Origin: Verrucomicrobiales bacterium
Lineage (GTDB): Bacteria; Verrucomicrobiota; Verrucomicrobiia; Verrucomicrobiales; DEV007
Length of the DNA: 64,000 nucleotides
NCBI GenBank assembly: GCA_029233965.1
Contig: JARGOP010000011.1
Span: 1-64,000 of the forward strand
Direction: 5' to 3'
Shown: piece after piece, positions 1 through 64,000 of the stretch
Position numbering within the stretch: position 1 is the stretch's first letter
How the letters are laid out: each line of letters begins with the position of its first letter
Translations under genes and position numbers: made by a program
Notes under the pieces: generated by a model
Databases searched by the model: none
Seen by the model: the letters and a program-made list of their open reading frames with translations, nothing else
What the model was told of the DNA's origin: nothing

Positions 1-1
1 C

Positions 2-58
2 GGAGACGGTTTGTGGAGGGACGACGTCCCCGTCGTCCGCGGTGCAGCGGTCGGCTGA
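2..58 (+). CDS. possible C-terminal end of an upstream gene (partial)
   Basis: The first bases are open in frame 2 up to a TGA at 56-58, giving about 18 residues ending in VVRGAAVG. A stop 22 bases before the exbD start would suit the end of the preceding gene of an ExbB/ExbD operon. Frame 1 is also open until 81 and would overlap the exbD ATG, so the frame is not settled. No family can be recognised from so short a tail. Confidence 0.25.
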   Translation, partial: GDGLWRDDVPVVRGAAVG

Positions 59-80
59 AAAATAAGAAAACGGGAATTTG

Positions 81-524
81 ATGAGGAGAGTTCGAAAGCG
101 ACGCAACACTACGGTGGAGATGCAGATGGGACCGATGATTGACATGGTCTTTCTCCTGCTTGTCTTTTTCATGGTCTCGGCAAAACCGATCACGCCCGAA
201 AGTGATATCCCGATGGGGCTTCCCGGACAGGTTTCGCAGGAGGAAGCGGTCGATATTCCGGACGAGGCGCGAGTCATTATCGAACCGAACGGGCAGGTTG
301 TGCTCAATGAGCAGCAGCTGGACTCTCCGGGAAGCAGTTCGCTGCCGGAACTGCGGAGTGTTCTCATCCGGTTTCGAACCTCGGCGGAAAATGCGAAAGC
401 GGATGCGCTCGTGACCCTGGCTCCCCACGACACCGTTCCGCACCAGCGGCTTGTCGATGTCTTGAATGCCTGTGCCGAAGCCGGAATCACAGGAGTCACC
501 CTGGCAGGAGCGAATGATGAGTGA
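81..524 (+). CDS. ExbD/TolR-family biopolymer transport protein
   Basis: A 147-residue inner-membrane protein of the ExbD/TolR family, which with ExbB/TolQ couples proton flow to work across the envelope. A basic N-terminus is followed by one membrane segment at about residues 14-33 (MGPMIDMVFLLLVFFMVS). The Asp in this segment is the proton-carrying residue typical of the family. The rest (residues 40-147) is the expected periplasmic domain. I start at ATG 81; a TTG directly before it at 78 is also open. The stop overlaps the start of the next gene, so the two are probably translationally coupled. The ExbB partner should lie just left of the window. Family assignment is firm; the cargo or energised partner is unknown. 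Confidence 0.9.
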   Translation: MRRVRKRRNTTVEMQMGPMIDMVFLLLVFFMVSAKPITPESDIPMGLPGQVSQEEAVDIPDEARVIIEPNGQVVLNEQQLDSPGSSSLPELRSVLIRFRTSAENAKADALVTLAPHDTVPHQRLVDVLNACAEAGITGVTLAGANDE

Positions 525-1620
525 GGTATCCATCCAACTGAATCCCGATTCGCCGAAGCCGAAGAAGGTGAAAAAGAAAAAGCCGCCGCAGACGCGGGAG
601 GAGGTCGCGAAAGCAAATCGTCGCGCCATGATTGGTTCGATCATCATCGGGTCGATCGCCGTCCATGCCGTGGCGCTGGTTTTGTTCGGACTCTGGACCG
701 TCGCAAAACATTTCAGCCGTCCGGAAGCCCGCTTTGAGATGAAAAAGGTGGTGAAGATCCCGCCGAAAACGCCGGAGCATAAGATGAACGTGGCGAAGCA
801 CGAGGCGATGGCGCCGAAGCCGACCTTCAATGACAAACTGGTGAGCACCCGGCCGATCGATTTTGCGCTCCCGGAAATGCCCGAGGTGAATCTCGATCAG
901 ATGCTGCCGCTCGATCCATCGGAGTTGATCTCCGATCAGGTGAACGGACTCGTGGGCAGTGCTGCCCTGGGCTCCGGTCTCGGTCAGGGCTTGTCAGGTG
1001 GCGGGGGAACCGGGGAGGGGATGAGCTTTTTCGGAGTGAAAGCCAACGGCGACCGGATCCTTCTTCTTTTCGATGTTTCGGCCAGCGTCGTGAATAAAGC
1101 GGAGGCCGCCGGAATTCCTCTGGAGCGGATTCAGGAGGAAACGATGAAAATGATTGGAACCTTGCCGATCAGCTCCCGGTTTTCGTTGATCCAGTTCACA
1201 GGAAACTACATGCCCTTCACGGAGGAGTTGATTGCCGCGACGCCGAAAAACAAAGAACTGGCTCAGGAATGGGTCGAGGACAAATGGGTCACGAGCGGAA
1301 GCATGAGTTCGACCACAACGGGGGTCGTGCAGAATTTGACGGGAGTGGTCGGAATTCTGGAGCGCGCCATCCAAATGAGACCGGACGTTATCTTTTTGAT
1401 TTCCGACGCCAGCTTTCAGTGGCGCCCGAATGGAGGCGGCGGTTTCAGCAACATTCCCTACGACGAAATCGAGGATGTCGTTGAGCGCATGGAAGACGAA
1501 CTGCGACAGGAAGTCCCGATCCATTTTATCGCGTTTGAGCCCAAGGACGATGACGCGAGTGAATGGTCGAAGATCGTGCGGAAAACCGGTGGTGAATTCC
1601 GGGAGCTCAAGGAAAAATAG
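517..1620 (+). CDS. membrane-anchored von Willebrand factor A domain protein
   Basis: About 367 residues. A Lys-rich cytoplasmic N-terminus is followed by one membrane segment at about residues 39-62 (IIIGSIAVHAVALVLFGLW), a linker and a Gly-rich hinge near residue 155. The C-terminal half is VWA-like: LLLFDVSASV carries the DxSxS metal-site (MIDAS) pattern, and a second strand reads PDVIFLISDA. Start: ATG 514 and ATG 517 are adjacent; AGGAG at 506-510 is better spaced for 517. The start overlaps the exbD stop. ExbD genes followed by an anchored VWA protein are common in Verrucomicrobia and Planctomycetes. The VWA protein may be the component moved or sensed by the ExbBD motor, but that is inference and its ligand is unknown. 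Confidence 0.8.
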   Translation: MSEVSIQLNPDSPKPKKVKKKKPPQTREEVAKANRRAMIGSIIIGSIAVHAVALVLFGLWTVAKHFSRPEARFEMKKVVKIPPKTPEHKMNVAKHEAMAPKPTFNDKLVSTRPIDFALPEMPEVNLDQMLPLDPSELISDQVNGLVGSAALGSGLGQGLSGGGGTGEGMSFFGVKANGDRILLLFDVSASVVNKAEAAGIPLERIQEETMKMIGTLPISSRFSLIQFTGNYMPFTEELIAATPKNKELAQEWVEDKWVTSGSMSSTTTGVVQNLTGVVGILERAIQMRPDVIFLISDASFQWRPNGGGGFSNIPYDEIEDVVERMEDELRQEVPIHFIAFEPKDDDASEWSKIVRKTGGEFRELKEK

Positions 1621-1948
1621 TGATTCGGTTCTTTGGCAAAGTTCACGGGCGGCGCGATTTTGATTTTCCCCGGAGCAGTGGGGCCCGGGAAGAAAGGATC
1701 TCCAATCGTGCGAACGAGACCTGCCGCGTTATTATCACTGACGTCATTACCCGGGCCGCCTTCGTTCGCGGAGCAGGTGGTGCGATCCTTTCGGAACCAC
1801 GGGGGGGCCGGGGCGGGCGAAGGCTCTCCTCGACAGGTTTCAGAGCTGATCCTCCTATTTTTTCAATAAAAGTATTCAAATCAGGCTTCAAGGAGACCGA
1901 AAGCCGGATTTTTTATAGATTTGAGCGAAAAGAAGCGTATTTTACTCC
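1621..1948 (+). other. intergenic stretch without a supported gene
   Basis: Short overlapping frames exist on both strands here, but none has a ribosome-binding site, a recognisable domain or convincing composition. A weak stem (GGCTCT at about 1830 against AGAGCT at about 1844) lies before a run of T at 1857-1862 and could be a poor terminator for the ExbD-VWA operon. The right part is AT-rich and leads into the promoter at 1949. Confidence 0.5.
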
Positions 1949-1976
1949 TTGAGAAGCATAAAAGTTTTATTAGAAT
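1949..1976 (+). promoter_or_regulatory. sigma70-type promoter for the lipoprotein-tyrA-aroA unit
   Basis: TTGAGA at 1949-1954 and TAGAAT at 1971-1976 are separated by 16 bases in AT-rich DNA. Each hexamer matches the housekeeping consensus at five of six positions. Transcription would begin near 1983, which favours the start of the next gene at 2017 over the ATG at 1990. Confidence 0.5.
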
Positions 1977-2016
1977 CTAACTCTCTTTAATGATTTCCGT
2001 CTTCGCTCCGTTTGAT

Positions 2017-2577
2017 ATGAGACTCATCCTCATTCGTTTTTTTATCCTCTGTGCTCTTCCCCTGATTTCCGGAGTGGCTTGCAAAACCCGCAGCAATGCG
2101 GGAACCATGCCTCCACCGGCTGAGATTCCGCCTTCGGAGTATCCTGTGGGTGAAGACGGACTTCCAGTTCCTCCCGATGCCACCGGGGGTCGCTTCGGTT
2201 ATTCGGGCGATTCCGGCGCTCCGGTGCCACCACCTCCACCAGCGGCCCCGGGTTCACGGGACGTTCGTGATATTCAGCCCGGCGATCCCGTCACGACTGC
2301 TCCGGCTCCTCCGGAGGCACCTGCGGCGCCTAAGCCTCCTAAGCCTCCTACGCCGGGCGGTCCGCCATCGAGTGCACAAATGGAGTTTGCGAACCGCGTT
2401 CCGGGCGATCCTCTCGTGGTCACTCTTCCGGGAAGCAACGCCTCTCTAGGCCCCATTTCGATTGAAAAGTATGATTCTGCCGGCAATCCGACCGGTGAGC
2501 CGTTGAAGCGCGGGACTCAGGTTCAGATTCCGGATCCGAACAATCCCGGTCAGAAAATCTACTTCAAGGTACCCTGA
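2017..2577 (+). CDS. proline-rich lipoprotein of unknown function
   Basis: About 186 residues. Starting at ATG 2017, the protein begins MRLILIRFFILCALPLISG and then VAC, a signal peptide ending in a lipobox with the lipidated Cys near residue 22. An upstream in-frame ATG at 1990 would put nine extra residues ahead of the signal and lies only about seven bases after the predicted transcription start. The mature part is rich in Pro, Gly and Ala, with repeated PPAPPEAP and KPPKPPTP stretches (tandem AAGCCTCCT at about 2331-2348), then a more ordered C-terminus of about 60 residues. It is probably anchored to the outer membrane with an extended Pro-rich stalk. It recalls the lipoprotein at 35331, but without clear homology. 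Its stop overlaps the proposed CTG start of the next gene. Confidence 0.7.
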   Translation: MRLILIRFFILCALPLISGVACKTRSNAGTMPPPAEIPPSEYPVGEDGLPVPPDATGGRFGYSGDSGAPVPPPPPAAPGSRDVRDIQPGDPVTTAPAPPEAPAAPKPPKPPTPGGPPSSAQMEFANRVPGDPLVVTLPGSNASLGPISIEKYDSAGNPTGEPLKRGTQVQIPDPNNPGQKIYFKVP

Positions 2578-3452
2578 GCACCGGTGCCGGAGATTCCTTC
2601 GCGTGCCTGTCCGTTCTCGGGCCGGGGCTCATCGGTGGCTCTGTCTTGAGAGCCGCCCGGGAACATCTCCCGGGGATCAGATTGCAGGCCTGGGCGAGGC
2701 GCGAAGAAGTGCGCGAGCAGCTTCGAGCGGACGAATCCGCGATCGATCTGGTCTGCGGGGAGATCAATGAGGCTGTATCGGGAGCCGATCTGGTTATTCT
2801 GGCGATGCCGACCGGTTTCATGGCGGAGGTTGTTTCTTCGATTGATGACAGGGTTTTACACGAAAGTTCTCTCGTCACCGATGTAGGAAGCGTGAAAGGG
2901 GCCGTCATGGACGATGTCGCGCCGCTTGTGGTCGCGAAGGGCGGCACGTTTTTCGGGAGTCATCCCATGGCGGGCTCGGAAAAAAAAGGGCTCGATTTTG
3001 CGGAGAAGGATCTTTTTCAGGGCGCCACCGTGATTTTGACCCCCTACGAGGGCGCTGAGTCGAGCACGGACAGCGAATCCAGGCTGACGCGCTTCTGGGA
3101 ATCACTGGGAGGCAGGGTGTTCGTCCGGGATGCAGAGACACATGATCGCATTGTCGCGGCGATCAGTCATCTTCCGCACCTTGTCGCCGCGGCTCTGGCC
3201 CGCTCAGTCCTGAGCGATTCCCCGGAAGCCGCGCCCTTCAGCGGAGGTGGTTTCCGTGACACGACGCGCGTTGCCGGCGGTCCGGAAGAGATGTGGTCCG
3301 GCATTCTCGCAGACAATCATGCCGCTGTTTCGCAGCGTCTCGGCAAGCTGATTCAGGATCTTGAAATCTGGAAAGAGGCACTGGATACCCTTGACAGGGA
3401 TCAACTACGCGGCTTTCTGTCCGAGGCCCGTGAGCTGCGCGAGGCTCTTTAA
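2574..3452 (+). CDS. tyrA: prephenate dehydrogenase (TyrA family)
   Basis: About 292 residues. It oxidatively decarboxylates prephenate (or arogenate) on the way to tyrosine. The N-terminal NAD(P)-binding loop is VLGPGLIGGS. Later come HPMAGSEKKG and ISHLPHLVAAAL, both typical of TyrA. The frame opens at 2499, and no ATG, GTG or TTG occurs before the nucleotide-binding loop; the first TTG (2646) lies after it and would delete it. The only plausible starts are CTG codons at 2574 or 2607. CTG 2574 overlaps the upstream TGA as CTGA and has AAGG at 2566-2569, so I choose it. A sequencing error that removed an ATG is possible. The EPSP synthase gene follows after 24 bases, so the two aromatic-pathway genes are probably co-transcribed. 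Confidence 0.85.
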   Translation: MSTGAGDSFACLSVLGPGLIGGSVLRAAREHLPGIRLQAWARREEVREQLRADESAIDLVCGEINEAVSGADLVILAMPTGFMAEVVSSIDDRVLHESSLVTDVGSVKGAVMDDVAPLVVAKGGTFFGSHPMAGSEKKGLDFAEKDLFQGATVILTPYEGAESSTDSESRLTRFWESLGGRVFVRDAETHDRIVAAISHLPHLVAAALARSVLSDSPEAAPFSGGGFRDTTRVAGGPEEMWSGILADNHAAVSQRLGKLIQDLEIWKEALDTLDRDQLRGFLSEARELREAL

Positions 3453-3476
3453 TTTTCCCTTCATTTCACGTACCTG

Positions 3477-4778
3477 ATGGCTGATTTTCGCGTCAAAAAA
3501 GTTAAGGACTTCTCGGCTGAGTTGTCTGTGCCTGGTGATAAGAGTATTTCTCACCGCGCTTTGATGTTTTCGGCCCTTTCCAATGGCCCTTGTGAAATCA
3601 CGGGGTTTCTCGCCAGTGAAGACTGCATTGCGACCCGCACCGCGCTTGAGGCTATGGGGGTGGATGTCGAAGTCCTCGGAGATAATGGCACGCACATTCG
3701 GGTGCACGGGTGCCGTGGAGAATTTCAGGCACCGGAACGGGCCCTCGATTGCGGAAACAGCGGCACGACGATGCGTTTGATGTCAGGTCTTTTATCTGGA
3801 TGTCCCTTTGAGACTCGCCTGATCGGCGATGAGTCTCTCACAAAACGTCCGATGAACCGGGTTGCGTTGCCTCTGGAGAAAATGGGCGCCCGTATCAAGG
3901 GGCAGGGGGATCGCTGCACGGCCCCTCTCACGATTACCGGCCGTGAGAAGCTGACCCCGATTCAGTATCAGTCCCCGGTTGCCAGTGCCCAGATCAAGAG
4001 TGCGATTATGATCGCCGCTTTGAAAGCGGACGGAAAGACGAGTGTGACCGAGCCTCATCCGTCCCGGGATCATACGGAGAGGATGCTGAATTACCTCCTT
4101 GTGAAGAATATTCGCGAGGGAGACACGGTTTCGATCTGGGGCGGGCAAATGCCGGAGTCCCGTGATATCGTCGTCCCGGGTGATATCTCCAGCGCCGCGT
4201 TCTGGATCGTAGCCGCTGCGGCGCGGGACGGAGCGAGACTGCTCATCGATCGCGTCGGACTGAATCCGACGCGCATTGGTATCCTCAGCGTCATGATTCG
4301 GATGGGGGCCCAGATCACAGAGCGGGTCGATGAATCCGGATGTGAGCCGATGGGTTCGATCGAAGTGGTCGGAGGTAAGTTGAAAGCGACCGAGATCGGC
4401 GGGGCTGAAATCCCGACACTCATTGATGAAATTCCAATCCTCGCGGTGGCGGCGGCGCTGGCCGAGGGAACGACAATCATTAAGGATGCTCAGGAACTCC
4501 GGGTGAAGGAGAGCGATCGCATCTCTGCGGTCGCGGAAAACCTGCGCCGCATGGGCGTGCCGGTCGAGGAATTTGCTGACGGCATGGAAATTACCGGCGT
4601 CGGGGAACTTAAAGGAGCGGAGATCAATTCGCTCGGGGATCACCGGATCGCGATGGCGTTTGCGATTGCGGGGCTTTTTGCTGAAGGCGAGACCGTGATC
4701 AAAGGGGTCGAGTGCATCGAGACCTCCTACCCCGGCTTCATTCGCGAGCTGAACCAGCTCCAGACGATGGGAGGGTAG
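3477..4778 (+). CDS. aroA: 3-phosphoshikimate 1-carboxyvinyltransferase (EPSP synthase)
   Basis: 433 residues, normal for the family. It transfers the enolpyruvyl group of phosphoenolpyruvate to shikimate 3-phosphate, the sixth step of the shikimate pathway. Visible motifs are PGDKSISHRA near the N-terminus, CGNSGTTMRL in the PEP site and LTKRPMNR. It also has the short signatures used to define class II enzymes: GDKS, SAQIK, RDHTE and NPTR. Class II enzymes are often less sensitive to glyphosate, but the Gly in NSGTT that favours inhibitor binding is retained here, so sensitivity cannot be predicted. It follows tyrA closely. The ribosome-binding site is weak. Confidence 0.95.
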   Translation: MADFRVKKVKDFSAELSVPGDKSISHRALMFSALSNGPCEITGFLASEDCIATRTALEAMGVDVEVLGDNGTHIRVHGCRGEFQAPERALDCGNSGTTMRLMSGLLSGCPFETRLIGDESLTKRPMNRVALPLEKMGARIKGQGDRCTAPLTITGREKLTPIQYQSPVASAQIKSAIMIAALKADGKTSVTEPHPSRDHTERMLNYLLVKNIREGDTVSIWGGQMPESRDIVVPGDISSAAFWIVAAAARDGARLLIDRVGLNPTRIGILSVMIRMGAQITERVDESGCEPMGSIEVVGGKLKATEIGGAEIPTLIDEIPILAVAAALAEGTTIIKDAQELRVKESDRISAVAENLRRMGVPVEEFADGMEITGVGELKGAEINSLGDHRIAMAFAIAGLFAEGETVIKGVECIETSYPGFIRELNQLQTMGG

Positions 4779-4839
4779 AAGAAAGCAATAATTTGCTTGT
4801 CTCATTTCCGATTTCCTGATGTTTTTGCCTCGGAAGCCC

Positions 4840-4948
4840 CCGAAATGTTGATGTAAATACATTGTATGGGCAGAAAAGTCGTTCAAATGACATTTTACCC
4901 TTGTATTGTCATTGTATTTTGTTCAGTTTACATTGTAAAACATTTCGG
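4840..4948 (+). promoter_or_regulatory. promoter with palindromic CATTGTA repeats before the Verru_Chthon cassette
   Basis: TTGTCA (4906-4911), 17 bases, then TACATT (4929-4934) form a sigma70-like promoter. CATTGTA occurs three times (4860-4866, 4910-4916, 4931-4937). The first copy sits in the palindrome ATACATTGTAT (4857-4867) and the third in TTTACATTGTAAA (4927-4939), which covers the -10 element. An outer inverted repeat CCGAAATGTT (4840-4849) / AACATTTCGG (4939-4948) brackets the region. The arrangement looks like operators for a dimeric repressor; no such regulator gene lies nearby. Confidence 0.45.
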
Positions 4949-4997
4949 TGTCCCTCCTGTGTTTCACCTCCACTGGTAATCTCCACCCCCAAGACGA

Positions 4998-7900
4998 ATG
5001 AAAATTCCTCAAAGGCTCTTTCGACGAGCCACTTCATCCAAGGACAAGCAGGGCGTTGCTCTGGTGACCGTGCTCACCGTGATGGCGCTCACGACGATCC
5101 TGATCCTGACATTTTTCTCCCTTGCGACCAGCGAACATCGCGCTTCCAACACCTATTCGCAGGGATTGCAGGCGCAGCAAGTTGCCGAGCAGGCGGTCAA
5201 TATGGTCATCTCTCAAATCCGGGAGGCGACCACGGTCGATACGAAGAAGCTCTGGGCTTCCCAGCCGGGGGCGATCCGGGTTTTCGAGGGAACCGCGACG
5301 ACAGGGGTTCTCTACAAGCTCTATTCGGACGATAACATGGTCGACTCGGGCGGAACGGAGGCGAGTCAGGATTTTGGCGATCTGGCTCAGTGGGAGAGTC
5401 GGCCGGAGCATTTTGTGGATTTGAATGAACCCGTGATTCGCGGAGAAAAGGTCTATTATCCGATTGTGAACCCTTCAGCCGCGGATTTCCCCAAGTGGCC
5501 GCGTGCGCTGAATGGCAAGACTGAGGGTGTCGAAGGGTTTTCCTACACGGCTCAGGTTCCGGGAGGGGAATTTGGAACCGAAGCGGCGCTCATCGCTCAG
5601 GCATCCGGAGGCCATGTCGCGATGCCGGTGAGATGGCTCTACCAAACCGAGGATGGGAGTGTCGGTATCTTGAACGATGCCCTTGAGTTTATTCCGCTCT
5701 TCGGAGGGCAGAACGCTTCCGAGACAAATCGGATTGTGGCCCGTTTCGCTTTCTGGGCAGATGATGAGACTTCAAAGCTCAATCTGAATACTCATGCCGG
5801 CGGGCTCGCCTGGGATATTCCCAAGGCGGGGGGGGAACTTGATATGGCGTTGGGGAAATTCCAGCCTGCGCAGAAGGAATGGCAGCGATATCCCGGTCAT
5901 CCGGCGACGACCCACCTCATTCCGGCATTGGCTCCGGGAGTGATCGATATTGTCAATGATCGGGATGCGATGGAGATGTTGTTCGAAATCGTTCCGAGAG
6001 TGGTTGGTGGCGGATCTGAATCAGGGACGAGGACGATCAACACGAGGGATCCGAAAGAGGAAAACGGCCTTGTTTCTGATACTGAGCCGCTTTTCCCTTC
6101 GGTGGATGACATGGTGATGCGCTCTGATCGTCAGCCTCACGAGTTTCCGGATGCCAATGGAGAACCTTTGCCTCCGTCTGAGTTGAGCGAGTATCTGGAG
6201 AGGGCCAAGTTCTTTTTGACGACGAGAAGCAGAGCGCCCGAAGTGAATCCGTTGAATCTCCCCAAAGTCGCGATGTGGCCGATTTACAATCGGGAGCGGA
6301 CCGATCCGGAGTACACGAGATATCTGACTGCTTTTGACCGGCTTATCCATTACTGCTCGATCGTGGGGAAAAATGGAAACGAGGATTTTGATTTTATTTT
6401 CCGTCGTGAAGAGGCGGATTCCAAGGATCACGATTACAAGGAAATTCTGAGAAACCAGCAGTTGATTGCCTACCTGGAGTGGGTGCTCGAGCAGCGGGTC
6501 CCCGGGTATGCGCAAAGCTTTCAGCAGAAATACGGCTCCGAGCAGGTTTCCCAGACTTTGGCGCTGATCTTTGATTACATTCGCAGTTCGAATCTTCACG
6601 ATGACACGATCTACGGGGAAAATTTTGAAAGGGCCTTCGAAGAAGATAATACGGGCACTCATCCTACGTTCACCAACCCCAGAGACAAAGCGGAACCCGG
6701 GTTCGGGCACAAAGGGCACGGGCAGGTGACGCCGATTCAGATTGGTGATGTCAAGGGACTGGGCAGGTTCTACTCTCTCGCGAGCGCAGGAGTCCATGTC
6801 GCAGCGGTGGCGGAGAATGCTCAGGACCGTGCTGCAGCTGGTTTGCCGATGTATGCCTACGCGGGCATGTCCAGTTATCGGAACCAGAATAACGAAGACC
6901 CGGACGGAACCGCCTACAGTAATCTCCCTCCGATGCCTAACGGGATCAATCAGAGTGAAAAATCCACCTGGCCTGCCTGGTTGAAGGCTTTACCGGCGGA
7001 AGAAGCCGCTGCCGCCTTTGATCCGGCCAACTGGAACTGGCAACTCATGTTCCTCTCTCCCTCGCTGGATTTGGCTAACAATCTTCAGCGCTGGCGTGTC
7101 CAGAAATTTCAATCAGGGCTTCGCAATGATGCCGGCTACGCGGCCGAATACAAGGCCCCGACAACTGTGCTGCGACTGCAGCCGGGGCAGCGCCTCCTTC
7201 AGGCAGCTATCGTTTTCAACCTCTTCAGTCCCAGTATTGGATGGTCCTCGATCAATCCTGACATGGAGATCCACATCACGAGGGGGGGGAGTTTTTCTTT
7301 CACTTCCGCGGGAGGCGGCGATGGCCAGTTTCTTGCATTTACGAATCAGGCTTCCCGCCCTTCGGGCATCGGGAATGATACTTTTGTGTGGGCCACGAAC
7401 TGGACGAAACCAATGCGAACTTCCGGCGCCCGGGCCTGGGGAGGGTTGCTCTCATTCGGTTATGCAATGACGGCAAGGCAACACAACCAGAGCGGACAGG
7501 CGGGAAGTGCCCGAAGGAATGTCTGGTGGCATCTCCATCAGGACGGTGTCAGTCCTAACTTCATCCAGTGTCGTTACAGTGCTCTCGACCGCGGATATGA
7601 GGGGATTGTCAGCGCGCTCGGAAAAGTCGATCGTGATATCGGGGGGAATGCGGCAAATATCGCCCAGTCCTACCGATACGATTTGGTAACCGCGCCTTTC
7701 CTGGTGCAGGACTCGGTTGCTTTCAGCGGAGGTGATCTTCAGTTCGAAATTTACGACGGGGGGCCGAGATGTGAGGGCTCCGCGGCTGATGACGGGGGCA
7801 ATCCAGATTTGGTTCAGGATATCACCCTGAATTTCGAAAATTTCACCCTTGACGCGCCGTTTATGCCTCAGCCGCGCCAGGGGCATATCAACGAGTTTGG

Positions 7901-9590
7901 AAATTTGAGTCGTGATACCATCCCGGTCTTCAATCTCGCCAGTTTGACAGCAGATCCGGCCAATGAGATTGCGAGTCCGAAATTCAGCGAGGTCGCGCGA
8001 AGAGGTGGGCAGGGACGGCCTGCCGGAAGGATGACTGAACTGACAAGAACCTGGGAGGCTGGCGATACCTATATTCGCCGGGGATTCAATCCTTCCGGTG
8101 ATATTGTTAGAGCGGTCGGGGTTCCTCACGGCGACATGCGCATGACTTCTGCGAAGAGGGTTATCGGGCCGACTGAGAATGAGTTTTTCGATGAGCACTT
8201 CAAATATGGATCATCGGATCCGATGGCTCATTCTTTCACCAATTCGGTGGGAAGGGCGATTTCCGGGTTTGATCCTAAGGATAATGATACCGAAGAACGT
8301 CTGATCGTCACGGACCTGCCGACGCGGGGCAATGCCGGCCCCTACCGGAATGTGATCCCGATGCCGTTTTTCACCGAAAAGGCGGCGGATGTACAGTTCT
8401 TTGGTGACTTCGATAACGGAGCCGGCACGATGATCGACGGCCCCTACATCAACAAGCCGGATGAAGGGAACGTTCACGCGTTGAAAACCAAGTTCACCCA
8501 GGGCGTCACCGGATACTGGGAGGAGCGCAGGAATTACGGCGATTTTCCGTATTTCAGCAATCCCGAGGTGGCTGAATCGGGCGGGCCTGCCTATTTCTCA
8601 CCGAACCGAATCCTGTCTGGACCGGGAATGTTTGGATCACTTCCCACCGGGATTGCGAGTGGCGATCCATGGCAGACCCTGCTCTTCCGGCCGAACGTCA
8701 TAGGTGGTCGTTATAGGAATCACCCCGGTGCCGGCCAGAAGGGTGGCGGAGTGTCCGACCCACCCGATCATCTCCTCCTCGACATGTTCTGGATGCCGGT
8801 GGTGGAGCCTTACGCGATCAGCGAACCTCTTTCGACGGCGGGAAAAATCAACCTCAACTATGAAATGATTCCTTTCCTTCACGTGAAGCGGGCCACCGCT
8901 CTCTCCGGCGTCTTCCGTTCTGAGTATATGCTGTGTATTCCAAACGAGTGGAATGGGGATTACAAGCACGACCGCGGACGGGGCCGTGGTTACCATTGGC
9001 GGGATGCTCCGACGAGGGGGGCTCTCCAGGGGAAGAAGCTGCGTTCCGTCATCTCCGAGGACGAGACTCTGAAACAGTTTGAGGAGCGGTTCGACAATGG
9101 GAACAGTGTTTTCAAGACGGCGAGTGAGATCTGTGAAATTCATTTGATCCCGCAGGAAATTTCTGATCGTCTCGGAATCGCAATCGGAAGCGTGGGAAGT
9201 TATACACCATCGCTGGAGCAGATGGAGAACGGACAGTATTGGAGTGACCACGCTCTTGTGGGAGACAACTCCAGGGAGCGACCTTACGCGAATATCCATC
9301 AGCGACTCACGACGAAGTCGAACACTTTCAAGGTGCATTACCGCGCTCAGGTCTTGAAGCAGTCGCGGAGAGATGACGGGAACTACGCGACCTGGCAGCC
9401 CCTGATCGACAGCGTTCAGGCGGAGTATCGCGGGTCATCCATCGTCGAGAGATTTGTGGATCCGAATGATCCTGATCTGAATAAGGATATCGCGAACCTG
9501 GCCTTTAGTCCCGGCGGTGACGAGCCTGCGGAATATCTGAGCAGTTTTTACCAGTATCGGGTTGTAAATCCACGCCGGTTTGCTCCGTAA
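4998..9590 (+). CDS. Verru_Chthon cassette protein A (GspK-like giant pseudopilin)
   Basis: 1530 residues. After a basic leader the N-terminus reads GVALVTVLTVMALTTILILT, a prepilin-type hydrophobic helix. It lacks the Glu at position 5 of the mature helix, as do GspK/PilX-type minor pilins. It is followed by EHRASNTYSQGLQAQQVAEQ, the amphipathic helix seen in that group. The huge remainder (from about residue 70) is probably extracellular or periplasmic and shows no recognisable enzyme motif. Family knowledge: Verru_Chthon cassette proteins A-D are encoded together in Verrucomicrobia, often in several copies per genome, with unknown function. The stop overlaps the start of the B gene. By analogy with GspH-I-J-K, protein A would cap a minor-pilin tip; this is inference. 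Confidence 0.85.
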   Translation: MKIPQRLFRRATSSKDKQGVALVTVLTVMALTTILILTFFSLATSEHRASNTYSQGLQAQQVAEQAVNMVISQIREATTVDTKKLWASQPGAIRVFEGTATTGVLYKLYSDDNMVDSGGTEASQDFGDLAQWESRPEHFVDLNEPVIRGEKVYYPIVNPSAADFPKWPRALNGKTEGVEGFSYTAQVPGGEFGTEAALIAQASGGHVAMPVRWLYQTEDGSVGILNDALEFIPLFGGQNASETNRIVARFAFWADDETSKLNLNTHAGGLAWDIPKAGGELDMALGKFQPAQKEWQRYPGHPATTHLIPALAPGVIDIVNDRDAMEMLFEIVPRVVGGGSESGTRTINTRDPKEENGLVSDTEPLFPSVDDMVMRSDRQPHEFPDANGEPLPPSELSEYLERAKFFLTTRSRAPEVNPLNLPKVAMWPIYNRERTDPEYTRYLTAFDRLIHYCSIVGKNGNEDFDFIFRREEADSKDHDYKEILRNQQLIAYLEWVLEQRVPGYAQSFQQKYGSEQVSQTLALIFDYIRSSNLHDDTIYGENFERAFEEDNTGTHPTFTNPRDKAEPGFGHKGHGQVTPIQIGDVKGLGRFYSLASAGVHVAAVAENAQDRAAAGLPMYAYAGMSSYRNQNNEDPDGTAYSNLPPMPNGINQSEKSTWPAWLKALPAEEAAAAFDPANWNWQLMFLSPSLDLANNLQRWRVQKFQSGLRNDAGYAAEYKAPTTVLRLQPGQRLLQAAIVFNLFSPSIGWSSINPDMEIHITRGGSFSFTSAGGGDGQFLAFTNQASRPSGIGNDTFVWATNWTKPMRTSGARAWGGLLSFGYAMTARQHNQSGQAGSARRNVWWHLHQDGVSPNFIQCRYSALDRGYEGIVSALGKVDRDIGGNAANIAQSYRYDLVTAPFLVQDSVAFSGGDLQFEIYDGGPRCEGSAADDGGNPDLVQDITLNFENFTLDAPFMPQPRQGHINEFGNLSRDTIPVFNLASLTADPANEIASPKFSEVARRGGQGRPAGRMTELTRTWEAGDTYIRRGFNPSGDIVRAVGVPHGDMRMTSAKRVIGPTENEFFDEHFKYGSSDPMAHSFTNSVGRAISGFDPKDNDTEERLIVTDLPTRGNAGPYRNVIPMPFFTEKAADVQFFGDFDNGAGTMIDGPYINKPDEGNVHALKTKFTQGVTGYWEERRNYGDFPYFSNPEVAESGGPAYFSPNRILSGPGMFGSLPTGIASGDPWQTLLFRPNVIGGRYRNHPGAGQKGGGVSDPPDHLLLDMFWMPVVEPYAISEPLSTAGKINLNYEMIPFLHVKRATALSGVFRSEYMLCIPNEWNGDYKHDRGRGRGYHWRDAPTRGALQGKKLRSVISEDETLKQFEERFDNGNSVFKTASEICEIHLIPQEISDRLGIAIGSVGSYTPSLEQMENGQYWSDHALVGDNSRERPYANIHQRLTTKSNTFKVHYRAQVLKQSRRDDGNYATWQPLIDSVQAEYRGSSIVERFVDPNDPDLNKDIANLAFSPGGDEPAEYLSSFYQYRVVNPRRFAP

Positions 9591-10114
9591 TGAACCGGAA
9601 TACGGATAGTGTAATGAAAATGAAGATTGATGATCAAAAATCGAAAAGAACGAGGGCGTTCAGTCTCATCGAAGTGACCCTGGCCATGGCAATCGCCGCG
9701 GTCGCTCTCGTGACGCTGCTTGGCATGATTCCTCAGGGTCTCTCGACGATGAATGAGGCTGCTGATCTCGCGATTGGTGGCCGGATTCAACAGCAGGTAT
9801 TGAATGAAGTTCAGATGGCTGATTTTGATGTGATTGATCGATACGATGGAATGGTAGTCTACTACGATTCCCAGGGGGAAGAGATTGAATCACAAGGCGG
9901 CGGAGACGGGGCTACTCCGCCCGAGGGAACGGTTTACTCTGCCAGAGTGGTAATTCAGCCGCCCATCCCGGGGCAGGAATTCATAAGGCCGGTGACGATC
10001 CAGATCGCCGCGACTGGCGAGCGCGGAGGATTCGATTGGGACTCCGAGAAAACAAGATATCAAAGAACAACTCACCAGACAATGGTGGTTAGAATGGGGA
10101 AGGTAGAGCTATGA
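9590..10114 (+). CDS. Verru_Chthon cassette protein B (pseudopilin)
   Basis: 174 residues. A charged leader of about 24 residues precedes AFSLIEVTLAMAIAAVALVT, the class III prepilin signal with cleavage before Phe and the conserved Glu at +5. A prepilin peptidase would cut it and leave the helix in the inner membrane until assembly. The remaining 125 residues are a small periplasmic domain. Length and position fit cassette protein B and resemble GspI-type minor pseudopilins. The start ATG overlaps the A stop (TAATGA) and the stop overlaps the C start (ATGA), so A-B-C are translationally coupled. Confidence 0.85.
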   Translation: MNRNTDSVMKMKIDDQKSKRTRAFSLIEVTLAMAIAAVALVTLLGMIPQGLSTMNEAADLAIGGRIQQQVLNEVQMADFDVIDRYDGMVVYYDSQGEEIESQGGGDGATPPEGTVYSARVVIQPPIPGQEFIRPVTIQIAATGERGGFDWDSEKTRYQRTTHQTMVVRMGKVEL

Positions 10115-11166
10115 AGTTGGGCAAATTTCTCAAGAAAAAGGCGTTTTCTTTAATCGAACTCATGGTCGCCATGGGGATTCTTTCAGTTCTCATGCTGATG
10201 ATGACCCTGCTTCTCGATCAGGTTCAGGAGACATGGCAATATTCTGAAAGTCGTATTTCCCAGTTCCGGGAGGCCCGGGTCGCATTCGATCTCATGTCCA
10301 AGAATATCGGTCAGGCGAGTTTGAACACATACTGGGATCTCAAAGACGAGGACCGTGATGGCATTGTGGATCAGTATTTTCGAACCTCGGAACTTCACTT
10401 TACGGTCTTCGACGCCGCGAAGGAACTCGCCGGGAAAGCGGGAAGTCAGCAACCGGTTGGCAGTGGGATTTTCTTTCAAGCACCCCTGGGGTATTCGGAT
10501 AATTACCGGAATCTGAATAATCTCTTCAATGCGGTCGGTTATTTTGTCGCATGGGGCGATGATCGAAATTTCAGGCCTTCCATCATCCGTTCCGAGCCGG
10601 AGACGCGTTTCCGGATTTTTGAGTTTCGTCCACCCGCCGAGGCGAATCAGGTCTTTGCCGACGGGGCGGAGGAGCGCAACATGGAAGTGAGGACGGATCA
10701 GATATTCGACAAGTGGTATTCGCAAAGTGTTTCAGGCCTGGAGGATCAATTAACTTTTGAGCAATACCTGAACCCGCTCGCTAAGAATGTCGTCACCGTG
10801 GTCGTGTCCCCTAGAGAGTCAATTTCCGACGATCTGGGGAACCGTGAGGATTCCTTTACCCGAATCGCTTCCAATTATGTGTTCGATTCAAACGATCCCT
10901 CTCCGGCGAGGGTTCGATTCACTCAGCAGTTGCCTCCACTGGTGCGTATTACCATGATCGCGATTGATGAGTCCGGGGGGGCTAGACTCGAGTCCGAGGG
11001 CGAGGAAGCACCACAACTTTTTCCGGAGACTCTGTTTCAAAATGTCTCGAGGTATGAATCAGATCTGCAGGAAGCCACCACGGCTCTCTCAGAGAGAAAT
11101 TTGAATTACAAGATCTTCAGCACCCTCATCTCGATTCGAAGCGCCAAATGGAGCCCCGGTGACTAG
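10111..11166 (+). CDS. Verru_Chthon cassette protein C (pseudopilin)
   Basis: 351 residues. The leader is followed by AFSLIELMVAMGILSVLMLM with the +5 Glu, and then by FREARVAFDLMSKNIGQASL, which matches the post-helix region of GspJ-type minor pseudopilins. The rest is a periplasmic domain of about 300 residues with no catalytic motif. Length and order fit cassette protein C. The start overlaps the B stop by four bases; protein D follows after 44 bases. Confidence 0.85.
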   Translation: MKLGKFLKKKAFSLIELMVAMGILSVLMLMMTLLLDQVQETWQYSESRISQFREARVAFDLMSKNIGQASLNTYWDLKDEDRDGIVDQYFRTSELHFTVFDAAKELAGKAGSQQPVGSGIFFQAPLGYSDNYRNLNNLFNAVGYFVAWGDDRNFRPSIIRSEPETRFRIFEFRPPAEANQVFADGAEERNMEVRTDQIFDKWYSQSVSGLEDQLTFEQYLNPLAKNVVTVVVSPRESISDDLGNREDSFTRIASNYVFDSNDPSPARVRFTQQLPPLVRITMIAIDESGGARLESEGEEAPQLFPETLFQNVSRYESDLQEATTALSERNLNYKIFSTLISIRSAKWSPGD

Positions 11167-11210
11167 AAGGGATGCGTTCGTAAAAGCTTTACCATGATTT
11201 TACTCCTACG

Positions 11211-11870
11211 ATGAAAAAAACTGAAACAGGAAATAAGGGATTCTCTCTCATTGAGTTGATGGTTGTGCTGGGCCTCATTGGCCTCTTGATGGCCATTGCT
11301 GCGCCGAATATGCTGGGCCTCATCACCTCCAACAGTTTGACCGGGGAGGGGGTTTTTCTGGAGAACCAATTGACCCTTGCTCAGCAAACCGCGACAGCGA
11401 TGAGCTCGGATGTCGAGGTCCGTTTTTTTTGGACTGCTGATGAAAATGCCGCTCAAACTGAGCCTGCTTATCGGGCTTACCAACTCTATCAATACAACGA
11501 ACGGGGAAAAATGGAGCCGATCAGCAGTCTGTTCAGGCTGCGGCCTCCAGTCGTCTTGAGTAATGTTCTAAGTACGCTCTTGACCCCGGGATTGTCGTCC
11601 GATGAGCAAAATAGACGGTTTGGTTTTATCTCTCCGGTTGAAGGAGAGGTGGAGGTTCCGGCTATTGATAACCAGAAGACGAAATACGTCAGTTTCCGGT
11701 TCCGGCCGGACGGTTCGACAGACCTCCCGTCCCGAAGCGGAGAGGAGGCAGACACCTGGTATTTAACGGTGGTAAGTGGAGAAGGTGCCGCAGACGCCAC
11801 GGATCTCGATAACTTTGTCTGCATCCAGGTGAATCCTTACAACGGGAAGGTGACCCAGTATCGACCTTAG
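11211..11870 (+). CDS. Verru_Chthon cassette protein D (GspH-like pseudopilin)
   Basis: 219 residues. GFSLIELMVVLGLIGLLMAI is a textbook prepilin cleavage and methylation motif. It is followed by an N-terminal amphipathic helix and a beta-rich domain like GspH/FimT pseudopilins. This is the last gene of the cassette. No prepilin peptidase, assembly ATPase or secretin gene is in this window, so the machinery must be supplied from elsewhere. Confidence 0.85.
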   Translation: MKKTETGNKGFSLIELMVVLGLIGLLMAIAAPNMLGLITSNSLTGEGVFLENQLTLAQQTATAMSSDVEVRFFWTADENAAQTEPAYRAYQLYQYNERGKMEPISSLFRLRPPVVLSNVLSTLLTPGLSSDEQNRRFGFISPVEGEVEVPAIDNQKTKYVSFRFRPDGSTDLPSRSGEEADTWYLTVVSGEGAADATDLDNFVCIQVNPYNGKVTQYRP

Positions 11871-11956
11871 GCCTCAACGGCATTTCGTTTACGGGGACGC
11901 GTTTCGGCAGATCCATCGAGGTCCGCCGTCTCTTAAGTTTTCGCAAGGTTGATATC

Positions 11957-11985
11957 GGTTCGGGAAGTTTTGCCTCCCGAAAACC
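11957..11985 (+). terminator. possible terminator hairpin after the Verru_Chthon cassette
   Basis: GGTTCGGGA (11957-11965) pairs with TCCCGAA...CC (11975-11985) with a two-base bulge; CATTTTTC follows about six bases later. The stem is good but the T-tract is short and displaced, so this may be a terminator or only a stable stem between the two operons. Confidence 0.3.
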
Positions 11986-12041
11986 TGCTTCATTTTTCGC
12001 CTTCCCGACATTCGGGGAATTCGGTTGGATTTTCTCCCAAA

Positions 12042-12071
12042 AATCGCTTGTGAAATTTTTCACAAGCGATT
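12042..12071 (+). promoter_or_regulatory. perfect 30-bp palindrome with CRP-type core upstream of actA
   Basis: AATCGCTTGTGAAA (12042-12055), two T, then its exact reverse complement (12058-12071). The core is TGTGA (12049-12053), six bases, TCACA (12060-12064), the classic recognition pattern of CRP and related Crp/Fnr-family regulators. It ends 43 bases before the actA ATG, a natural place for an activator site controlling the respiratory block. No T-tract follows, so it is unlikely to be a terminator. The regulator gene is not in the window. Confidence 0.6.
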
Positions 12072-12114
12072 AAATGGGGCGTCTTCTGCGACCTAAAGGC
12101 CGTTTTCCTCTACG

Positions 12115-12876
12115 ATGGGCAATATCTTTCCACGCTGGACTAATCTCCTCGCAATTAAGGTTCTCCTGTGCGCCGGTGCACTGGGAACATGCGTCGTTGC
12201 TGTCGCCTGGTATTCATGGACTCCGAAGTATACGCGGGTCGGTTACATGCCACAGCAGCCAATCCCTTTTGACCACAGCCTTCATGCAGGGCAGCTGGGA
12301 ATGGACTGTCGCTACTGCCACTCTTTCGTGGAGAACTCCCCCCACTCAAACGTGCCAACCGCCCAGGTCTGCTGGAATTGTCATGGTCCGGGCAAGGTGA
12401 AGTCGGATTCTCCCAAGTTGGAGCCGCTGCGCAAGGCGATGGACGAGAATTACGAGGGCTACACCGGTGAGCCGATTGAGTGGGTTCAGATTCACAAAGT
12501 TCCGGACTACGCGTATTTCAACCACTCGGTTCACGTGAATCGCGGAGTGAGCTGCGTTGAGTGCCACGGTAAGGTTAATGAAATGCCGGTCGTTTACCAT
12601 GCAAAATCTCTGAGCATGAGCTGGTGTCTTGATTGTCACCGGAATCCGGAGAGCGCTCTGCGTCCGCTTGACCAGATCACGAATCTCGACTGGACTCCGG
12701 ATGATCTCGATCCGGATGAATTTTACGCCTATGTCGCGGGCAAGACCGGTGAGAATGCTGAAGATCTGAAGAAGGGCGACGAGGGGAAAGAGTGGGGGCA
12801 GGAGCTGATTGGTGCTCACCTTCAGATGGCCTGGGATGTTCATCCTCCTCAGGATTGTGCAGCGTGTCACCGGTAA
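12115..12876 (+). CDS. actA: alternative complex III pentahaem cytochrome c subunit ActA
   Basis: 253 residues. An N-terminal membrane helix (about residues 12-33) anchors a periplasmic domain with five CxxCH haem c motifs: CRYCH (65-69), CWNCH (86-90), CVECH, CLDCH and CAACH, the last at the very C-terminus. This is the usual arrangement of ActA in alternative complex III, a quinol:electron-acceptor oxidoreductase that replaces cytochrome bc1. ActA passes electrons outward over its haem wire. It is the first gene of the respiratory block. Translation begins at ATG 12115 with only a weak Shine-Dalgarno. The neighbours actB-F are in canonical order. Confidence 0.95.
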   Translation: MGNIFPRWTNLLAIKVLLCAGALGTCVVAVAWYSWTPKYTRVGYMPQQPIPFDHSLHAGQLGMDCRYCHSFVENSPHSNVPTAQVCWNCHGPGKVKSDSPKLEPLRKAMDENYEGYTGEPIEWVQIHKVPDYAYFNHSVHVNRGVSCVECHGKVNEMPVVYHAKSLSMSWCLDCHRNPESALRPLDQITNLDWTPDDLDPDEFYAYVAGKTGENAEDLKKGDEGKEWGQELIGAHLQMAWDVHPPQDCAACHR

Positions 12877-12912
12877 GGTGAAGTAAGGAAATTTTTGGAA
12901 TTTATCTGATTC

Positions 12913-15900
12913 ATGAAGCGTAAGTGGAAACATCCATCCGAGCCGGAAACATCGCGGGTTCATTGGCGCAGCCTTGGCGAATTGGAGGATTCTCCTGAAT
13001 TTAACGGCTGGCTTGAGCGTGAGTTTCCTCAGGGTGCGGCTGAGATGGAGGCCGATGAGACCTCACGACGCCAGTTTGTGAAGTTGATGGGGGCCTCGAC
13101 GGCACTCGCCGGATTTGGGGTGGCCTGTAAGCGTCCTGTGAAGCATCTCGTGCCCTACAATGAGCATGTGGAGTGGGTCGTTCCCGGGAAGGCGCTGTAT
13201 TATTCAACGGCAAAGTCGGCTCTTGGCGGGCTTGGTTGTGAGCCGCTCGTGGTGACGACTCATGAGGGGCGCCCGACAAAGGTGGATGGAAACCGCCTGC
13301 ACCCTGATGTGACCGGTGGTTCGACCGCTTTTACGCAGGCGTCGATTCTGGAGATGTATGACCAGGATCGCTCGAAAGGTTTTCTCAGAGACGGTTCTGC
13401 GACTGTTTCACAGGATTTCGAGAGTTCGTTTCTGGCGCCGTTCCGCGAAGCGGGTTCCGGTGAAGGGGTTGCTTTTCTGGTCTCTCCTTCCACTTCTCCA
13501 ACCCGCAACCGGCTCCTCTCTGAGGTTACGAAGAAGTATGCGGGGGCCAAGGTTTACTCGTATGAGGCGCTCATGCCCGCGGGAATGCTTGCTGCTTCAG
13601 CCGAGCTTTATGGTGCCGGTGCGCTCCCGGTGGTGAATCTCAGGAAGGCGAAGCGAATTTTGTCTCTGGATTGCGATTTTCTCGGAAATGACCCGGTGGG
13701 TCAGGATTCTCTGGCGGAATTTTCAGCAACCCGTGATCCGGATGGTGAGATGAGCCGTCTCTACTCGGCGGAGTCGTCCTTCACCCTCACGGGCGGGCAG
13801 GCGGATCATCGTTATCGTATTCCTGCTTCCCAGATCCTGCCTGTCGCGGTTCTCGTGGCGAAAGAGATCGGTTCCCTCGCCGGTGATGCCGGGCTCACCT
13901 CTCTGGCGGAGTCGCTTTCCGGAAAGATCGTTCCGTCGGTTTTCAATGGTAAGTGGATCAAAGAGTGTGCGGCTGATCTCGCCGGGGCAAAGGGGGCGGC
14001 GATCGTCCTTGCCGGTGGTCGTCAGTCGAAAGAGGTCCATCTTCTCGTGGCGGCCATCAATAAGGCTCTCGCTGCCTACGGTCCTCTCATTTCAATTGTC
14101 GATCACAAGCTCCCGAAATTTGCGGGGATCAAGGCTCTTGCCCGTGAGATTGAAAAGGGCGGGGTGAAGAAGCTGTTCGTCTTGAATGAGGGGGATGTGG
14201 CTTTTGACGCGCCTTCAGATCTTGGTTTTGCCGGCTTGCTTTCCGGGGTATCGGAAATCGTTCATCTCGGGTATCGAGTCAACGAAACGGCCCGGTTGGC
14301 GAACTGGCACGTTCCGGGTGCTCACTACCTGGAATCCTGGGGCGACTACCGCAGCCTGACCGGTATCTACTCGGTTCAGCAGCCGATGATTGAACCGCTC
14401 TGGGGCGGGATCTCGGAAAATCAGTTTCTTCTTTCCCTCCTCTCTGCAGACGTTACGCAGGAGGCTGTTCTCGGTGAAGTGAAGAAGAGTCTTAAGGCTG
14501 CCGGTGGCGATGACTGGGCTGTCGTCCTTCGTGACGGGTTTCTGGTCGGCAAGGCGCTTCCAACAAAGCCTTTCGAGGGAAATATCGCAATTCCGGCGGA
14601 TAAGGCCCGCGTTTCCGATCTTCCTCATGCTGAGGGGCTCGAAGTCTCGCTGACGGTGGGGAGTGCCACCTACGACGGGCGTTTCGCGAACAATGGCTGG
14701 ATGCAGGAAGCTCCGGATCCGATCACGAAACTGACCTGGGATAACGCGGCCTTGATGAGTTCAGCCACCGCTGAAGAGTTCGGGCTCGAAGATGGTGATC
14801 TCGTTGAATTGTCGGTCGGTGACCGCCGGGTCACAGCTCCGGCTTTGCGAGTTCCGGGACACGCGGAGTTTTCGATCAGTCTCGCCCTCGGTTATTACGG
14901 GGATCAGGGGGAAGGTGCCGTCTCTGCGGGGGCGGGATTCAATGCCTACCCTCTGATGACCTCAGCTCAGCCGTACGTGATCACCGGGGCGTTGCTGCGA
15001 AAGACCGGAGCAAAGCATGATCTCGCACTCACTGCTGAGCACTACAGCATGGAGGGTCGCGCCATCGCCCGTGAGGGGACGGTGGAGATGTACCGGGAGG
15101 ATGATCATTTTGCAGGACACCAGGGGATGGATCACCATATTCCCGAGAATGTTTCTCTCTACAAGGGGCCTGATTACATGGCCGGTGAAAATCCTGATGA
15201 GAGCCTGATTCCGGTTCTCGATGGTCATGCCTTCCGCGTCGATCCGCATCACCAGTGGGCGATGACGGTGGATCTGAATACCTGTATCGGTTGCAACGCC
15301 TGCGTGATTGCCTGCCAGTCGGAGAATAATATTCCGATTGTCGGAAAGCATCAGGTCATGGCGGGTCGCGAGATGCACTGGATCCGCATGGATCGCTACT
15401 TCACCAGTCCGAAGGACAGTGAGATTGTCGCGGAGCGGGGCGGCCCATTGGATTATCTTACCGGTGCGGAGAATACGAAGGATGAGCCCGGAAAGCGCAC
15501 CGTGGATGATGATCACATCGAGATGATTTCACAGCCGGTCGCTTGTCAGCAGTGCGAGAGTGCACCCTGCGAGACGGTTTGTCCGGTCAATGCGACGGTG
15601 CATACCGGCGATGGCTTGAATGCGATGACATACAATCGCTGCATCGGGACACGTTACTGCGCGAATAACTGTCCTTACAAGGCGCGTCGATTCAATTATT
15701 TCGATTACAACAAGCGTCCACTGGATAAGCTTTACCACGGTCCTCTTGCGCCTGCTTCCGGCAATGCGACGACGACTCAGCGTCTTCAGAAGAATCCGAA
15801 TGTGACCGTTCGGATGCGCGGAGTGATCGAGAAGTGTACCTACTGTGTTCAGCGGATCAGTGTTGCAAAAATTGCAGCGAAAGCCGCTGCTCGCGACTCG

Positions 15901-16155
15901 AAAGATGTTCAGGTCAAGGCGAACTCATTCACCGTAGCCTGTCAGGATGCCTGCGGCGCCGGGGCGATTACCTTCGGCAATCTCAAAGCGGAAGGAGACA
16001 AAATTAACGAGGCGAAGAAAAACCCTCGCAACTACGACCTTTTGAAGTATATCGGCACAATTCCGCGCACGAGTTATCTCGCGCGGATCAAGAACCCCAA
16101 CCCGAAAATGCCGGGTGCGGACAAGGTCGGGACGGTCACTTCGAAGATGCATTAA
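12913..16155 (+). CDS. actB: alternative complex III iron-sulfur subunit ActB
   Basis: 1080 residues. A twin-arginine signal (SRRQFVKLMGAS, near residues 51-62) ends near a Cys at 72 that might be lipidated. The central part resembles molybdopterin oxidoreductases, but in ACIII this part holds no molybdenum cofactor. The C-terminal part (from about 785) carries cysteine sets for several clusters: CIGCNACVIAC (about 791-801), CQQCESAPCETVC (about 877), CIGTRYCANNC (about 909), then CTYC (about 975) and CQDAC (about 1010). In characterised ACIII these give three [4Fe-4S] clusters and one [3Fe-4S] cluster. The subunit is exported folded and sits in the periplasm between ActC and ActA/E. The gene lies 36 bases after actA. 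Confidence 0.95.
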   Translation: MKRKWKHPSEPETSRVHWRSLGELEDSPEFNGWLEREFPQGAAEMEADETSRRQFVKLMGASTALAGFGVACKRPVKHLVPYNEHVEWVVPGKALYYSTAKSALGGLGCEPLVVTTHEGRPTKVDGNRLHPDVTGGSTAFTQASILEMYDQDRSKGFLRDGSATVSQDFESSFLAPFREAGSGEGVAFLVSPSTSPTRNRLLSEVTKKYAGAKVYSYEALMPAGMLAASAELYGAGALPVVNLRKAKRILSLDCDFLGNDPVGQDSLAEFSATRDPDGEMSRLYSAESSFTLTGGQADHRYRIPASQILPVAVLVAKEIGSLAGDAGLTSLAESLSGKIVPSVFNGKWIKECAADLAGAKGAAIVLAGGRQSKEVHLLVAAINKALAAYGPLISIVDHKLPKFAGIKALAREIEKGGVKKLFVLNEGDVAFDAPSDLGFAGLLSGVSEIVHLGYRVNETARLANWHVPGAHYLESWGDYRSLTGIYSVQQPMIEPLWGGISENQFLLSLLSADVTQEAVLGEVKKSLKAAGGDDWAVVLRDGFLVGKALPTKPFEGNIAIPADKARVSDLPHAEGLEVSLTVGSATYDGRFANNGWMQEAPDPITKLTWDNAALMSSATAEEFGLEDGDLVELSVGDRRVTAPALRVPGHAEFSISLALGYYGDQGEGAVSAGAGFNAYPLMTSAQPYVITGALLRKTGAKHDLALTAEHYSMEGRAIAREGTVEMYREDDHFAGHQGMDHHIPENVSLYKGPDYMAGENPDESLIPVLDGHAFRVDPHHQWAMTVDLNTCIGCNACVIACQSENNIPIVGKHQVMAGREMHWIRMDRYFTSPKDSEIVAERGGPLDYLTGAENTKDEPGKRTVDDDHIEMISQPVACQQCESAPCETVCPVNATVHTGDGLNAMTYNRCIGTRYCANNCPYKARRFNYFDYNKRPLDKLYHGPLAPASGNATTTQRLQKNPNVTVRMRGVIEKCTYCVQRISVAKIAAKAAARDSKDVQVKANSFTVACQDACGAGAITFGNLKAEGDKINEAKKNPRNYDLLKYIGTIPRTSYLARIKNPNPKMPGADKVGTVTSKMH

Positions 16156-16172
16156 TCTGATTTTTACTGGTA

Positions 16173-17615
16173 ATGGCAGGAACTTCTACAGCTGACACAA
16201 AGGTGCACCCGTCCGAGGCGGAGGGAGTGGCACGGGAGCCTCTCGTGCTCAATGACCGCCCGATGAGCTGGATCACCGACCGCATTTGCGGGATCGTTGA
16301 AAACCGGCAGCCTTTCATCTGGTGGGTGCTTTTTGTTCCCGCCGCGATGCTGTTCGGCCTTCTCATGGGGACGCTCGTATACCTCGTCTCGACCGGTGTC
16401 GGAGTCTGGGGGAACAACCAGCCGGTTGCCTGGGGCTGGGCGATTGTGAACTTTGTTTTCTGGATTGGTATCGGTCATGCCGGGACCCTGATTTCGGCGA
16501 TTCTCTTTCTGACACGGCAAAAATGGCGGACCTCGGTGAACCGGGCGGCAGAGGCGATGACGCTTATTGCGGTGATGTGTGCCGGAATTTACCCGGGTTT
16601 CCACGTCGGTCGTTTCTGGATGGTGTGGTTTCTTGCTCCGGTTCCAAACGCAAACGCGATCTGGCAGAACTTCAAGAGCCCGCTCCTCTGGGATGTCTTT
16701 GCGGTTTCGACTTACTTCCTGATCTCAGTGATCTTCTGGTATATCGGCCTCATTCCCGATCTCGCGACACTTCGCGACCGGGCTACCAAGAAAATTCCCA
16801 AGTTCCTCTACGGCTTTTTCGCGCTCGGCTGGCGCAGCGGGAACCGTCAGTGGCGTCATTATGAGATGGCCTATCTGCTCCTCGCGGCGCTCTCGACCCC
16901 TCTCGTTCTTTCCGTTCACTCCGTGGTCTCCTTTGACTTTGCGACTTCGGTGGTTCCGGGATGGCACACGACGATTTTCCCTCCCTACTTTGTTGCCGGG
17001 GCGATTTTCGGTGGCTTCGCGATGGTGCTGACCCTGATGCTTCCGGTGCGCAAACTGTACGGCCTCGAAGATCTCTTCACGCACAAGCACATCGACAACA
17101 TGTCCAAGATCATTCTCCTCACGGGGACGATCGTGGGTTACGCCTACATCATGGAGCTGTTCATCAGCTTTTACGGGGCGAATAAATTTGAGACGGATGC
17201 CTTCCACCTGCGGATTCTTTCCGGCCCCTACACCTGGGCCTACTACTGCATGTTCTTTTGCAATGTGATTGCCCCCCAGATCTTCTGGTTCCAGTGGGCG
17301 CGACACAACCTCTGGGTCGTGTTTATTGTCGCGAACTTCGTGAACTTCGGAATGTGGTTTGAGCGTTTTGTGATTATTCCGACGACGCTTGCCCGTGACT
17401 TCCTTCCGGGGCAGTGGGGCTACTACTCGCCCTCACTGACGGAGAAGCTCATGTTCGCGGGAACGTTTGGAATGTTCTTTATGCTTTTCCTTCTCTTTAT
17501 CCGTTTTCTGCCTGTCATCGCGATGTCCGAGGTGAAAGGGGTGTTGCCGCAGAGTGATCCTCATTTCCCGGACTGGAAAAAACTTCGTGAGAAGCGGAGG
17601 CAGGCTGATTCCTGA
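16173..17615 (+). CDS. actC: alternative complex III NrfD-like quinol-binding subunit ActC
   Basis: 480 residues with about ten hydrophobic membrane segments, an NrfD/PsrC-family integral membrane protein. In alternative complex III, ActC forms the quinol site next to the [3Fe-4S] cluster of ActB. A characteristic stretch is [20 protein letters not shown], followed by [19 protein letters not shown]. The gene begins 17 bases after actB. Length is usual for the family; no insertion is seen here, unlike ActF. Confidence 0.95.
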
Positions 17616-17643
17616 TTTGTAAACTGAGACCCCACTGAATCTT

Positions 17644-18201
17644 TTGAGCGCATCATCTGACAACTCCAAGAGCCTGTTTGGCTACGTGGCTGAGTTTCCG
17701 ACCGCGAGTGATCTTTATCATGCGGCTGAGAAGGTCCACGAAGCAGGGTTTCGCCGCTGGGACGTTCATACTCCGTATCCGGTTCATGGAATGGACCACG
17801 CGATGGGATTAGGGAAGAGCTGGCTTTCCGCCGGGGTTCTCGTTGGGGGAACGACTGGATTCCTTTTCGCCCTGTTCCTGCAGTTCTTTACTCAGGTCTC
17901 TCTGTATCCGACGGTGGTGCAAGGCAAGCCGACGAACCTTTTTACGATGCCGGCCTTTTTCCCGGTCACCTTCGAGCTGACGATTCTGTTTTCAGGGTTC
18001 ACGATTTTGTTTGGTCTTCTGGCGGTGATCATGTTGCCGCGCTGGAATCATCCGCTCTTTACCTCGAAGCTCTTCGAGAAGGCGACCGATGACGGGTTTC
18101 TCATGGTGATCGAAGCCCGTGATCCGAAATTTAAGAAAGAAAAGACTCACGATTTCCTCCAGGAAATTGGAGCCGGGAAGATCGAAGAGGTCGCAAACTG
18201 A
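17644..18201 (+). CDS. actD: alternative complex III subunit ActD
   Basis: 185 residues. A cytoplasmic alpha/beta domain (DLYHAAEKVHEAGFRRWDVH, then TPYPVHGMDHAMGL) precedes two membrane helices at about residues 60-85 and 105-130. The PVHG motif is typical of ActD (DUF3341), a peripheral-plus-anchored subunit without cofactors. The only start that keeps the whole domain is TTG 17644; the next Met codons are inside the conserved PVHG region. ActC ends 28 bases before. Confidence 0.9.
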   Translation: MSASSDNSKSLFGYVAEFPTASDLYHAAEKVHEAGFRRWDVHTPYPVHGMDHAMGLGKSWLSAGVLVGGTTGFLFALFLQFFTQVSLYPTVVQGKPTNLFTMPAFFPVTFELTILFSGFTILFGLLAVIMLPRWNHPLFTSKLFEKATDDGFLMVIEARDPKFKKEKTHDFLQEIGAGKIEEVAN

Positions 18202-18216
18202 ACTGAATACATTAGA

Positions 18217-18840
18217 ATGCGTTGGTTTTTCCTCATTTTAGCGATCGCGGTAGTGGCAACAGTGTATGCCCTGGGACCGCGTGGTGAAAAGTTTTCGGAT
18301 CCGCCTTTCGAGCTGTTTCCGGACATGGACCACCAGTATCGTGTCAATTATCAGAAGCCGAGTGACTTCTTTGAAGACGGTCAGGCCTCGCGCGAGCCGG
18401 TTGCGGGGACCGTTCCGCTTGGGTTCACGTTTCCTCATGAAGGAAACAATGATGACTTGAGCACTCCCCTCGATTTCAGTCGTGGCGACAGCTATGCGGA
18501 CACGGGCCTGTTTGGAGATTTTTACGGATCCGGGTACCCGGAAACCTTGAAGGTGGACGAAGAATTTCTCGCCCGCGGAGAACAGCGCTACCAGATCACT
18601 TGCACGCCGTGTCATGGGGAAAGCGGAAATGGCGTCGGCGTCGTCTCCAAATACTGGGCGATCCCGCCGACGGCTAATTTAATTGACGCGCGGGTTTCCG
18701 CGATGCCCGAAGGGCAGATTTTTTGGACAATCACACACGGCAAGGGGCTGATGGGCCCTTACAATGGAGTTCTTTCCGTCAATGACCGGTGGGCGGTCGT
18801 TGCATACGTGAAAGCCCTGCAGGCAGCTGCCGGAAACTGA
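18217..18840 (+). CDS. actE: alternative complex III mono-haem cytochrome c subunit ActE
   Basis: 207 residues. An N-terminal hydrophobic helix (about residues 2-20) precedes the ActE signature region (ELFPDMDHQYRVNYQKPS, then REPVAGTVPLG). A single haem c site CTPCH follows at about residue 129, with GMGP-type Met candidates after it. ActE is a periplasmic electron-exit subunit in ACIII. No lipobox is visible at the N-terminus, so it is probably held by the helix. It lies directly after actD and before actF. Confidence 0.95.
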   Translation: MRWFFLILAIAVVATVYALGPRGEKFSDPPFELFPDMDHQYRVNYQKPSDFFEDGQASREPVAGTVPLGFTFPHEGNNDDLSTPLDFSRGDSYADTGLFGDFYGSGYPETLKVDEEFLARGEQRYQITCTPCHGESGNGVGVVSKYWAIPPTANLIDARVSAMPEGQIFWTITHGKGLMGPYNGVLSVNDRWAVVAYVKALQAAAGN

Positions 18841-18864
18841 TTACGATTTTTTGCGTTACTTCTC

Positions 18865-20382
18865 ATGGCTGGATTAAAAGACGGCGACAATTACAAAGAC
18901 GGCGAATTCCTGAAATCGCCCACTCTCCTCAAGCTCATCTGCCTCGCAGTCGGAGTAGGGGGGCTGATTCTGTTTTTCGGTCTTCGCCTCGCGATGCCTG
19001 AGAAAGCCGGAGCGATGGGCTACAGCTGGCTCTTCGCCGTGGTTTTCTTTCTTTCCCTCTCGATCGGGGGGATGTTCTGGACCCTCCTGCACCATGCGAG
19101 TAACTCCGGATGGGGAACGGTGATTCGCCGTCTCATGGAGAATCTTGGCGTGATGGTTCTCGTCTGTCTCGTCCTCGGACTGCCGCTTCTCGTTCCTCAA
19201 CTCGGATTCAGGGATGCTCTCTGGGAATGGTTTCCCAAACGCGCTGCCGCTCTCGAGGTTGCGGCGGAGAAGGCGGAAGAAGGCAAGGCTGCCTACGTCG
19301 CCGAGCACAATGCTTCGCTCGAGAAGGTCACCGGTGAACTGGAGAAGGCGAAAGCCGATTTCGCAGCAATCGACTCGCCAAGTCCCGGGCATCGCGCTCA
19401 CTTCGAGCGCTCCATCGGTTCTCTGGAAGCGAAGGTCGAGGAGTTGTCCTCGGCTGAAGTGACCGAAGAGAAGGCCGTCAAGAAGCTCAAGGACAAATTT
19501 TTCCTGAAAGAGGAGGCCTTGCTTTATGTGAAGCGTGCCTATCTCAACGAGAACGCCTGGTATCTGCGCTTCTGGTGTTACTTCATCGCTCTTGTCGGAA
19601 TTGCCTACACGCTCAAACGCTGGTCTGTGCGTCAGGATTCAGATCCCGACCCCAAGTGGTTCCGCTGGATGCGCCGCTGGAGCTGCGGATTCCTGCCTTT
19701 CTTTGCGACGGCCTGGACCTTTCTTGTCTTTGACTGGCTTATGGCTCTCGACTACGCGTGGTTTTCCACGATGTGGGGAGTCTACCTCTTCGCAGGCTGT
19801 GCTTTGAACTCGATGGGGCTTCTCGTCATCATGGTGACGGTGTTGCGCAAGGCTGGATACCTCAAGAACGTGGTCACTCTGGAGCATTATCACCTTATGG
19901 GTAAGCTGATGCACGCCTTTGTTATCTTCTGGGCCTACATCGCCTTCTCTCAGTATTTTCTGATCTGGTATGCGAACATCACGGAGGAAACGAAGTTTTA
20001 CCTCACGAGAAATACCGAGTTTTGGAATACGTTCACGATCATGTGTCTCGTTGTCGGACACTTCTTCATCCCGTTTGTGATCCTTCTCGTTCGCAAGGTG
20101 AAGATGATGCCGGTGGTTTTGTCAGCGATCGCGGTTTGGAACCTGTTGATGCACTTCTGTGATATCTACTGGATCATCATCCCGGAGCGAGGCCCTTCAC
20201 TTTCTGCGGCCGCGGGTGCAGACATTCAAATGACCATTCCCGGGGCCTGGCTTTTTGATCTTCTCGCCTTCATCTCGGTGGCCGGCATTTTCGGATATTT
20301 TCTTCTGAGGCAGCTGGGCTCAGCCAGTCTCTTCCCGTGTCGGGATCCCCGTCTCGATGAGTCTCTCAACGTGGTGAACTAA
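18865..20382 (+). CDS. actF: alternative complex III membrane subunit ActF with coiled-coil insertion
   Basis: 505 residues, longer than the usual 400-450. Three membrane helices (about 21-43, 52-76, 92-112) are followed by a hydrophilic region of about 100 residues (about 122-225) rich in Ala, Glu and Lys, with heptad character (AALEVAAEKAEEGKAAYVAE). The conserved part resumes at LYVKRAYLNENAWYLRFWCY and the remaining helices. Related ActF proteins have only a short loop here. With a cytoplasmic N-terminus the insert would lie in the periplasm. ActF is structurally related to ActC but lacks a quinol role in known ACIII. Family assignment is firm; the role of the insert is unknown. Confidence 0.95.
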   Translation: MAGLKDGDNYKDGEFLKSPTLLKLICLAVGVGGLILFFGLRLAMPEKAGAMGYSWLFAVVFFLSLSIGGMFWTLLHHASNSGWGTVIRRLMENLGVMVLVCLVLGLPLLVPQLGFRDALWEWFPKRAAALEVAAEKAEEGKAAYVAEHNASLEKVTGELEKAKADFAAIDSPSPGHRAHFERSIGSLEAKVEELSSAEVTEEKAVKKLKDKFFLKEEALLYVKRAYLNENAWYLRFWCYFIALVGIAYTLKRWSVRQDSDPDPKWFRWMRRWSCGFLPFFATAWTFLVFDWLMALDYAWFSTMWGVYLFAGCALNSMGLLVIMVTVLRKAGYLKNVVTLEHYHLMGKLMHAFVIFWAYIAFSQYFLIWYANITEETKFYLTRNTEFWNTFTIMCLVVGHFFIPFVILLVRKVKMMPVVLSAIAVWNLLMHFCDIYWIIIPERGPSLSAAAGADIQMTIPGAWLFDLLAFISVAGIFGYFLLRQLGSASLFPCRDPRLDESLNVVN

Positions 20383-20402
20383 TTTGAATCTCTAAGACTT
20401 TC

Positions 20403-20840
20403 ATGAGCAATCAGGCATCATCCACTTCCTCTCCGTTCAAGGTGTTTCTTGGAGCGATGGGGGTATTTGTCTTCTTCGGATTTCTGGCATTGATTCTCTC
20501 AGGATATGCCGGGCATGAGAGCCTCGAAGATCGTGCCTACATGGGAGAGTTTGACGCGGAAACGATTCAGCAGCGCTGGGCTAATCTGGAGGAGATTGAA
20601 ACGGCGCAAAGCAGTCTCCTCGATGAGAAGAAGGTGGCAGCAGAAATGACTGCTCTCGTAAAAAATGCGCCGAAGGCGGCCAAGTCTTCCGTGGTAGTGC
20701 CGGGATCTCCCACTTTCACGAAGCAGATGGAAGAGGCTTCGGCACCGAAGGAGGAAGCGCCGGCAAAACCTGCCGAAGCGGCCAAGCCCGCGGCACCTGC
20801 TACTCCCGCCGCCCCGTCTGAAGTTAAACCTGCTCAGTGA
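20403..20840 (+). CDS. small membrane protein with Ala/Pro-rich tail, respiratory block
   Basis: 145 residues, no family recognised. One membrane helix (about residues 13-36, FLGAMGVFVFFGFLALILSG) is followed by a charged helical stretch (about 45-90) and a low-complexity tail of Ala, Pro, Lys and Glu. It lies 20 bases after actF and its stop overlaps a possible GTG start of the ccoN-like gene, so it is translated as part of the block. Position between alternative complex III and the oxidase genes suggests an accessory or linker subunit; that is inference only. Confidence 0.75.
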   Translation: MSNQASSTSSPFKVFLGAMGVFVFFGFLALILSGYAGHESLEDRAYMGEFDAETIQQRWANLEEIETAQSSLLDEKKVAAEMTALVKNAPKAAKSSVVVPGSPTFTKQMEEASAPKEEAPAKPAEAAKPAAPATPAAPSEVKPAQ

Positions 20841-20875
20841 GTAAAAACGCACGTTTGCAGAAACGAGAAAATTTT

Positions 20876-22336
20876 ATGACAGTTCCCCAACCGACACCGG
20901 AAGAAATGGCAGAGCGCGCCTCGATTGATCGCTCTACCCGGTATCCTGTGATGTTTTTCTTCACCAGTGCGGCTGCCTGGTTGCTTGCGGCAACTCTGCT
21001 GGGTTTCCTGAGTTCTTTGAAACTGCGCGTTCCGGAGCTTTGGGATGGTTGTGAATTCGTCACCTACGGTCGTCTCTTTCCTGCTCACATGAGTGCCCTT
21101 GTCTATGGATGGGCGATGCAGGCAGGGATCGGTGTGATGCTTTGGCTCATGGCACGCCTCACCCGGAATGAGTTGAAGCACGGTGTTACCATCATTGTGA
21201 TCGGGCACGTTTGGAACGCTGCCGTGACCCTCATGGTTTTCAGTGTCTGGTTTGGGTTCGGGCGCGGGATTCCTCTTCTTGACTTTCCCCGGTGGATCTG
21301 GCCTGTCGTCGCTCTGTCTTACGCTTTGATTGTTGTCTGGATGGTCCCGATGTTCCGTTCACGGCGTGATTCCCCCGTTTATGTTTCGGAAATGTTCATC
21401 GTCGGGGCTGCGGTCTGGTTTCCCTGGATTTTTCTTACCGCTAACATCTTCATCAACAAGGGGACTGCTCCGGTCATGGGTGCGGGTATCGATGCCTGGT
21501 ACATCACGAACCTGATCTACTTCTGGATGGCGCCCGTCGCACTTGCAGTCGCTTATTACATTATTCCAAAGATTGCCGGTCGACCGATTTACAGTTATCC
21601 GCTCGCCCATCTGACTTTCTGGTTGCTCGCTTTTCTGGCCGGATGGACGGGATTCTCCCGCTTCATGGGCGGGCCGTTTCCTGCCTGGATGCCTGCTGTT
21701 AGCGGGGCGGCCGCAATTTTTATTCTCCTCGCCATCCTTGCGACAGTGACGAATCTGATGCTGACCTTGAAGGGGTGTTCCAAACTGTGGGAATACAGTC
21801 CTTCTCTGCGTTTCACGGTTTTCGGCATGCTCATGCTTGGGCTTTATGCGTTGCTCTCAGCGATGAGTTCCACTTTTTACTTCGGAAAGAACCTCCAGTT
21901 CAGCCACTTCGTTGTCGGAATGGACACACTCGCGTTTTACGGTTTCTTCTCGATGACGATTTTCGGCGCGATTTACTTCATCGTCCCCCGCATCACGGGT
22001 GCTGAGTGGCCTTCCGGGGCGAGAATCCGCTCTCATTTCTGGTGGAGCACCTACGGTATCATGACTCTCGTCGTCACGATGTTGGTCGGCGGCGTCGCCC
22101 AGGGAGGAAACCTCGCCGTTTGGGATCAGGAGTTTTCCACCTCGTTTGTGAACTCGTCAGCCTATGTGGTTGGACGTGCCGTGGCGTGGGCGTTGATTTC
22201 CTACTCCAACTTCCTCTTCCTTTACCAACTGGCTCTGATGTTTGCTGGAAAAGGACGAAAGTCCGACGGGCCGACTTTGATCCATGCTGAACCTGGAACG
22301 GCGCCAAGCGCGAAAGCCGCGGCAGGCTTGAGCTGA
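20876..22336 (+). CDS. degenerate CcoN-like protein (cbb3 oxidase subunit I fold without active-site ligands)
   Basis: About 486 residues with roughly 12 membrane helices. Similarity to cbb3 oxidase subunit I is clear around GRLFPAHMSALVYGW, AYYIIPKIAGRPIYSYPL and FGAIYFIVPRITG. His71 matches the first low-spin haem b ligand. Yet YGHN of active enzymes is YITN here (Thr211), and FLYIWAGPHH aligns without gaps to FLAGWTGFSR: the cross-linked Tyr is Ala255 and the CuB His pair is Ser261-Arg262. GHVH is GMDT, losing the haem b3 His (Met349) and the second haem b His (Thr351). It therefore cannot form the haem-copper centre. A GTG at 20837 overlapping the previous stop is an alternative start. 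Likely role: scaffold for the cytochromes encoded next; inferred. Confidence 0.85.
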   Translation: MTVPQPTPEEMAERASIDRSTRYPVMFFFTSAAAWLLAATLLGFLSSLKLRVPELWDGCEFVTYGRLFPAHMSALVYGWAMQAGIGVMLWLMARLTRNELKHGVTIIVIGHVWNAAVTLMVFSVWFGFGRGIPLLDFPRWIWPVVALSYALIVVWMVPMFRSRRDSPVYVSEMFIVGAAVWFPWIFLTANIFINKGTAPVMGAGIDAWYITNLIYFWMAPVALAVAYYIIPKIAGRPIYSYPLAHLTFWLLAFLAGWTGFSRFMGGPFPAWMPAVSGAAAIFILLAILATVTNLMLTLKGCSKLWEYSPSLRFTVFGMLMLGLYALLSAMSSTFYFGKNLQFSHFVVGMDTLAFYGFFSMTIFGAIYFIVPRITGAEWPSGARIRSHFWWSTYGIMTLVVTMLVGGVAQGGNLAVWDQEFSTSFVNSSAYVVGRAVAWALISYSNFLFLYQLALMFAGKGRKSDGPTLIHAEPGTAPSAKAAAGLS

Positions 22337-22359
22337 TAACTGAAACGAATTTCTTTCGA

Positions 22360-22971
22360 ATGAAATCTGACACATTTTTGAAACTGATCGGGGGCCTTGC
22401 TTTGGCATTTCTTCTCCCCTGGGTGTTTCTTATTCTCATCCCCTTTGTTTCGGCATCGAATGCTGAGCCGATTCCCTACGGAGAGGGCGAGGAAGTCGAG
22501 GGTGGCGTGACGGCTTATCCTGACAGTGTTTTCTATCGTCACGGTTCGAGCGATTACGGTCGTCAGATCTATGCTGCGGAAGGTTGTGTTTATTGCCACA
22601 CACAGGTAATTCGCCCCACCTATGCCGGGCCGGATATGTGGCGCCCGGGATGGGGCGGTCGAGAGGCTGACGGGCTCGCCCGCGAGACGCAGCCGATGGA
22701 TTACACCCTGGAGGAGGTCGCTCCTCTTGGATACCAGCGCATCGGGCAGGATCTTTCCAATGTCGGGCATCGTATCACCACGAGGGAGTTGATGCATCAG
22801 CATCTCTCCGACCCGAAAAGTCTCGACCCTGATAGCGGCATGCCTGCTTACCTCCACCTCTACAAGAAATCTCCGTATGGCGAAGGACTTGTTCCAACAC
22901 CGAAGGCGGAGGCCCTTGTTGATTATCTTCTCTCACTGAAGAAAGATCAGCCTGTTCCCTCAGGAAAATAA
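22360..22971 (+). CDS. CcoO-like membrane-anchored mono-haem cytochrome c
   Basis: 203 residues. An N-terminal membrane helix (about residues 7-29) anchors a periplasmic domain. EGCVYCHTQVIRPTY is the CcoO haem c motif, CVYCH at about residues 70-74. GMPAYLHL near residue 157 supplies the expected Met ligand. QRIGQDLSNVGHR matches the CcoO region before it. In cbb3 oxidases CcoO docks on CcoN and feeds electrons to it. Here its CcoN partner lacks catalytic ligands, so it may deliver electrons elsewhere. It follows the ccoN-like gene by 23 bases. Confidence 0.9.
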   Translation: MKSDTFLKLIGGLALAFLLPWVFLILIPFVSASNAEPIPYGEGEEVEGGVTAYPDSVFYRHGSSDYGRQIYAAEGCVYCHTQVIRPTYAGPDMWRPGWGGREADGLARETQPMDYTLEEVAPLGYQRIGQDLSNVGHRITTRELMHQHLSDPKSLDPDSGMPAYLHLYKKSPYGEGLVPTPKAEALVDYLLSLKKDQPVPSGK

Positions 22972-22999
22972 TTGAATTTAAAGTCTCAAGCAGAACCAG

Positions 23000-23737
23000 A
23001 TGGCAGACGAGATAAAGAACATTGATTACGAGCAGGGTCTTCCCGGCGCGATTGACCTTCACGATTCCGTGAAACGGGAGAATCCTCTCTCTCAGGGTGG
23101 CGAAGGAACTGTTGGTCTTACCGTGATGGTGATCGGGGCTCTCATTCTCATCCTTGGTGGTGGTCATCTCTTCAGCTCGAGCAACGGTTTTAAATCCAGC
23201 ATTTACATCAGCGAGAATTACCAGCCCGAACCGCGCCCGTCCCTGGGCGGAGATGAATCCGCCGCCGAGCAGGTCGCCTGGATTGAGGACTGGATGAGTG
23301 ATGGCAAGAAAGTTTACAATAACTGCATCGCCTGCCATCAGGCCTCAGGTCTCGGTATTCCGGGGCAGTTTCCACCTCTGGTCGGATCCGAGTGGGTTGA
23401 TCAAGGTACCTCACGGCTCGGTGCGATCATGTTGCACGGCATCAATGGTCCTTTCAAAGTCGCCGGGCAAACCTACAATCAGCTGATGCCGGCGTGGAAC
23501 AATTTGAGCGATGAGAAAATTGCTCAGGTGGTTACTTACATTCGCCGTGAATTTGGCAGTCTCCAGGAGGGGGATGACGGCGTAGTAACCACCGAAATGA
23601 TCAAGGCGGCGCGCGAGCAGTTTGGCAGTCACAGTGGACCTTACACGGAAGCTGAGCTGCTGGCGATTCCCGCCGATGAAGATTTACCCGGTTCCAGGGT
23701 GGACCTGGAAACCGGTGAGCCGCTCAGCGAAGGCTGA
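23000..23737 (+). CDS. membrane-anchored mono-haem cytochrome c (CcoP-like)
   Basis: 245 residues. A cytoplasmic N-terminus of about 35 residues (containing YEQGLPGAIDL) leads into one membrane helix (about 36-55). A periplasmic cytochrome c domain follows with CIACH at about residues 112-116 and a Met candidate in QLMPAW (about 157). The topology resembles CcoP, but with one haem instead of two. It completes an N-O-P-like triple with the preceding genes. It could carry electrons from alternative complex III to the CuA site of the aa3 oxidase encoded next, whose subunit II has no fused cytochrome domain. Confidence 0.85.
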   Translation: MADEIKNIDYEQGLPGAIDLHDSVKRENPLSQGGEGTVGLTVMVIGALILILGGGHLFSSSNGFKSSIYISENYQPEPRPSLGGDESAAEQVAWIEDWMSDGKKVYNNCIACHQASGLGIPGQFPPLVGSEWVDQGTSRLGAIMLHGINGPFKVAGQTYNQLMPAWNNLSDEKIAQVVTYIRREFGSLQEGDDGVVTTEMIKAAREQFGSHSGPYTEAELLAIPADEDLPGSRVDLETGEPLSEG

Positions 23738-23819
23738 GGGTTCTCCCTGAATGTTTGATTGATATCCGTTGCCTTGAACCGACATTGCCGGTTTCTTCAG
23801 GCAGCAATTTTCCAGAAGT

Positions 23820-25745
23820 ATGAGCGCAGTAACCGCAGAGAAGCACGAAGAGACTCATGATGATCACCACGATCATTATGAGCCGTTTTGGAAAAAGTAC
23901 ATTTTTTCGACTGATCACAAGACGATCGGAATCCAGTACGGTTTCACCGCGCTCGTCTTCCTGGCGTTTGGATTCTTCCTCATGATGGTGATGCGGTGGA
24001 GCATCGCCTACCCGGACCGTGCGGTTCCGCTCCTTGCGGACTGGCCGTGGTTCCAGGCCTGGCTCGACGATGGAGGCAAGGTGACGGGCGATCTTTACAA
24101 TATGTTCGGAGCGATGCACGGCACGATCATGGTCTTCCTCGGAGTTGTTCCGCTGGCTTTCGGCGCTTTCGGAAACTATGTCACTCCGTTGCAGATTGGT
24201 GCGCCGGACATGGCTTTCCCACGCCTCAATATGGCAAGCTACTGGCTCTACCTGCTCGGTGGTGTCCTCATGTTTGTGAGCTTTTTCCTGCCTTCCGGCG
24301 CGGCCAAGGCAGGGTGGACCAACTACTCTCCTTTGGCGACGACGACCGACCTTCACTACGGTGATCTGTTCTGGACCGGTCAGACGCAATGGCTCATGGG
24401 AATGGTCTTTCTCATTAGCTCCTCGCTCCTCGGTGCGGTGAACTTCATCTGCACGATCATCAATCTGCGGTGTCGTGGAATGACATGGATGCGTATGCCT
24501 TTCTTTGTCTGGGCCATGCTCGTGACCGGGTTCCTCCTCCTCCTCGCGTTCCCTCCGCTCGAGGTGGCTGCGCTGATGCAATTGATGGACCGCCTTGCGG
24601 GGACCAGTTTCTTCATTCCGACAGGATTGAATGTCAGTGGCATGTCGTTTGATGCCGCCGGGGGCGGAAGTCCGCTTCTTTACCAGCACTTGTTCTGGTT
24701 CCTCGCTCACCCGGAGGTTTACGTTCTGATTCTTCCTGCGCTCGCGATTGTCTCCGAAGTCATCCCATGCAACACGCGCAAGCCTCTCTGGGGTTACAAG
24801 ACCATGGTCTACGCGGTTATGGTCCTCGGATTCCTCGCCTTTATTGTCTGGGCGCATCACATGTATATCACCGGAATGGGGCCGGCGGTTTCGACCTTCT
24901 TCCAAACCACGACGGTCCTGATTTCAATCCCTTCGGTGATTTTGATCACCTCGCTTCTCATTTCGATGTGGGGAGGATCGATTCGGTTCACGGTCCCTAT
25001 GCTCTTTGCAACGGCATTCATTCCGATGTTCGGGATCGGTGGATTGACCGGTCTCCCGCTTGCTTTCAGCCTGACGGATCTTCATCTGCACGACACATAC
25101 TACGTGATCGGACACTTCCACTACGTGGTGGCTCCGGGAACGATCTTTGGACTCTTCGCGGGAATCTATCACTGGTATCCGAAGATGACGGGAAGAATGA
25201 TGTCGACTCGTCTCGGTCATCTTCACTTCTGGCCGTCATTGATTTTCATGAACGGGATCTTCGCCCCCATGTTCTTCCAGGGCATGGCAGGATTTCACCG
25301 CCGTGCCTTCGATGGCGGCAAGGCCTACGAGCAGATCAGCAATCAGGTCTTTTCGGAGCCGAATACCTTCATCTCGAATCTCTGCGAGATGATGCATGTT
25401 ATCGAGCCGGACGCTCCCCTCCGGATGATCGATTTGAACATCATCACCTCCGGTTCAGCGTGGCTGCTCGCAGTCGCTCAGGTCCCGTTTATCATCAATC
25501 TTTTCCTCAGCGCGTTTAACGGGAAGAAGGCCGAAAGCGACAATCCGTGGGATGCAACGACCCTTGAGTGGGCAACGCCAACGCCCCCGCCTCATGGGAA
25601 CTTTGCGACTGAGCCGGTGGCTTATCGAGGCCCTTACGAGTACAGCGTGCCGGGTGCGGATCGCGACTTCACTCCGCAGTTCGAGAGTGATCCCTCTTCT
25701 CTCGCGACCGGGAAAGAAAATGAGGAGGCGCCTGCGCCTCATTAA
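23820..25745 (+). CDS. coxA: cytochrome c oxidase subunit I (aa3-type), K-channel lysine absent
   Basis: 641 residues. This is the catalytic subunit reducing oxygen to water. Ligands are present: His100 (haem a), HPEVY with His297 and Tyr301 for CuB and the cross-link, His346-His347 (CuB), and HFH with His432 (haem a3) and His434 (haem a). Asp130 in GAPDMAFPRLN and Glu299 mark the D channel of A1-type enzymes. In helix VIII, PTGIKIFSWIATMWGG of typical enzymes aligns without gaps to PSVILITSLLISMWGG, so the K-channel Lys is Leu375. The N-terminus is His-rich (HEETHDDHHDHY). An 82-base gap precedes it, long for this block, and may hold an internal promoter. Confidence 0.95.
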   Translation: MSAVTAEKHEETHDDHHDHYEPFWKKYIFSTDHKTIGIQYGFTALVFLAFGFFLMMVMRWSIAYPDRAVPLLADWPWFQAWLDDGGKVTGDLYNMFGAMHGTIMVFLGVVPLAFGAFGNYVTPLQIGAPDMAFPRLNMASYWLYLLGGVLMFVSFFLPSGAAKAGWTNYSPLATTTDLHYGDLFWTGQTQWLMGMVFLISSSLLGAVNFICTIINLRCRGMTWMRMPFFVWAMLVTGFLLLLAFPPLEVAALMQLMDRLAGTSFFIPTGLNVSGMSFDAAGGGSPLLYQHLFWFLAHPEVYVLILPALAIVSEVIPCNTRKPLWGYKTMVYAVMVLGFLAFIVWAHHMYITGMGPAVSTFFQTTTVLISIPSVILITSLLISMWGGSIRFTVPMLFATAFIPMFGIGGLTGLPLAFSLTDLHLHDTYYVIGHFHYVVAPGTIFGLFAGIYHWYPKMTGRMMSTRLGHLHFWPSLIFMNGIFAPMFFQGMAGFHRRAFDGGKAYEQISNQVFSEPNTFISNLCEMMHVIEPDAPLRMIDLNIITSGSAWLLAVAQVPFIINLFLSAFNGKKAESDNPWDATTLEWATPTPPPHGNFATEPVAYRGPYEYSVPGADRDFTPQFESDPSSLATGKENEEAPAPH

Positions 25746-25789
25746 GAGTCGACCGCATATTTTCCTACTAACAGGTTAACATTTTTACT

Positions 25790-27268
25790 ATGGAGATTCC
25801 CTACGAAGTAACCCCCCGCCGCGATACAGGGTTGTACAACTCTAAGCTGGCTGTCTGGCTTTTCCTTGCCTCTGAGGTAATGCTTTTTGGCGGTTTGTTT
25901 TCCGGTTATGTCTTTCTTCGTCTCGGTGTTCAGGAAGGGGTCGATAATCCATGGCCATGGGGGCTCAACGTCCACAAAGGGTATGTCTGGCTGGGCTTTC
26001 TCAACACTCTGATTCTGATTGGATCCAGTGTGGGCGTCGTCTTCGCCTGGGTCGCGCTGAAGGAGCGGAACTGGAGACGGTTTCAGGTTCTGATGTATGC
26101 GGTAGTCGCCTGCGCTGTTGCTTTCATGTGTATTAAGTCCGTTGAGTACAACAGCAAGCTCACGAAGCACCACGGAATCAAGTTGCTGGATAACTCCGTA
26201 ATGGAGGGTCGAATTCTCGACGGCACCGATAAAGTTCGATTCGCGGGTGAAAAGGCTTCTTTCAGTCTCCAGGGAGCCCTCCCCATTTTTCTTCGCGAAC
26301 TTGCGGGGGACGAGTTCCCCGAGTTGACTCTTGAAACGGCGGAAGGGGAGGAGCCGGTCACCTTCTCTTCTAAAGGGGAGTTTAAGAAGTGGTTTTATCA
26401 GGCTCGTCGTGAAACGGCCTCCGGTCTTGCCGACGAACGGAAGCGGTATCGAACGGAGCTGGCGAATGGAGTCGAAAATCCCACGCCGGTTTCTGTCTCT
26501 ACGAGTGCTACCGTCACCGCATCAAAGCCTTTTCCATTGAATGGGAATCCGAGGACGGTGATCGGTCACTCCGATACCACGATGAACTATCGGGATGGCT
26601 CCAAGGTTGACGGGACCCTGACTGGAGACGATGTCCTTTTCGAAATTCACGAAGTGGACATGCAGCTTGTCATGCCGACCAAGCAGCGCGATTCAATGCT
26701 TTGGGAAGTCGTGAATGATGAAGGAGCCAAGCAGGAGTTCTTCACCAAGCAGCACAAGTATTACGAGACGATGCGGGCATACTATGAGCCGCGCGGGGAG
26801 ACTATCCCGGAGAAGATGCTCCGCGGACACAAGCTCAACCTCCACTACGTCCACGTCGGTGGTGACCATGAGGAAGGTCACGGGTCCGACGGAGAGAAGC
26901 AGGAGGGAGAGAAGGAACACCACGGTGATGAAGTTCACACCAGTGAGAGTAAGCCTTCCGCCTCCAAGCTTGAGAAGGATACCGGCCACCACGGAACAAT
27001 CACGGTTCCGAGGGACAAGATTAAATTCATGGGTAACCACGGTCCCCGTTACGGCAACTACTACGCGATCTACTTCACGATGACCGCTCTTCACGGTCTT
27101 CACGTCGTCGGCGGAGCGCTTGTGCTGCTGTATTTTGTTGTCTTTGGAAAGAAAATGTTCCTGAAGAATCCCGAGCATCTTGCCAACCGTGTAGAGGTGG
27201 GTGGATTGTTCTGGCACTTTGTTGACCTGATCTGGATCTTTCTGTTCCCGATCATGTATCTCCTTTAA
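25790..27268 (+). CDS. coxC: cytochrome c oxidase subunit III with a 300-residue insertion
   Basis: 492 residues against about 200 for the five-helix form. Residues 1-120 hold three membrane helices (LAVWLFLASEVMLFGGLFSG, then VWLGFLNTLILIGSSVGVVF and the helix ending MCIKSVEY). Residues about 423-492 hold the last two helices with TALHGLHVVGGALVLLYF and GGLFWHFVDLIWIFLFP, the family hallmarks. Residues about 121-422 are inserted: mixed polar sequence, then a His/Glu/Asp-rich stretch (about 352-402: DHEEGHGSDGEK, EKEHHGDEVH). By helix count this lies in the periplasm. The reading frame is continuous and the flanks are intact, so this is not an assembly artefact by appearance. The insert shows no known domain. 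Confidence 0.9.
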   Translation: MEIPYEVTPRRDTGLYNSKLAVWLFLASEVMLFGGLFSGYVFLRLGVQEGVDNPWPWGLNVHKGYVWLGFLNTLILIGSSVGVVFAWVALKERNWRRFQVLMYAVVACAVAFMCIKSVEYNSKLTKHHGIKLLDNSVMEGRILDGTDKVRFAGEKASFSLQGALPIFLRELAGDEFPELTLETAEGEEPVTFSSKGEFKKWFYQARRETASGLADERKRYRTELANGVENPTPVSVSTSATVTASKPFPLNGNPRTVIGHSDTTMNYRDGSKVDGTLTGDDVLFEIHEVDMQLVMPTKQRDSMLWEVVNDEGAKQEFFTKQHKYYETMRAYYEPRGETIPEKMLRGHKLNLHYVHVGGDHEEGHGSDGEKQEGEKEHHGDEVHTSESKPSASKLEKDTGHHGTITVPRDKIKFMGNHGPRYGNYYAIYFTMTALHGLHVVGGALVLLYFVVFGKKMFLKNPEHLANRVEVGGLFWHFVDLIWIFLFPIMYLL

Positions 27269-27292
27269 TCTGAACTTTCATTGTCTCTTACT

Positions 27293-27661
27293 ATGTCGGA
27301 AGAAATCCACGACTGGGGAAAGCACAAGAAGACCTACCTGATGGTAGGAATTGCTCTCTTTTTCTTCACCTTTGTCACTATCGCCCTCGCACTGTTCCCG
27401 CCATTTGATGTCGGCCCTCCGGGACCCACTCCCGGTGATTATGTCCTCGGCCTCGCGGTGGCGACTACGAAGGCAAGCCTCGTTGCGCTCATTTTCATGC
27501 ACCTCAACCATGAGCGTGGCCTGATTTACAAAACGCTCGTTTTCACGGTCCTGTTTTTCATCGGGCTAATGGCACTTACTCTTTTCGCGGAGTTCGATCC
27601 CATTCGTGAGCAGTACGACACTTTCGAGACCACGAACGGTAAGTTAACTGAACAGGAGTAG
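27293..27661 (+). CDS. coxD: cytochrome c oxidase subunit IV-type protein
   Basis: 122 residues with three membrane helices (about 14-36, 47-70, 80-101) and the segment TTKASLVALIFMHLNHERG, typical of prokaryotic cytochrome c oxidase subunit IV (caa3 and quinol oxidase type). It stabilises the oxidase and has no cofactor. I start at ATG 27293; an in-frame TTG at 27281 would add four residues. It lies 24 bases after coxC. Confidence 0.85.
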   Translation: MSEEIHDWGKHKKTYLMVGIALFFFTFVTIALALFPPFDVGPPGPTPGDYVLGLAVATTKASLVALIFMHLNHERGLIYKTLVFTVLFFIGLMALTLFAEFDPIREQYDTFETTNGKLTEQE

Positions 27662-27669
27662 AACGAATC

Positions 27670-27867
27670 ATGTCATTGAAGAATTTCCATATTGCCTTCA
27701 TCACGATCTGCGTCCTCTTCACTGGTGGCTTCGCTGCCTGGTGCCTTCTTGTTCCCGGACTTCCGGCTATGTTCACTGCGATGGGTTGGATCAGTGCCTC
27801 GGGTGGGCTTCTGCTCTTCGTTTACGGGATCCGTTTCCTGAAGAAGGCAAAGAACGTAATCGTCTAA
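27670..27867 (+). CDS. tiny two-helix membrane protein in oxidase operon
   Basis: 65 residues, no family recognised. Two membrane helices: about residues 6-28 (AFITICVLFTGGFAAWCLL) and 33-53 (AMGWISASGGLLLFVYGI), ending in a basic tail. It starts eight bases after coxD with GAACGAATC before the ATG. Its size, topology and place between coxD and coxB suggest a small accessory oxidase subunit. Confidence 0.7.
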   Translation: MSLKNFHIAFITICVLFTGGFAAWCLLVPGLPAMFTAMGWISASGGLLLFVYGIRFLKKAKNVIV

Positions 27868-27877
27868 AAAAGCTGAA

Positions 27878-28090
27878 ATGAATTCATTCCTCCCTGATTC
27901 TCTTTACCTCGCCTGTCCCATGTGCATGAGTGGCGCTGAAGGTGTCCTCGCTGATGCGGCCAACTCGGCCATCGCCGTCATGCTGGTGCTTCTGAGTGGT
28001 GTTTTGATGGGATTTCTCGGCTTTATCTTTTACCTCATGAAGCGGGCAAAGAGATTCACGGGAGATGTTCCCGGAGAAGTGACCGCCTGA
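27878..28090 (+). CDS. tiny membrane protein with N-terminal CPMC motif
   Basis: 70 residues. Near the N-terminus is LACPMCMSGAEG, a CxxC pair just before one membrane helix (about residues 28-52, AVMLVLLSGVLMGFLGFIFY). Short proteins with a CPxC start followed by a helix are often found beside oxidase genes in Planctomycetes and Verrucomicrobia; I know of no assigned function. If the N-terminus is periplasmic, the CxxC could hold or exchange copper for the nearby CuA site, but this is a guess. Confidence 0.7.
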   Translation: MNSFLPDSLYLACPMCMSGAEGVLADAANSAIAVMLVLLSGVLMGFLGFIFYLMKRAKRFTGDVPGEVTA

Positions 28091-28109
28091 TATTTTTTAC
28101 TGATTTGAT

Positions 28110-28874
28110 ATGATTGAATGGATTAATGACATTTCCGGGATGCACGAAGTGGCTTCCCGACACGGTGATGTGGGGAACCACATGCTCGCGCTGATTCACT
28201 GGTTCATGGCAATCCTGTTTGTTGGATGGACTGCTTTCCTTATCGTGGTGCTTTTCAAGTTTAATCGGAAGAAGAACCCAAAGGCGAACTACAACGGGAT
28301 CACCTCTCATTTCTCGACACACGTTGAGGTTGGGGTTGTCATTGTTGAGGTCGTTCTCCTGCTCGGTTTCGCATTTCCGCTCTGGGCCAAGCGTGCGGAT
28401 GCGAAGGAGCGCCCTACCGGCGATGAGGTCGTGAACTTGAGGGCGGTTGGTGAGCAGTATCGCTGGACCTTCCACTATGCAGGGGCGGACAAGCTGGTGG
28501 GAATGACCTCCCACGAGCGGCTCTCGGGAGGCAATCCTGTAGGACTCGTTCAGGAAGATCCGAACGCAACGGATGATTTCGTTTCCGTGAATGAACTCGT
28601 TCTTCCGAAAGGGCGCCCGGTCGTGATCCAGGTCACCTCGAAAGACGTGATTCATGGCCTTGCAATTACGCCCATGTTCATCCAGCAGGATGCGATCCCG
28701 GGATCTGAGATCCCGATGTGGTTCGTTCCTGAGAAAGAAGGTGAGTGGAACATCGTTTGTGCCCAGCTTTGCGGAGCAGGCCACGCTCAAATGGTGGCCT
28801 ATGTGAAGGTGGTAAGCTCAGAGGAGTTTGACGAGTGGTATTCCTCACAGAATCCGCTGCTTCCGAAATCCTGA
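28110..28874 (+). CDS. coxB: cytochrome c oxidase subunit II (CuA)
   Basis: 254 residues. Two membrane helices (about 26-49 and 72-93) precede a cupredoxin domain. CuA ligands are visible: His182 (KDVIHGLAI), Cys217, Cys221, His225 and Met228 in CAQLCGAGHAQM. The residue between the cysteines, usually Glu in CSELC, is Gln219; the CuA ligand there is a backbone carbonyl, so CuA should still form, but the Glu side chain that also helps bind Mg is lost. No cytochrome c domain is fused at the C-terminus, so the enzyme is aa3- rather than caa3-type and needs a separate cytochrome donor. A terminator follows at 28905. Confidence 0.95.
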   Translation: MIEWINDISGMHEVASRHGDVGNHMLALIHWFMAILFVGWTAFLIVVLFKFNRKKNPKANYNGITSHFSTHVEVGVVIVEVVLLLGFAFPLWAKRADAKERPTGDEVVNLRAVGEQYRWTFHYAGADKLVGMTSHERLSGGNPVGLVQEDPNATDDFVSVNELVLPKGRPVVIQVTSKDVIHGLAITPMFIQQDAIPGSEIPMWFVPEKEGEWNIVCAQLCGAGHAQMVAYVKVVSSEEFDEWYSSQNPLLPKS

Positions 28875-28904
28875 ATTTCGGGCTTTCTCCTGATCTTTCC
28901 CGGA

Positions 28905-28938
28905 GGCGGATCGCGAGAGCGTTCCGCCATTTTGTTTT
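28905..28938 (+). terminator. rho-independent terminator after coxB
   Basis: GGCGGA (28905-28910) pairs with TCCGCC (28923-28928); inside, past a T-T mismatch, CGC pairs with GCG around a GAGA loop. The stem is followed by ATTTTGTTTT. It would end most transcripts of the act-cox unit before the haem A genes. Confidence 0.65.
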
Positions 28939-28983
28939 CCGAAAGGATCTCTATTCCCCTGCCTGAAACGTAAGAACGTACTG

Positions 28984-30132
28984 ATGAACGATGCTCACCC
29001 CCGTAGCCGGGCATTTCAGATATTTTCCCGTCTCGTCGTCTTCGTCGCCGTTCTTCTCATCTGGTGGGGCGCAGCGACAACGACAAAGCAGGCCGGCATG
29101 GTATTCGCCGACTGGCCTTTGAGCCTTGGTTCCTTCAATCCTCCGGGATGGCTCGATTACATGGTGCCCTTTCTGGAGCACAGTCATCGCCTCCTCGCGA
29201 AACTGGTGGGAGTCCTTGTGCTCATTCTCTTCTCGTGGGCCTATGTCCGTTCCGGGAAGCAGGCCCTGGAGGTTGTCCTCCTCGTTCTGGTGCTCGTCGT
29301 CACTCTGGGTGTCTTCATTGCCGCGGGTGATGAGCGTTTCGATGCAGGTCGGAAACAAATGTTTCTGACCGTCGCCCTTGGACTGGCGCTACTGCCGATC
29401 GGGTGGCTTCTCTGGAGTTGGAAAGCGAGGTCCTGGACTCTCGTCGAGAAGTTGACGGCTTTAGCTCTTCTCATGGTGACGACCCAGGCCATCTTCGGAG
29501 GTCTCCGCGTGACGGAGATTTCCGACGTTTTTGCGGTGATTCACGGCTGCTTTGCCCAGGCATTCTTTTGCGTTCTCATTCTGATCGCAATGGCCTCGGG
29601 CGGTGGATGGGAAAACACGGGATTCACGGGGAGCGTAGACCGGCTTCGATTGACGAAAATAGCGGGAACGATCTTTACTGGCCTGATTTTTCTACAGCTC
29701 ATTCTCGGGGCGAAAATGCGGCATTTTCATAGGAGCGGAGTTCCGGACGATGATTTGTTCAGGACACAGGGGCAGTGGATCCCCGGATTCGAGGATCCGA
29801 TCATTGCAGTTCTCTTTCTTCACAAATTTACCGCCGTTTGCGTTCTTCTCTTTGCCCTCGGTATTGCGATTCGTCTCTTTACCGGAAGAAAGCAGAGTGA
29901 CGGCAGGGATTTCAGGCTGATGGCTCTCATCGTGGGATTGATTCTGTTTCAGATTGTTCTCGGTCTGTCCGTCATCGGAACAGAAAAGAGTTTCTGGGTC
30001 ACCAATGTCCATGTCTTGAACGGACTGAGCATCCTCGCGTTGGCCTTTGTTTTTGCCGTACGCGCGTGGCGAGGTCGTTACGTGGAGTCCGGACTCGCTA
30101 ATCCTTCTTCCGGCGTTACCTTGAAGGCCTGA
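28984..30132 (+). CDS. ctaA: haem A synthase (COX15/CtaA family)
   Basis: 382 residues with about eight membrane helices. It oxidises the C8 methyl of haem O to the formyl group of haem A for the aa3 oxidase. Visible are the EHSHRLLAKLVG motif (haem-binding His residues), AVIHGCFAQAF, LHKFTAV and TNVHVLNGL, giving the paired histidines of the two half-domains. Start at ATG 28984. It is followed directly by ctaB, so the two enzymes of haem A formation are paired. Confidence 0.9.
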   Translation: MNDAHPRSRAFQIFSRLVVFVAVLLIWWGAATTTKQAGMVFADWPLSLGSFNPPGWLDYMVPFLEHSHRLLAKLVGVLVLILFSWAYVRSGKQALEVVLLVLVLVVTLGVFIAAGDERFDAGRKQMFLTVALGLALLPIGWLLWSWKARSWTLVEKLTALALLMVTTQAIFGGLRVTEISDVFAVIHGCFAQAFFCVLILIAMASGGGWENTGFTGSVDRLRLTKIAGTIFTGLIFLQLILGAKMRHFHRSGVPDDDLFRTQGQWIPGFEDPIIAVLFLHKFTAVCVLLFALGIAIRLFTGRKQSDGRDFRLMALIVGLILFQIVLGLSVIGTEKSFWVTNVHVLNGLSILALAFVFAVRAWRGRYVESGLANPSSGVTLKA

Positions 30133-30140
30133 ATTCACCC

Positions 30141-31058
30141 ATGGCTTCGCACGAAACGGACTCCAAACCGACCGAACCTGTCGGATTGATTAAGGGAATC
30201 CAGAATGACCTTCTGGCTCTGACCAAGGCTCGTCTGAGCGTCCTTGTGGTCTACACTGCTGTGTTCGGATACTTTGTCGCGACCAAAACGAGTGGAACCT
30301 TTTCATGGTTGATTTTGTGGCACACTCTGGTCGGGACAATCCTGGCGGCATTCGGTGCTTCTGTTTTCAATCAACTGATGGAGGTCGATACCGATAAGTT
30401 GATGTCGAGGACGTCAGATCGGCCTCTACCTTCCAATCGGATGCCCAAGCCGCTGGCCTTTATTCTCGGCTGGCTGCTTTCCGCGTTCGGACTGATTCAT
30501 CTCGGGGTTATGGTCAATGTGATGGCGGCGGCAATGGGGGCAGCAACGCTCATCACCTATCTCTTCATCTACACTCCCATGAAACGGGTATCCACCTTCA
30601 ATACGGTGGTGGGTGCTGTGTCAGGGGCCCTGCCTCCCTTGATTGGTTGGGCCGGAGGAGGGGGGGCGCTCTTGAGTTTCGGTGCTCTCTTTCTTTTCCT
30701 GCTGCTCTTTCTCTGGCAAATGCCGCACTTCGCCGCGATCAACTGGATGTATCGCGAAGAATACTCCAAAGGAGGATTTAAGATGTGGTCAAACAATGAC
30801 GATTCCGGGGCGAAAACCGCTAAAATCGCGGTGTTTTTCTCCCTCCTCATCGTGCTTTTCGGCATTCTCTTTCCCTTGCTGACTCCAGTCCTCGCGATCT
30901 GGGGTGCGCTTCCCTGTGGCATTCCCGGAGTCGTGATGCTTCTTCTCGCGTTGAAGTTTCAAAGATCCGGCACCCGCGAAGATGCCCGCCGCCTCTTTTT
31001 CTACACCCTTTTATACCTCCCTCTCATGATGGTCTTCGCTTATCTGGCATGGCTGTGA
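30141..31058 (+). CDS. ctaB: protohaem IX farnesyltransferase (haem O synthase)
   Basis: 305 residues. This UbiA-family membrane prenyltransferase adds a farnesyl group to haem b, giving haem O, the substrate of CtaA. The first Asp-rich motif region reads NQLMEVDTDKLMSRTSDRPL, the family signature, and YTPMKRVSTFNTVVGAVSGA lies at the second. About nine membrane helices. It lies nine bases after ctaA. Confidence 0.95.
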   Translation: MASHETDSKPTEPVGLIKGIQNDLLALTKARLSVLVVYTAVFGYFVATKTSGTFSWLILWHTLVGTILAAFGASVFNQLMEVDTDKLMSRTSDRPLPSNRMPKPLAFILGWLLSAFGLIHLGVMVNVMAAAMGAATLITYLFIYTPMKRVSTFNTVVGAVSGALPPLIGWAGGGGALLSFGALFLFLLLFLWQMPHFAAINWMYREEYSKGGFKMWSNNDDSGAKTAKIAVFFSLLIVLFGILFPLLTPVLAIWGALPCGIPGVVMLLLALKFQRSGTREDARRLFFYTLLYLPLMMVFAYLAWL

Positions 31059-31088
31059 GGGATCGGGGAGACGTAAGTAACTTTGGCT

Positions 31089-31814
31089 ATGGATGAACAA
31101 ACCCCTGAGATGAATCGCAATCAGATCATCACGTGGTGGGCATCGATTATCGGTGTCTGTCTCGTTATCGCGTTCGGATCGATTTTCGTGACGCGGGCTT
31201 ATTTGCTGCGTCGTGATTATGAATTTAAGAATTGGCGACCACCTCATATTGCCCGCCTCGAGACAGATCTTGATGCGATCAATCGCGACGGCCGGAAAGT
31301 GTCACTCGGTGAACTCCGGAAGAAGATTTACGTCGCCGGTTACCAGTATACGGATTGCCCGGCCGGATGTCTCGGGATGGCATCGGTCATGAAATTGCTG
31401 GAAGAGGAATTTGGGGATGATCCCCGCTTTCGACTCGTTTCCATCAGTGTGAATCCGGATGGAGACACGCCGGAGAAAATGAATACCTGGGTCAAGGAGC
31501 ACGGAATTGATTCCGATGACTGGTGGTTCCTCACCGGTGATGGCGAAGAGATTGCCAAATACATGATCTCGGAATTCAAATTCTACGGGACCGAGAAAGT
31601 AACGGATCCGGAAAAGATTGCAGCGGTTGGCGAGTTCGCTCACGACACACGACTTGCCCTCGTCGACGGGGAAGCCAACATTCGTGGATACTATGACGTC
31701 ATGAACGTGCAACGCGGCGATCAGGAATACGATCGTCTCGTGAGAGAGCTGAAAATGGTTCTCGATCCTGAACTCAAACTCTCGGATTTCGATCTTGGAA
31801 TCGAGGAAGACTAA
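31089..31814 (+). CDS. SCO1/SenC-family copper chaperone for CuA
   Basis: 241 residues. One N-terminal membrane helix (about 13-37) anchors a periplasmic thioredoxin-fold domain. Copper ligands are Cys90 and Cys94 (CPAGC) and His185 (EFAHDTR), the SCO set. SCO proteins deliver or reduce copper at the CuA site of subunit II. ATG 31089 is preferred to TTG 31083. It lies 30 bases after ctaB and one base before the DUF420 gene, fitting an oxidase-assembly operon. Confidence 0.9.
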   Translation: MDEQTPEMNRNQIITWWASIIGVCLVIAFGSIFVTRAYLLRRDYEFKNWRPPHIARLETDLDAINRDGRKVSLGELRKKIYVAGYQYTDCPAGCLGMASVMKLLEEEFGDDPRFRLVSISVNPDGDTPEKMNTWVKEHGIDSDDWWFLTGDGEEIAKYMISEFKFYGTEKVTDPEKIAAVGEFAHDTRLALVDGEANIRGYYDVMNVQRGDQEYDRLVRELKMVLDPELKLSDFDLGIEED

Positions 31815-31815
31815 T

Positions 31816-32916
31816 ATGGATTATTCGATTTTTCCCCCTATCAATGCCGGGTTGAACACCTTGAGCACGATCCTGCTGATCACGGGATTCCTTTTGATCA
31901 AGTCAGGTCGAAAAGAGGCACACAAAAAAGTCATGATTGGAGCTCTTGCGAGTTCTGCGGTCTTTTTAACCTGTTACCTGATTTACCATTACGGGGTGGG
32001 GCATACGGAGTTTCCGAAGGAGTACCCGGTCGCCCGCCGGATCTATCTTGCGATTTTGATTCCTCATATCATCCTCGCGGTGGTGAATGTCCCGCTGATC
32101 ATGCTCCTCGTGATTGCCGCGTTCCGCGGGAAATTTGAAAAGCACAAAAAGCTGGCGCGATTCACCTTTCCCTCCTGGCTCTTTGTTTCCATCACCGGGG
32201 TTGTGATCTATTTTTTCATCTATGTTTGGTTTCCTCCCACGTCCGGAGCGGACGAGGCTGAAGTCGGAAACCTGCCTCAAGCCACTGAGCGAGTCACCGT
32301 GGTTGAGGGCAGGACCACATCCGGTGACCTTGTTTTTGAACCGGCATTTCAAGTCTATCGGGCCGTGGCCGGGCAGAAACATGTCGAGGTGAGCTTTGCG
32401 GTTGAGAACACGGGCGCAAAGCCCGCCAAAGTTTCGCGTCTTGTGAGCGGCTGTGAATGCCTTTCCGTAGAGATTGATCAGGATCCTGTGCCTGTGGGCG
32501 CGAGGGCAATCGTTACGGGGGTTTTCGATACGGAAAAGCTCAGGGGGCAGTCCGAGCGGAAAATCACGATCCAGTTCGAAGGCGAAAGCCGTCCGGTTTT
32601 CCTCACGACCCGGATTGAAACCGAGCCGGTCTATACGATCACTGAAGAAATGACTTCCTGGGAGATTGGATCAAAGCCTGAGACGAAGACGGTCGAGTTT
32701 CGGGTCGTCCGTGAAGAACCGGTCCGGGTATTGAGCGCCGAGAGTAAAAGAAAAGAGGTGACCTGTGAACTGGTGACAATCGAGGACGGACGGGCCTACG
32801 ATCTACGGCTCACTCCCGAATCGACTGACGAAAGTCTCCTCGGAATTATCCGCATCGAAACGGACTGCGAAATTGAGTCGTACGCCCGTCCCCTGGCCTA
32901 CTTTTCGATTCAATGA
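31816..32916 (+). CDS. DUF420 (CtaM-like) membrane domain fused to DUF1573 domain
   Basis: About 366 residues. Residues 1-145 hold four to five membrane helices of the DUF420 type (INAGLNTLSTILLITGFLLI, and HKKLARFTFPSWLF). In Firmicutes the DUF420 protein CtaM is needed for maturation of aa3/caa3 oxidase. From about residue 160 a beta-rich periplasmic part follows, with FAVENTGAKPAKVSRLVSGC and then ECLSVEI, the pattern of DUF1573 (an Ig-like domain with a CxC). The two parts are in one frame, so this is a fusion. The gene starts one base after the SCO stop and overlaps the rhodanese start. A role in CuA or oxidase assembly is likely but inferred. Confidence 0.8.
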   Translation: MDYSIFPPINAGLNTLSTILLITGFLLIKSGRKEAHKKVMIGALASSAVFLTCYLIYHYGVGHTEFPKEYPVARRIYLAILIPHIILAVVNVPLIMLLVIAAFRGKFEKHKKLARFTFPSWLFVSITGVVIYFFIYVWFPPTSGADEAEVGNLPQATERVTVVEGRTTSGDLVFEPAFQVYRAVAGQKHVEVSFAVENTGAKPAKVSRLVSGCECLSVEIDQDPVPVGARAIVTGVFDTEKLRGQSERKITIQFEGESRPVFLTTRIETEPVYTITEEMTSWEIGSKPETKTVEFRVVREEPVRVLSAESKRKEVTCELVTIEDGRAYDLRLTPESTDESLLGIIRIETDCEIESYARPLAYFSIQ

Positions 32917-33368
32917 AATCAATGGGAACAGGAAAGCAGGTGATCGTGATCGTAGGGATCTCGATTGTCGCGACGATCCTTTCCGCCGTTTTTCATCCGA
33001 AGCGCCCGGCGTCGTACCGGGTTTCGAGTCCGGAGGAACTCCGTTGGCAGATTCAGCCGACGGAGATTGCGGCGTTGTCCCGGGATGCTGAAATTCTCTG
33101 GGTCGATGCCCGCGAGCGGGAAAAGTTTGAAGTGGACCACATGCCCGGGGCGATCCTGCTGAATCTCGGAGAGTGGGGAGATCTTATGTTTCAGCACATG
33201 GATACCCTCCAGGGAGCCTTTGAACGACCGGTCGTGGTCTATTGCGATACGGAAAGCTGCGGGAAGAGTCAGGAAGTGGCGAAGCGGCTCCGTGAACTCC
33301 TCGGGCTCGATCCCGTCTATGTCCTGAAAGGGGACTGGCGGGAGTTGATTCCCCCTCCGGAGTCTTGA
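32913..33368 (+). CDS. membrane-anchored rhodanese-domain protein
   Basis: 151 residues. An N-terminal helix (about 8-27) precedes a rhodanese domain: ILWVDAREREKFEVDHMPGA is the entry motif, and VVVYCDTESCGKS contains the likely catalytic Cys111. The domain would face the periplasm. Its ATG overlaps the stop of the DUF420-DUF1573 gene (ATGA), tying it to the SCO operon. It may handle sulfur or act as a thiol partner for the copper-site proteins; this is inference. Confidence 0.85.
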   Translation: MKSMGTGKQVIVIVGISIVATILSAVFHPKRPASYRVSSPEELRWQIQPTEIAALSRDAEILWVDAREREKFEVDHMPGAILLNLGEWGDLMFQHMDTLQGAFERPVVVYCDTESCGKSQEVAKRLRELLGLDPVYVLKGDWRELIPPPES

Positions 33369-33378
33369 TGCAGCCCAA

Positions 33379-34803
33379 TTACTTTCGCACTTTCCACAAG
33401 GGATTCGGTGTGTGCGCCATCTCGAAGAGTTCTTCAGCTCTTTCCACCGTGTCGGGGTGATCAAACGCGACATTCGTCTCTTCCCCGATATCCTGCTCCA
33501 CATGGTAGAGTTGTATTTCGCCGGTGAACATCGGTTCGCGGATCGCTTTCCAGGGACCGAATCGAAGAGCCTGCTTACTGCCTTTTTCGTAGAACTCCCA
33601 GTAAAGATAGTCGTGCTCTCTCTGGCTTTCCGGATTCCCTCTCAGGGTCGGAGCAAAACTGATGGACTGCGTCTTTGGCGGTGCCTCAACCCCGGCGAGT
33701 TCGCAGGCCGTGGCGATCCAGTCGGTGAAACCGGCGACGTGATCTGACACTGAGCCTGCCTCAACCACAGAGGGCCAATAGGCGATCGTCGGTACCCGGA
33801 TCCCGCCTTCAGTCAGGTCGCGCTTCATTCCGCGAAGAGGACCGTTTGCATCGAAAAACTCGGGATCATTACCACCTTCTTTATGGTGGCCGTTGTCGGA
33901 ACTGAAAATGATGAGTGTGCTTTCATCGATCCCGAGGTCCTCCAACTGTTTGATGATCGCCCCGACATCACGGTCCATCCTCGTGATCATTGCGGCCTGG
34001 CCCTTGTCAGGATCCGGCCAGTCCTTGTCAGCATAGATCCCGTAGTCCGGCACCTCCTGCCCGTCCCCCTGGACGCGGCCTGCTTCGTTGTTGGCATGCG
34101 GGATCGTCAACGCGAGGTAGAGAAAAAACGGCGCCTCCTCTTTTGCCTGCCTGCCGATCCAATCGTGAACGTCCTCGGCAAAGAGATCGTGAGAATACTC
34201 GACCTTGCCCTCCGGCGAGGCAAACCCGGCTCCGTCTTCCGGTTTCCCGGTCTCGATCCTGACTTCTTCCCAGAGTGGTGATGTTTTATTCTTCAGCGTC
34301 ACGACTTCATCATTCCGAATCAGAAACTCGGGATAAAAGTTGTGAGCGTGCCGTTGATTGAGGTAGCCGAAAAAGTAGTCGAAACCCTGTTTGTTCGGGT
34401 GACCGACCGAGCCGAGCTCGCCGAGTCCCCACTTGCCGATCAGGGCAGTCGAATAGCCGGCTTCTTTCATCTTCTCCGCCACCGTGATGTCGGCATCAGG
34501 CAGGGTTTGGGCCTCGGCGGCCCCGTTTCCGCGAACCCAGCAGTTCCCGGTATCCTGACCGGTCATGAGAACACACCGGGAAGGCGCACAGACGGTCGCG
34601 CCTGCGTAGAACTGCGTGAACTTCATCCCGTCTGCGGCCATGGCATCGAGGTTCGGGGTCTTGATCTTCTCCTGCCCGAAGCAACCGAGATCGCCATAGC
34701 CGAGGTCATCTGCGAGGATGAAGATTATGTTTGGCTTTTCCGCCCCGTTAAGTGGGAGCGAAGCGAGACTTATCAGCGCCAGAAAGCAGGAGAGAATTTT
34801 CAT
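33379..34803 (-). CDS. secreted sulfatase (formylglycine-dependent, S1 family)
   Basis: About 474 residues. A signal peptide ([20 protein letters not shown]) is followed by [17 protein letters not shown], the metal-binding start of S1 sulfatases. [12 protein letters not shown] carries the C-x-P-S-R motif whose Cys becomes formylglycine, and [10 protein letters not shown] the later metal-site Asp-Asn. It hydrolyses sulfate esters, probably of algal or host glycans; the substrate cannot be told. The start at 34803 is chosen because the signal peptide begins there and TTAGGGAA precedes it; a longer frame to 34839 is unlikely. It is convergent with the respiratory block, with only ten bases between. 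Confidence 0.92.
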
Positions 34804-34866
34804 TTCCCTAACTTGCAAAGGATGAGTCCTCATTACCACCCCGAATCAGGGGCGCGATGCCGGACA

Positions 34867-35280
34867 TTAGGGTTCGAAAACGTTCTCAAGAAAACGTTCC
34901 AGTCCGTTTTGCTCGAACCACTCGAGGGTCCAGGTATCGCCGCTGACAACGGCCTTCGCGTTCTCGCCCGGAACCCGGTAGGCATCGGCGTCAACAGGGC
35001 CGTTTGCGGTTTGAACGCTCACCGCGACACGCTCATAGAAAGCATCTTCATAGAGATCCAGTCGCTGCAGTGCCGGCGCCGGGACATCAAAAAAGACGCG
35101 GCCCGGAACTTCACCTTCGTAGTCGGGACCCTCTTCACGGATCGCCGGAAAGGTGGCCTCCCGGACTCTCCAGATTGAGTGTCTCGAAAGCTTTGCCTCC
35201 GCTGATTCCAGATCAGGACATTCCGTGACCAGTTCCCAGATCCGGGGAACTAGTAAAGTGCCGTAGACGAAAACATTCAT
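34867..35280 (-). CDS. gamma-glutamylcyclotransferase-like (AIG2/GGCT fold) protein
   Basis: 137 residues. It starts MNVFVYGTLLVPRIW, with the YGTL substrate-binding loop of the gamma-glutamylcyclotransferase superfamily. Glu in LYEDAFYERV stands where the catalytic acid is expected. Members cyclise gamma-glutamyl amines to 5-oxoproline, but many bacterial members are uncharacterised. It lies 63 bases upstream of the sulfatase on the same strand and diverges from the lipoprotein at 35331. Confidence 0.8.
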   Translation of the reverse strand: MNVFVYGTLLVPRIWELVTECPDLESAEAKLSRHSIWRVREATFPAIREEGPDYEGEVPGRVFFDVPAPALQRLDLYEDAFYERVAVSVQTANGPVDADAYRVPGENAKAVVSGDTWTLEWFEQNGLERFLENVFEP

Positions 35281-35330
35281 GAAAAAGGGAGTGTCTTGCT
35301 TTTTGAACCGCTATCGCTCATTCTCGATCC

Positions 35331-35765
35331 GTGCAAGCAGTCTCACACATTCTTCTCATCAGCCTGGGAAGCCTTCTCCTCATCGCGGGTTCGGGATGCA
35401 AGACGACGGGTGACAAGGATAGGCCGGACGAAGCAGCGCCTGCCGGGGCAACCCCGGCGATGAAGATCCCGGTTGGGGCGCTCCACGTGGTTCGAGAGGA
35501 CGAAAATTTTGTTCTGATTCGATCGACACGATTTCTCCAGATTGAGCCGGGAACCGATCTCATGGTTTTTGGAAATGGAGGGATTGAAACGGCGAGGCTC
35601 AGAGTGAGTCCGGCGAGAAAAGGCCAGTTCGTGACGGCGGATATCGTCTCCGGAATGCCGAAAGTCGGCGATCAGGTGGTGATGGACTATGTGGCTCCGA
35701 ATCAAGCGGCGGCAGCAGCCGGCGGGACGGGGGGGTCCGACGATGAGATTCAGGTTCTCGAGTAA
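35331..35765 (+). CDS. small lipoprotein of unknown function
   Basis: 144 residues from a GTG start. The signal peptide ends in a lipobox, IAGSGC, with lipidated Cys at about residue 23. The mature part (residues 45-125) looks like a small beta barrel: LHVVREDENFVLIRSTR, LMVFGNGGIETARLRVS. It ends in a short Ala/Gly tail. No family recognised. It diverges from the gene at 35280 with 50 bases between, which must hold both promoters. Confidence 0.7.
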   Translation: MQAVSHILLISLGSLLLIAGSGCKTTGDKDRPDEAAPAGATPAMKIPVGALHVVREDENFVLIRSTRFLQIEPGTDLMVFGNGGIETARLRVSPARKGQFVTADIVSGMPKVGDQVVMDYVAPNQAAAAAGGTGGSDDEIQVLE

Positions 35766-35843
35766 TGATGACTCAAGAGGGTAAGGTCAGATACTCAACA
35801 GGGTTGACTTGACGGCACTTTCCCCTGACGGGACTTTGAGAAA

Positions 35844-36854
35844 ATGGCGGATGAGACGTCCAGAAAAGCAGGAGGGACAAGACGTCCTCTGGAGCGGGTC
35901 CTCCGGATTCATGAAATGGTGTCGAGAGGTCGATTGCCGAACGCCAATGAGATGGCGCGTGAACTGGAGGTGAACCGGAAGACGATCCTGAGGGACATTC
36001 GTTTCATGCGGGACGACCTTGAGTTGCCACTGGTTTACGATGAATCACGTCATGGCTATTTCTATTCACGACCGGTGAATGAGTTTCCCCTCTTGCAGAC
36101 ATCGGCCGACGATCTCGTTGGACTGATTCTCGCGCGCAATGCGCTGGGGCCCATGAAAGGGTCGGCTCTGGAGTCGACACTTCGCAGTAGCTTTCAGCGA
36201 TTGCAGGCAACGATGAGTGATCAGGTGACGATCCCATGGTCGGAGATCGATCAGGCATTCTCCGTGAAGTCGACCGGGATCACAGAACGTGATGTTTTCG
36301 TGTTCGAACGGCTTGCCAAAGCGGTCCTGGAAAGTCGGGAGTTACATTTCGATTACCGGAAGCTCAGCGATGAGAAACCGATGAAGCGGCGGCTGCAACC
36401 CTATCACCTCGCAGAGATTGATGGCGGTTGGTATATTATTGGTCAGGATCTGGAACGGGGTGCGAGGAGAACGTTTGCGGTTCAGCGCATGAAAAGTGTT
36501 CACCTCACGGAGACACGGTTTCAACGGTCACATGATTTCAGGTTGGACGACCATTTCGCCGGGAGTTTCGGAGTCTGGGCCGGGGAGGGGCAAGGGCCGG
36601 GCCACTTCGAAGTGAAAGTGCGTTTTTCCGGTTTTGCGGCGCGTGTTGTTGCGGAGCGTCGTTGGCATCCCAGCCAGGAAATCGAAAACGTTGCTCCTGA
36701 CGGAAGCTTGATTGTGCTCACCTTGCAGTTGTCCGCCCTCGAAGACATCGCCCGATGGATTCTCGGATTCGGGTCTCAGGCACAGGTCATGGCACCCCCC
36801 GAGCTGGTTGAGAGGGTGTCCTCAGAATTAAAACGGGCCGCAGCTCAATACTGA
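35844..36854 (+). CDS. WYL-domain transcriptional regulator
   Basis: 336 residues. Residues about 15-75 form a winged helix-turn-helix (MVSRGRLPNANEMARELEVN, then RKTILRDIRFMRD). The middle and C-terminal parts match the WYL domain, with RRLQPYHLAEIDGGWYIIGQ and the WCX-type extension at the end. WYL regulators sense small molecules or nucleic-acid ligands and are frequent beside stress and defence genes; no such system is visible here. Its target is unknown. It is convergent with the LysM reading frame, with one base between. Confidence 0.9.
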   Translation: MADETSRKAGGTRRPLERVLRIHEMVSRGRLPNANEMARELEVNRKTILRDIRFMRDDLELPLVYDESRHGYFYSRPVNEFPLLQTSADDLVGLILARNALGPMKGSALESTLRSSFQRLQATMSDQVTIPWSEIDQAFSVKSTGITERDVFVFERLAKAVLESRELHFDYRKLSDEKPMKRRLQPYHLAEIDGGWYIIGQDLERGARRTFAVQRMKSVHLTETRFQRSHDFRLDDHFAGSFGVWAGEGQGPGHFEVKVRFSGFAARVVAERRWHPSQEIENVAPDGSLIVLTLQLSALEDIARWILGFGSQAQVMAPPELVERVSSELKRAAAQY

Positions 36855-36855
36855 T

Positions 36856-37326
36856 TTACTCATAGCAGGGGACGACAAAGGAGACGGGTAGACGAATCAT
36901 CTGTCCGGGGCGAATCGTACTGGTCTGATTGATGCGCACGATGACATCAGGAGTGGTTCCGCAGGCAGCGGCAAGTGATTGAATCGTTTGTCCCTCCTGG
37001 ACAACCCAGGGAATACACTGGTCCGGAAGATCATCGTGATTTTCCTTTTCCGTCGGATCCGGGACCTCCGGAGGGTATCGGTGGGGGAACTGCTCCGGGA
37101 ACGCCACCTCCGGTTGATCCTCCGGCGGCGGTGACGGGAACAACCGGAAGTAAGGGGGGAAGCCTGCCGCCATGGCTTCCACCGGAGTTAACGGAACCGG
37201 AAGCGCTGGATTCGCGGGGCAGGGCTGAATTCGAGCTCGATGGATTTGAGAGCGGAGGATCATAGATTTGACCGCCGGAAGGGGGCACCGGTGGAGAAGA
37301 TCCCCCGACGGGGTTGATGGATCCAC
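36856..37326 (-). CDS. LysM-containing C-terminal frame of a broken or frameshifted gene
   Basis: The last 55 or so residues (CIPWVVQEGQTIQSLAAACG, then TTPDVIVRINQTSTIRPGQM) are a clear LysM domain, which binds peptidoglycan glycan chains. The part upstream of about 37065 overlaps the Gly/Pro-rich frame at 37031-37945 and is probably not translated as such. A +1 shift between about 37031 and 37075 would join LysM to the Gly/Pro-rich frame. It may be translated by frameshifting, by reinitiation, or not at all if the gene is decaying or the sequence has an indel. Confidence 0.5.
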   Translation of the reverse strand: MDPSTPSGDLLHRCPLPAVKSMILRSQIHRARIQPCPANPALPVPLTPVEAMAAGFPPYFRLFPSPPPEDQPEVAFPEQFPHRYPPEVPDPTEKENHDDLPDQCIPWVVQEGQTIQSLAAACGTTPDVIVRINQTSTIRPGQMIRLPVSFVVPCYE

Positions 37327-37945
37327 CGGCGGAAGGCAGGCCGGAAGCGGAAACGCCGGGGGCTGCTGTTGCAGTCACGCCTCCCCCTGTCGCACCGGTA
37401 ACCGCGACCTGTGGCGGGACGACGACGGGGGGGATCGGGGTAATGAGAGGACGCCCGGGTAAATCCGGGTTGCCTGAACCGGGCGGATGACTTCCCTGAT
37501 TCGAATCCGTCATTCCTGCGGGAGCGTTTGAAATTCCTCCGGAGGCCGAAGCTCCACCGCCAATGCCGCCACCTGTCGAAGCGGCAGGAATAGAAGCCGG
37601 AGGAAGAGAGTCTTGCTGCGGTGCCGATGGCGCTGAGACTGGAATCTCTGTTGATCCGGTTTGAATCGTGGAGGAGCCGCCGGAGAGGCTTCCAACTGCG
37701 CTGCCTGATGCGACGCCGCCCGAGGCAGGCGTTGGAGAGATCGGTCGGATATTTCGCGGACCTCCAGGCTCGGGAGGGCCCTCCTTGATCGTTGTTTGGC
37801 CGGGGCCTGTCGATGGCGGGGGAAGGGAATTCCCGGCCTGTCCGCCATCGGGGGTGATGTTGAAATTTCCCTCGCCTCCCACCATGGGACGATTTCCGCC
37901 CGCCCCGTCGACGCCGGAAACAGGATCCGATTCCCGCCCGCTCAA
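37031..37945 (-). CDS. Gly/Pro/Ser-rich low-complexity frame, middle part of LysM protein
   Basis: 304 residues almost wholly of Gly, Pro, Ser, Ala and Thr (for example TGGGIGGGASASGGISNAPA and PLITPIPPVVVPPQVAVTG). The only start is TTG 37945, which overlaps the TGA of the upstream frame (TTGA); no Shine-Dalgarno is near. Composition continues that of the upstream frame's end, so the two probably belong to one protein joined by a -1 shift or by coupled reinitiation. It would form a long flexible spacer between the membrane anchor and LysM. Confidence 0.5.
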   Translation of the reverse strand: MSGRESDPVSGVDGAGGNRPMVGGEGNFNITPDGGQAGNSLPPPSTGPGQTTIKEGPPEPGGPRNIRPISPTPASGGVASGSAVGSLSGGSSTIQTGSTEIPVSAPSAPQQDSLPPASIPAASTGGGIGGGASASGGISNAPAGMTDSNQGSHPPGSGNPDLPGRPLITPIPPVVVPPQVAVTGATGGGVTATAAPGVSASGLPSAGGSINPVGGSSPPVPPSGGQIYDPPLSNPSSSNSALPRESSASGSVNSGGSHGGRLPPLLPVVPVTAAGGSTGGGVPGAVPPPIPSGGPGSDGKGKSR

Positions 37946-38718
37946 GCCGCTGTTTGAACCCGCTTCCCCAACGTCGAATTCAAGCCGATGGCGTCGCCAC
38001 CGCGAGTTCCGTATCCGACACCGGAACCGACGTTGATCGGAACGTAAGGCACGGCGCGACGCTTTCCTTCTTCAGCGGCAGCCCCCGCGATTTCGTTTCC
38101 GGTCATTCCACCACTTTCCGCGCCGCCGCCCAACCCTCCACCGCCACTGCCATTACCGAAGAATTCGAGAACTTCCTTTCCGGATTCATGAAAGGATGGC
38201 GCGACGACCTCTTTCCCGGAAGAGGCATCAGTGGATTCGGTCACTCCCTTGGCATCACTCTCATGAAAACCGGGAGGGAGCGGTGGTTTGACCCCTTCAT
38301 TACGGAGAGAGCCAACCCGATAGGGGTCAACTTTGCTTCCCGGAGCAGCGACGAGGCTCAGCGCATTCAGAGTGAGTCGAAGCGACTCAAGGGCGGAGAC
38401 ATCGCTCAGGTCGCCTAAATTTTCTTCGCCCTCTCCATTGTTGAGGATTTTTCCAATGACACGATCCACCTTGATGGCTGGTTCAGGCTCGATAGGCAGG
38501 GCAATTTTGCGCCCTTTCAATGAATGAGCCTTCGAATCCTCAGTCGGTAGATCGCTGTTTTCCCGGCTGAGAAACGAGTCGTCTGAGGAGGATAACCACA
38601 GGAATATCGAAAAGCAGCCAAGGCAGAGCGATCCGAATCCAGGGAGAATAAATTCCAGGGTGACTTTCCGGATTCGTCGGCGGTTTTTCTTGAAGCGATT
38701 CTGCGGAAGTTGAGGCAA
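37942..38718 (-). CDS. membrane-anchored N-terminal frame of the Gly-rich LysM protein
   Basis: 258 residues from a TTG start. A basic N-terminus (RFKKNRRRIRKVT) precedes one membrane helix (about residues 22-43, FILPGFGSLCLGCFSIFLWL). The remainder is hydrophilic and becomes Gly-rich (GNGSGGGGLGGGAESGGM). It ends in the TGA overlapping the next frame. It lies in the same frame register as the LysM part, so a -1 and a later +1 change would restore one protein of about 620 residues: anchor, spacer, LysM. No homologue is recognised. Confidence 0.55.
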   Translation of the reverse strand: MPQLPQNRFKKNRRRIRKVTLEFILPGFGSLCLGCFSIFLWLSSSDDSFLSRENSDLPTEDSKAHSLKGRKIALPIEPEPAIKVDRVIGKILNNGEGEENLGDLSDVSALESLRLTLNALSLVAAPGSKVDPYRVGSLRNEGVKPPLPPGFHESDAKGVTESTDASSGKEVVAPSFHESGKEVLEFFGNGSGGGGLGGGAESGGMTGNEIAGAAAEEGKRRAVPYVPINVGSGVGYGTRGGDAIGLNSTLGKRVQTAA

Positions 38719-38904
38719 AGGAAAAGTCAGAGAGGAGTAGGGCTCGTGCGCGGTTGCGAACGGCTCAGGATGGTGAGGAAAGAGCGGAATTCCACGATTT
38801 AGTTAAGAAAACTGGAGTTTTAATTATTCTGTAATGAAGAGAATTCGGGATCTTTTCGAGGGGGTGCCCCCTGCTTGTCCTACCCCTCCGGTTAAGGTGC
38901 TCTC

Positions 38905-39297
38905 ATGAATCAAAGATCTAAGCCGATTCCTTCCAAAGGTCCGAGCCCTCTGATTGGGGCACAAACTCTCAATAACTCGCGTTGTGAAGCGAAACCGGGT
39001 TCAACAATCAGCGAACTTCCGCTCAAACATGAGCTGGTGGAACTATGCAGCGAGATTGCCGGGGTTCTTCTGCGAGGGTATTCGGACGGAAAGTCGGGCC
39101 GCGCGGTGCGCCGTCTCATCGTGAGTGGTCTCATTGAGAAGATGAAATGTGATGCTCCGCAGGCTCAAAGTCTCGTTGACTTGTCACTGGAGTTGATTCA
39201 CCTCCAGGCCTATGGACGTTTTCGCAGCAACTCCCTGGAATTGAGCCTCCTTGTGGCCCGGGGCGGGGGAGCGCTTGGGGACCTGTCTTTGAATTAG
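38905..39297 (+). CDS. hypothetical protein
   Basis: 130 residues, no family recognised and no signal or membrane segment. After a polar N-terminus of 40 residues, the rest looks alpha-helical (LKHELVELCSEIAGVLLRGY, then RRLIVSGLIEKM and LVDLSLELIHLQAYGRF). The ATG at 38905 is preceded by AAGGTG. The 186-base gap before it contains an inverted repeat AAAACT-GG-AGTTTT at 38808-38821 in AT-rich DNA and probably holds divergent promoters. Confidence 0.6.
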   Translation: MNQRSKPIPSKGPSPLIGAQTLNNSRCEAKPGSTISELPLKHELVELCSEIAGVLLRGYSDGKSGRAVRRLIVSGLIEKMKCDAPQAQSLVDLSLELIHLQAYGRFRSNSLELSLLVARGGGALGDLSLN

Positions 39298-39319
39298 ACG
39301 CGGGTTTCCCGGGCGGGAA

Positions 39320-40057
39320 TCACATCGTCTTTTCGTCCTCGGTGGCTGGAGTTCCGTCTCCTGCCTCACTTTCGCTCTCCAGAACGATACCGGATTCGGC
39401 GGCAAAATCGGCGAGCGCCAGCTCTTCGAGGGCGCTGCGTTCCGCCTCCATCATGGTGAGATCGGATGTATCGATGCTGTCCTTCGCGACACGGGCTCGC
39501 CCTTTCGCTTCTTCGCGTTCCTCGCGAACGATCTCTTCGAGACGGTTGAGAGTGTCGCCGGCACCGCCGATTTCATTGATCATCCCGGCAGCCATTTCAT
39601 TGAGCTCGGCGGTTGCTTTCGCGATGCGGGTTTCGTCGATCCCCCGCTTCAGGGATTCGATCTTCTCACGCGCAGCGGTGACGGCGATATCGCGGGCCCG
39701 CTTCAATTCTTCGTACGTTTTCTCCGCGTCTTCCAGTTGATCAACGTTCCCGGCGTGGTCTTCCTTCAGCTTTTGCAGCCGGAGGGCATACTCGCCGGCC
39801 AGCTTTCTGTTCCCCGCTTTGAGATGGGCTCCCGCTTTTGCGGTGAGTTCACGGATCTCTTTTGTTTCCCGCTCGACCTGGGAAATGAGCCGTTCACAGA
39901 GCCCGGCATGAGCGGCGAGGCCTTTGTTGTATTCAGAAATCTGCTTCCTCAAATTCTCTTTCTCTACATCGAGAAGGGCTTCGGGATTTCTCCTTTCCAG
40001 ATCTGAAACAAAGAGTCCGAAAAAGCCGCGGATGAGATTGCCGATACGTTTAAACAT
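39320..40057 (-). CDS. PspA/IM30-family membrane-stress protein
   Basis: 245 residues. The N-terminus MFKRIGNLIRGFFGLFVSDL is the amphipathic membrane-binding helix of PspA/Vipp1 proteins; long coiled-coil helices follow to about residue 215. These ESCRT-III-like proteins bind and remodel damaged inner membrane. The last 25 residues are an acidic tail. No pspBCF partner is nearby, as is common outside Proteobacteria. Upstream 150 bases separate it from the divergent uracil-DNA glycosylase gene. Confidence 0.8.
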   Translation of the reverse strand: MFKRIGNLIRGFFGLFVSDLERRNPEALLDVEKENLRKQISEYNKGLAAHAGLCERLISQVERETKEIRELTAKAGAHLKAGNRKLAGEYALRLQKLKEDHAGNVDQLEDAEKTYEELKRARDIAVTAAREKIESLKRGIDETRIAKATAELNEMAAGMINEIGGAGDTLNRLEEIVREEREEAKGRARVAKDSIDTSDLTMMEAERSALEELALADFAAESGIVLESESEAGDGTPATEDEKTM

Positions 40058-40206
40058 GGTGTGACAGTGGTAGAAGTGTTGGGTTCGTTTATTGTGACAC
40101 TGGTCGAAATGAAATCAAAAGGGATAAACGGTGAATCTACGATTACAAAAATCCGCCTTTTTTGTTTTTGCGGGTGGCTCTGACGGGAAGGTTGGTTAGA
40201 CTGGTG

Positions 40207-41136
40207 ATGATGTCCGGCAAACACCCTGTCTCCCTTGCTCTTGGAGCGCTCTCAGAAATTCTGGAGCGGGAGAAATTGCGTGGGAAAACTCACCTCGCGA
40301 TGAGAGAGGAGACCGCTAAAACGCTCAACGAAATGCCGATGAGTTTCATGATGGCCTCGCAGAAGGCCCGAATTCAAACGGTGCCTGCAGCGGCTCCTGC
40401 GTCTGCGACGGCGAAACTGCCAGGGAAGGATGCGGAATCGCCTGCTCCGGCGGACGGAACCTCCCCGGTTCCGGAGCGAACCGAGGCGTGGGCTCGAAAG
40501 GAGTTGAATGCAATTTTCAAAGAGGTGAAGTCCTGCGAAGTCTGCCGTTCCCTGGGGACTCTCCGGGAAACGGTTGTTTTCGCGACCGGGAATCCGATGG
40601 CTGATCTCATGTTCATCGGGGAGGCTCCGGGTGCCGAGGAGGAGAAGGAGCGGAAGCCGTTCGTTGGCCCCGCAGGACAGAAGCTTACCCGGATCATCAA
40701 GGCGATGGGGCTGAGTCGCGAGGAGGTTTACATTTCCAATATCGTAAAATTTCGTCCGAAGAAAGGTGACGGCCGGTTCCAGGGGACATCCAACCGCAAG
40801 CCTGATCCGACCGAAATAGAGGCCTGCATTCGCTTCCTTCGCCGGGAGATCGCAGTGGTTGCTCCGAAGATAATCGTAGCCCTGGGCGCGACCGCAGCTG
40901 AGGGACTGCTGCAAAGAGGTGGCCCCATTTCGAGCCTCCGGGAGCAGACGCATGAATTTGCCGGTGTCCCCGTGGTCGTTACGTATCACCCCAGTTTTCT
41001 TCTCAGGCAGGAGAGTGAACCCGATGCGGAAAAAGCGAGGGCCTCCAAGCGGAAGGTGTGGGAAGATATGTTAAAAGTCATGGAGCAACTTGGAATGCCC
41101 GTGAGCGAAAAGCAGCGCGGATTCTTTTCGAAATAA
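40207..41136 (+). CDS. type 4-like uracil-DNA glycosylase with one cluster cysteine missing
   Basis: About 310 residues. Residues 95-310 match family 4 uracil-DNA glycosylases, which remove uracil from [23 protein letters not shown] is motif A and [13 protein letters not shown] is motif B with its His. Of the four [4Fe-4S] cysteines usual in the family, Cys110 and Cys113 (CEVC) and Cys207 (IEACIRFL) are present. The usual Cys of VKCRPP is Phe182 (VKFRPKK). The first 95 residues are an Ala/Pro-rich extension without a domain. I start at ATG 40207 (ATG 40210 is next); an earlier in-frame start at 40162 would add 15 residues. Confidence 0.85.
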
Positions 41137-41149
41137 AAGAGAGACAGTG

Positions 41150-41950
41150 ATGTCGAAAGAGGAAAGTGACGGTTCAACCGGGGAATCTTCGCCGAAAATG
41201 AGTAATGGAGCCCGTGTCTTCTGGGTCTTTATCGTCCTGATCATTTCCGGCCTGATCGGTTTCCTTTCCTTCCTCTGGCTTGGAAAGCAGGGGATCGACT
41301 CAACGACGGGAGCGGTGGTCGAGATCGTGAAAGCGTTCAAGCCGGAAGAGGTCGTGCAGACGTTTGACGAATGGAGGACCCTGGAAGCGAGCGGGACGGA
41401 AGGCAATATTCTTGAGGTGGCGACAGCTACCTCCACGGAGCGGTTCACGAGAAAGACGAACCTGGAGATGTTCGGGAAAACCTTGCCATTGGGGACGACG
41501 GTTTCGGAAATTTCCGTCCCCGCGACCTACCGCTACTATATTGATCTGAATGACGACTGGTTTGTGACCACCGACGGTTCAAGGCTGCTGGTTCTCGCAC
41601 CGAAAATTCGTCCTTCGCTCCCGGTTGCTTTTGACACGGCGAAGGTGCAAAAGAAAAGTCAGGCGGGTTGGGCGCGATGGGACGGGGACGAAAATATGGA
41701 GGAGTTGGAGAGGACAATCACTTCGCGTCTGGCCGTACGGGCTTCGGATGACTCTTCACTCAAGAAAATTCGTGAAGCGAGCCGCGAGCCGGTCGCGAAG
41801 TTTGTGCAATCCTGGCTTCTCTCCCGGGAAGCCTGGGGCGATGCCAAATTCGAGGAAATCTCGGTGATGTTTGAGGGCGAGGACGCAGCCCTCTCTTCGA
41901 TGCCTCCGGTGCTGCGACATCTCGAGGATCCGGCCGAAGTTGCCCCGTAG
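41150..41950 (+). CDS. membrane-anchored protein, possibly DUF4230-like
   Basis: About 266 residues. A polar N-terminus and one membrane helix (about 20-45, VFWVFIVLIISGLIGFLSFL) precede a domain of about 215 residues. Its composition recalls DUF4230 proteins (NILEVATATSTERFTRKTN, then SVPATYRYYIDLNDDW), but I cannot confirm this. The ATG at 41150 lies 13 bases after the glycosylase stop with AGAGAGA before it, so the two may be co-transcribed. Confidence 0.6.
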   Translation: MSKEESDGSTGESSPKMSNGARVFWVFIVLIISGLIGFLSFLWLGKQGIDSTTGAVVEIVKAFKPEEVVQTFDEWRTLEASGTEGNILEVATATSTERFTRKTNLEMFGKTLPLGTTVSEISVPATYRYYIDLNDDWFVTTDGSRLLVLAPKIRPSLPVAFDTAKVQKKSQAGWARWDGDENMEELERTITSRLAVRASDDSSLKKIREASREPVAKFVQSWLLSREAWGDAKFEEISVMFEGEDAALSSMPPVLRHLEDPAEVAP

Positions 41951-42925
41951 CTACTCGATCGACTCCAGTCCTGTTTCGTCAGCGGGAGTTCCGACCAGAA
42001 GACGGTCCCGGAGTTCGCGCACTTTGAGGATGCTTTCCGAGGCGCTGCCGGCATCGCTCCCGGTGAGCGATGAGTTTGCAAAAGGATTGTTCGCGCCCCA
42101 TTTTTTCCAGGGGCCGTCAGGGACCTCGTCGAGATCGACAAATCTCCAGTCAACCGTTCCATACCCGCCTCCAAACCCGAGATAGTCACGGACCGCAGGC
42201 GAAACATCGAGTCCGGCGGCCCGGTTTTTCGTCGTTTTCGGGCGGGCGTCACCGAAAACGTAGTTCCAGTCATCGGTCTCGAAAGGACCGACGTCTTCCC
42301 ACTGGGCATAGCAAATCTTGTCCCGCTTCCGAATCGCGACCCAACGTCCTTTGAGGACGGTGCGACCGCTGCGATAGAATGATTTTTTAAACCACGGAAT
42401 CATAGCCCTCGCAGAAGCCTTTGTTCCGGTTCGGGTGATATCGTTGTAGGGCAGGGCGAAGTAAAACGGGTTTTGACCGGGAGTGAAGGCCTTGGGAATG
42501 TATCCATCCCGTGCTGAAGGACTGGGATTGTCGTAGCCCCCGAAATTCGCAGTCCAGCGCCGGTCCCAGGCACTGACGGTATTGGGAGTTGGATTGTTCG
42601 CCGTCGGGAGTTCGCCAATCCAGAACACGGTAGTGGTGATGTTCCGCTTCCAGGGAAAGCGCGTGTAGACGCTTCTCGGCTGGGTCGGGGCAAAAACTCT
42701 CGGGAGGTTCGAGGTCGGTCGTGAAACGGGAAGTGCTCCGGGGAGCAGGTGCTGTGAACCCGGGGCATTCAGCGGGCGAATGACTTCGATCCCGTCCGCC
42801 TCTTCGTCACCGGACAAGGAAACTCCGACAGGACTCACGGAGGTGGCCTGGAACGTCTGGGCATTCAGCGCGGGAATGAAACCAGCGCAGACATTCAAAA
42901 TCAGGGGGAGAAATCTAGGAGGCAT
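41951..42925 (-). CDS. secreted hypothetical protein, conserved type
   Basis: 324 residues. A signal peptide (MPPRFLPLILNVCAGFIPAL, cut near NAQ) is followed by a low-complexity region to about residue 85 and a globular domain. The best-ordered stretch is KICYAQWEDVGPFETDDWNY, then AAGLDVSPAVRDYLGFGG, which recalls small beta-barrel extracellular domains. Function is unknown. It is convergent with the gene at 41150. Confidence 0.65.
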   Translation of the reverse strand: MPPRFLPLILNVCAGFIPALNAQTFQATSVSPVGVSLSGDEEADGIEVIRPLNAPGSQHLLPGALPVSRPTSNLPRVFAPTQPRSVYTRFPWKRNITTTVFWIGELPTANNPTPNTVSAWDRRWTANFGGYDNPSPSARDGYIPKAFTPGQNPFYFALPYNDITRTGTKASARAMIPWFKKSFYRSGRTVLKGRWVAIRKRDKICYAQWEDVGPFETDDWNYVFGDARPKTTKNRAAGLDVSPAVRDYLGFGGGYGTVDWRFVDLDEVPDGPWKKWGANNPFANSSLTGSDAGSASESILKVRELRDRLLVGTPADETGLESIE

Positions 42926-43101
42926 TCTGACACCTTAGAGAACGAATAGGACGACACTTTGTTGGCGTTGCCTTCTGAGACTAGCACATTATTGCAGCCG
43001 GTGAATCCGAAAAGAGTAAAATTCCAACTTTTCTGTAACCACTGAAAATTTTAACAGGATTCGCGATTTGAACAACCTGACGGCGGAATGTTTTTTGAAT
43101 C

Positions 43102-43131
43102 TTGACGAAAAACCTCGCCCGTTGATATGAT
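43102..43131 (+). promoter_or_regulatory. sigma70-type promoter for the prepilin-like gene
   Basis: TTGACG (43102-43107) and TATGAT (43126-43131) are 18 bases apart and match the consensus at five of six positions each. Transcription would start about 20 bases before the ATG at 43161. Confidence 0.65.
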
Positions 43132-43160
43132 TTTCGTTTAAAACCTCCCTTCCCCTTACC

Positions 43161-44003
43161 ATGAAAACTTCCCTCCATCGAATTCGAACCTTGAAGGCAA
43201 TGACCCTTCTGGAGCTCTTGATCGTCATTGCGATTCTTGGAGTGCTGATGGCTATTCTGGTCCCCAGTCTAAGCAAGGGCAAAGAGATGGCCGTTGCATT
43301 GCAGAACACGTCCAATCTCCGGCAAATCGCGGTGGCGACCATTACCTGGGCTGCAGATAACGGAAGTAAGCTGCCTTCGCCAGAGTATCCCGGTGGCATC
43401 GACGTTCCTTCCAGCTCGACCCCGGATAAATATTTCCCGGAGTACTGGGATATCGGAGAGACTGGGCTTTGGATTGACGGTGTCGTTTTCGCGCACATGT
43501 ACATTGCCGAGCAGGCGCGTCGTGAAGAGGATGCTCAGCAATCCGGAAGCAATTATGCAGAGACAAGCGGATATGAATTCGATGAAATGGGGACTCATTT
43601 GAAGAACACTCTATTTGTGAACACACGATCTGTGACCCAGGATCCGGAGGAGCAGGATTTTCATAAGCATAGTTATGCGATGAACGCGAACCTGCAGTAC
43701 GACCGGATCTATGATCAGGTTCCGAGCGACGATCCCTATCTCACGGAGAAGACCCTTTCCAATCTGGTCCACGCCCCCCGCGCCATGCTCTACATTGAGT
43801 GCGCCGAACCGAACGTCGTTCGGTTCGAAGACCGCGAAGCGATTATAGAAACCGGTGTGGAACGCTGGGGGGAGAATAAAAAAATCATCACTGCGTTCCT
43901 GGATGGACACGCGGAAAGAATCCTTCCGAGTGATATCCCTGAAGAAGAACCGGACGGACAGGACCGCGATTCAAGCCGCTTCTGGCGCGGTGTCGATCCT
44001 TGA
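43161..44003 (+). CDS. prepilin-type N-terminal domain protein (pseudopilin)
   Basis: 280 residues. The leader is followed by AMTLLELLIVIAILGVLMAI, the prepilin cleavage signal with Glu at +5. The C-terminal part contains KIITAFLDGHAERILPSDI, a form of the H-x9-DG-type ending seen in the many stand-alone pseudopilins of Verrucomicrobia, Lentisphaerae and Planctomycetes. Such proteins are numerous in these phyla and their function is largely unknown. It has its own promoter and is not linked to the cassette at 4998. Confidence 0.85.
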   Translation: MKTSLHRIRTLKAMTLLELLIVIAILGVLMAILVPSLSKGKEMAVALQNTSNLRQIAVATITWAADNGSKLPSPEYPGGIDVPSSSTPDKYFPEYWDIGETGLWIDGVVFAHMYIAEQARREEDAQQSGSNYAETSGYEFDEMGTHLKNTLFVNTRSVTQDPEEQDFHKHSYAMNANLQYDRIYDQVPSDDPYLTEKTLSNLVHAPRAMLYIECAEPNVVRFEDREAIIETGVERWGENKKIITAFLDGHAERILPSDIPEEEPDGQDRDSSRFWRGVDP

Positions 44004-44005
44004 AG

Positions 44006-44632
44006 TCAATTTTCCGCAGGAGGATTCGCCTTGTCGTATGCCTCCTTCACCAGCTTTCTCGCCTCGCTGACGGCGAAGGTGCAGGCTTCGGTGCAGATCA
44101 CAGGAATGCTTTTCATCCCCGGCTTCAAACGGCTCACGGGGGCTTCATTGCTGATTGGCCACGCGATTTTCCGAAGGCATCCGGCAGAGCAGGTGTCCCG
44201 CATGATTTGATTCGCCATCTGGTCGGTGATCGATCCTGCGAACCGGTACATGCCCGTTTGTCGATCGAGCGTGTCCCGCAGAGGAGTGGGATGATGCGTT
44301 CCGCGATGGTAGGCGATCCAGGTGGCAAAAACCCCGGGATAAATGCAGTCGAGGCGTTTCAGAAACTCAGCGGCTGAATCGGTCGAAGTCTTCCATCCTC
44401 CTTTGAGAGTTGGCGCTGTCTTGAGAGGGCGATATTCCTTGTTTGCATCGAACTTGGCGATCTCGCGCAACCCGGCGAGGGACTCAACCGGTGTGAGTGT
44501 CTCTGACATTTCCAGGTCTGCACGATGGCAGGCCATAAAGACTCCATTCCCGTCCCTGGAAAGGTGGAGTTCCCCGAAGAAGCGGGATTCGTTTGCAGGG
44601 AGGAGTGCCTCCAGTTCTTCAGCGAGATTCAT
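44006..44632 (-). CDS. DR2241-type Fe-S domain partner of CbiX
   Basis: 208 residues. The C-terminal half has two Cys pairs, DTCSAGCLRK and VICTEACTFA (C-x3-C twice), suited to a [4Fe-4S] cluster as in the stabilising domain of Deinococcus DR2241. The start overlaps the cbiX stop by four bases. In several bacteria this domain is fused to or encoded with CbiX-type chelatases. It probably supports metal insertion into a tetrapyrrole. It is the downstream gene of a two-gene operon. Confidence 0.7.
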   Translation of the reverse strand: MNLAEELEALLPANESRFFGELHLSRDGNGVFMACHRADLEMSETLTPVESLAGLREIAKFDANKEYRPLKTAPTLKGGWKTSTDSAAEFLKRLDCIYPGVFATWIAYHRGTHHPTPLRDTLDRQTGMYRFAGSITDQMANQIMRDTCSAGCLRKIAWPISNEAPVSRLKPGMKSIPVICTEACTFAVSEARKLVKEAYDKANPPAEN

Positions 44633-45444
44633 GAGAGATAGTGTTCGTCGAAGTAGGCGACTTGATCAATAATGACTTGCGCGAGCGAGGGATCGGTTCC
44701 GATCGCGGACGAGTAGTAGAGGGTGCGATCTCCAAAGTGATAGGGGTTCTGTCGGAAAACCTCCCGCTGGCTCGCTGCCTCGGTGATCTCTTTTTCAATC
44801 CCCAGAAGCACCGGAATATCCTGATAACTGTGCAGGGCATCGGCAATGAAAAACGGGACGACGACGACGGTGGGAGCGTCGGTCAGCGTTCTCCAGTCGG
44901 CAATGAAAGGGGCCTCCTCCATGTAGGCATCGAGCACTTCGGCGAATGGCTCACCCTTCTTCTTGATTGCTTCGACCTGGTCGGTGATGGCTTCCGTGGA
45001 TTTCTTATTCAAATTGGTCCCGTGTCCGACAATGATGAGAGCGGTTTCTTCGATTTTCACCCCCTCATCGATGATCTCGTAGGCCCGTTTGATGAGAAGG
45101 TCGGTCATCGTCGCGTGAATGCCGACCGGATCACAGTAGTGGACGGTGCGGTTGCCGTGGCGGGTGGTATGGCCCTCCAATTCCAGCTCTCTCGGCAGAA
45201 CCTGACGCGTGAAATAACCCTCGGAGATGAAATTGGGCACCACGTAGACCTCGGCTTCCTCGATCATGGGCCAGACCTGACGAAAGCTGGGTTCCTCCTT
45301 CCAAAAGGCGCAGTGAACGCTGCGGAATTGACCGGTCGCAGCGATCGCGTCGGCATGTTCCCAGGATGGCTGGGCGGAATCGGGATTCTCCGTCGAACCA
45401 TGTCCGAGGATCAAAAGGGCGCTGTCGGGCTTGGATACTGGCAT
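44629..45444 (-). CDS. CbiX-family sirohydrochlorin chelatase
   Basis: 271 residues with two chelatase half-domains, each beginning with the family motif: LLILGHGSTEN and LIIVGHGTNL. Metal-site residues fit NFISEGYFT and PFFIADALHSYQD, the latter a typical His-containing helix. CbiX enzymes insert cobalt or iron into sirohydrochlorin or coproporphyrin; which metal is used here is unknown. The partner gene at 44006 would add an Fe-S domain. It diverges from the gene at 45543. Confidence 0.85.
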   Translation of the reverse strand: MPVSKPDSALLILGHGSTENPDSAQPSWEHADAIAATGQFRSVHCAFWKEEPSFRQVWPMIEEAEVYVVPNFISEGYFTRQVLPRELELEGHTTRHGNRTVHYCDPVGIHATMTDLLIKRAYEIIDEGVKIEETALIIVGHGTNLNKKSTEAITDQVEAIKKKGEPFAEVLDAYMEEAPFIADWRTLTDAPTVVVVPFFIADALHSYQDIPVLLGIEKEITEAASQREVFRQNPYHFGDRTLYYSSAIGTDPSLAQVIIDQVAYFDEHYLS

Positions 45445-45542
45445 CGTGAATTTTACGGCGAGCGAAAGAGGAGAGACGCAAACTCTTCTGCGTCTTTATT
45501 TAAGTTTACTAAACTATCAAACAAAATTAAGATATCGGCGAA

Positions 45543-46127
45543 ATGCTTCGCCCCACACCATACGGCCTCATCATCGTCCTGTTGATCTCTTTTTGCGGGC
45601 TGTCCATCGCGGACGATCGCAATGGTGCGATCTCTTCACTGAAGCGATTTGCCGCGTCGGAGCACCTTGAGAAGGGGGAAGCCATTTTGGGACTGGTTGG
45701 GTTCTACGGCGATCCCGCGCCGCCCCAGTGGTTGATCCTGACAACCTTCGAGGAGAAACCCGGCATCCTCAGGGAAGCGGTTTTTGCGAGAGGAAACGTG
45801 GTCGCGCAGCGCAAGTTCAAGGTTCTCCCGGGGCAGGATCTTCCTCATATTCCGGTGCAGATTGAAGCTCTGCGGATTGATTCTGCGAAAGCTTTCATTG
45901 TTGCGGAGCGTGCCGCCGTAGAGAAGAAGGCGGCCTTCGATTCCGTTCACTACCAATTGCGCTGCCGTGAGGCGGGGCAGGAGCCGGTCTGGATGCTGAG
46001 TCTCATCAATTCATCGCAGGTTGCCGTCGGCGTGGTCTACATTTCGGCGGTCTCTGGAGAGGTAATCCGGGAATCATGGCCTCTCTTGCAGAAAGAAAAG
46101 TTCGCGTCGCCGCGTTCGGAAAGCTGA
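45543..46127 (+). CDS. secreted hypothetical protein
   Basis: 194 residues. The N-terminus (PYGLIIVLLISFCGLSIA, cut before DDR) is a signal peptide. The mature part looks alpha/beta, with repeated strands (PPQWLILTTFEEKPGILREA, and AKAFIVAERAAVEKKAAFDS). No family recognised. It diverges from cbiX across 98 bases of AT-rich DNA and converges on the PhoX-like gene. Confidence 0.6.
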   Translation: MLRPTPYGLIIVLLISFCGLSIADDRNGAISSLKRFAASEHLEKGEAILGLVGFYGDPAPPQWLILTTFEEKPGILREAVFARGNVVAQRKFKVLPGQDLPHIPVQIEALRIDSAKAFIVAERAAVEKKAAFDSVHYQLRCREAGQEPVWMLSLINSSQVAVGVVYISAVSGEVIRESWPLLQKEKFASPRSES

Positions 46128-46136
46128 ATCCCGGCT

Positions 46137-47522
46137 TCAGACGAAGGGACCGGTCACGGCAAAGGTGATGCCGGGATTCTGGATGCTCACAAAAAGCGTC
46201 GTCCCATCGGGACTGAAGCAGACTCCGGCGAGCTCGCCTTCGCTGGCGCGGTTCCGGGCAAAGGTGAACATTTCCCCGTCGCGAGTCACACCCCGGAGCT
46301 TATTCGTGCCGGAAGTGTCCTCGCAAATGTAGAGATGACCGTTCGGGGCGACGGTGATGTTATCCCCGTGGTTGAGCAGGTCGGTGTTGTTTGGCTCGAG
46401 GTAGAGTTCGAGTTCACCGGGGGCTGAGGATTCCTCTGCGGTTCCCTCATGGGGACTGGGGAAGTATCGGAAAATCTGTCCGAGCAGTTTTGCTCCGCCG
46501 TCAGTGCAGGCCCAGTAAATGCTCTCCTCTCCGACCTGCGCAGCGCTGCCATACCACATCCCTTCTGCGCGGGAGAAAATAACGGCTCCCTTGTCGGTCG
46601 CCTGAAGCCGGAGGTCATCCTTCGGTGAGGTGACGTCGTCCAGTGTAACCCACTCGACCGCGACTCGTTTTCCGATGGGGAAAGAAGCCTTTCCGCCGGG
46701 CCAGTTCCGGGTGTCGTGCTCACCGGCTTCTTTGATCTTGAGCGCTTCGAGCGTTCCCCCTTTGGCGAGTTTGCCCGGCTCATCGGGGATGAAACGATAG
46801 ATCACTCCATCGTTGCGATCTTCGGTGAGATAGACGATTCCGGTGCCTGGATCGACCGCGACTGCTTCATGACGGAAACGTCCCATCGCTTTGAGAGGAA
46901 CGGGGTCCGCCAGTTTCGATTTGGCGGAGGCGGGGACGTCGAAGGCATAGCCGTGGAAAGCGCCCCACTGGCTCGTCATGTCGGACGGTTCTTCGCAGGT
47001 GATCCAGGAATTCCACGGAGTCGGTCCACCGGCACAGTTTCGATCTGTCCCGATGAGGGAGAGATACTGATTCGTAATTTTCCGCGTCTTCAGGTTGTAG
47101 ACGATCGTGGTGGTTCCGCCAACGAAGGGCTGGGCACCGAATCGACCGGGGTCATACACCTGCTCCGGCGAAATTCCCTCCGGCAGGCGTGAGTTGTCTT
47201 CGAAAGGACCCATCTTGAATCCGGTGTGTCCGATCTCATGGTTCCGGATCAAAGCGACTTGGTTCTTCCCAAGAGCAAGCGCAGCCATGCCATCGGGCTG
47301 TCCCGGAACGAGAAAGCCGTCGTTCATGCGATCGCCGGTGCGGGACAGGACCTGATACTGAAAGCCTTTCGGCAGATCGAAGAGACCGTCAGGATCTTTG
47401 ATCAACTCTCCGTAACTGAATTGGTCGTCCGCCTGCAGGTTGCCGGAGAGAAAGTGATTCAATCCAAGAAAGCCGGAGGTGACAGCTGCGGAATGGTTCA
47501 GGAAGGAGCGTCTTGAGTGCAT
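46137..47522 (-). CDS. PhoX-like (DUF839) twin-arginine-exported phosphatase family protein
   Basis: About 461 residues. The N-terminus MHSRRSFLNHSAAVTSGFLG is a twin-arginine signal, so I start at 47522 rather than at the frame opening near 47561. The body is a beta-propeller of the PhoX/DUF839 type: LIRNHEIGHTGF, WNSWITCEEP, RFRHEAVAVDPGTGIVYLTE, and the C-terminal NHGDNITVAPNGHLYICED. PhoX enzymes are Ca- and Fe-dependent alkaline phosphatases that need no zinc. Activity on phosphate esters is likely but not certain for this branch. No Pho-box was identified. Confidence 0.85.
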   Translation of the reverse strand: MHSRRSFLNHSAAVTSGFLGLNHFLSGNLQADDQFSYGELIKDPDGLFDLPKGFQYQVLSRTGDRMNDGFLVPGQPDGMAALALGKNQVALIRNHEIGHTGFKMGPFEDNSRLPEGISPEQVYDPGRFGAQPFVGGTTTIVYNLKTRKITNQYLSLIGTDRNCAGGPTPWNSWITCEEPSDMTSQWGAFHGYAFDVPASAKSKLADPVPLKAMGRFRHEAVAVDPGTGIVYLTEDRNDGVIYRFIPDEPGKLAKGGTLEALKIKEAGEHDTRNWPGGKASFPIGKRVAVEWVTLDDVTSPKDDLRLQATDKGAVIFSRAEGMWYGSAAQVGEESIYWACTDGGAKLLGQIFRYFPSPHEGTAEESSAPGELELYLEPNNTDLLNHGDNITVAPNGHLYICEDTSGTNKLRGVTRDGEMFTFARNRASEGELAGVCFSPDGTTLFVSIQNPGITFAVTGPFV

Positions 47523-47645
47523 GGTCTGAAAAGATAGCGCATCCCGTTGCCGCAGGCGCACCTATTTCTGTGACTGATTCGTGCTAAAGGCGCCGCTTTG
47601 ACTTGCAAGGTTGATTCTGTTTTGAGAGGTTCCCCGTCTCATCCT

Positions 47646-48929
47646 ATGAAAATTGAAACACTTTGTCTCCATGGCGGGCATCAACCCGATGCAGTCACGA
47701 ACTCCCGTGCTGTCCCCGTTTATCGCACGAGTTCCTTCGTCTTCAACTCAACGGAGCACGCGGCGAATTTGTTTGCCCTGAAGGAATTGGGCAACATCTA
47801 CACCCGTCTCATGAATCCGACGACGGACGTTCTCGAGAAACGCGTTTGTCTCCTTGAGGGAGCCCCGGAGATGGGTGGACTCGGTCTTGCTTCCGGAACT
47901 GCGGCGGTCTTCAATACCGTCATCAACCTCGCGAAGGCGGGGGACAACATTGTCTCAGCGCGGAATCTCTACGGGGGGACTTACACTCAGTTCAACGACA
48001 TTCTGCCCGCTCTCGGGATCACGGTGAAATTCGTCGACTCGCAGGATCCGAATGCGTTTGCCGAGGCGATCGACGACAAGACCCGTGCTCTTTTCTGTGA
48101 ATCCGTTTCGAATCCTGCGCTTGAGGTAACTGACCTCGGGGCTGTCGCCGAAGTGGCTCATGCCAACGGCCTTCCCCTCGTGGTCGATTCAACTTTTTCG
48201 ACGCCTTACCTGACGCGCCCGATCGATCATGGCGCGGACATTGTGATTCACTCTCTCACGAAGTGGATGGGGGGTCACGGGGCCGGTATTGGCGGTGTCG
48301 TCGTCGACTCCGGAAAGTTCAACTGGGCCGGGGGACGTCACCCACTCTATGACGAGCCGGACAACTCCTACCACGGTCTCCGCTGGGGCCACGACCTGCC
48401 TGAGCCGCTCGCTCCGCTCGCTTTCATCCTGCGGATGAGAACGGTGCCGCTGAGAAACCTGGGCGCCTGCATCGCCCCGGACAACGCCTGGTTCCTCCTC
48501 CAGGGAATCGAGACGCTTCCTCTCCGCATGGAGCGACACTGTGAAAACTCCCTGGCGGTGGCGAAGCACCTCCAGGCTCACGACAAGGTCGAGTGGGTGC
48601 GATTCCCCGGTCTGGAGACAGATTCGGAGTATGCCAAGAATCAAAAATACCTTCAGGGCAAAGGGGGCTCCATGGTCGTGTTCAGTATTCAGGGAGGTGC
48701 GGAAGCCGGGCAGAAATTCATTGAAAGTCTCGGGCTCTTTTCCCACCTCGCGAACGTGGGGGATGCCAAGTCGCTCGCGATCCATCCGGCGACGACAACC
48801 CATTCCCAGATGAACGAGGAGCAGCAGGCTGCCGGAGGAATCACTCCCGGCCTCATTCGCCTCTCGGTCGGAATTGAGAATATTGACGATATCCTCGCCG
48901 ACCTCGATCAGGCGCTGGCATCGGCCTGA
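47646..48929 (+). CDS. O-acetylhomoserine sulfhydrylase / PLP-dependent Cys-Met metabolism enzyme
   Basis: 427 residues. It begins MKIETLCLHGGHQPD, a typical start of O-acetylhomoserine (thiol)-lyases, and contains the PLP-binding Lys in HSLTKWMGGHG. Also visible are IYTRLMNPTTDVLEKRV and the C-terminal LIRLSVGIENIDDILADL. It would make homocysteine from O-acetylhomoserine and sulfide. Close relatives (cystathionine gamma-synthase or gamma-lyase) cannot be fully excluded, but length and insertions fit the MetY group. ATG 47646 is chosen over an in-frame start at 47598. No riboswitch was found in its leader. Confidence 0.9.
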   Translation: MKIETLCLHGGHQPDAVTNSRAVPVYRTSSFVFNSTEHAANLFALKELGNIYTRLMNPTTDVLEKRVCLLEGAPEMGGLGLASGTAAVFNTVINLAKAGDNIVSARNLYGGTYTQFNDILPALGITVKFVDSQDPNAFAEAIDDKTRALFCESVSNPALEVTDLGAVAEVAHANGLPLVVDSTFSTPYLTRPIDHGADIVIHSLTKWMGGHGAGIGGVVVDSGKFNWAGGRHPLYDEPDNSYHGLRWGHDLPEPLAPLAFILRMRTVPLRNLGACIAPDNAWFLLQGIETLPLRMERHCENSLAVAKHLQAHDKVEWVRFPGLETDSEYAKNQKYLQGKGGSMVVFSIQGGAEAGQKFIESLGLFSHLANVGDAKSLAIHPATTTHSQMNEEQQAAGGITPGLIRLSVGIENIDDILADLDQALASA

Positions 48930-48940
48930 CCGAACCGGAA

Positions 48941-51226
48941 TCAAAACGCATCAAACGCAATTTGCTGCGGGGCGACACCCAGCCCCGTCAGCATCTTGCG
49001 GGAGGCGTTGATCATCATGGGCGGCCCGCAGAGGTAGTACTCGATGTTCCGGGGCGAAGGGTGGGTTTCGAGGTAGTGTTTCCGCACCACTTCATGGATG
49101 AAACCGACCCTGTCGTCCCAATCATCCTCCGGAAGTGGTTCCGAAAGTGCGAGGTGAAAGCGGAAGTTCGAGTGCTCTTTCGCCAGCGCTTCGAAGTAGT
49201 CCTCATAGAAGATTTCCTGCTTTGAGCGGGCTCCATACCAGAAGCTGATTTTGCGGGCGGTCTTCCCGTTTTCAAACAGTTCGCTGAGGTGGGCCCGAAG
49301 CGGCGCCATGCCGGCTCCTCCTCCGATATAGACCATTTCTTTCTGTGTCGGCTTGATATGGAAATCACCAAACGATCCGATCGCCTTGACGGAGTCTCCG
49401 GGCTTGAGCGCATAGACATAGCTGGACCCGACGCCGGGGGGGCAGTCCTGTCCTGCGGGAGGCATCGCGATCCGGACGTTGAATTTCACGACGCCGTCAC
49501 GCCCTGGGTTGTTGGCGATCGAGTAGTTGTTTCGCCGGCCTTCCTCACGATTTCTGACGCTGAGATCAAAGAGGTGATGTGCCTTCCAGACGGAGGCGAA
49601 GGGCTCCGGAACGGCAAGGTTGCGAAAGTGAATCTCGTCGAAGGTCGGGATCTCGAGTTGAAGGTAATCGCCCGGAGTAAATTGAGTGAGCGTGTCAGGA
49701 TTGTGCGGCTCCAGCGTGAGTTCCGTGATGAACGTGGCGACACGGCGATTTTCGATGACTCGGAATTCGAAGGTCGCGGGTTCCTTTGCGCCGGCTCCGC
49801 CGCGTTCTTCGATGTTCAGAAAAAGGCGGCCGTTTTTCTCCCTGAGAGGATAGGTGGCGAGTCCCCGGCAGATCGGGGTCCGGGCAGGGGATCCGTCGAT
49901 GAGATGGAAGCGACCGTTGTGTTTCGGGCACTCGACGATCTTTCCTTTTACAAGGCCGTCAGCGAGATGGGTGTTTCCGTGGGTGCAGACTCCGTCGGTG
50001 GCGTGGAGTTGATTGTCATCGTCGCGATAAAGCGCGTAGGTGCGATTGCCGTGGTCGAACCGGATCACCTCCTCCGTTCCGAGATCCGCGGCGGCACAGA
50101 CTTCGATCCACCCTTCGGAATCCGGTTTCGCATCGGAGCGTGGCGGCTCTTCCCTGGGGGCGGAACGGGAAGGTTCGGGAAGCCTTCGTTTCACGTGGTA
50201 AGCCGGATCGCGCACCTGCCGAAGCAGGGTCGGGATGATTTCGCGCCAGCAGGAGAACAGGGACGGGTAAACCGCAGGGCAGTCGTCCTTGATCGCTTCG
50301 TGCAGGGCGGGAACAGCATGGTAGGGGACGAGCGGGAACATGTGGTGTTCGACATGGTAGTTCATGTTCCAGTAAAGAAACCGGTTCACAAGATGAGTTC
50401 GGAAAGTCCGGCAGTTGAGCCGGTGATCGAGGACATTCTCAGCAAGCCCGGTGTGCTGAGTGAGCCCGTAGACCAGCATCAGCCAGGTGCCGAAGAGATG
50501 CGGCAGGCCGACGTAGAAGAGGGGAAGGAAGCTTCCGGTGAGGAAAGAAATCGCAATTACCGCAACATAGATCCCGAGATGAATCCGGGCGGTCAGAAAA
50601 ACCCGGCGATATTCGGACTCGGGAATGAAGGTCTTTTCGGATTCCCGGAGTCTCCCTGCGGTGTGAAGGAAGAGGCGGCTGAAGTAATCGGGGTAGGTCT
50701 TCAATGCGAAGAGTGAAAGGATTAACCCTTTGATGTCCGGTGGTCTTGGCACGGCAATCTCCGGGTCGCGACCGACAATGATCGTGTCGCTGTGATGCCG
50801 GTTGTGGGACCATCGCCAAACGACGCCTTCCCGCATGACCATGAACGAGGCGATTTCGTAGAGAGCATTGTTCATCCAGTCGGTTCGGAATGCGGTACCG
50901 TGACCGGCTTCATGCCAGCGTGAGTCGGCGGTCGAAGCATAGAGGGCTGCGTAGATGAGGTAGGGGATGGCAACCCGGGCCGTGTCTTTGCAAATAAACG
51001 TCAGGTAGCCGAACCCGAAGAGGAGACCAAACCAGATCAGGGTGTCCCGGATCGCCGGACCGTTCCGGCGGACGAGAAGTTTTCGCATCGTCTCCCGCGG
51101 CACCTCACATTGATACCAATCCGCCCCGGCAAGACCCAGGGTGATGGCCCGGTCGGAGTTCTTCCGGTTCAACGTGTAGTCCTTGAGGTGAGTCTGAGGG
51201 ACCGGCGGCGCTTCGAGTTCGTTCAT
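48941..51226 (-). CDS. fusion: membrane fatty-acid-desaturase-type oxygenase, Rieske ferredoxin and NqrF-type reductase
   Basis: 761 residues in one frame. Residues about 55-345: membrane di-iron desaturase/hydroxylase fold with HEAGH (105-109), HNRHH (141-145) and HVEHH (291-295) and about four helices. Residues about 372-475: Rieske domain, ligands Cys414-His416 and Cys433-His436 (CTH, CPKH). Residues about 485-761: flavin reductase like subunit F of Na-pumping NADH:quinone reductase, with RNNYSIAN (FAD), GGGAGMAPL (NAD) and YYLCGPPMM. Electrons would flow NADH to FAD to Rieske [2Fe-2S] to di-iron to substrate. Separate proteins of these kinds act together in MocDEF rhizopine O-demethylation. 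The substrate is unknown. The galactose-mutarotase gene lies 24 bases upstream on the same strand. Confidence 0.9.
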   Translation of the reverse strand: MNELEAPPVPQTHLKDYTLNRKNSDRAITLGLAGADWYQCEVPRETMRKLLVRRNGPAIRDTLIWFGLLFGFGYLTFICKDTARVAIPYLIYAALYASTADSRWHEAGHGTAFRTDWMNNALYEIASFMVMREGVVWRWSHNRHHSDTIIVGRDPEIAVPRPPDIKGLILSLFALKTYPDYFSRLFLHTAGRLRESEKTFIPESEYRRVFLTARIHLGIYVAVIAISFLTGSFLPLFYVGLPHLFGTWLMLVYGLTQHTGLAENVLDHRLNCRTFRTHLVNRFLYWNMNYHVEHHMFPLVPYHAVPALHEAIKDDCPAVYPSLFSCWREIIPTLLRQVRDPAYHVKRRLPEPSRSAPREEPPRSDAKPDSEGWIEVCAAADLGTEEVIRFDHGNRTYALYRDDDNQLHATDGVCTHGNTHLADGLVKGKIVECPKHNGRFHLIDGSPARTPICRGLATYPLREKNGRLFLNIEERGGAGAKEPATFEFRVIENRRVATFITELTLEPHNPDTLTQFTPGDYLQLEIPTFDEIHFRNLAVPEPFASVWKAHHLFDLSVRNREEGRRNNYSIANNPGRDGVVKFNVRIAMPPAGQDCPPGVGSSYVYALKPGDSVKAIGSFGDFHIKPTQKEMVYIGGGAGMAPLRAHLSELFENGKTARKISFWYGARSKQEIFYEDYFEALAKEHSNFRFHLALSEPLPEDDWDDRVGFIHEVVRKHYLETHPSPRNIEYYLCGPPMMINASRKMLTGLGVAPQQIAFDAF

Positions 51227-51250
51227 GCGGGAGGATTCAACAGGGTCGGG

Positions 51251-52336
51251 TCATTGACCTGAGAGGGTTGTGTCGGTCGAAAAGGTGTAGACGCTTGTCG
51301 AGGTTTGCGGTTTGTCAGGATGAACGAGAATATCCCCGAACTCTCCGCCGGCGGTGGCATGGGGATAGCCTTCGCACTCGAGGCAGAGTCCGCTGAAAGG
51401 GAGGTAGGGCTGCCCCGACTTGCCGATGAGGGTGCCATCGAGCGAGACCGAGGTGTAGAGCTGCAGGCAGGGGAGGGTCGTCGCGACTTCCATGATGCGG
51501 CCGCTGCGAGGTTCCCGAACCGATGCGACGGCACGCAGTTCCCCGGTCCCGCCCAGCCAGTAGAGATCGCCATGCTGTTTCCAGAGTCCGGGTATGGCAT
51601 CCCGCAGCGGCTTTGCCGTTTCGAAACTGGCGGCGGTTTTCTCGACCGGTTTCCATTCGTCCAGCAGGGTCATGGTCTCATCGACTGCAAAAATCCGTTT
51701 GCTCAGGATTTGCAACTCATGATCTTCGATCGTGTCGCTGCCTTCGCCGGCAAGATTGAAATAGGAATGCTGGGTGAGGCTCACCGGGGTTGCCCGACTG
51801 GAGGATGCGACCGTCTCGAAGATCAACTCGTTGTCACTCGTGACGGTGTATCGCACCGTGAGGTCCACCGCGCCGGGATATCCGTTTTCGCCATCAGGAC
51901 TGTGGCAGGTCAGTTCGAGTGAGGGGGCTTTGTCAGGGCGGTCGATGATGCGGGCCTTCCAGACTTTCCGCTCGATCGAGTCCGGGCCTCCGTGAAGATG
52001 GTTCGGGGGATCGTTGCGATCGAGGGGGAAGGTCTCGTTACCGATTCGAAGTAGTCCGTTCGCGATTCTCCCGGCGACACGACCCACCACGGCTCCGAAG
52101 TAGGGATGCCCGCCCCGGTAGTCATCGAGACGGTCAAAGCCGAGGACGATGTCGGCGGACTTCCCGTTTCGATCCGGAGAGAGAAGCCGGGTGACGGTAG
52201 CTCCGTAGGTGATCACTTCCACTTCAAGGCCGACACCGCTGCACAGTGTCCATGCTTCAACCGGAGTTCCGTCGGGGAGGACTCCGCAGGGGCACGATGA
52301 AATGGAGGGGGTATTTCCCATCAGTTTGCATTTCAT
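51251..52336 (-). CDS. aldose 1-epimerase (galactose mutarotase)
   Basis: About 361 residues. It interconverts alpha and beta anomers of hexoses. Family motifs are visible: YFGAVVGRVAGRIANG, NHLHGGPDSIERKVW with the substrate-binding His, VSLTQHSYFNLAGEGS with the catalytic His, and GLCLECEGYP with the catalytic Glu. The open frame runs upstream to 52975, but that part lies antisense to the AraC gene and is not coding; starts at 52336 or 52321 both fit. It is transcribed together with the oxygenase fusion and divergently from an AraC regulator, which suggests sugar-dependent control of the pair. Confidence 0.9.
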   Translation of the reverse strand: MKCKLMGNTPSISSCPCGVLPDGTPVEAWTLCSGVGLEVEVITYGATVTRLLSPDRNGKSADIVLGFDRLDDYRGGHPYFGAVVGRVAGRIANGLLRIGNETFPLDRNDPPNHLHGGPDSIERKVWKARIIDRPDKAPSLELTCHSPDGENGYPGAVDLTVRYTVTSDNELIFETVASSSRATPVSLTQHSYFNLAGEGSDTIEDHELQILSKRIFAVDETMTLLDEWKPVEKTAASFETAKPLRDAIPGLWKQHGDLYWLGGTGELRAVASVREPRSGRIMEVATTLPCLQLYTSVSLDGTLIGKSGQPYLPFSGLCLECEGYPHATAGGEFGDILVHPDKPQTSTSVYTFSTDTTLSGQ

Positions 52337-52396
52337 CGCAAAAATCAGCGGCTGTCTTCTCGCAATTGATCCAATACTTTGCAATATTTGTCCTGA
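52337..52396 (+). promoter_or_regulatory. divergent control region between mutarotase and AraC genes
   Basis: About 60 bases must carry both promoters. GCAA occurs at 52338-52341, 52362-52365 and 52381-52384. The first two lie in similar settings (TCGCAAAAATC and TCGCAATTGATC), 24 bases apart. These are candidate half-sites for the AraC-type protein, but the evidence is thin. Confidence 0.3.
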
Positions 52397-53287
52397 ATGC
52401 TCGAAGACCTTCGCATCGCCCCGGAGTATGACGGGTTTATCTTTCTTGCCGATGCGGCGAGGAATCCTCCGGTACTTCGTCCGCATCGTCATGTTGAGCT
52501 CGAGCTGAATTTCGTGGTCCGGGGATCGATCACCTATGTGCTCGGGAAACGGCGGTTCACATTTAAACAGGGAACTTTGCTTTGGCTCTTTCCAACGCAG
52601 CGTCATCAACTCGTCGGGCGATCTCCTGATGCCCGCTACTTTGTCTCCGTTTTCAAACCGGAAATGATTCGCGAAGCCTGTTGCGGGGAGCGCTATGAAC
52701 GAATCCTCAATCCGGAGGTGGGGGAAGAGGAAGTGCTGAGTTCGACGCTGGAAACCGGGGCGTTTGAATTGATTCGGCAAAGCATGACAGCGTTGCTCGA
52801 TGACGGACTCGATGCGGATGTCCTCAACCGCGAGGCTGGATTCGGAGTGAATGATGACTTCAGTTTTCAGCACGGTGATCCCGACTGGCTCAATGCGGGG
52901 CTGCGGCATTTGCTCCTGCTCTGCTGGAGGCTGCAGCGCGAACCGGGGAGACAGACCGGTGAGGCGCAGTTGCATCCGTCCATTCGCAAAGCTCTCGATC
53001 TGATGGGGCGGGCGGAGGAAGCTGACTCGCTCAGTGAACTGGCGGGGAAGTGTGGAGTCAGTCCTGCTTATCTGAGCCGGACCTTTCGTCGTCAGGTCGG
53101 GGTGACCCCGGGGCGCTACCGCAACTCGTTGAAGTTGTCCCGTTTCTGGGAGCGCTATCGGGGTCCTGCCCAGCGTACGATGATGGAAGCTGCCTTTGAT
53201 GCCGGCTTTGGCAGCTATGCGCAGTTCTTTCGCGTTTTTCAGGAGGCTTATGGAACCGGGCCCCGCGAAATGTTAAAACGCAATTGA
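52397..53287 (+). CDS. AraC-family transcriptional regulator
   Basis: 296 residues. The N-terminal cupin-like ligand domain (about 1-150) includes RPHRHVELELNFVVRGSITY and the strand LLWLFPTQRHQLVG. The C-terminal 90 residues hold the two helix-turn-helix units: SLSELAGKCGVSPAYLSRTF and MMEAAFDAGFGSYAQFFRVF. Such proteins usually sense sugars and act on the divergent operon, here the mutarotase and the oxygenase fusion. Confidence 0.92.
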   Translation: MLEDLRIAPEYDGFIFLADAARNPPVLRPHRHVELELNFVVRGSITYVLGKRRFTFKQGTLLWLFPTQRHQLVGRSPDARYFVSVFKPEMIREACCGERYERILNPEVGEEEVLSSTLETGAFELIRQSMTALLDDGLDADVLNREAGFGVNDDFSFQHGDPDWLNAGLRHLLLLCWRLQREPGRQTGEAQLHPSIRKALDLMGRAEEADSLSELAGKCGVSPAYLSRTFRRQVGVTPGRYRNSLKLSRFWERYRGPAQRTMMEAAFDAGFGSYAQFFRVFQEAYGTGPREMLKRN

Positions 53288-53289
53288 GT

Positions 53290-55458
53290 TCAGGACGCTG
53301 CCTCTCCCGACATTTCGAGGCGTTTGCGATTGATGAGGATCAGAATTTCCGCAGTCGCCCTGGCATCGCAGAGGGCGCGGTGATGCGAGTCGAGAGGGAT
53401 TCCAAATTTCCGACAGAGATTGGCGAGCCCATAGGACTTCAAGCCGGGAAAGACCCGCCGCGAAGTCACGACGGTGCAGAGGGTGGGGCAATGGAACAAC
53501 TCTCCGATTCGTTCGAACTCCGCGCGCAGAAAGCCGTAGTCGAAGGTCGCGCGATGAGCGGCAAAGACAGCTTCTCCGACGAACTCGCGAAAGTCGTCGG
53601 CGATTTCGGCAAACTTTGGAGCGTCGGCGACCATTTCATCGGTGATCCCGGTAAGCGCGATGATCGCTTTCGGAATTCTCCGGCCCGGGTTCACGAGTGA
53701 AGTCCATTCGCCGAGGATCTCGTCGCCTCTCAATTTCACGGCTCCGATTTCAGTGACGCGGTTCCAGGCGGCCTTGCTGCCGGTGGTTTCAATATCGACG
53801 ACAACATATTCCTGCTCCGGATCAACCGCCCACCTCACCGCACCGACTTCGACCCGGAATCCACCGCGCTTCAGTTGCTCCAGACGTGTGAGTTGGGTTC
53901 GGCTGATGCGGTCCCCTTCGCTTTTGATTTCGAGGAAGCGAAGTCCCTCCGGGCCGTGCACCATAAGATCGGGAAATCCACTGCGATGAGCCCGGTGATT
54001 CTCCGCCATCAGTCTGAGGATCATGGCAAGACCTTCCGGCGGAGCTTTGGAGACGAGGAGGCAAACAATCTCTAATGTTCCGGGAAACCAGGGAACCAGT
54101 GCGTTCGCGGTTCCCTCGTGTCTTTCCCAGGTCGAACGAATGCGCTCAAGTGATCCTTCGGGATCACGCAGCGAGGCGAGTCTGCCTTCGATCAGGTCAC
54201 GGTTGGCCTCGAAAAATTTCCCCGAGTCGAGCCCCCACGGTTTCCTCTCAAATTCGTTGTGAATCGGAGCCCCGGATTCGAAGAGGAGATCCCAGAAGAG
54301 CAGTCCGAAGAGCTGATTCCAGACGAGGTTCTCGGTGTGAAAGGCCTCTTCGCCTTTTCTCGCGAGCAGCGAAATGACTCCTCCTTCGGGTCGGTCACGA
54401 TTTGTTTCATCAATCGTGAAGACTCTCGCTTCACGCAGGAGGGACGTGAGTCGGCCGACCTTCTTTTTCCGGAACTTGCGCTCGTAAAAGTCCTCAGCAA
54501 AGAGGAGTTCGGCATCGCACGAGGGGTCGTGAATCATGCGCGTCAGTTCGGCCTCCGCTTCCTCCCGTTTCCCGCCTTGAACCAGCAACCTCGCGGTGCG
54601 TTCGGTGGCGGGAAATTCATCGGAAAAGCGATAGACTCGAAGCGCTTCGCCGGGTCTCCCGCAGCGCTCCAGTTCCCGACCCAACCGATACACAGCGCGA
54701 TGGTAGAGTGTCGCAGATTCGGGATCGTCGAGCTTCGGCCACTCCTCGACGGTCCCGGCGAGCCGACTGACCACCCCGGGATCGGGGGCATCGAGTTGCG
54801 CCGAAACAGTCAAGAGGGAGAACGCAGCACGGGCCGCCTCTCTGGATTCAAAACGGCTCTGAAACCCGGCTTGAAAGGGATTCCGCTGAATCAACCCGAG
54901 ATCGCGAAGGGCCAGTGCGGTGAGGCCGGAGCTGAGTTTTCCGTAGTAGAGGAAAAAGAGATAGTCGAGCGTTTCGAGATGATCCTGAACGATGAATTGC
55001 CTGCGGAGAGTCTCATCGAAGCAATCCTCAAACGAGAGTCGCGCCTGGATCAAGGCGACGAGGTCCCGCTTTTTCACATTCGAGGGGACGGGTTGACCGG
55101 TCTTTTCACGAACGAGGGTGACGAGGTCGGGGCGTTTGTGGAGCGCGAGGAGATCGGGCCAGTCCTCATTCCGGGGCGCCCGGACGAACTCTTTCCCGCC
55201 GAGTTCCTCCAGGGCTTTGGGAACGGACTCGATTTCTTCATAGCGGAGAGATTCGCGGGAAAAGACGCGGCCCTTCCGGTTCGCGAACCGGACATAGAGG
55301 CATTGAGCATCGGGGGAAAGGGACCCGAAATCGTGGATAAAGCGCTGATGTTCACCCTCCAGAAGATTATCCATTTTTCTCCCGAGGAATCCCAGCATCT
55401 CGTGAAAATGATCGAGATAATAGCGGGATTGAAGAACCTGAGGAGCGTTCGGAGGCAC
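53290..55458 (-). CDS. FAN1-like structure-specific nuclease fused to a DnaQ-type 3'-5' exonuclease
   Basis: About 722 residues from a GTG at 55458. The N-terminal region SRYYLDHFHEMLGFLG, SLSPDAQCLYVRFANRKGRV matches bacterial FAN1, a nuclease acting on interstrand cross-links and flaps. At about 493-549 lies the VRR-NUC core, GFPDLMVHGPEGLRFLEIKS, with the PD...ExK catalytic set. Residues about 550-722 are a DEDDh exonuclease: VVVDIETTGS, HRATFDYGFL and HHRALCDARA carry the Asp-Glu, Asp and His-Asp residues. Known FAN1 proteins end after VRR-NUC, so this is a fusion. An alternative GTG at 55539 would add 27 unlike residues. It diverges from the ABC ATPase gene. Confidence 0.88.
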   Translation of the reverse strand: MPPNAPQVLQSRYYLDHFHEMLGFLGRKMDNLLEGEHQRFIHDFGSLSPDAQCLYVRFANRKGRVFSRESLRYEEIESVPKALEELGGKEFVRAPRNEDWPDLLALHKRPDLVTLVREKTGQPVPSNVKKRDLVALIQARLSFEDCFDETLRRQFIVQDHLETLDYLFFLYYGKLSSGLTALALRDLGLIQRNPFQAGFQSRFESREAARAAFSLLTVSAQLDAPDPGVVSRLAGTVEEWPKLDDPESATLYHRAVYRLGRELERCGRPGEALRVYRFSDEFPATERTARLLVQGGKREEAEAELTRMIHDPSCDAELLFAEDFYERKFRKKKVGRLTSLLREARVFTIDETNRDRPEGGVISLLARKGEEAFHTENLVWNQLFGLLFWDLLFESGAPIHNEFERKPWGLDSGKFFEANRDLIEGRLASLRDPEGSLERIRSTWERHEGTANALVPWFPGTLEIVCLLVSKAPPEGLAMILRLMAENHRAHRSGFPDLMVHGPEGLRFLEIKSEGDRISRTQLTRLEQLKRGGFRVEVGAVRWAVDPEQEYVVVDIETTGSKAAWNRVTEIGAVKLRGDEILGEWTSLVNPGRRIPKAIIALTGITDEMVADAPKFAEIADDFREFVGEAVFAAHRATFDYGFLRAEFERIGELFHCPTLCTVVTSRRVFPGLKSYGLANLCRKFGIPLDSHHRALCDARATAEILILINRKRLEMSGEAAS

Positions 55459-55557
55459 GGTTGGAAAGGCTAGACTGAAAATGCCGGCGAAACAATCGCG
55501 TGAGCACCGGAACGGGAAAAAGAGTGGCGGGGAGGGCACCTTTTGGTAGCGTTGAGA

Positions 55558-57057
55558 ATGGCAGCTCTTCTCGAAGTTTTAGGCATCAGCAAATCGTTCC
55601 CCGGCGTGCGGGCGCTTCACGAGGTCGGGTTCTCGGTGGATCGCGGTGAAGTTGTCGCCCTTCTCGGAGAGAACGGCGCCGGGAAAAGCACGCTCATGAA
55701 AATTCTCGCGGGAGTGCAGCCGGCGGATCGCGGGGAGATTTCAATCGACGGAAAAATGGTGAAAGTCAGCTCTGTCGAGGAGGGGCTGGCTCAGGGCATT
55801 GCCCTGATTCACCAGGAGCTCAACCTCGCGACGAATCTCAGCGTCGGGGCGAACATTTTTCTCGGTCGTGAGCCGAAGAAGAGGGGATTGATCGATGAGA
55901 AAACAATCGCGGCAGAGTCTCGAAAGTATCTGGACAAGGTCGGCCTCGATGTTCCGCCGGAAACGCTCGTCGGTGACCTCACGATCGGAAAGCAACAGCT
56001 CGTCGAAATTGCGAAAGCTCTTTCTACCGATGCCCGGATTCTGATCATGGACGAGCCGACCTCCAGTCTCTCCCAGCGTGAGACGGGACGGCTTTTCGAG
56101 GTCGTGAAGGATCTTCGCGGGAACGGGGTTAGCATCGTTTATATCTCCCATCGCCTTGCCGAGGTCATCGAGCTGGCAGATCGCGTCGTTGTGCTTCGCG
56201 ACGGTGAGAATGCGGGCGAGCTGAAGAAGGATGAGGTCACGCATGATACGATGGTCAGTCTCATGGTGGGACGCGATCTTTCTCAGTTTTACGCCCACAT
56301 GCCGCTCGATGCCGGGGAGATGGTTTTGTCGGTGTCCGGGCTTCGCACGCCGGTGCATCCGGGCCATGAGCTGAATTTTGAATTGAAGGCCGGCGAAATC
56401 GTCGGTCTCGCCGGATTGGTCGGTGCCGGAAGAACGGAATTGCTGGAGAGCCTTTTCGGGATCGCACCTGCGGTCGGAGGAACGATTGAAGTCAACGGTG
56501 CGGCGGTGACGATTTCCAATCCACGCGATGCGATTGAGGCGGGACTGGCTCTTGTTCCCGAAGATCGGAAGCAACAGGGGCTCATCCTCGACATGGCCGT
56601 TGCTGATAATTTGAGTCTCGTTTCGTTGGAGCGCGATCAGAGGAAAGGCTTTTTAAATTTTGACGCCGAGAATGCCATTTCCAAAGAGATGGTGGAACGG
56701 ATGCGGATCAAGACGCCGTCGGACCGCCAGATTGTTCGGTTTTTGTCAGGAGGCAATCAGCAGAAGGTTGTCATTGGAAAATGGCTCGCGATGAAGCCCG
56801 GTGTCCTTCTTCTCGACGAGCCCACCCGCGGGATTGACATCGGAGCGAAGCAGGAGATCTACGCGCTGATGGAGGAACTCGCCGAACAGGGGGTGGCGAT
56901 TCTTTTCGTCTCCAGTGAGATGGAGGAAGTCCTCGGCATGGCGGATCGGGTTCTCGTGATGCACGAAGGGCAATTGACCGGTGAACTGAAGCGGGATCAA
57001 ATGAGTGAGGAAGCGATCCTGCATTTGGCGACCGGACGAATCGGGAGTGCGGCTTGA
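55558..57057 (+). CDS. sugar-type ABC transporter ATP-binding protein (RbsA/MglA family)
   Basis: About 499 residues with two ATPase halves, as in RbsA, MglA and XylG. The first half has GENGAGKST (Walker A), [15 protein letters not shown] (signature) and [11 protein letters not shown] (Walker B). The second half has the degenerate Walker A region [12 protein letters not shown], then [16 protein letters not shown] and [19 protein letters not shown]. These proteins power import of ribose, galactose or similar compounds, and relatives import nucleosides. No permease or substrate-binding gene is adjacent, which is unusual. ATG 55558 is chosen over TTG 55543. Confidence 0.92.
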
Positions 57058-57102
57058 GTGATTGGGTAGCGTCCTGCGGAGATTGGAATTGAAGACTTAG
57101 TC

Positions 57103-58185
57103 ATGGCAAGAGTATTGGTCGGTATGTCAGGCGGCGTGGACTCCAGTGTCGCGGCGGGACTGCTTTTGGAGCAGGGGCACAAGGTCGTCGGTGCCTACAT
57201 GAAGAACTTCACGAATGAAGAAGGGCTTCCCGGTGACTGTCCCTGGGAGCAGGACATCCGTGATGCCCGTGAGGTCTGCGATTTCCTTGGAATCGAATTT
57301 CGCATTCTCAGCCTCATGGATGAGTACCGGGACAGGGTCGTGGATTACCTGCTCGCCGGATACCGGGACGGAGTGACGCCGAACCCGGATGTGATGTGCA
57401 ACCGGGAGATGAAGTTCGGGATCTTCCGCGAGTTTGCGATCGCGCAGGGGTTCGATTACGTGGCGACCGGGCACTACGCGCAATTGGTCAGGAATGAGGA
57501 TGGTTCGGTCGATATTTTCCGGGGAGCAAAAGGCAAAGATCAGACTTACTTTCTTGCCTTGTTAGAACAGGAGCAGATCAAAAAAGCAATGTTTCCGATC
57601 GGTCACCTTCCGAAGCCGGAAGTTCGCAGGGAAGCGGAGCGGCTCGGCATCCCGGTGGCGCAAAAGAAGGACAGTCAGGGAATCTGTTTCATCGGTGATA
57701 TCAAGATGTCCGACTTCCTCGGGCACTACATCGACGACAGCCCCGGTCCGATCGTGACCCTGGACGGAAAGACGGTGGGGGAGCATCGCGGTTTGCATCT
57801 GCATACCCTGGGACAGAGGAAAGGACTCGGGGTTCCGTCGAACACCTACGGGAAAGCCTATGTGGTCGTTGAAAAGCGGGCCGCGAGCAATGAACTCGTC
57901 GTGGCCTTTGATGAACCGGAGACTCCCATGCTCTATGCGACCCGTTGTCGTGTCGGGAGTATTTCGGTGACCCATCAGCCCCTCTCCGAATCGGATGCTC
58001 TCCTTGCGCAACCGCGCTATCGGTGTGAGTCGGCTTCGGTTACCGCTGAGTTTCTGGATGAAACGACCGCAATGATCACCTTTGCGAAGCCTCAGCGGGC
58101 TCTCACTCCCGGGCAGATTTGTGCCTTTTACGAAGGCGAAACACTTCGCGGCGGTGGAGTCTTTCAGAAGATATTGTTCGAATAG
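57103..58185 (+). CDS. mnmA: tRNA-specific 2-thiouridylase MnmA
   Basis: 360 residues. It thiolates U34 of the tRNAs for Lys, Glu and Gln, using sulfur passed from a persulfide carrier. Visible are the PP-loop [15 protein letters not shown], the catalytic Cys in [11 protein letters not shown] and the second catalytic Cys in SQGICFIGD, and the C-terminal barrel start [14 protein letters not shown]. Length is normal. It lies 45 bases after the ABC ATPase gene and converges on the M23 peptidase gene. Confidence 0.97.
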
Positions 58186-58193
58186 CCGCGGCG

Positions 58194-59228
58194 CTAAAAC
58201 GAATCGGTGATCAACTGCATGTAGCGCGATCCGCTCGGGGTGAGCTGGGCGGTGTTGCCGGTTCCGGTGATCCGACCGCTCGTGAGATAGGAATGATCGG
58301 TGCCGCTTGGCTTTACGTAGGTTACGACCGGATGGGAAAGGGATTTGGAACCGGGGCGAACTTCGAGAGGGACGCCGGTGGCGGCGAAGCCGAATTCCCA
58401 GCTCTTCGGATTTCTGACTGTGTTGAGATCCCGGCCCAGCCAGGGGTAACGGCGCAGAAAGTCGAGTTGGCCGCTCTTGGGAACGAGGACCCGGTAGTGA
58501 ACTTCCGTATTCGAGGCCAGGAACTGCGGGATGGAGATATTCGGATTCGCCCGGTGGGCCTTGAAGAGTTCGGCGATATCCAATCCGATCAAGTTGATTC
58601 CACTGAAAATGCCGTGGTGATTTTCACTCGTGAAATGCCGACTGTACCAGCGCTGAAAATGATCGCTGAGAATCATGCAGAGCTCGACGTGGACATGAGC
58701 CCGCTCCCGGTTGAGGCCGGCGCCGGTGTATCCCATTTGAGCGATTTTCTCCCCGGCCCGGACCTGTTGTCCCGCGACGGCGGTGGCAGAGCTGAGGTGA
58801 GCATAGAGGGAAAAAAATGGACCCTCCCCCCAGTCATGATGAACGACCACGTATTTGCCGTAGTTGCTCAGCGAAGAGGTGGAGTTGACGTAAACGACGG
58901 TGCCGTTGGCGATCGCTCGAATTTCATCGAGGGGATTTCCGCTGCTGTCGCGACGCACCGGCCGGATGTCGACCCCTTCGTGAAAACGGGTGTAAACGAT
59001 CCCGATGCTGGTCCGTCGCTGGTTTCGCGAAAAGCCGTAGGTTCCCCCTTCCCAGGGCTTTGACTGAACTCCCTCGAAGTTCCGGTCGGTGTACATGTAA
59101 AACTGCGACGGATCGGCGGAGAAAATCGCGTCATTTTCGGTGGGGAGGACCAATCCGAGTGGTCCGGCGTGCAGAACCGTGCCGGGTGAAAGAAGAAGAG
59201 CAAGGGTAACGAGGAAAATGGTGCGCAT
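58194..59228 (-). CDS. secreted M23-family peptidase (LytM-type)
   Basis: About 344 residues. A signal peptide (MRTIFLVTLALLLSPGTVLH) precedes a region of about 75 residues and the M23 zinc peptidase domain. HEGVDIRP holds the first His and Asp ligands, and HVHVEL holds the later His pair. These enzymes cut peptidoglycan peptides. After the peptidase core, about 130 residues form an extra C-terminal domain without a known motif. The start at 59228 is chosen for the signal peptide; the frame opens 13 codons earlier. No coiled coil is visible. Confidence 0.88.
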   Translation of the reverse strand: MRTIFLVTLALLLSPGTVLHAGPLGLVLPTENDAIFSADPSQFYMYTDRNFEGVQSKPWEGGTYGFSRNQRRTSIGIVYTRFHEGVDIRPVRRDSSGNPLDEIRAIANGTVVYVNSTSSLSNYGKYVVVHHDWGEGPFFSLYAHLSSATAVAGQQVRAGEKIAQMGYTGAGLNRERAHVHVELCMILSDHFQRWYSRHFTSENHHGIFSGINLIGLDIAELFKAHRANPNISIPQFLASNTEVHYRVLVPKSGQLDFLRRYPWLGRDLNTVRNPKSWEFGFAATGVPLEVRPGSKSLSHPVVTYVKPSGTDHSYLTSGRITGTGNTAQLTPSGSRYMQLITDSF

Positions 59229-59287
59229 GACTGGATCGGGGCCTTTCGGGCGGTAAAGATCTAGCACAGGCTCAGCCAGGGTCCAGT

Positions 59288-59800
59288 CTACCTTGCGGGC
59301 ATGGCGAATTCCGGGCCTGCCTCAGGAGCGAGGTCATCGACATGAGGAAATTTTTCCCGGAATTCTTCCAGATGTCTTTGCTGGAGCCCGCTCCAGACAA
59401 CGATAATTCCGTCCTCGATGGGGCGGTCGATGAGGACGGCCTGCAGCGGGGCGTCGGAACAGCGCAGCCCCATCAATTTTCCCTGGTTCGTCAGGGTCAC
59501 TCCCTTCAACTCAGTTGCGGAGTGATCTTTCAAACGAAAGGCCGCGCCGTAGCTGACTCCGTCGGCTGCGGTGAAGGGATAGAACCACTTGATGTCTTTG
59601 TCGCTGAAGGTAGGTACCTTGCTGAAAAAATACTGCCGGTGTTCTTTGCCGAGTTTCACCGGCGTAATGAACTTGGGATTGTCCGTTTGTTCCGCCTCGA
59701 CGTGAAAAGTCACAGCAAGCCCTTTCGTTTTTTTGCCGCCTGCCTCGCACCAGAAGGGGGCGGCCGCAACGGCCAGAAGGATGAGCAACCGTGAATACAT
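59288..59800 (-). CDS. secreted hypothetical protein
   Basis: 170 residues. A signal peptide (SRLLILLAVAAAPFWCEAGG) is followed by a beta-rich domain (GLAVTFHVEAEQTDNPKFIT, and GAAFRLKDHSATELKGVTLT). No enzyme motif and no family recognised. It lies 59 bases upstream of the M23 gene on the same strand, so the two could share a transcript. Confidence 0.65.
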   Translation of the reverse strand: MYSRLLILLAVAAAPFWCEAGGKKTKGLAVTFHVEAEQTDNPKFITPVKLGKEHRQYFFSKVPTFSDKDIKWFYPFTAADGVSYGAAFRLKDHSATELKGVTLTNQGKLMGLRCSDAPLQAVLIDRPIEDGIIVVWSGLQQRHLEEFREKFPHVDDLAPEAGPEFAMPAR

Positions 59801-59900
59801 AACGCAACTTAAGCGGGAAAGAGGAGGATTGGCAAGTCGCGTTCACGGGTTCCCGGGAGGATGGTTTGCCAGTTGGTGATGAATTTGGTAGCGTAGGGGG

Positions 59901-61412
59901 ATGTTCTTTGGAATTCAGAAAATGCTGATCGCGGGAGGGGTGGTGCTCCTCGCAGCGGGATCATCGTTTTCACAGGATGAAGAGGCTCAATCTCCTCCTG
60001 CGCCCGAAGGGGCCCGCGCGGGATCGATGGATTCGCGGACTTCGGTGGCGGATCTGCCTGATTCAGCGCGCTTCGGTGAAATGGAGCAGGTCTCCGTGAC
60101 GGGGGGGAATCCCAAAGCCAGGGTCATGTTTCTTTCATACATTCGTGAACTTCGTCGGGATTTTCGCTGGTCGATCTACAAGAGTCACCAGTCGAATGAG
60201 TTGGTCGCGGACCGTGACGCCTGGGAGATTCCTATTCGTGTCGAGCTTTGGGGGGATGTCGGTGATGTTTATCGAGGTGATGATGCCCGCATGAGTGTTG
60301 AGTTGCGGGCAGACGACCGTTTTCACATCCTTCTCGCGGCCCGTCTTCATGATGGATTTGAGGAGGAGGCTTTCAGACTGGAAGCGATCCGTGCGCTTAT
60401 TATTGAGCAAATGCTGACGCCTTTTGTACCGAATCCCTATGCGCTCAGTGTTGAGAAGCTCATTGCACCGGAATGGATCGTGCACGGATTTGATGCGATG
60501 ATTGAGCATCGTCGTACCGGGCAGCGGAGTGTTTTCTATTCGGGTGTTTTGCAAAGCGAACTGTTCCTGAGTCCGGATGAACTGTTTTCAGAGAAGGATC
60601 CCCTGAAGCTCGATCCAATCAGTTATGCGATTTATCAGGTTTCCGCTTCAGCGATGGTGACGGCTCTGCTCGATCAGGAGGAGGGGGATTCCGGGATGCG
60701 TGAGTTTCTCGGTGATCTCACGTTATCCGGAGGGGGCGGAGAGTTTGCGCTCATGAAAAAGCACTTTCCGGCGTTCCGGGAAATGGATCAGGGTCTCGAA
60801 AAATGGTGGACGCTGCAGGTGGCGACGATGGGACAAAGGCAGCGGTTTGAATTTCTGGATCGTCATGAGACGGAACGATGGTTGACCGAGGCGCTCACCA
60901 TTCGTTTCGACGGGACGGAAGGGGAGGCGGGAACCCTTCCGGAAAAGCGGAAGTTTCTGGATCGATTCAGGAAAGCGAAAGAAGAGGAAGCTCCGGCAGA
61001 AGCTTTTGTCGGGACGATCGATCAGTTTTCCGAATTCATCGACCGCGAGGGCGCACCGGAAAAACTCACGCAGGCATTCAACAATCTTCAGCACATCAAA
61101 GTGGCCGGGTTTCCACTTTACCGGACATTGATCGACCGATACGAGATCGTCATCGGTAAACTCGCACAGGGCGAAGTGAAAGGAGTGAGCGCTGAACTCG
61201 CGGAGCTGGCCAAACTGAGGGCCACGATCGGAAATACCCTGGAACGTTCGGAGGATTACTTGAACTACTTTGAAGCGACACAGTCTCCTCAGCGGAGTGA
61301 TGTCTTCGACGACTACATGCGCATGAGGAAAGAGTTTGAACGGCGGGGGACTCCGCAGCGCGAAGACCGAATCACACGATACCTCGACGCGTTGGAGACG
61401 GAGTTCAGGTGA
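59901..61412 (+). CDS. secreted hypothetical protein with helical C-terminus
   Basis: 503 residues. The N-terminus (MLIAGGVVLLAAGSSFSQ from the second Met) is a signal peptide; the ATG at 59901 has GTAGGGGG directly before it, ATG 59922 is an alternative. The central part (about 50-270) contains APEWIVHGFDAMIEHRRTGQ, which resembles an inactive metallopeptidase-like helix, but no HExxH is present. The C-terminal third is strongly helical (APEKLTQAFNNLQHIKVAGF, ELAELAKLRATIGNTLERSE). It may act as a periplasmic structural or binding protein; unknown. Confidence 0.65.
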   Translation: MFFGIQKMLIAGGVVLLAAGSSFSQDEEAQSPPAPEGARAGSMDSRTSVADLPDSARFGEMEQVSVTGGNPKARVMFLSYIRELRRDFRWSIYKSHQSNELVADRDAWEIPIRVELWGDVGDVYRGDDARMSVELRADDRFHILLAARLHDGFEEEAFRLEAIRALIIEQMLTPFVPNPYALSVEKLIAPEWIVHGFDAMIEHRRTGQRSVFYSGVLQSELFLSPDELFSEKDPLKLDPISYAIYQVSASAMVTALLDQEEGDSGMREFLGDLTLSGGGGEFALMKKHFPAFREMDQGLEKWWTLQVATMGQRQRFEFLDRHETERWLTEALTIRFDGTEGEAGTLPEKRKFLDRFRKAKEEEAPAEAFVGTIDQFSEFIDREGAPEKLTQAFNNLQHIKVAGFPLYRTLIDRYEIVIGKLAQGEVKGVSAELAELAKLRATIGNTLERSEDYLNYFEATQSPQRSDVFDDYMRMRKEFERRGTPQREDRITRYLDALETEFR

Positions 61413-61444
61413 AATGGAAGTCCTGTCCTTTCTCGAATCGTGCA

Positions 61445-61473
61445 TTGTCAGTCATTTGGAATGGCGGTATCTT
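61445..61473 (+). promoter_or_regulatory. possible promoter before the GAF-HlyD gene
   Basis: TTGTCA (61445-61450), 17 bases, TATCTT (61468-61473). The -35 element matches the housekeeping consensus at five of six positions, the -10 at four. It lies 58 bases before the ATG at 61532, in a short gap after the preceding gene. Confidence 0.35.
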
Positions 61474-61531
61474 TCAGACCCGACTTTTTCATGGCTTTGA
61501 ACGAATCGGAATGGATTGAATTGACGCAAGC

Positions 61532-63436
61532 ATGGCAGGTGACCTGGTAAGTGAATTGCGCGGGTCTGCCGGATTGCCGGTCGGGCCTGCCCGGAAACGT
61601 GAAGCAGCGGTGGCGACAGTCCGCGCCCTTCGTCCGCAGGACTGTCTTCATCCACTGGCGGAACTCTTTTCGCGTGCCTCGAATCGTGAGGCGTTTTTGC
61701 AGCTCCTCACCGACTATGCGAGACTGCTCCTCGGTGCGGAGGCCGTTTTTCTTCATGAACAAATCGACGGGAAATCGCGCCTCGTTGGATTCGCCTCGTC
61801 CGATCCTGATCGTGTCGGAGTGAAGTCTGCGTGGACCCCGACCAACGAGTTGATCGACGAAGGCTGGGCGGCCCGCCGCAGCACTCAGGCGCATGTCATG
61901 ATCGAGAACCGGCAGCATGCCCGCCTCCATGTTCCGTTCTTTGTCCAGGGGGAACCTCCGGTTTGTTTTACGGCCTACCTTCCGCCGGAAAGAGTCGCTT
62001 TTGCCGACCCCTGTTTTTCGATGCTGCACCTCACGACGCAATTCATTGTGCAGCGCGAACTCATTGCCGAGGCGAGTGAGAATGAGCAGGCTTTCATCCA
62101 GTCGACGATGCTGGTGGAAATGTTTTCGCGGACGGCGGACGGCGACACCTTCAAACGCTCGGTTTTCACTCTTGTGACCGAACTGGAGCAGTTTTTCGGA
62201 TGTCAGCGGGTTGCGATTGGAACCGGCTCGAGCCGTTCCTGTAAAGTCCACGCGGTTTCCGGAATGAGCAGTGAGGAGAAGCGAAACCTCGGGCTTTCGC
62301 AACTGAGCTCCGCGATGCGCGAAGCCATTGCCCTGGATGAAGTGTTAGTCTGGCCGGGCCAGAAAACGATGATCCGTGAAGTCGTCGTCTCGGCCAACCA
62401 TGACGATCTGCTGCATTCCTTTAAAGCCGGTCGCGTCGTCATCGCCCCTTTCCATCATGAGGGGACCAATGTCACGGGGGCGGTTGCTCTGCTCTGGCCG
62501 GCGGGATCTCCGGAACTTGCGAAGCGGACCTACCGTCTCATCGCAGCCTGCCGCCCGCACCTTGCCGCTCTCATTGGTTTCTCGAAGCGGTCGAAGCCGG
62601 GTGATTTCCGGGGTGCCCTGATTCGATTCTGGCGCGGAGGACTGACAAAGCGGGTTCTTGCCGGCACAATCGCTCTCGCGGTTTTGATCACTTTGCTCTT
62701 CCCGATCACTTACCGGGTCGGGGCGGACTGTGTCGTTCAGCCGGTCATGAGAAGAACGGTGGCGGCTCCGTTTGAGAATCGTCTCTATCGAACCTATGCG
62801 AAGCCGGGCGACGAAGTCGAAGCGGGACAAGTGCTGGCGGAACTCGATGGTCGGGAAATCCGTGTCGCCCTCGCCGAGGCGATCGCCGCGCAAAGTGCGG
62901 CGGTAAAGAAACGCGACAACGCGATGGTTTCGGAGGATCCGGCGACTTTTCAAATGGCGCAGCTCGAAGCCGATCGTCTCGCCCTCGAAGTCGAGCGTCT
63001 TCAGTTTCGCAGTGACAACCTGTCCATTCGATCTCCCATCGACGGGGTTGTCCTCACCGGCGATCTGGAGCGGTCGGAAGGTGTTCCGGTTTCCAGCGGT
63101 CAGAAGCTTTTCGAAGTGGCTCCCCTCGATCAGATGCTGATGGAAGTGGCTATTCCGGAAACGGAGGTCCGCCATGTCGCTGAGGGAATGGAGGTGGAAT
63201 TACGTCTTCAGTCAGACAGCAGCCGCGTCTGGGAATCGAGTCTTGAGAACGTCTTCCCGATTTCCGAGATTCAGGAGGGAGGCAACGTCTTTGTCGGTGA
63301 GGCTTCCCTTGAGAATTCCGATCGCACCCTTCGCCCCGGAATGAAAGGGCGAGCCCGGATTCTCGCTGAGAAGAAGAAGGTCGGGTGGATTCTCTTTCAC
63401 CGTGCCTACGAATACCTCCGACTCAAGCTCTGGTAA
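61532..63436 (+). CDS. GAF-domain sensor fused to HlyD-type periplasmic adaptor
   Basis: 634 residues. The cytoplasmic part (about 40-350) appears to hold two GAF-like regions (FLQLLTDYARLLLGAEAVFL; SVFTLVTELEQFFGCQRVAI). One membrane helix follows (about 372-394, TKRVLAGTIALAVLITLLFP). The periplasmic part (395-634) is an HlyD/RND adaptor, with the biotinyl-lipoyl-like half motifs AKPGDEVEAGQVLAELDGRE and SIRSPIDGVVLTGDL around a short helical hairpin. So a cytoplasmic small-molecule or redox sensor is joined to an export adaptor. The next gene starts two bases after its stop and seems to be its export partner. Confidence 0.88.
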   Translation: MAGDLVSELRGSAGLPVGPARKREAAVATVRALRPQDCLHPLAELFSRASNREAFLQLLTDYARLLLGAEAVFLHEQIDGKSRLVGFASSDPDRVGVKSAWTPTNELIDEGWAARRSTQAHVMIENRQHARLHVPFFVQGEPPVCFTAYLPPERVAFADPCFSMLHLTTQFIVQRELIAEASENEQAFIQSTMLVEMFSRTADGDTFKRSVFTLVTELEQFFGCQRVAIGTGSSRSCKVHAVSGMSSEEKRNLGLSQLSSAMREAIALDEVLVWPGQKTMIREVVVSANHDDLLHSFKAGRVVIAPFHHEGTNVTGAVALLWPAGSPELAKRTYRLIAACRPHLAALIGFSKRSKPGDFRGALIRFWRGGLTKRVLAGTIALAVLITLLFPITYRVGADCVVQPVMRRTVAAPFENRLYRTYAKPGDEVEAGQVLAELDGREIRVALAEAIAAQSAAVKKRDNAMVSEDPATFQMAQLEADRLALEVERLQFRSDNLSIRSPIDGVVLTGDLERSEGVPVSSGQKLFEVAPLDQMLMEVAIPETEVRHVAEGMEVELRLQSDSSRVWESSLENVFPISEIQEGGNVFVGEASLENSDRTLRPGMKGRARILAEKKKVGWILFHRAYEYLRLKLW

Positions 63437-63438
63437 GG

Positions 63439-64000
63439 ATGTCGTCTGTCGATCACAAGGTCAGCGAAATTTCCTCATCACGGCCGCGGCTGCGTCGTGA
63501 CGTGCGCACCCACTATCAGGAGTATCGGGGCGAGCCGAGTTACATTATCGAGGATACCTCGAAGGGACGGTTCTTTCATGTCGGGTTTCCCGAGCATCAG
63601 TTCATCCAGAGTTTTGACGGGCGCACCTCAATCGCAGAGGCTCTCGCACGAAACGCGGCGACCCAGGGGGAGGATGCCCTGACCGAAGCGCAGGGGGATC
63701 AAATGCTCCGCTGGCTCATTGATAATGATTTGTTAGAGTCCGACTCCAGCAGTCAGGGCGAGCGCCGCCGGGACAACTGGTCGCGGCAGAAGGAGAAGCA
63801 GAAGAAGAACCCGATCGCCAAGGTCATGTTCTTCAAAGTTCCATTAGGCTGTCCTGACAAAATGCTCACGCGGGTTGAGCCGTTTCTCGGGTGGATCTTT
63901 GCGGCCCCGGGATTACTTCTCTGGCTTGGCCTCGTGATTTACACCGCAATCCAGTTCGCCCCGGAGTGGTCCCGGTTCACGAGTTCGTCAGGACAGGTTA
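63439..64000 (+). CDS. PqqD-like membrane protein, probable M50-type peptide export partner (partial)
   Basis: The gene runs off the right edge; 187 residues are visible from ATG 63439 with AAGG just before it. The N-terminus (residues 1-110) looks like a PqqD-type winged-helix domain of the kind found in HlyD/M50 export systems: FFHVGFPEHQFIQSFDGRTS, then MLRWLIDNDLLES. A linker follows and then a membrane helix (about 150-172, FAAPGLLLWLGLVIYTAIQF). Proteins of this layout continue into an M50 zinc metalloprotease with HExxH, annotated as peptide zinc metalloprotease or efflux partner. That part lies outside the window. Linked tightly to the GAF-HlyD gene. Confidence 0.7.
   Translation, partial: MSSVDHKVSEISSSRPRLRRDVRTHYQEYRGEPSYIIEDTSKGRFFHVGFPEHQFIQSFDGRTSIAEALARNAATQGEDALTEAQGDQMLRWLIDNDLLESDSSSQGERRRDNWSRQKEKQKKNPIAKVMFFKVPLGCPDKMLTRVEPFLGWIFAAPGLLLWLGLVIYTAIQFAPEWSRFTSSSGQV

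Follow-up and report, generated by a model that had tools for sequence, protein, structure and literature searches.

Type II secretion systems (T2SS) and type IVa pili share a tip complex of minor pilins of the H, I, J and K types, in which the cap is the subunit that lacks the glutamate at position +5 (Glu5), according to the available portion of the source (PMC10191384). The Verru_Chthon cassette, which is named in NCBIfam family descriptions that state no function and to which we assign here a class and a fold, resembles the T2SS set GspH-GspI-GspJ-GspK (XcpU-V-W-X) in comprising the same four classes, in the loss of Glu5 in K, in the predicted GspJ and GspK folds and, in many cassettes, in the H-I-J-K gene order. 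It differs in that its K subunit is enlarged about four- to fivefold by an internal insertion, that it scores below all GspHIJK cut-offs, that genes for G, E, F and the secretin are not alongside, and that some relatives carry many sets per genome. The type IVa minor pilins FimU-PilV-PilW-PilX with PilY1, as in clusters 1-3 of Myxococcus, similarly form alternative tip sets within a genome and include a large tip protein; unlike these, the cassette has its large part built into the K subunit, and PilY1 was not found in the cassette genomes (nor, above the cut-off, in control genomes). In Streptococcus sanguinis, PilB and PilC likewise are minor pilins at the tip that carry an extra functional module, but there the modules are grafted on other pilins, whereas the cassette insertion is much larger and lies inside a GspK scaffold. 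As far as the accessible parts of the respective papers go, both modular minor pilins (PMC9934059; PMC8179133) and alternative minor pilin/PilY1 clusters (PMC7541494) are already known, so that the giant GspK form described here is a variant of such systems. The 67 PulG-like pseudopilins of one Verrucomicrobiota genome, reported in the available section of another paper (PMC13274419), represent an expansion that, on that text, differs from the expansion of cassettes. No mention of Verru_Chthon or of TIGR02600, TIGR02598, TIGR02599 or TIGR02596 was found in the papers searched.

The window, that is, the whole stretch of 64,000 nucleotides analyzed from a Verrucomicrobiales bacterium (contig JARGOP010000011.1), contains at 4998-11870 four plus-strand ORFs in series, A, B, C and D (Table 1). 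A and B overlap by 1 base (the start of B is the last base of A), B and C overlap by 4 bases, and C and D are separated by 44 bases. All four products exceed the curated NCBIfam cut-offs and thus are the Verru_Chthon cassette proteins A-D: A scores 837.2 bits against TIGR02600 (cut-off 332.3), B 72.1 against TIGR02598 (51.4), C 279.5 against TIGR02599 (256.5) and D 115.6 against TIGR02596 (70). Because the cassette is found again in dozens of genomes, this set of ORFs is not due to chance.

Table 1. Features of the Verru_Chthon cassette in the window
Feature	Position	Strand	Description
Protein A	4998..9590	+	1530 aa; TIGR02600; minor pilin of the GspK type, very large insertion
Leader of A	4998..5054	+	probable prepilin peptidase cut after G19; +5 residue is T24, not Glu
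Long N-terminal pilin helix of A, residues 20-78	5055..5231	+	predicted; helix 2-59 in the L217 model, mapped by alignment
First N-x-N motif of A, KLNLN, residues 260-264	5775..5789	+	resembles GspK 'ADETGKLNLN'
Strand-rich inserted region of A, residues ~587-1066	6756..8195	+	predicted; L217 model 504-784, mapped to the window
Second N-x-N motif of A, KINLN, residues 1283-1287	8844..8858	+	counterpart of the second GspK motif
C-terminal strands of A, residues 1443-1530	9324..9587	+	predicted; L217 model strands 1121-1195; inside the GspK match
Protein B	9590..10114	+	174 aa; TIGR02598; GspI-like; Glu5 is E28
Protein C	10111..11166	+	351 aa; TIGR02599; GspJ-like; Glu5 is E16
Protein D	11211..11870	+	219 aa; TIGR02596; GspH-like; Glu5 is E15

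The left neighbor of the cassette (3477-4778) is, to judge from its sequence, what we take to be an aroA-like gene for EPSP synthase, and the genes on the right presumably represent the start of the act operon for alternative complex III. The layout aroA-A-B-C-D-act, with genes recognized by length and order, recurs in many of the closest named relatives (L158, L161, L162, L169, L172, L178, L179, L185 and L188). No G, E, F or secretin genes adjoin the window cassette, that is, it is not linked to a T2SS operon, and scans of 4700-12200 for promoters and terminators gave matches at about the chance level. At 12048-12065, between D and the act operon, there is a perfect palindrome, TTGTGAAATTTTTCACAA, where none is expected by chance; the exact pattern is present in 19 named-genome loci, mostly those with aroA-act synteny. 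The palindrome fits what we take to be the consensus for binding by the redox regulator Rex and suggests redox control of alternative complex III. Elsewhere in the window, from 43161 onwards on the plus strand, a prepilin-type ORF of 280 residues lies outside any cassette; its nearest profiles are those of major pilins (G/H).

The first-pass annotation, made from the nucleotide sequence, had read the four proteins as a GspK-GspI-GspJ-GspH set, and sequence class, gene order and fold all support this identity well. Apart from the cassette families themselves, the NCBIfam family that A matches best is GspK; for B it is XpsI/GspI, for C GspJ and for D GspH, all below the GspHIJK cut-offs (A-GspK, 27.6 bits against 130; B-GspI, 19.5 against 44.35; C-GspJ, 26.8 against 64.85; D-GspH, 32.1 against 80); A, at this score, is not a GspK equivalog. 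In relatives (NCBIfam, E<=0.01), the N-termini of 47 of the 49 A proteins match GspK, and one matches GspI; the 44 B proteins match XpsI (31), GspI (28) and PilV (32) and never GspG, GspH, GspJ or GspK; the 51 C proteins match GspJ (41), GspI (6), GspH (1) and GspG (1); and the 43 D proteins match GspH (42), GspG (34) and GspJ (5). The same classes emerged from profile-profile comparison with five T2SS classes, built from phylum loci with 7-10 mature sequences per class (leaving out three GspK sequences in which the cleavage site was not found): the predicted class was the best of the five for each of the four proteins. A matched K at 93.3%, with the other classes at 20.8% or less, and D matched H at 98.9% over 138 columns, with G as the runner-up at 97.6%; the margins were small for B (I, 95.3%; J, 92.3%) and C (J, 96.4%; I, 93.6%). 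Across both cassettes of the genome, the predicted class ranked best for eight of eight proteins.

The class-specific profile similarity of the cassette derives mainly from the N-terminal part. When the first 30 mature residues were cut, D-H stood at 41%, whereas A-K (7.9%) and C-J (2.7%) were the best of five but not significant, and B-I gave no signal, the best class for B being J at 0.9%. Among segments of A compared with GspK, the N-terminal part (95.3%) is the only significant one; the first N-x-N segment reached 21% and the others 6.1% or less. Searches of PDB sequences returned nothing relevant for the N-terminus of A, only weak major-pilin matches for B, and major pilins, matched via the N-terminal helix, for D. 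The sizes of B, C and D had been described as class-like, which is only approximately so, each mature length being above the range of the phylum T2SS sets (B, 151 residues, GspI 118-147; C, 340, GspJ 209-327; D, 209, GspH 150-201). Altogether, A, B, C and D are almost certainly homologous, class by class, to GspK, GspI, GspJ and GspH.

The pattern of Glu5 was likewise read correctly at the outset. Protein A is predicted to be cleaved after G19, a residue that does not vary across an alignment of 17 A proteins; a cut after a conserved Ala was considered and dropped, the invariant Gly two residues upstream being the better site. Across 115 A proteins (the set excludes L069_9688 and L076_4547, which are false prepilin hits, and incomplete A ORFs were left out of the structure alignment), the position two residues ahead of the conserved Ala holds G (104 proteins), A (9) or P (2), and the +5 residue is T in 46, followed by M, L, I, V, S, P, F or A, and never E. 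Thus, with cleavage predicted, a prepilin leader with Glu5 is present in the H, I and J classes (B, C and D of the window all have it) but not in K.

Protein A is indeed far larger than GspK, with about 1511 residues in the mature protein against 297-393, and its two N-x-N motifs are 1023 residues apart, compared with 108 and 114 in L125 and L126, the two sequences with both motifs among 19 listed phylum GspKs. The earlier description of a very large A domain therefore stands as to size, but not as a simple appended domain: the extra sequence is an insertion inside the GspK scaffold, between the N-x-N motifs, and A is a GspK with its middle enlarged by about 900 residues. No clear PDB relative of the strand-rich insertion was found, only weak, mixed matches with Z of 4.4 or less. 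Pfam yields no family for A at E<=10, the GspK domain included, whereas the canonical GspK of the same genome matches T2SSK_1st; a relationship of A to PilY1 was considered and dropped, the corresponding Pfam match being absent.

Structure prediction bears on two of the four classes. The model of window C, built from 51 sequences (pLDDT 87.0, pTM 0.83), retrieved in the top seven Foldseek rows chains of EpsI:EpsJ and GspK-GspI-GspJ (3cfi, 2ret, 3ci0_J; E 2.7e-3 to 7.5e-2), after which the probability falls from 0.72 to 0.07; the matched chains of 3cfi and 2ret are, we take it, the J subunit. On realignment, GspJ chains, XcpW and the Thermus pilin TTHA1219 reach Z 9.3-10.9, followed by unrelated chains at 4.9. 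The pseudopilin fold expected of C is thus present, as a GspJ fold, in the predicted structure. For A, the fold was taken from the homologue L217 (mature A, 1198 residues, gene order A-B-C-D, 36% identical to window A), modeled from 63 sequences (pLDDT 85.0, pTM 0.87). GspK is absent among the 50 best Foldseek rows for this model; when the best 1000 rows were realigned, 3ci0_K came first (Z 10.1, rmsd 3.7, 261 of 280 residues) as the sole GspK row, every other row having Z of 4.4 or less, and GspK family members missing from the realigned list are not counted against the fold. The 3ci0_K match covers residues 29-1198, that is, it spans the model end to end, which places the extra mass inside the scaffold. 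The predicted structure of this A homologue thus contains the GspK fold.

Gene order provides further support for the classes. The canonical T2SS block of the same genome, F-G-H-I-J-K with a K of 310 residues, is on contig C17, separate from the window cassette, and all 10 phylum T2SS loci in which the four genes were found have the order H-I-J-K (21 were examined; only K was found in the other 11). The window cassette is K-I-J-H; in contrast, the second cassette of the genome (L058, contig C59) is D-B-C-A, as are 12 of 38 loci in two cassette-rich genomes, G217 and G066. Translated by class, D-B-C-A is H-I-J-K, which supports the class assignments independently of the profile scores. The remaining orders in these 38 loci are A-B-C-D (13), B-C-D-A (5), A alone (3), B-C-A-D (2) and singles (3). 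Among 77 named loci, class calls were obtained for 70: A-B-C-D in 37, A alone in 12, singles in 5, D-B-C-A in 4, and A-A-B-C-D, A-B-C, B-C-D-A and B-C-A-D in 3 each. Tandem A genes ahead of B-C-D are seen, for example, in L168 and L175.

The number of cassettes varies widely between genomes. Full scoring with TIGR02600, counting distinct places with adjacent pieces merged, placed about 24 A loci in G217, about 15 in G066 and 2 in the genome of the window, of which 21, 12 and 1, respectively, exceed the cut-off. In a phylum sample, scored for no more than two candidates per genome, TIGR02600 has matches at E<=1e-5 in 68 of 288 genomes, with 8 over the cut-off. The 22 fetched A loci L017-L038 are nearly all weak matches; in 13 of them, a C-class protein is encoded in the short flank, in several beside a B-class protein, which indicates that giant-K sets extend past the named family. 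Contig C38 of G217 carries four A genes in about 71 kb. Strong A proteins also occur in two records titled Akkermansia muciniphila (L193 and L200), titles that may be misassigned; L193 has a 3300-residue PEP-CTERM neighbor, as in Prosthecobacter loci.

New to this analysis are the two genomes with about 24 and 15 cassettes, many of which adjoin giant PATR/PEP-CTERM proteins. In the 38 loci of these genomes, a PEP-CTERM-like end is encoded by the first same-strand gene beside the cassette in 15 of 42 cases versus 4 of 290 other genes, and such an end in a protein of more than 700 residues in 11 of 42 versus 1 of 290 (Fisher p 4e-10, indicative only, given our own regular expression for the motif, uncurated ORFs and paralogous loci). 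At random loci of the same genomes, the respective counts are 5/321 and 1/321. Long PEP-CTERM genes in the named set are adjacent in 6 of 77 cases versus 3 of 708 others, four of the six being alike (L189, L191, L193, L195) and L221 apparently repeating the G217 genome. Of 20 flanking proteins scanned with Pfam, 12 have PATR above the cut-off; 11 of the 20 were picked for their PEP-CTERM appearance and 9 by size and position. Two of these nine contain PATR, a third has only the PEP-CTERM motif, over the cut-off, and among the remaining six are a GH5 enzyme, a sensor kinase and a rhamnosidase. In L098 (G066:C8, minus strand), a PATR/PEP-CTERM frame reads stop-free into the A protein, with 2129 codons open; the cause may be a genuine fusion, coupled translation or misassembly. 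No giant PATR/PEP-CTERM neighbor lies beside the window cassette or its aroA-act orthologues, so that the association cannot account for all cassettes, and a giant flanking protein as the general partner was rejected for the window locus; the genome holds PATR repeats elsewhere (6 matches).

Our preferred reading, with a probability of roughly 75%, is that the cassette is a complete H-I-J-K-type minor-pilin tip set priming a type IV filament. Prepilin peptidase would process all four proteins; B, C and A (I-J-K), joined by D (H), would assemble, staggered, into a tip in the inner membrane; and this tip would prime a filament whose assembly machinery, that of a T2SS or a type IV pilus, is encoded at another place in the genome. 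A is placed at the tip because the tip-cap subunit is the one without Glu5, in the available text of the source (PMC10191384); lacking Glu5, A must, under the tip model, cap the fiber. Its insertion of about 900 residues would then travel with the fiber as far as the outer membrane channel or past it, where it could act as a receptor, an adhesin or a cargo-binding head. The A-D complex, the priming of a fiber and the display of A outside the cell, all proposed in the first-pass annotation, would follow from homology; we regard priming as probable and put even odds on a display or cargo role for the insertion.

The cassette may use either a T2SS or a type IV pilus, and the data favor neither. 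It is possible, as a tentative proposal, that it takes the place of the canonical GspHIJK tip at the T2SS pseudopilus and chooses the cargo, which in the cassette-rich genomes would be the giant PATR/PEP-CTERM neighbor. A normal-sized GspK is present in all eight genomes with a strong A (G000, G066, G078 and five more) and absent from the three same-order genomes without A that were sampled, although relatives without GspK are few (n=3). The 11/42 adjacency of giant PEP-CTERM genes (1/290 others, 1/321 random) and the open frame of L098 are consistent with such tips, as is the recognition of substrates by the XcpUVWX tip, as given in the accessible part of the source (PMC6211770); the window cassette and its aroA-act orthologues, which lack a giant neighbor, speak against them, as does the likeness of four of the six named-set loci and the repeat genome among them. 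Of comparable, again tentative, standing is the proposal that the four proteins are minor pilins of a PilT-containing pilus, with A replacing PilX and PilY1. PilV matches 32 of 44 B proteins, PilT-type ATPases are encoded in all 11 genomes searched, and PilY1 exceeds the cut-off in none of the 11, nor in the control genomes, which weakens this negative; however, the PilT-type ATPases are also present in three same-order genomes without the cassette. ATPases and F proteins of the same genome are found on C80, C40, C56, C17 and other contigs, and, besides the T2SS set, the two cassettes are the only I/J/K-type sets among the prepilins examined there, a list that covers only the N_methyl matches of a draft assembly. 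The available text on Myxococcus describes three alternative minor pilin/PilY1 clusters in line with this proposal (PMC7541494). A separate secretin, GspE and GspF cluster on contig C56 (L060) has prepilin-type proteins that fit every cassette class poorly.

It is improbable that A-D stay outside any filament, as proteins of the surface or periplasm for which the prepilin-type leader serves only as a leader. The machine genes are indeed not linked to the cassette, and the insertion of A would probably be very large for a secretin channel; nevertheless, it is hard to see, without assembly, why the four classes H, I, J and K are kept together with Glu5 lost only in K.

A curated family without a stated function thus now has a concrete molecular class. 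Speculatively, and with some doubt on our part, certain Verrucomicrobia could carry up to about 24 dedicated tip sets that share the filament machinery, the inserted head of each giant GspK recognizing, and exporting or displaying, a giant partner PATR/PEP-CTERM protein that is often encoded in the same operon; if so, the conserved cassette between aroA and act in the window would be a variant lacking a linked partner. Should the tips prove interchangeable, these bacteria would amount to a naturally occurring set of dozens of tip and surface-protein pairs, with which to address the question of how cargo is selected in type IV filament systems.

Follow-up and report, generated by a model that had tools for sequence, protein, structure and literature searches.

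A CcoN homologue without its oxygen-reducing site and two c-type cytochromes as a probable electron relay from alternative complex III to the aa3 oxidase in Verrucomicrobiia

In the 64,000-nucleotide stretch of a Verrucomicrobiales genome analysed here (the window), genes resembling those of a cbb3-type oxidase were located between the genes of alternative complex III (ACIII) and those of an aa3 oxidase. This raised the question of what cbb3-like subunits do between a quinol-oxidising complex and another oxidase, and by which route electrons leave the ACIII. The genes were arranged as follows.

12115..20382, + strand: actA to actF, alternative complex III, with five haem c motifs in ActA, one in ActE, and ActD as PF11821
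20403..20840, + strand: one-helix Ala/Pro-rich protein, an ancestral operon member
20876..22336, + strand: ccoN*, a CcoN homologue without CuB and haem b3 ligands, its 12-helix fold predicted to be intact
22360..22971, + strand: ccoO-like membrane-anchored cytochrome with CVYCH, its Met ligand (GMPAY) kept
23000..23737, + strand: ccoP-like anchored mono-haem cytochrome with CIACH and LMPAW
23820..27661, + strand: coxA, coxC, and coxD of the aa3 oxidase (A-type)
28110..28874, + strand: coxB, with a CuA motif and without a fused cytochrome c domain
28984..32916, + strand: ctaA, ctaB, SCO, and a DUF420 protein, maturation genes for oxidase haem and copper

The successive gaps from actF to coxA were 20, 35, 23, 28, and 82 bases, all genes being on the + strand, as an earlier note on this DNA had placed them. 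The complex III was recognized as an ACIII from actABCDEF with a penta-haem ActA, a mono-haem ActE, and NrfD-like ActC and ActF; ActD matched PF11821 (6.5e-58) and ActC matched NrfD (7.4e-24) in Pfam, and ActF, with no Pfam match, was assigned from its position and homology. CoxB had the CuA motif and ligands and no CX2-4CH, which sets the oxidase apart from the caa3 type and agrees with the CoxB free of a fused cytochrome described in the earlier note. There was no match to bc1 cytochrome b in the window genome, and its gene content points to ACIII as the sole complex III. Several ORFs upstream of actA (4998-11870) had N-terminal methylation motifs like those of type IV pilins; one of these ORFs was 1530 aa long.

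The start of ccoN* was placed at ATG 20876 rather than at GTG 20837 because homologues open with MTVPQPT. The protein matched COX1 (PF00115) with 133 bits (1.6e-38), and scored 107 bits against the ccoN equivalog, the cut-off of which is 583. Its ligand positions (P. stutzeri CcoN numbering H60/H207/Y251/H257/H258/H345/H347) were compared with P. stutzeri CcoN and with the genome's own CcoN; H207, H257, and H258 are ligands of CuB, H345 of haem b3, and H60 and H347 of the low-spin haem b, and Y251 is the active-site Tyr. At these seven aligned positions the window protein read HTASRMT where a working CcoN has HHYHHHH. The CuB and haem b3 ligands were all replaced (by T, S, R, and M), as was the Tyr (Y251 to A), and in the low-spin haem b pair H60 was kept and H347 was changed to T. 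By this alignment the window CcoN is predicted to be catalytically dead, as the earlier note had called it. A single-chain AlphaFold model had 12 helices with a pLDDT of 85.8, and its best PDB matches by Foldseek were the structures 3mk7, 6xkw, and 8smr of working CcoN; the predicted fold and homology are those of a C-type oxidase subunit. The window genome also encoded, on contig C115 (L002), a genuine CcoN-CcoO fusion without ACIII linkage and 24% identical to the window CcoN. Both are C-type oxidase subunits by homology; unlike the window protein, the fusion had all ligands, and it is presumably the working high-affinity oxidase of this genome.

A GTDB genome scan with the family profile gave 55 loci, all from Verrucomicrobia (the scan patterns returned Verrucomicrobia only), and a search across the phylum (289 genomes) supplied 60 further loci. 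The order actF–one-helix gene–ccoN–ccoO–ccoP was found wherever the contig was long enough among the 55 loci, with the exception of L075, and in most of the 60; with more than 100 loci of identical gene order, the arrangement is therefore not a matter of chance. The ligands of the ACIII-linked CcoN were all kept in 21 loci (intact) and damaged in 87 (dead). The 21 intact loci presumably encode working ACIII-linked cbb3 oxidases; two genomes with an intact CcoN, G057 and G195, had no haem-copper oxidase besides the ACIII-linked one. This comparison points to actABCDEF-1TM-ccoN-ccoO-ccoP as an ancestral ACIII-cbb3 operon of the class Verrucomicrobiia. It also takes the earlier note further, in that the ancestor of the CcoN, CcoO-like, and CcoP-like trio was a working ACIII-cbb3 oxidase, which is still present in relatives. 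The CcoN of L087 (7581-9053), in which only the CuB ligand H207 was changed, to Arg, and whose locus has coxB without coxA, is a candidate intermediate of inactivation. ACIII-linked CcoN copies had common Trp/Gly/Pro/Arg scaffold residues, and most had an N-terminal ID-STR-PV motif that was absent from the canonical CcoN compared. Apart from these loci, Akkermansia-like genomes (code g4; e.g. G043 and G266) gave weak ActD matches of 37-71 bits, possibly to a divergent ActD-like protein of another complex, and searches of G036 and G043 gave no haem-copper oxidase.

The two cytochromes following ccoN*, which the earlier note had described as live, had complete haem motifs. The CcoO-like protein matched FixO (3e-14) and was mono-haem, with CVYCH and GMPAY, and the CcoP-like protein had a single haem motif, CIACH, with LMPAW. 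The trio thus resembles cbb3 CcoNOP in its fold (TM approximately 0.8 to 3mk7), its N-O-P gene order, and the presence of haem c in O and P, and differs from it in the CcoN without an active site and in a P subunit with one haem instead of two. In the dead operons, CXXCH was kept in all CcoO-like and CcoP-like proteins except the truncated ORF L062. The CcoP Met ligand was kept in 81/81 dead operons and that of CcoO in 62/84; in the other 22/84 it was replaced by C, S, H, R, or K, and the CcoO haem may therefore be off the main path there. Judged from this pattern of retention, constraint is therefore on the haem-bearing parts, and strongest on the P haem. The one-helix protein of the window (145 aa), which the earlier note had read as a one-helix Ala/Pro-rich protein ahead of CcoN, was indeed predicted to have a single helix, with a tail rich in Ala and Pro, and occurs in intact-CcoN operons also. 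In dead operons of the f2 clade and in that of L132 it carried a cytochrome c domain, and in those of another clade a plastocyanin/azurin-type cupredoxin domain, seen in L067, L070 (PF00127, 2e-08), L072, L077, L078, L079, L085, and L086. Such added domains were confined to dead-CcoN operons and were found in 0/21 intact operons.

Long branches of dead copies clustered on the CcoN tree, and therefore an ActC tree, which is independent of the trait, was used too and both counts are given. Intact and dead operons were intermixed on the ActC tree, which had 12 losses of the CcoN active site in its best form and at least 8 when only well-supported branches were counted, with midpoint rooting and the long L141 branch as caveats. 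The CcoN tree required approximately four losses; it unites most dead copies of the families f9, f7, and f13, and therefore the number could be nearer to four. The residues replacing each His differed among dead lineages, as separate losses would predict.

The presence of a partner oxidase was examined next to that of complex III. An A-type CoxA was found in 28/28 of the dead-CcoN genomes tested, and the four trio genomes without an A-type oxidase all had an intact CcoN (Fisher p 0.03, kinship ignored). Every genome checked for ACIII had it, with five haems in ActA in nearly all loci. In 19/28 dead-CcoN genomes, including the window genome, there was no bc1 cytochrome b, and ACIII is therefore the only known electron source for their cytochrome c oxidase; in 9/28 there was a cytochrome b match, which could feed the oxidase instead. 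The co-occurrence with act and oxidase genes that the earlier note had put forward as a check stood, for the dead trio and an A-type oxidase in the Verrucomicrobia genomes tested, as to presence in the genome. It did not stand as to linkage: members of f9 (one large family), f7, and f13 had a dead trio with ACIII alone and an unlinked caa3 oxidase with its own fused haem, and L075 had the trio with coxA and ACIII on a separate contig. We thus rejected, as a general rule, a position of the dead CcoN beside aa3 such as the earlier note saw in the window.

Act-linked CoxB had the fused haem c in 0/56 cases with the trio present, CuA being kept, and in 6/7 ACIII-aa3 operons that lacked the trio (one of them with an unusual CX3CH), a contrast between few clades whose Fisher p-value therefore overstates independence. 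These counts support the view that the trio stands in for the CoxB-fused haem c in ACIII-aa3 operons. In L108 and L087, coxB adjoined the trio and the A-type coxA of the genome was located elsewhere. In L174, CX3CH motifs (CAAACH and CMAACH) were seen in place of CXXCH in the haem domain fused to CoxB and in an anchored protein encoded nearby (12274-13236 and 14172-15353, - strand). L172 (G063, methanotroph family) contained ACIII, the one-helix gene, and coxC-D-B with neither the trio nor coxA in place, and its CoxB had no fused haem, though the trio was absent.

Two exits from ACIII have been described: a sixth, N-terminal haem of ActA in F. johnsoniae, and an extra haem fused to the caa3 oxidase in R. 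marinus (PMC8552683). The window resembles both, including the ACIII-aa3 supercomplex of F. johnsoniae, in having actABCDEF beside an A-type oxidase, here known from genes alone, and in having, by gene content, ACIII as the sole complex III. Unlike in either organism, ActA had five haems, CoxB had none, and the CcoN homologue with its two cytochromes lay in between. We propose that a cbb3-type (C-type) oxidase was co-encoded with ACIII in an ancestor of these bacteria and survives as the four genes, and that CcoN, its oxygen chemistry lost, would have been kept as a membrane scaffold placing two c-type cytochromes by ACIII. Electrons would pass, in the direction that we infer, from menaquinol through ActB/ActA/ActE to the CcoP-like haem and on to CuA of the aa3 oxidase, with the CcoO-like haem also on the path in many lineages, so that the haems of the trio would replace the sixth ActA haem of Flavobacterium or the fused CoxB haem of Rhodothermus. 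This explanation as a whole, of a dead-CcoN scaffold with a relay from ACIII to aa3, seems to us fairly probable. It draws on the dead site, the haem sites, synteny, purifying selection, repeated loss, and the complementarity with CoxB. The relay that the earlier note had proposed is retained for the dead CcoN, the kept haems, and the A-type oxidase in all 28 genomes, and given up as to a general adjacency to aa3; for the window lineage it appears well supported by comparison and is the best-supported reading. Where aa3 is unlinked, the relay may serve the unlinked oxidase. There may be physical contact in a fixed ACIII-oxidase supercomplex, as the earlier note had it; gene linkage is the evidence for this, the models being of single chains.

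Other readings of the trio differ in what they make of CcoN. That it still reduces oxygen, by way of unusual ligands, is how annotation and PMC6688271, PMC8498564, and PMC11102522 treat the ACIII-linked methanotroph genes in calling them a cbb3 oxidase; we find this barely credible, since all ligands of CuB and haem b3 and the active-site Tyr have been replaced, and not by the same residues from lineage to lineage. A decaying relic under little selection would agree with branches that are longer once the active site is lost (0.56 in L116 versus 0.02-0.10 in intact sisters) and with dN/dS values of 0.1-0.26 for dead CcoN (unsaturated pairs), above those of intact pairs. These values are, however, far under 1, reading frames stay open, and fold motifs and haem sites are conserved across a whole order and several families; redox domains were gained, not lost. 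The CcoN fold is thus under purifying selection after loss of the active site, and we rejected the pseudogene reading on dN/dS and the conserved haem sites as highly improbable. A new chemistry or ion conduction in CcoN, such as a proton path or one low-spin haem bound to the remaining His of helix II, has in its favour the retention of this His by most members of the window's genus and by several related genera, and a 12-helix fold modelled as intact. In many dead lineages, however, the His is replaced by F, A, Q, L, R, or S, and a search of the CcoN alignment for dead-specific conserved positions returned a single Ala. No polar residue was shared by dead copies and absent from live ones, so that a new shared active site was rejected, and we regard this reading as improbable.

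The remaining alternative, that CcoN and the cytochromes belong to ACIII as structural or assembly subunits and that electrons leave directly by ActE or ActA, is unlikely to a lesser degree. The c haems would then be side branches, or would serve other acceptors such as soluble cytochrome c or the genuine CcoNO oxidase. It would account for the trio accompanying ACIII more strictly than aa3 and for the loss of the CcoO Met ligand in roughly one dead operon in four, and exits can be redundant, since Flavobacterium does not need ActE to reduce aa3 (PMC8552683). Against it, the CcoP haem and Met are kept in every dead operon counted, the trio substitutes for the haem fused to CoxB, and coxB remains with the trio where coxA is elsewhere. 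On the relay reading, a dead enzyme with its shape kept and the neighbouring haem proteins now probably wires a quinol-oxidising complex to another oxidase. This would be a third, recurrent solution to electron exit from ACIII; intact and dead versions occur in sister families, and the solution is therefore testable by comparison. It would also offer an example, of unusual clarity, of a redox enzyme that became a subunit without catalytic activity several times over. We lean, if slightly, towards the broader statement that an ACIII-linked oxygen reductase was disarmed many times in one class and reused as a scaffolded c-type wire, with redox domains added to its one-helix subunit, the methanotroph "cbb3" being one case.

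One paper (PMC6688271) links the high affinity of verrucomicrobial methanotrophs for oxygen to their ACIII-linked cbb3 oxidase, and a FEMS review (PMC8498564, citing Refojo 2010) places ACIII-linked cbb3 genes in these methanotrophs and in Opitutaceae. The operon and the protein family are the same as those described here, where 21 loci from other families had an intact CcoN. In contrast to the published working oxidase, G310 (with two pmoA genes) and G121 and G201 of the same family had the operon with a ligand-less CcoN (ADAAHQT; SESSHFV), followed by aa3 genes. The methanotroph ACIII-linked "cbb3" is, as read from its ligand positions, dead in these three genomes, and the literature would need correction where it ties oxygen affinity to a CcoN that here appears to be without its oxygen site. 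The other haem-copper proteins of G310 looked like two A-type (profile score), one B-type, and one NorB (motif reading), and no working C-type CcoN was seen among its haem-copper proteins by profile scores and motif reading. A search of the open literature, with Refojo 2010 itself outside it, found no precedent for a ligand-less ACIII-linked CcoN. In L170 (G121), a nos cluster lay within the ACIII operon at approximately 5000-14200, between actF and the one-helix and ccoN genes; it comprised a NosZ-like protein, NosL, NosD, NosF, NosY, and two small cytochromes, and this layout matches the nos genes within the ACIII operon of Methylacidiphilum caldifontis IT6 (PMC11102522).

Follow-up and report, generated by a model that had tools for sequence, protein, structure and literature searches.

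FAN1 fused to a DEDDh 3′–5′ exonuclease

The gene at 53290..55458 on the minus strand of the window (the whole stretch of 64,000 nucleotides analyzed here) encodes a FAN1-type nuclease that runs on into a DEDDh 3′–5′ exonuclease, and we hold it to be practically certain that this architecture is genuine and that it stands for a subfamily of FAN1 proteins. Analysis of open reading frames revealed a minus-strand frame open from 55539 to the stop codon at 53290-53292, in which a GTG start at 55456-55458 yields an intact product of 722 amino acids, and relatives align with this product along its length. Residues are numbered here in the 749-aa frame, and the number in the 722-aa protein is that value minus 27.

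Pfam placed FAN1_HTH (PF21315) at residues 40-119 (55183..55422; E = 2.2e-20), VRR_NUC at residues 462-570 (core at 53830-54156; E = 1e-14), and RNase_T/DEDDh (PF00929) at residues 579-733 (53341..53805; E = 1e-36), all above the gathering score and with E values of a size that rules out chance matches. When PDB sequences were searched with phmmer, P. aeruginosa FAN1 (PaFAN1; PDB 4r89, 4r8a, and 5y7g), represented by 4r89, matched residues 28-573 end to end. This alignment, together with the AlphaFold helices, assigns residues 120-396 (54352..55182, borders approximate) to the remainder of the FAN1 N-terminal domain and the helical solenoid, and the VRR-NUC nuclease region follows, upstream glutamate included, at residues 397-573 (53821..54351). 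Its metal-site residues E403, D524, E537, and K539 line up with E386, D507, E522, and K524 of PaFAN1, the residue names for PaFAN1 and human FAN1 being those given in the accessible part of PMC4348246. While PaFAN1 stops after VRR-NUC, the window protein continues into the exonuclease, the catalytic set of which (D-x-E, D, H-x4-D) is complete (D582, E584, D667, H720, and D725); the best PDB sequence match of this portion, over residues 577-734, was a PolC exonuclease. Human FAN1 has the same order of NTD, TPR, and VRR-NUC and the same catalytic residues, but it differs in having no 3′–5′ exonuclease domain and in carrying, according to its published description, N-terminal UBZ and PIP elements.

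The two halves adjoin almost without a linker, and neither a stop codon nor a frameshift was found between them in the window sequence. Likewise, the AlphaFold2 model, built from a 43-sequence alignment (mean pLDDT of 91.3, pTM of 0.82), has no disordered linker between the halves. In fold comparisons with VIA-align 2, residues 8-541 of the 722-aa model matched PaFAN1 and its overall fold (4r8a; Z of 27.6 over 516 residues, rmsd of 4.3), whereas residues 546-718 matched the S. aureus DinG exonuclease (Z of 25.5, rmsd of 1.8), which was the nearest to the exonuclease half among the fold matches listed, with Z values of 23 to 25.5 to this enzyme and E. coli epsilon. The coordinates and frame of the original prediction were correct, its GTG start yielding 722 amino acids, and its reading of a FAN1 N-terminus, a VRR-NUC domain, and a full DnaQ-like domain was borne out by Pfam, phmmer, and the catalytic residues; structure prediction, to which it had looked for a check on the FAN1 assignment, supports FAN1. 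An assembly artefact was rejected, since numerous independent genomes, as well as named plasmid records, show the same join.

Distribution and apparent common origin of the fusions

The same prediction had treated the fusion as an oddity of one gene, a view that did not hold, since many fused relatives were found in its own order and in Proteobacteria, and the fusion proved to be a conserved FAN1 subfamily in two bacterial phyla. Within the order, 24 of 56 genomes contained FAN1_HTH, each of them with the exonuclease in the same open frame (722 to 833 aa). Across a sample of the phylum, FAN1_HTH was present in 5 of 387 genomes, fused in the genome of the window, G286, and G179 and unfused in G256 and G360 (531 aa). 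Proteobacteria, the phylum of a Zoogloea genome, gave 55 matches in 54 of 398 genomes, 11 of them fused (10 intact and one, in G453, split across two frames) and 44 unfused; the sequence was read for 35 of the latter, the other 9 being classed by open-frame length alone. In the phylum to which a Portibacter genome (G430) belongs, 395 genomes yielded three FAN1_HTH matches, all unfused, and no match was obtained in 246 and 299 genomes of the phyla of G432 and G433, respectively, or in any of the 14 control genomes; a FAN1 with a divergent N-terminus would therefore escape this profile, and the zero counts do not establish absence.

Plasmids recorded for Bradyrhizobium and Pseudoalteromonas include five named fusion genes, three of which carry the annotation "exonuclease domain-containing protein." No paper describing FAN1 joined to a 3′–5′ exonuclease was found in the open-license PMC literature. 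The architecture, being visible in public annotation, is thus undescribed rather than unseen. One genome (G473) carries two copies of the fusion (L156 and L157).

To place the fused proteins relative to unfused FAN1, a tree of the FAN1 half was used, comprising the window protein and 36 other fusions (L177 included, L166 not listed, and L176 dropped because the junction pattern missed it) as well as 31 unfused FAN1 proteins. The 37 fusions and the 31 unfused proteins fell on opposite sides of one branch with support of 100/100, and the subfamily therefore apparently has one origin. Fusions across phyla have the junction sequence DPxQxYVVVDxETTG in common. Catalytic residues were counted in the window protein and 36 other fusions, among them the frame-split copy L166 but not L176 or L177. 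Several rows of these samples are near-copies (L011/L012, L017/L020, and L019/L101). In the residue count, the VRR-NUC residues (PD..ExK and the upstream glutamate) were invariant in 37 of 37, as were the D, D, H, and D of the DEDDh set, and its E was kept in 36. The one divergent protein, L158 (2203-4464), reads DIG in motif I where others have DIE, so that the motif I glutamate is lost, and judging from this residue its exonuclease may be dead. Over pairs of fusions, the identities of the two halves were correlated (r of 0.89), and the exonuclease half was better conserved than the FAN1 half in every pair (mean of 59% versus 40%), which argues that neither half is decaying.

The fusion gene has a conserved chromosomal position in much of the genus, with mnmA and a sugar ABC transporter ATPase gene as neighbors, and it is therefore an inherited chromosomal gene there. 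Of the 23 genus genomes with a completeness of 90% or more, 17 contain the fusion, one has the exonuclease only, and five have neither; its absence from some near-complete genomes shows that the gene is dispensable.

Source of the exonuclease domain

A tree built from 115 DEDDh domains grouped the fusion exonucleases, with support of 97, with 25 DEDDh-GIY-YIG-type (UvrC/Cho-like) proteins, a class in which GIY-YIG was verified by Pfam in three of the four proteins scanned (L025, L037, and L062; none was found in L045), the others being assigned to it from their length and the position of the domain alone. The fused domains also adjoined further proteins of this type and stood apart from PolC; hence, an origin from PolC was rejected in spite of the best PDB sequence match. 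The top NCBIfam match was PRK07883, a DEDD exonuclease family. The DEDDh-GIY-YIG proteins, relatives of PRK07883, thus possess the nearest exonuclease module by tree, and in them a DEDDh exonuclease is likewise joined to an incision nuclease. They differ from the fusion in that their incision nuclease is GIY-YIG, a domain not found by Pfam in the window protein, and in that their exonuclease is N-terminal.

Inner branches of the DEDDh tree are weak, and the fused exonucleases fail to form one clade in it (three changes), so that a single capture of the exonuclease is argued from the FAN1 tree and the shared junction. A stand-alone DEDDh exonuclease of G020 (L105, 6742-7500) nests among the fused ones with support of 95, indicating that the exonuclease can persist without FAN1. 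No FAN1 was found in G020, nor any FAN1 remnant beside this orphan, and the orphan lies outside the conserved gene neighborhood of the genus; it is either what remains of a fusion after loss of the FAN1 half or a relocated copy. The tree also placed near PolC the C-terminal DEDDh domains of a set of clostridial proteins of about 510 to 530 aa (L063, 386-1924; L094, 3915-5516; L058; L069; and L071), and a weak OB-fold was seen in L063.

Gene neighbors and the DinG-type helicase

Of 31 unfused loci, 24 have a DinG-type helicase gene 3′ of FAN1 and on the same strand, a fraction that may be inflated, since the 20 proteobacterial unfused loci with wide flanks are, except for G675, the top-scoring FAN1_HTH matches. 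Downstream of the fusions, no such gene was detected at any of 35 loci (41 fusion rows, 6 of them repeating a gene), even at E values up to 10, and the sampled fusion genes differ in this respect from most of the unfused FAN1 genes sampled. Flank lengths differ among loci, and seven of the 31 unfused FAN1 genes, with a downstream flank of about 2.3 kb or more, are also without an adjoining helicase gene. Because the contrast follows the tree, it represents one or a few events, not 24, and we regard it as a lead, not a law.

The genome of the window has a DinG-type helicase elsewhere, and none of the genes flanking the fusion in the window is a repair gene. One window gene of separate interest, a 761-aa ORF at 48941-51226 on the minus strand, combines a fatty acid desaturase domain with a Rieske domain and with a FAD/NAD module resembling ferredoxin reductase; from its domain content, it is a putative self-sufficient desaturase or hydroxylase.

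The words FAN1 and VRR are absent from a review of DinG-like proteins (PMC11981726). The accessible part of PMC9635880, citing Iyer et al. 2006, places the VRR-NUC subfamily T1p21 upstream of helicases, and the link between FAN1 and helicases may therefore already be noted in Iyer et al. 2006.

Individual loci offered further observations. The helicases encoded downstream of unfused FAN1 at L115 (1260-3578) and L116 (4962-7240) match PD-(D/E)XK weakly at the N-terminus, in which they resemble the "EndoDinG" group, and that of L116 is split into two frames. Directly upstream of three fusions lies a gene for SRAP (SOS-associated, abasic-site), at L176 (5164-5913), L157 (4941-6284), and L156 (1859-2329), two of these fusions being those of G473 and one residing on a conjugative Bradyrhizobium plasmid.

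Candidate role and alternative explanations

In our judgment, the repair of interstrand crosslinks in bacteria is little understood outside UvrABC, as is, for the most part, what FAN1 does in bacterial physiology. FAN1 is found beside DinG, DEDDh exonucleases are fused to DinG, and FAN1 is fused to a DEDDh exonuclease, and from these pairwise combinations we infer that all three serve crosslink or adduct repair. In the accessible part of PMC12345164, deletion of S. aureus DinG (ExoDinG; PDB 8zef and 9ii8) is reported to sensitize cells to mitomycin C and formaldehyde, with both DinG activities required, and MrfB of B. subtilis is described as a DEDDh exonuclease for mitomycin lesions. ExoDinG thus resembles the window protein in that its DEDDh module, the closest by fold among the matches listed, shares a chain with a partner and is required for resistance to crosslinks; it differs in that its partner is a helicase and its exonuclease N-terminal, whereas here the partner is FAN1, the exonuclease is C-terminal, and Pfam found no helicase domain in the chain. 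The MrfA/MrfB pair, compared by description and not by sequence, shares the DEDDh exonuclease acting on mitomycin lesions, but it consists of two proteins with a helicase partner and no FAN1.

By analogy with these systems, a role of the fusion in crosslink or adduct repair appears rather probable. The fuller explanation, that the fusion belongs to a distinct bacterial FAN1 subfamily that brings its own 3′–5′ exonuclease to a two-polarity repair of crosslinks or adducts, seems to us an evenly balanced proposition, and a division of labor with the FAN1 half on the 5′ side and the DEDDh half on the 3′ end of the gap is put forward tentatively. In such a scheme, the FAN1 half would bind where a crosslink or bulky adduct presents a 5′ flap or a gapped junction, cut, and then digest in the 5′-to-3′ direction, while the DEDDh half would remove the 3′ end at the same gap, be it a stalled primer end or a 3′ end left by incision. 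The gap would thereby be opened or widened and readied for refilling or recombination, and the exonuclease would digest part of what a helicase unwinds in unfused systems. The explanation as a whole is favored by the fold, the intact active sites, the conservation of both halves, the helicase contrast, and the SRAP genes ahead of three fusions; telling against it are the dispensability of the gene, the G020 orphan, the lost glutamate of L158, the clustering of the helicase contrast on the tree, the seven unfused genes that also have no helicase neighbor, and, in the genome of the window, the DinG-type helicase elsewhere and the lack of repair genes around the fusion. The original prediction went further and had one enzyme process both strands around a lesion, which is possible; the evidence is more direct for an enzyme that works at ends of both polarities, with VRR-NUC acting on the 5′ side and DEDDh on 3′ ends, perhaps of one and the same strand. 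Equally speculative is the idea that bacteria have two alternative FAN1 machines, one with a DinG-type helicase directly after it and one with a built-in 3′–5′ exonuclease, the latter being a self-contained, two-polarity system of lesion excision that would unhook a crosslink and clear DNA ends of both kinds without a dedicated helicase.

Of the competing explanations, the one that survives best, although unlikely, is that the main job of the exonuclease is excision at mismatches or slipped strands, its 3′–5′ activity complementing the 5′–3′ activity of FAN1 outside crosslink repair. FAN1 has roles at slipped repeats, and a single chain with both polarities would be well matched to bidirectional excision, but no mismatch-repair neighbor was seen, and, among tested proteins, the closest relatives of the exonuclease module act on crosslinks. 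Slightly less credible is an anti-phage or mobile-element nuclease with no part in repair. Its patchy spread across phyla, the plasmid copies (one plasmid being typed conjugative), and the resemblance of some proteobacterial neighbors to candidate defense proteins fit such a role; however, the conserved chromosomal place in the genus speaks against it, the PADLOC matches of the fusion reflect the DEDDh domain only, and none of 25 viral loci and no phage record matched the FAN1 half across most of the query. RNases occur among DEDDh folds, and RNase T matched the DEDDh half at Z values of 19 to 20, so that a module processing RNA or single strands (RNase T/oligoribonuclease-like) and unrelated to the lesion of FAN1 could be envisaged; we consider this improbable, as both sequence and fold are closer to the DNA exonucleases of DinG, PolC, and epsilon.

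Least probable, and very much so, is that the exonuclease half is the replicative proofreader (epsilon) or its stand-in and that the FAN1 half only brings it to forks: although 20 of the 24 fusion-bearing genomes in the order, that of the window among them, have no PF00929 match other than the fused domain, Pol III epsilon has a C-terminal polymerase-binding tail that is missing here, where the domain ends at residue 733 of 749 and leaves no room for it; the half passed the broad model TIGR00573 (114.9 against a cut-off of 71.5) but missed the epsilon equivalog cut-offs (107.9 bits versus 196 for PRK05711 and 106.3 versus 222.7 for dnaQ_proteo); and five near-complete genus genomes (G005, G022, G029, G030, and G032) are without any PF00929 match. 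Moreover, the DnaE1 of the same genome keeps the complete PHP proofreading motif HHDHEHCDH, as this motif is given in the accessible part of PMC12926913.

Crosslink or adduct repair remains the preferred reading. The couplings of FAN1 with a DEDDh exonuclease, of FAN1 with DinG, and of a DEDDh exonuclease with DinG suggest that FAN1, DinG, and DEDDh exonucleases act on the same lesions, and the FAN1-DEDDh subfamily may inform work on eukaryotic FAN1, whose exonuclease is 5′–3′ only.
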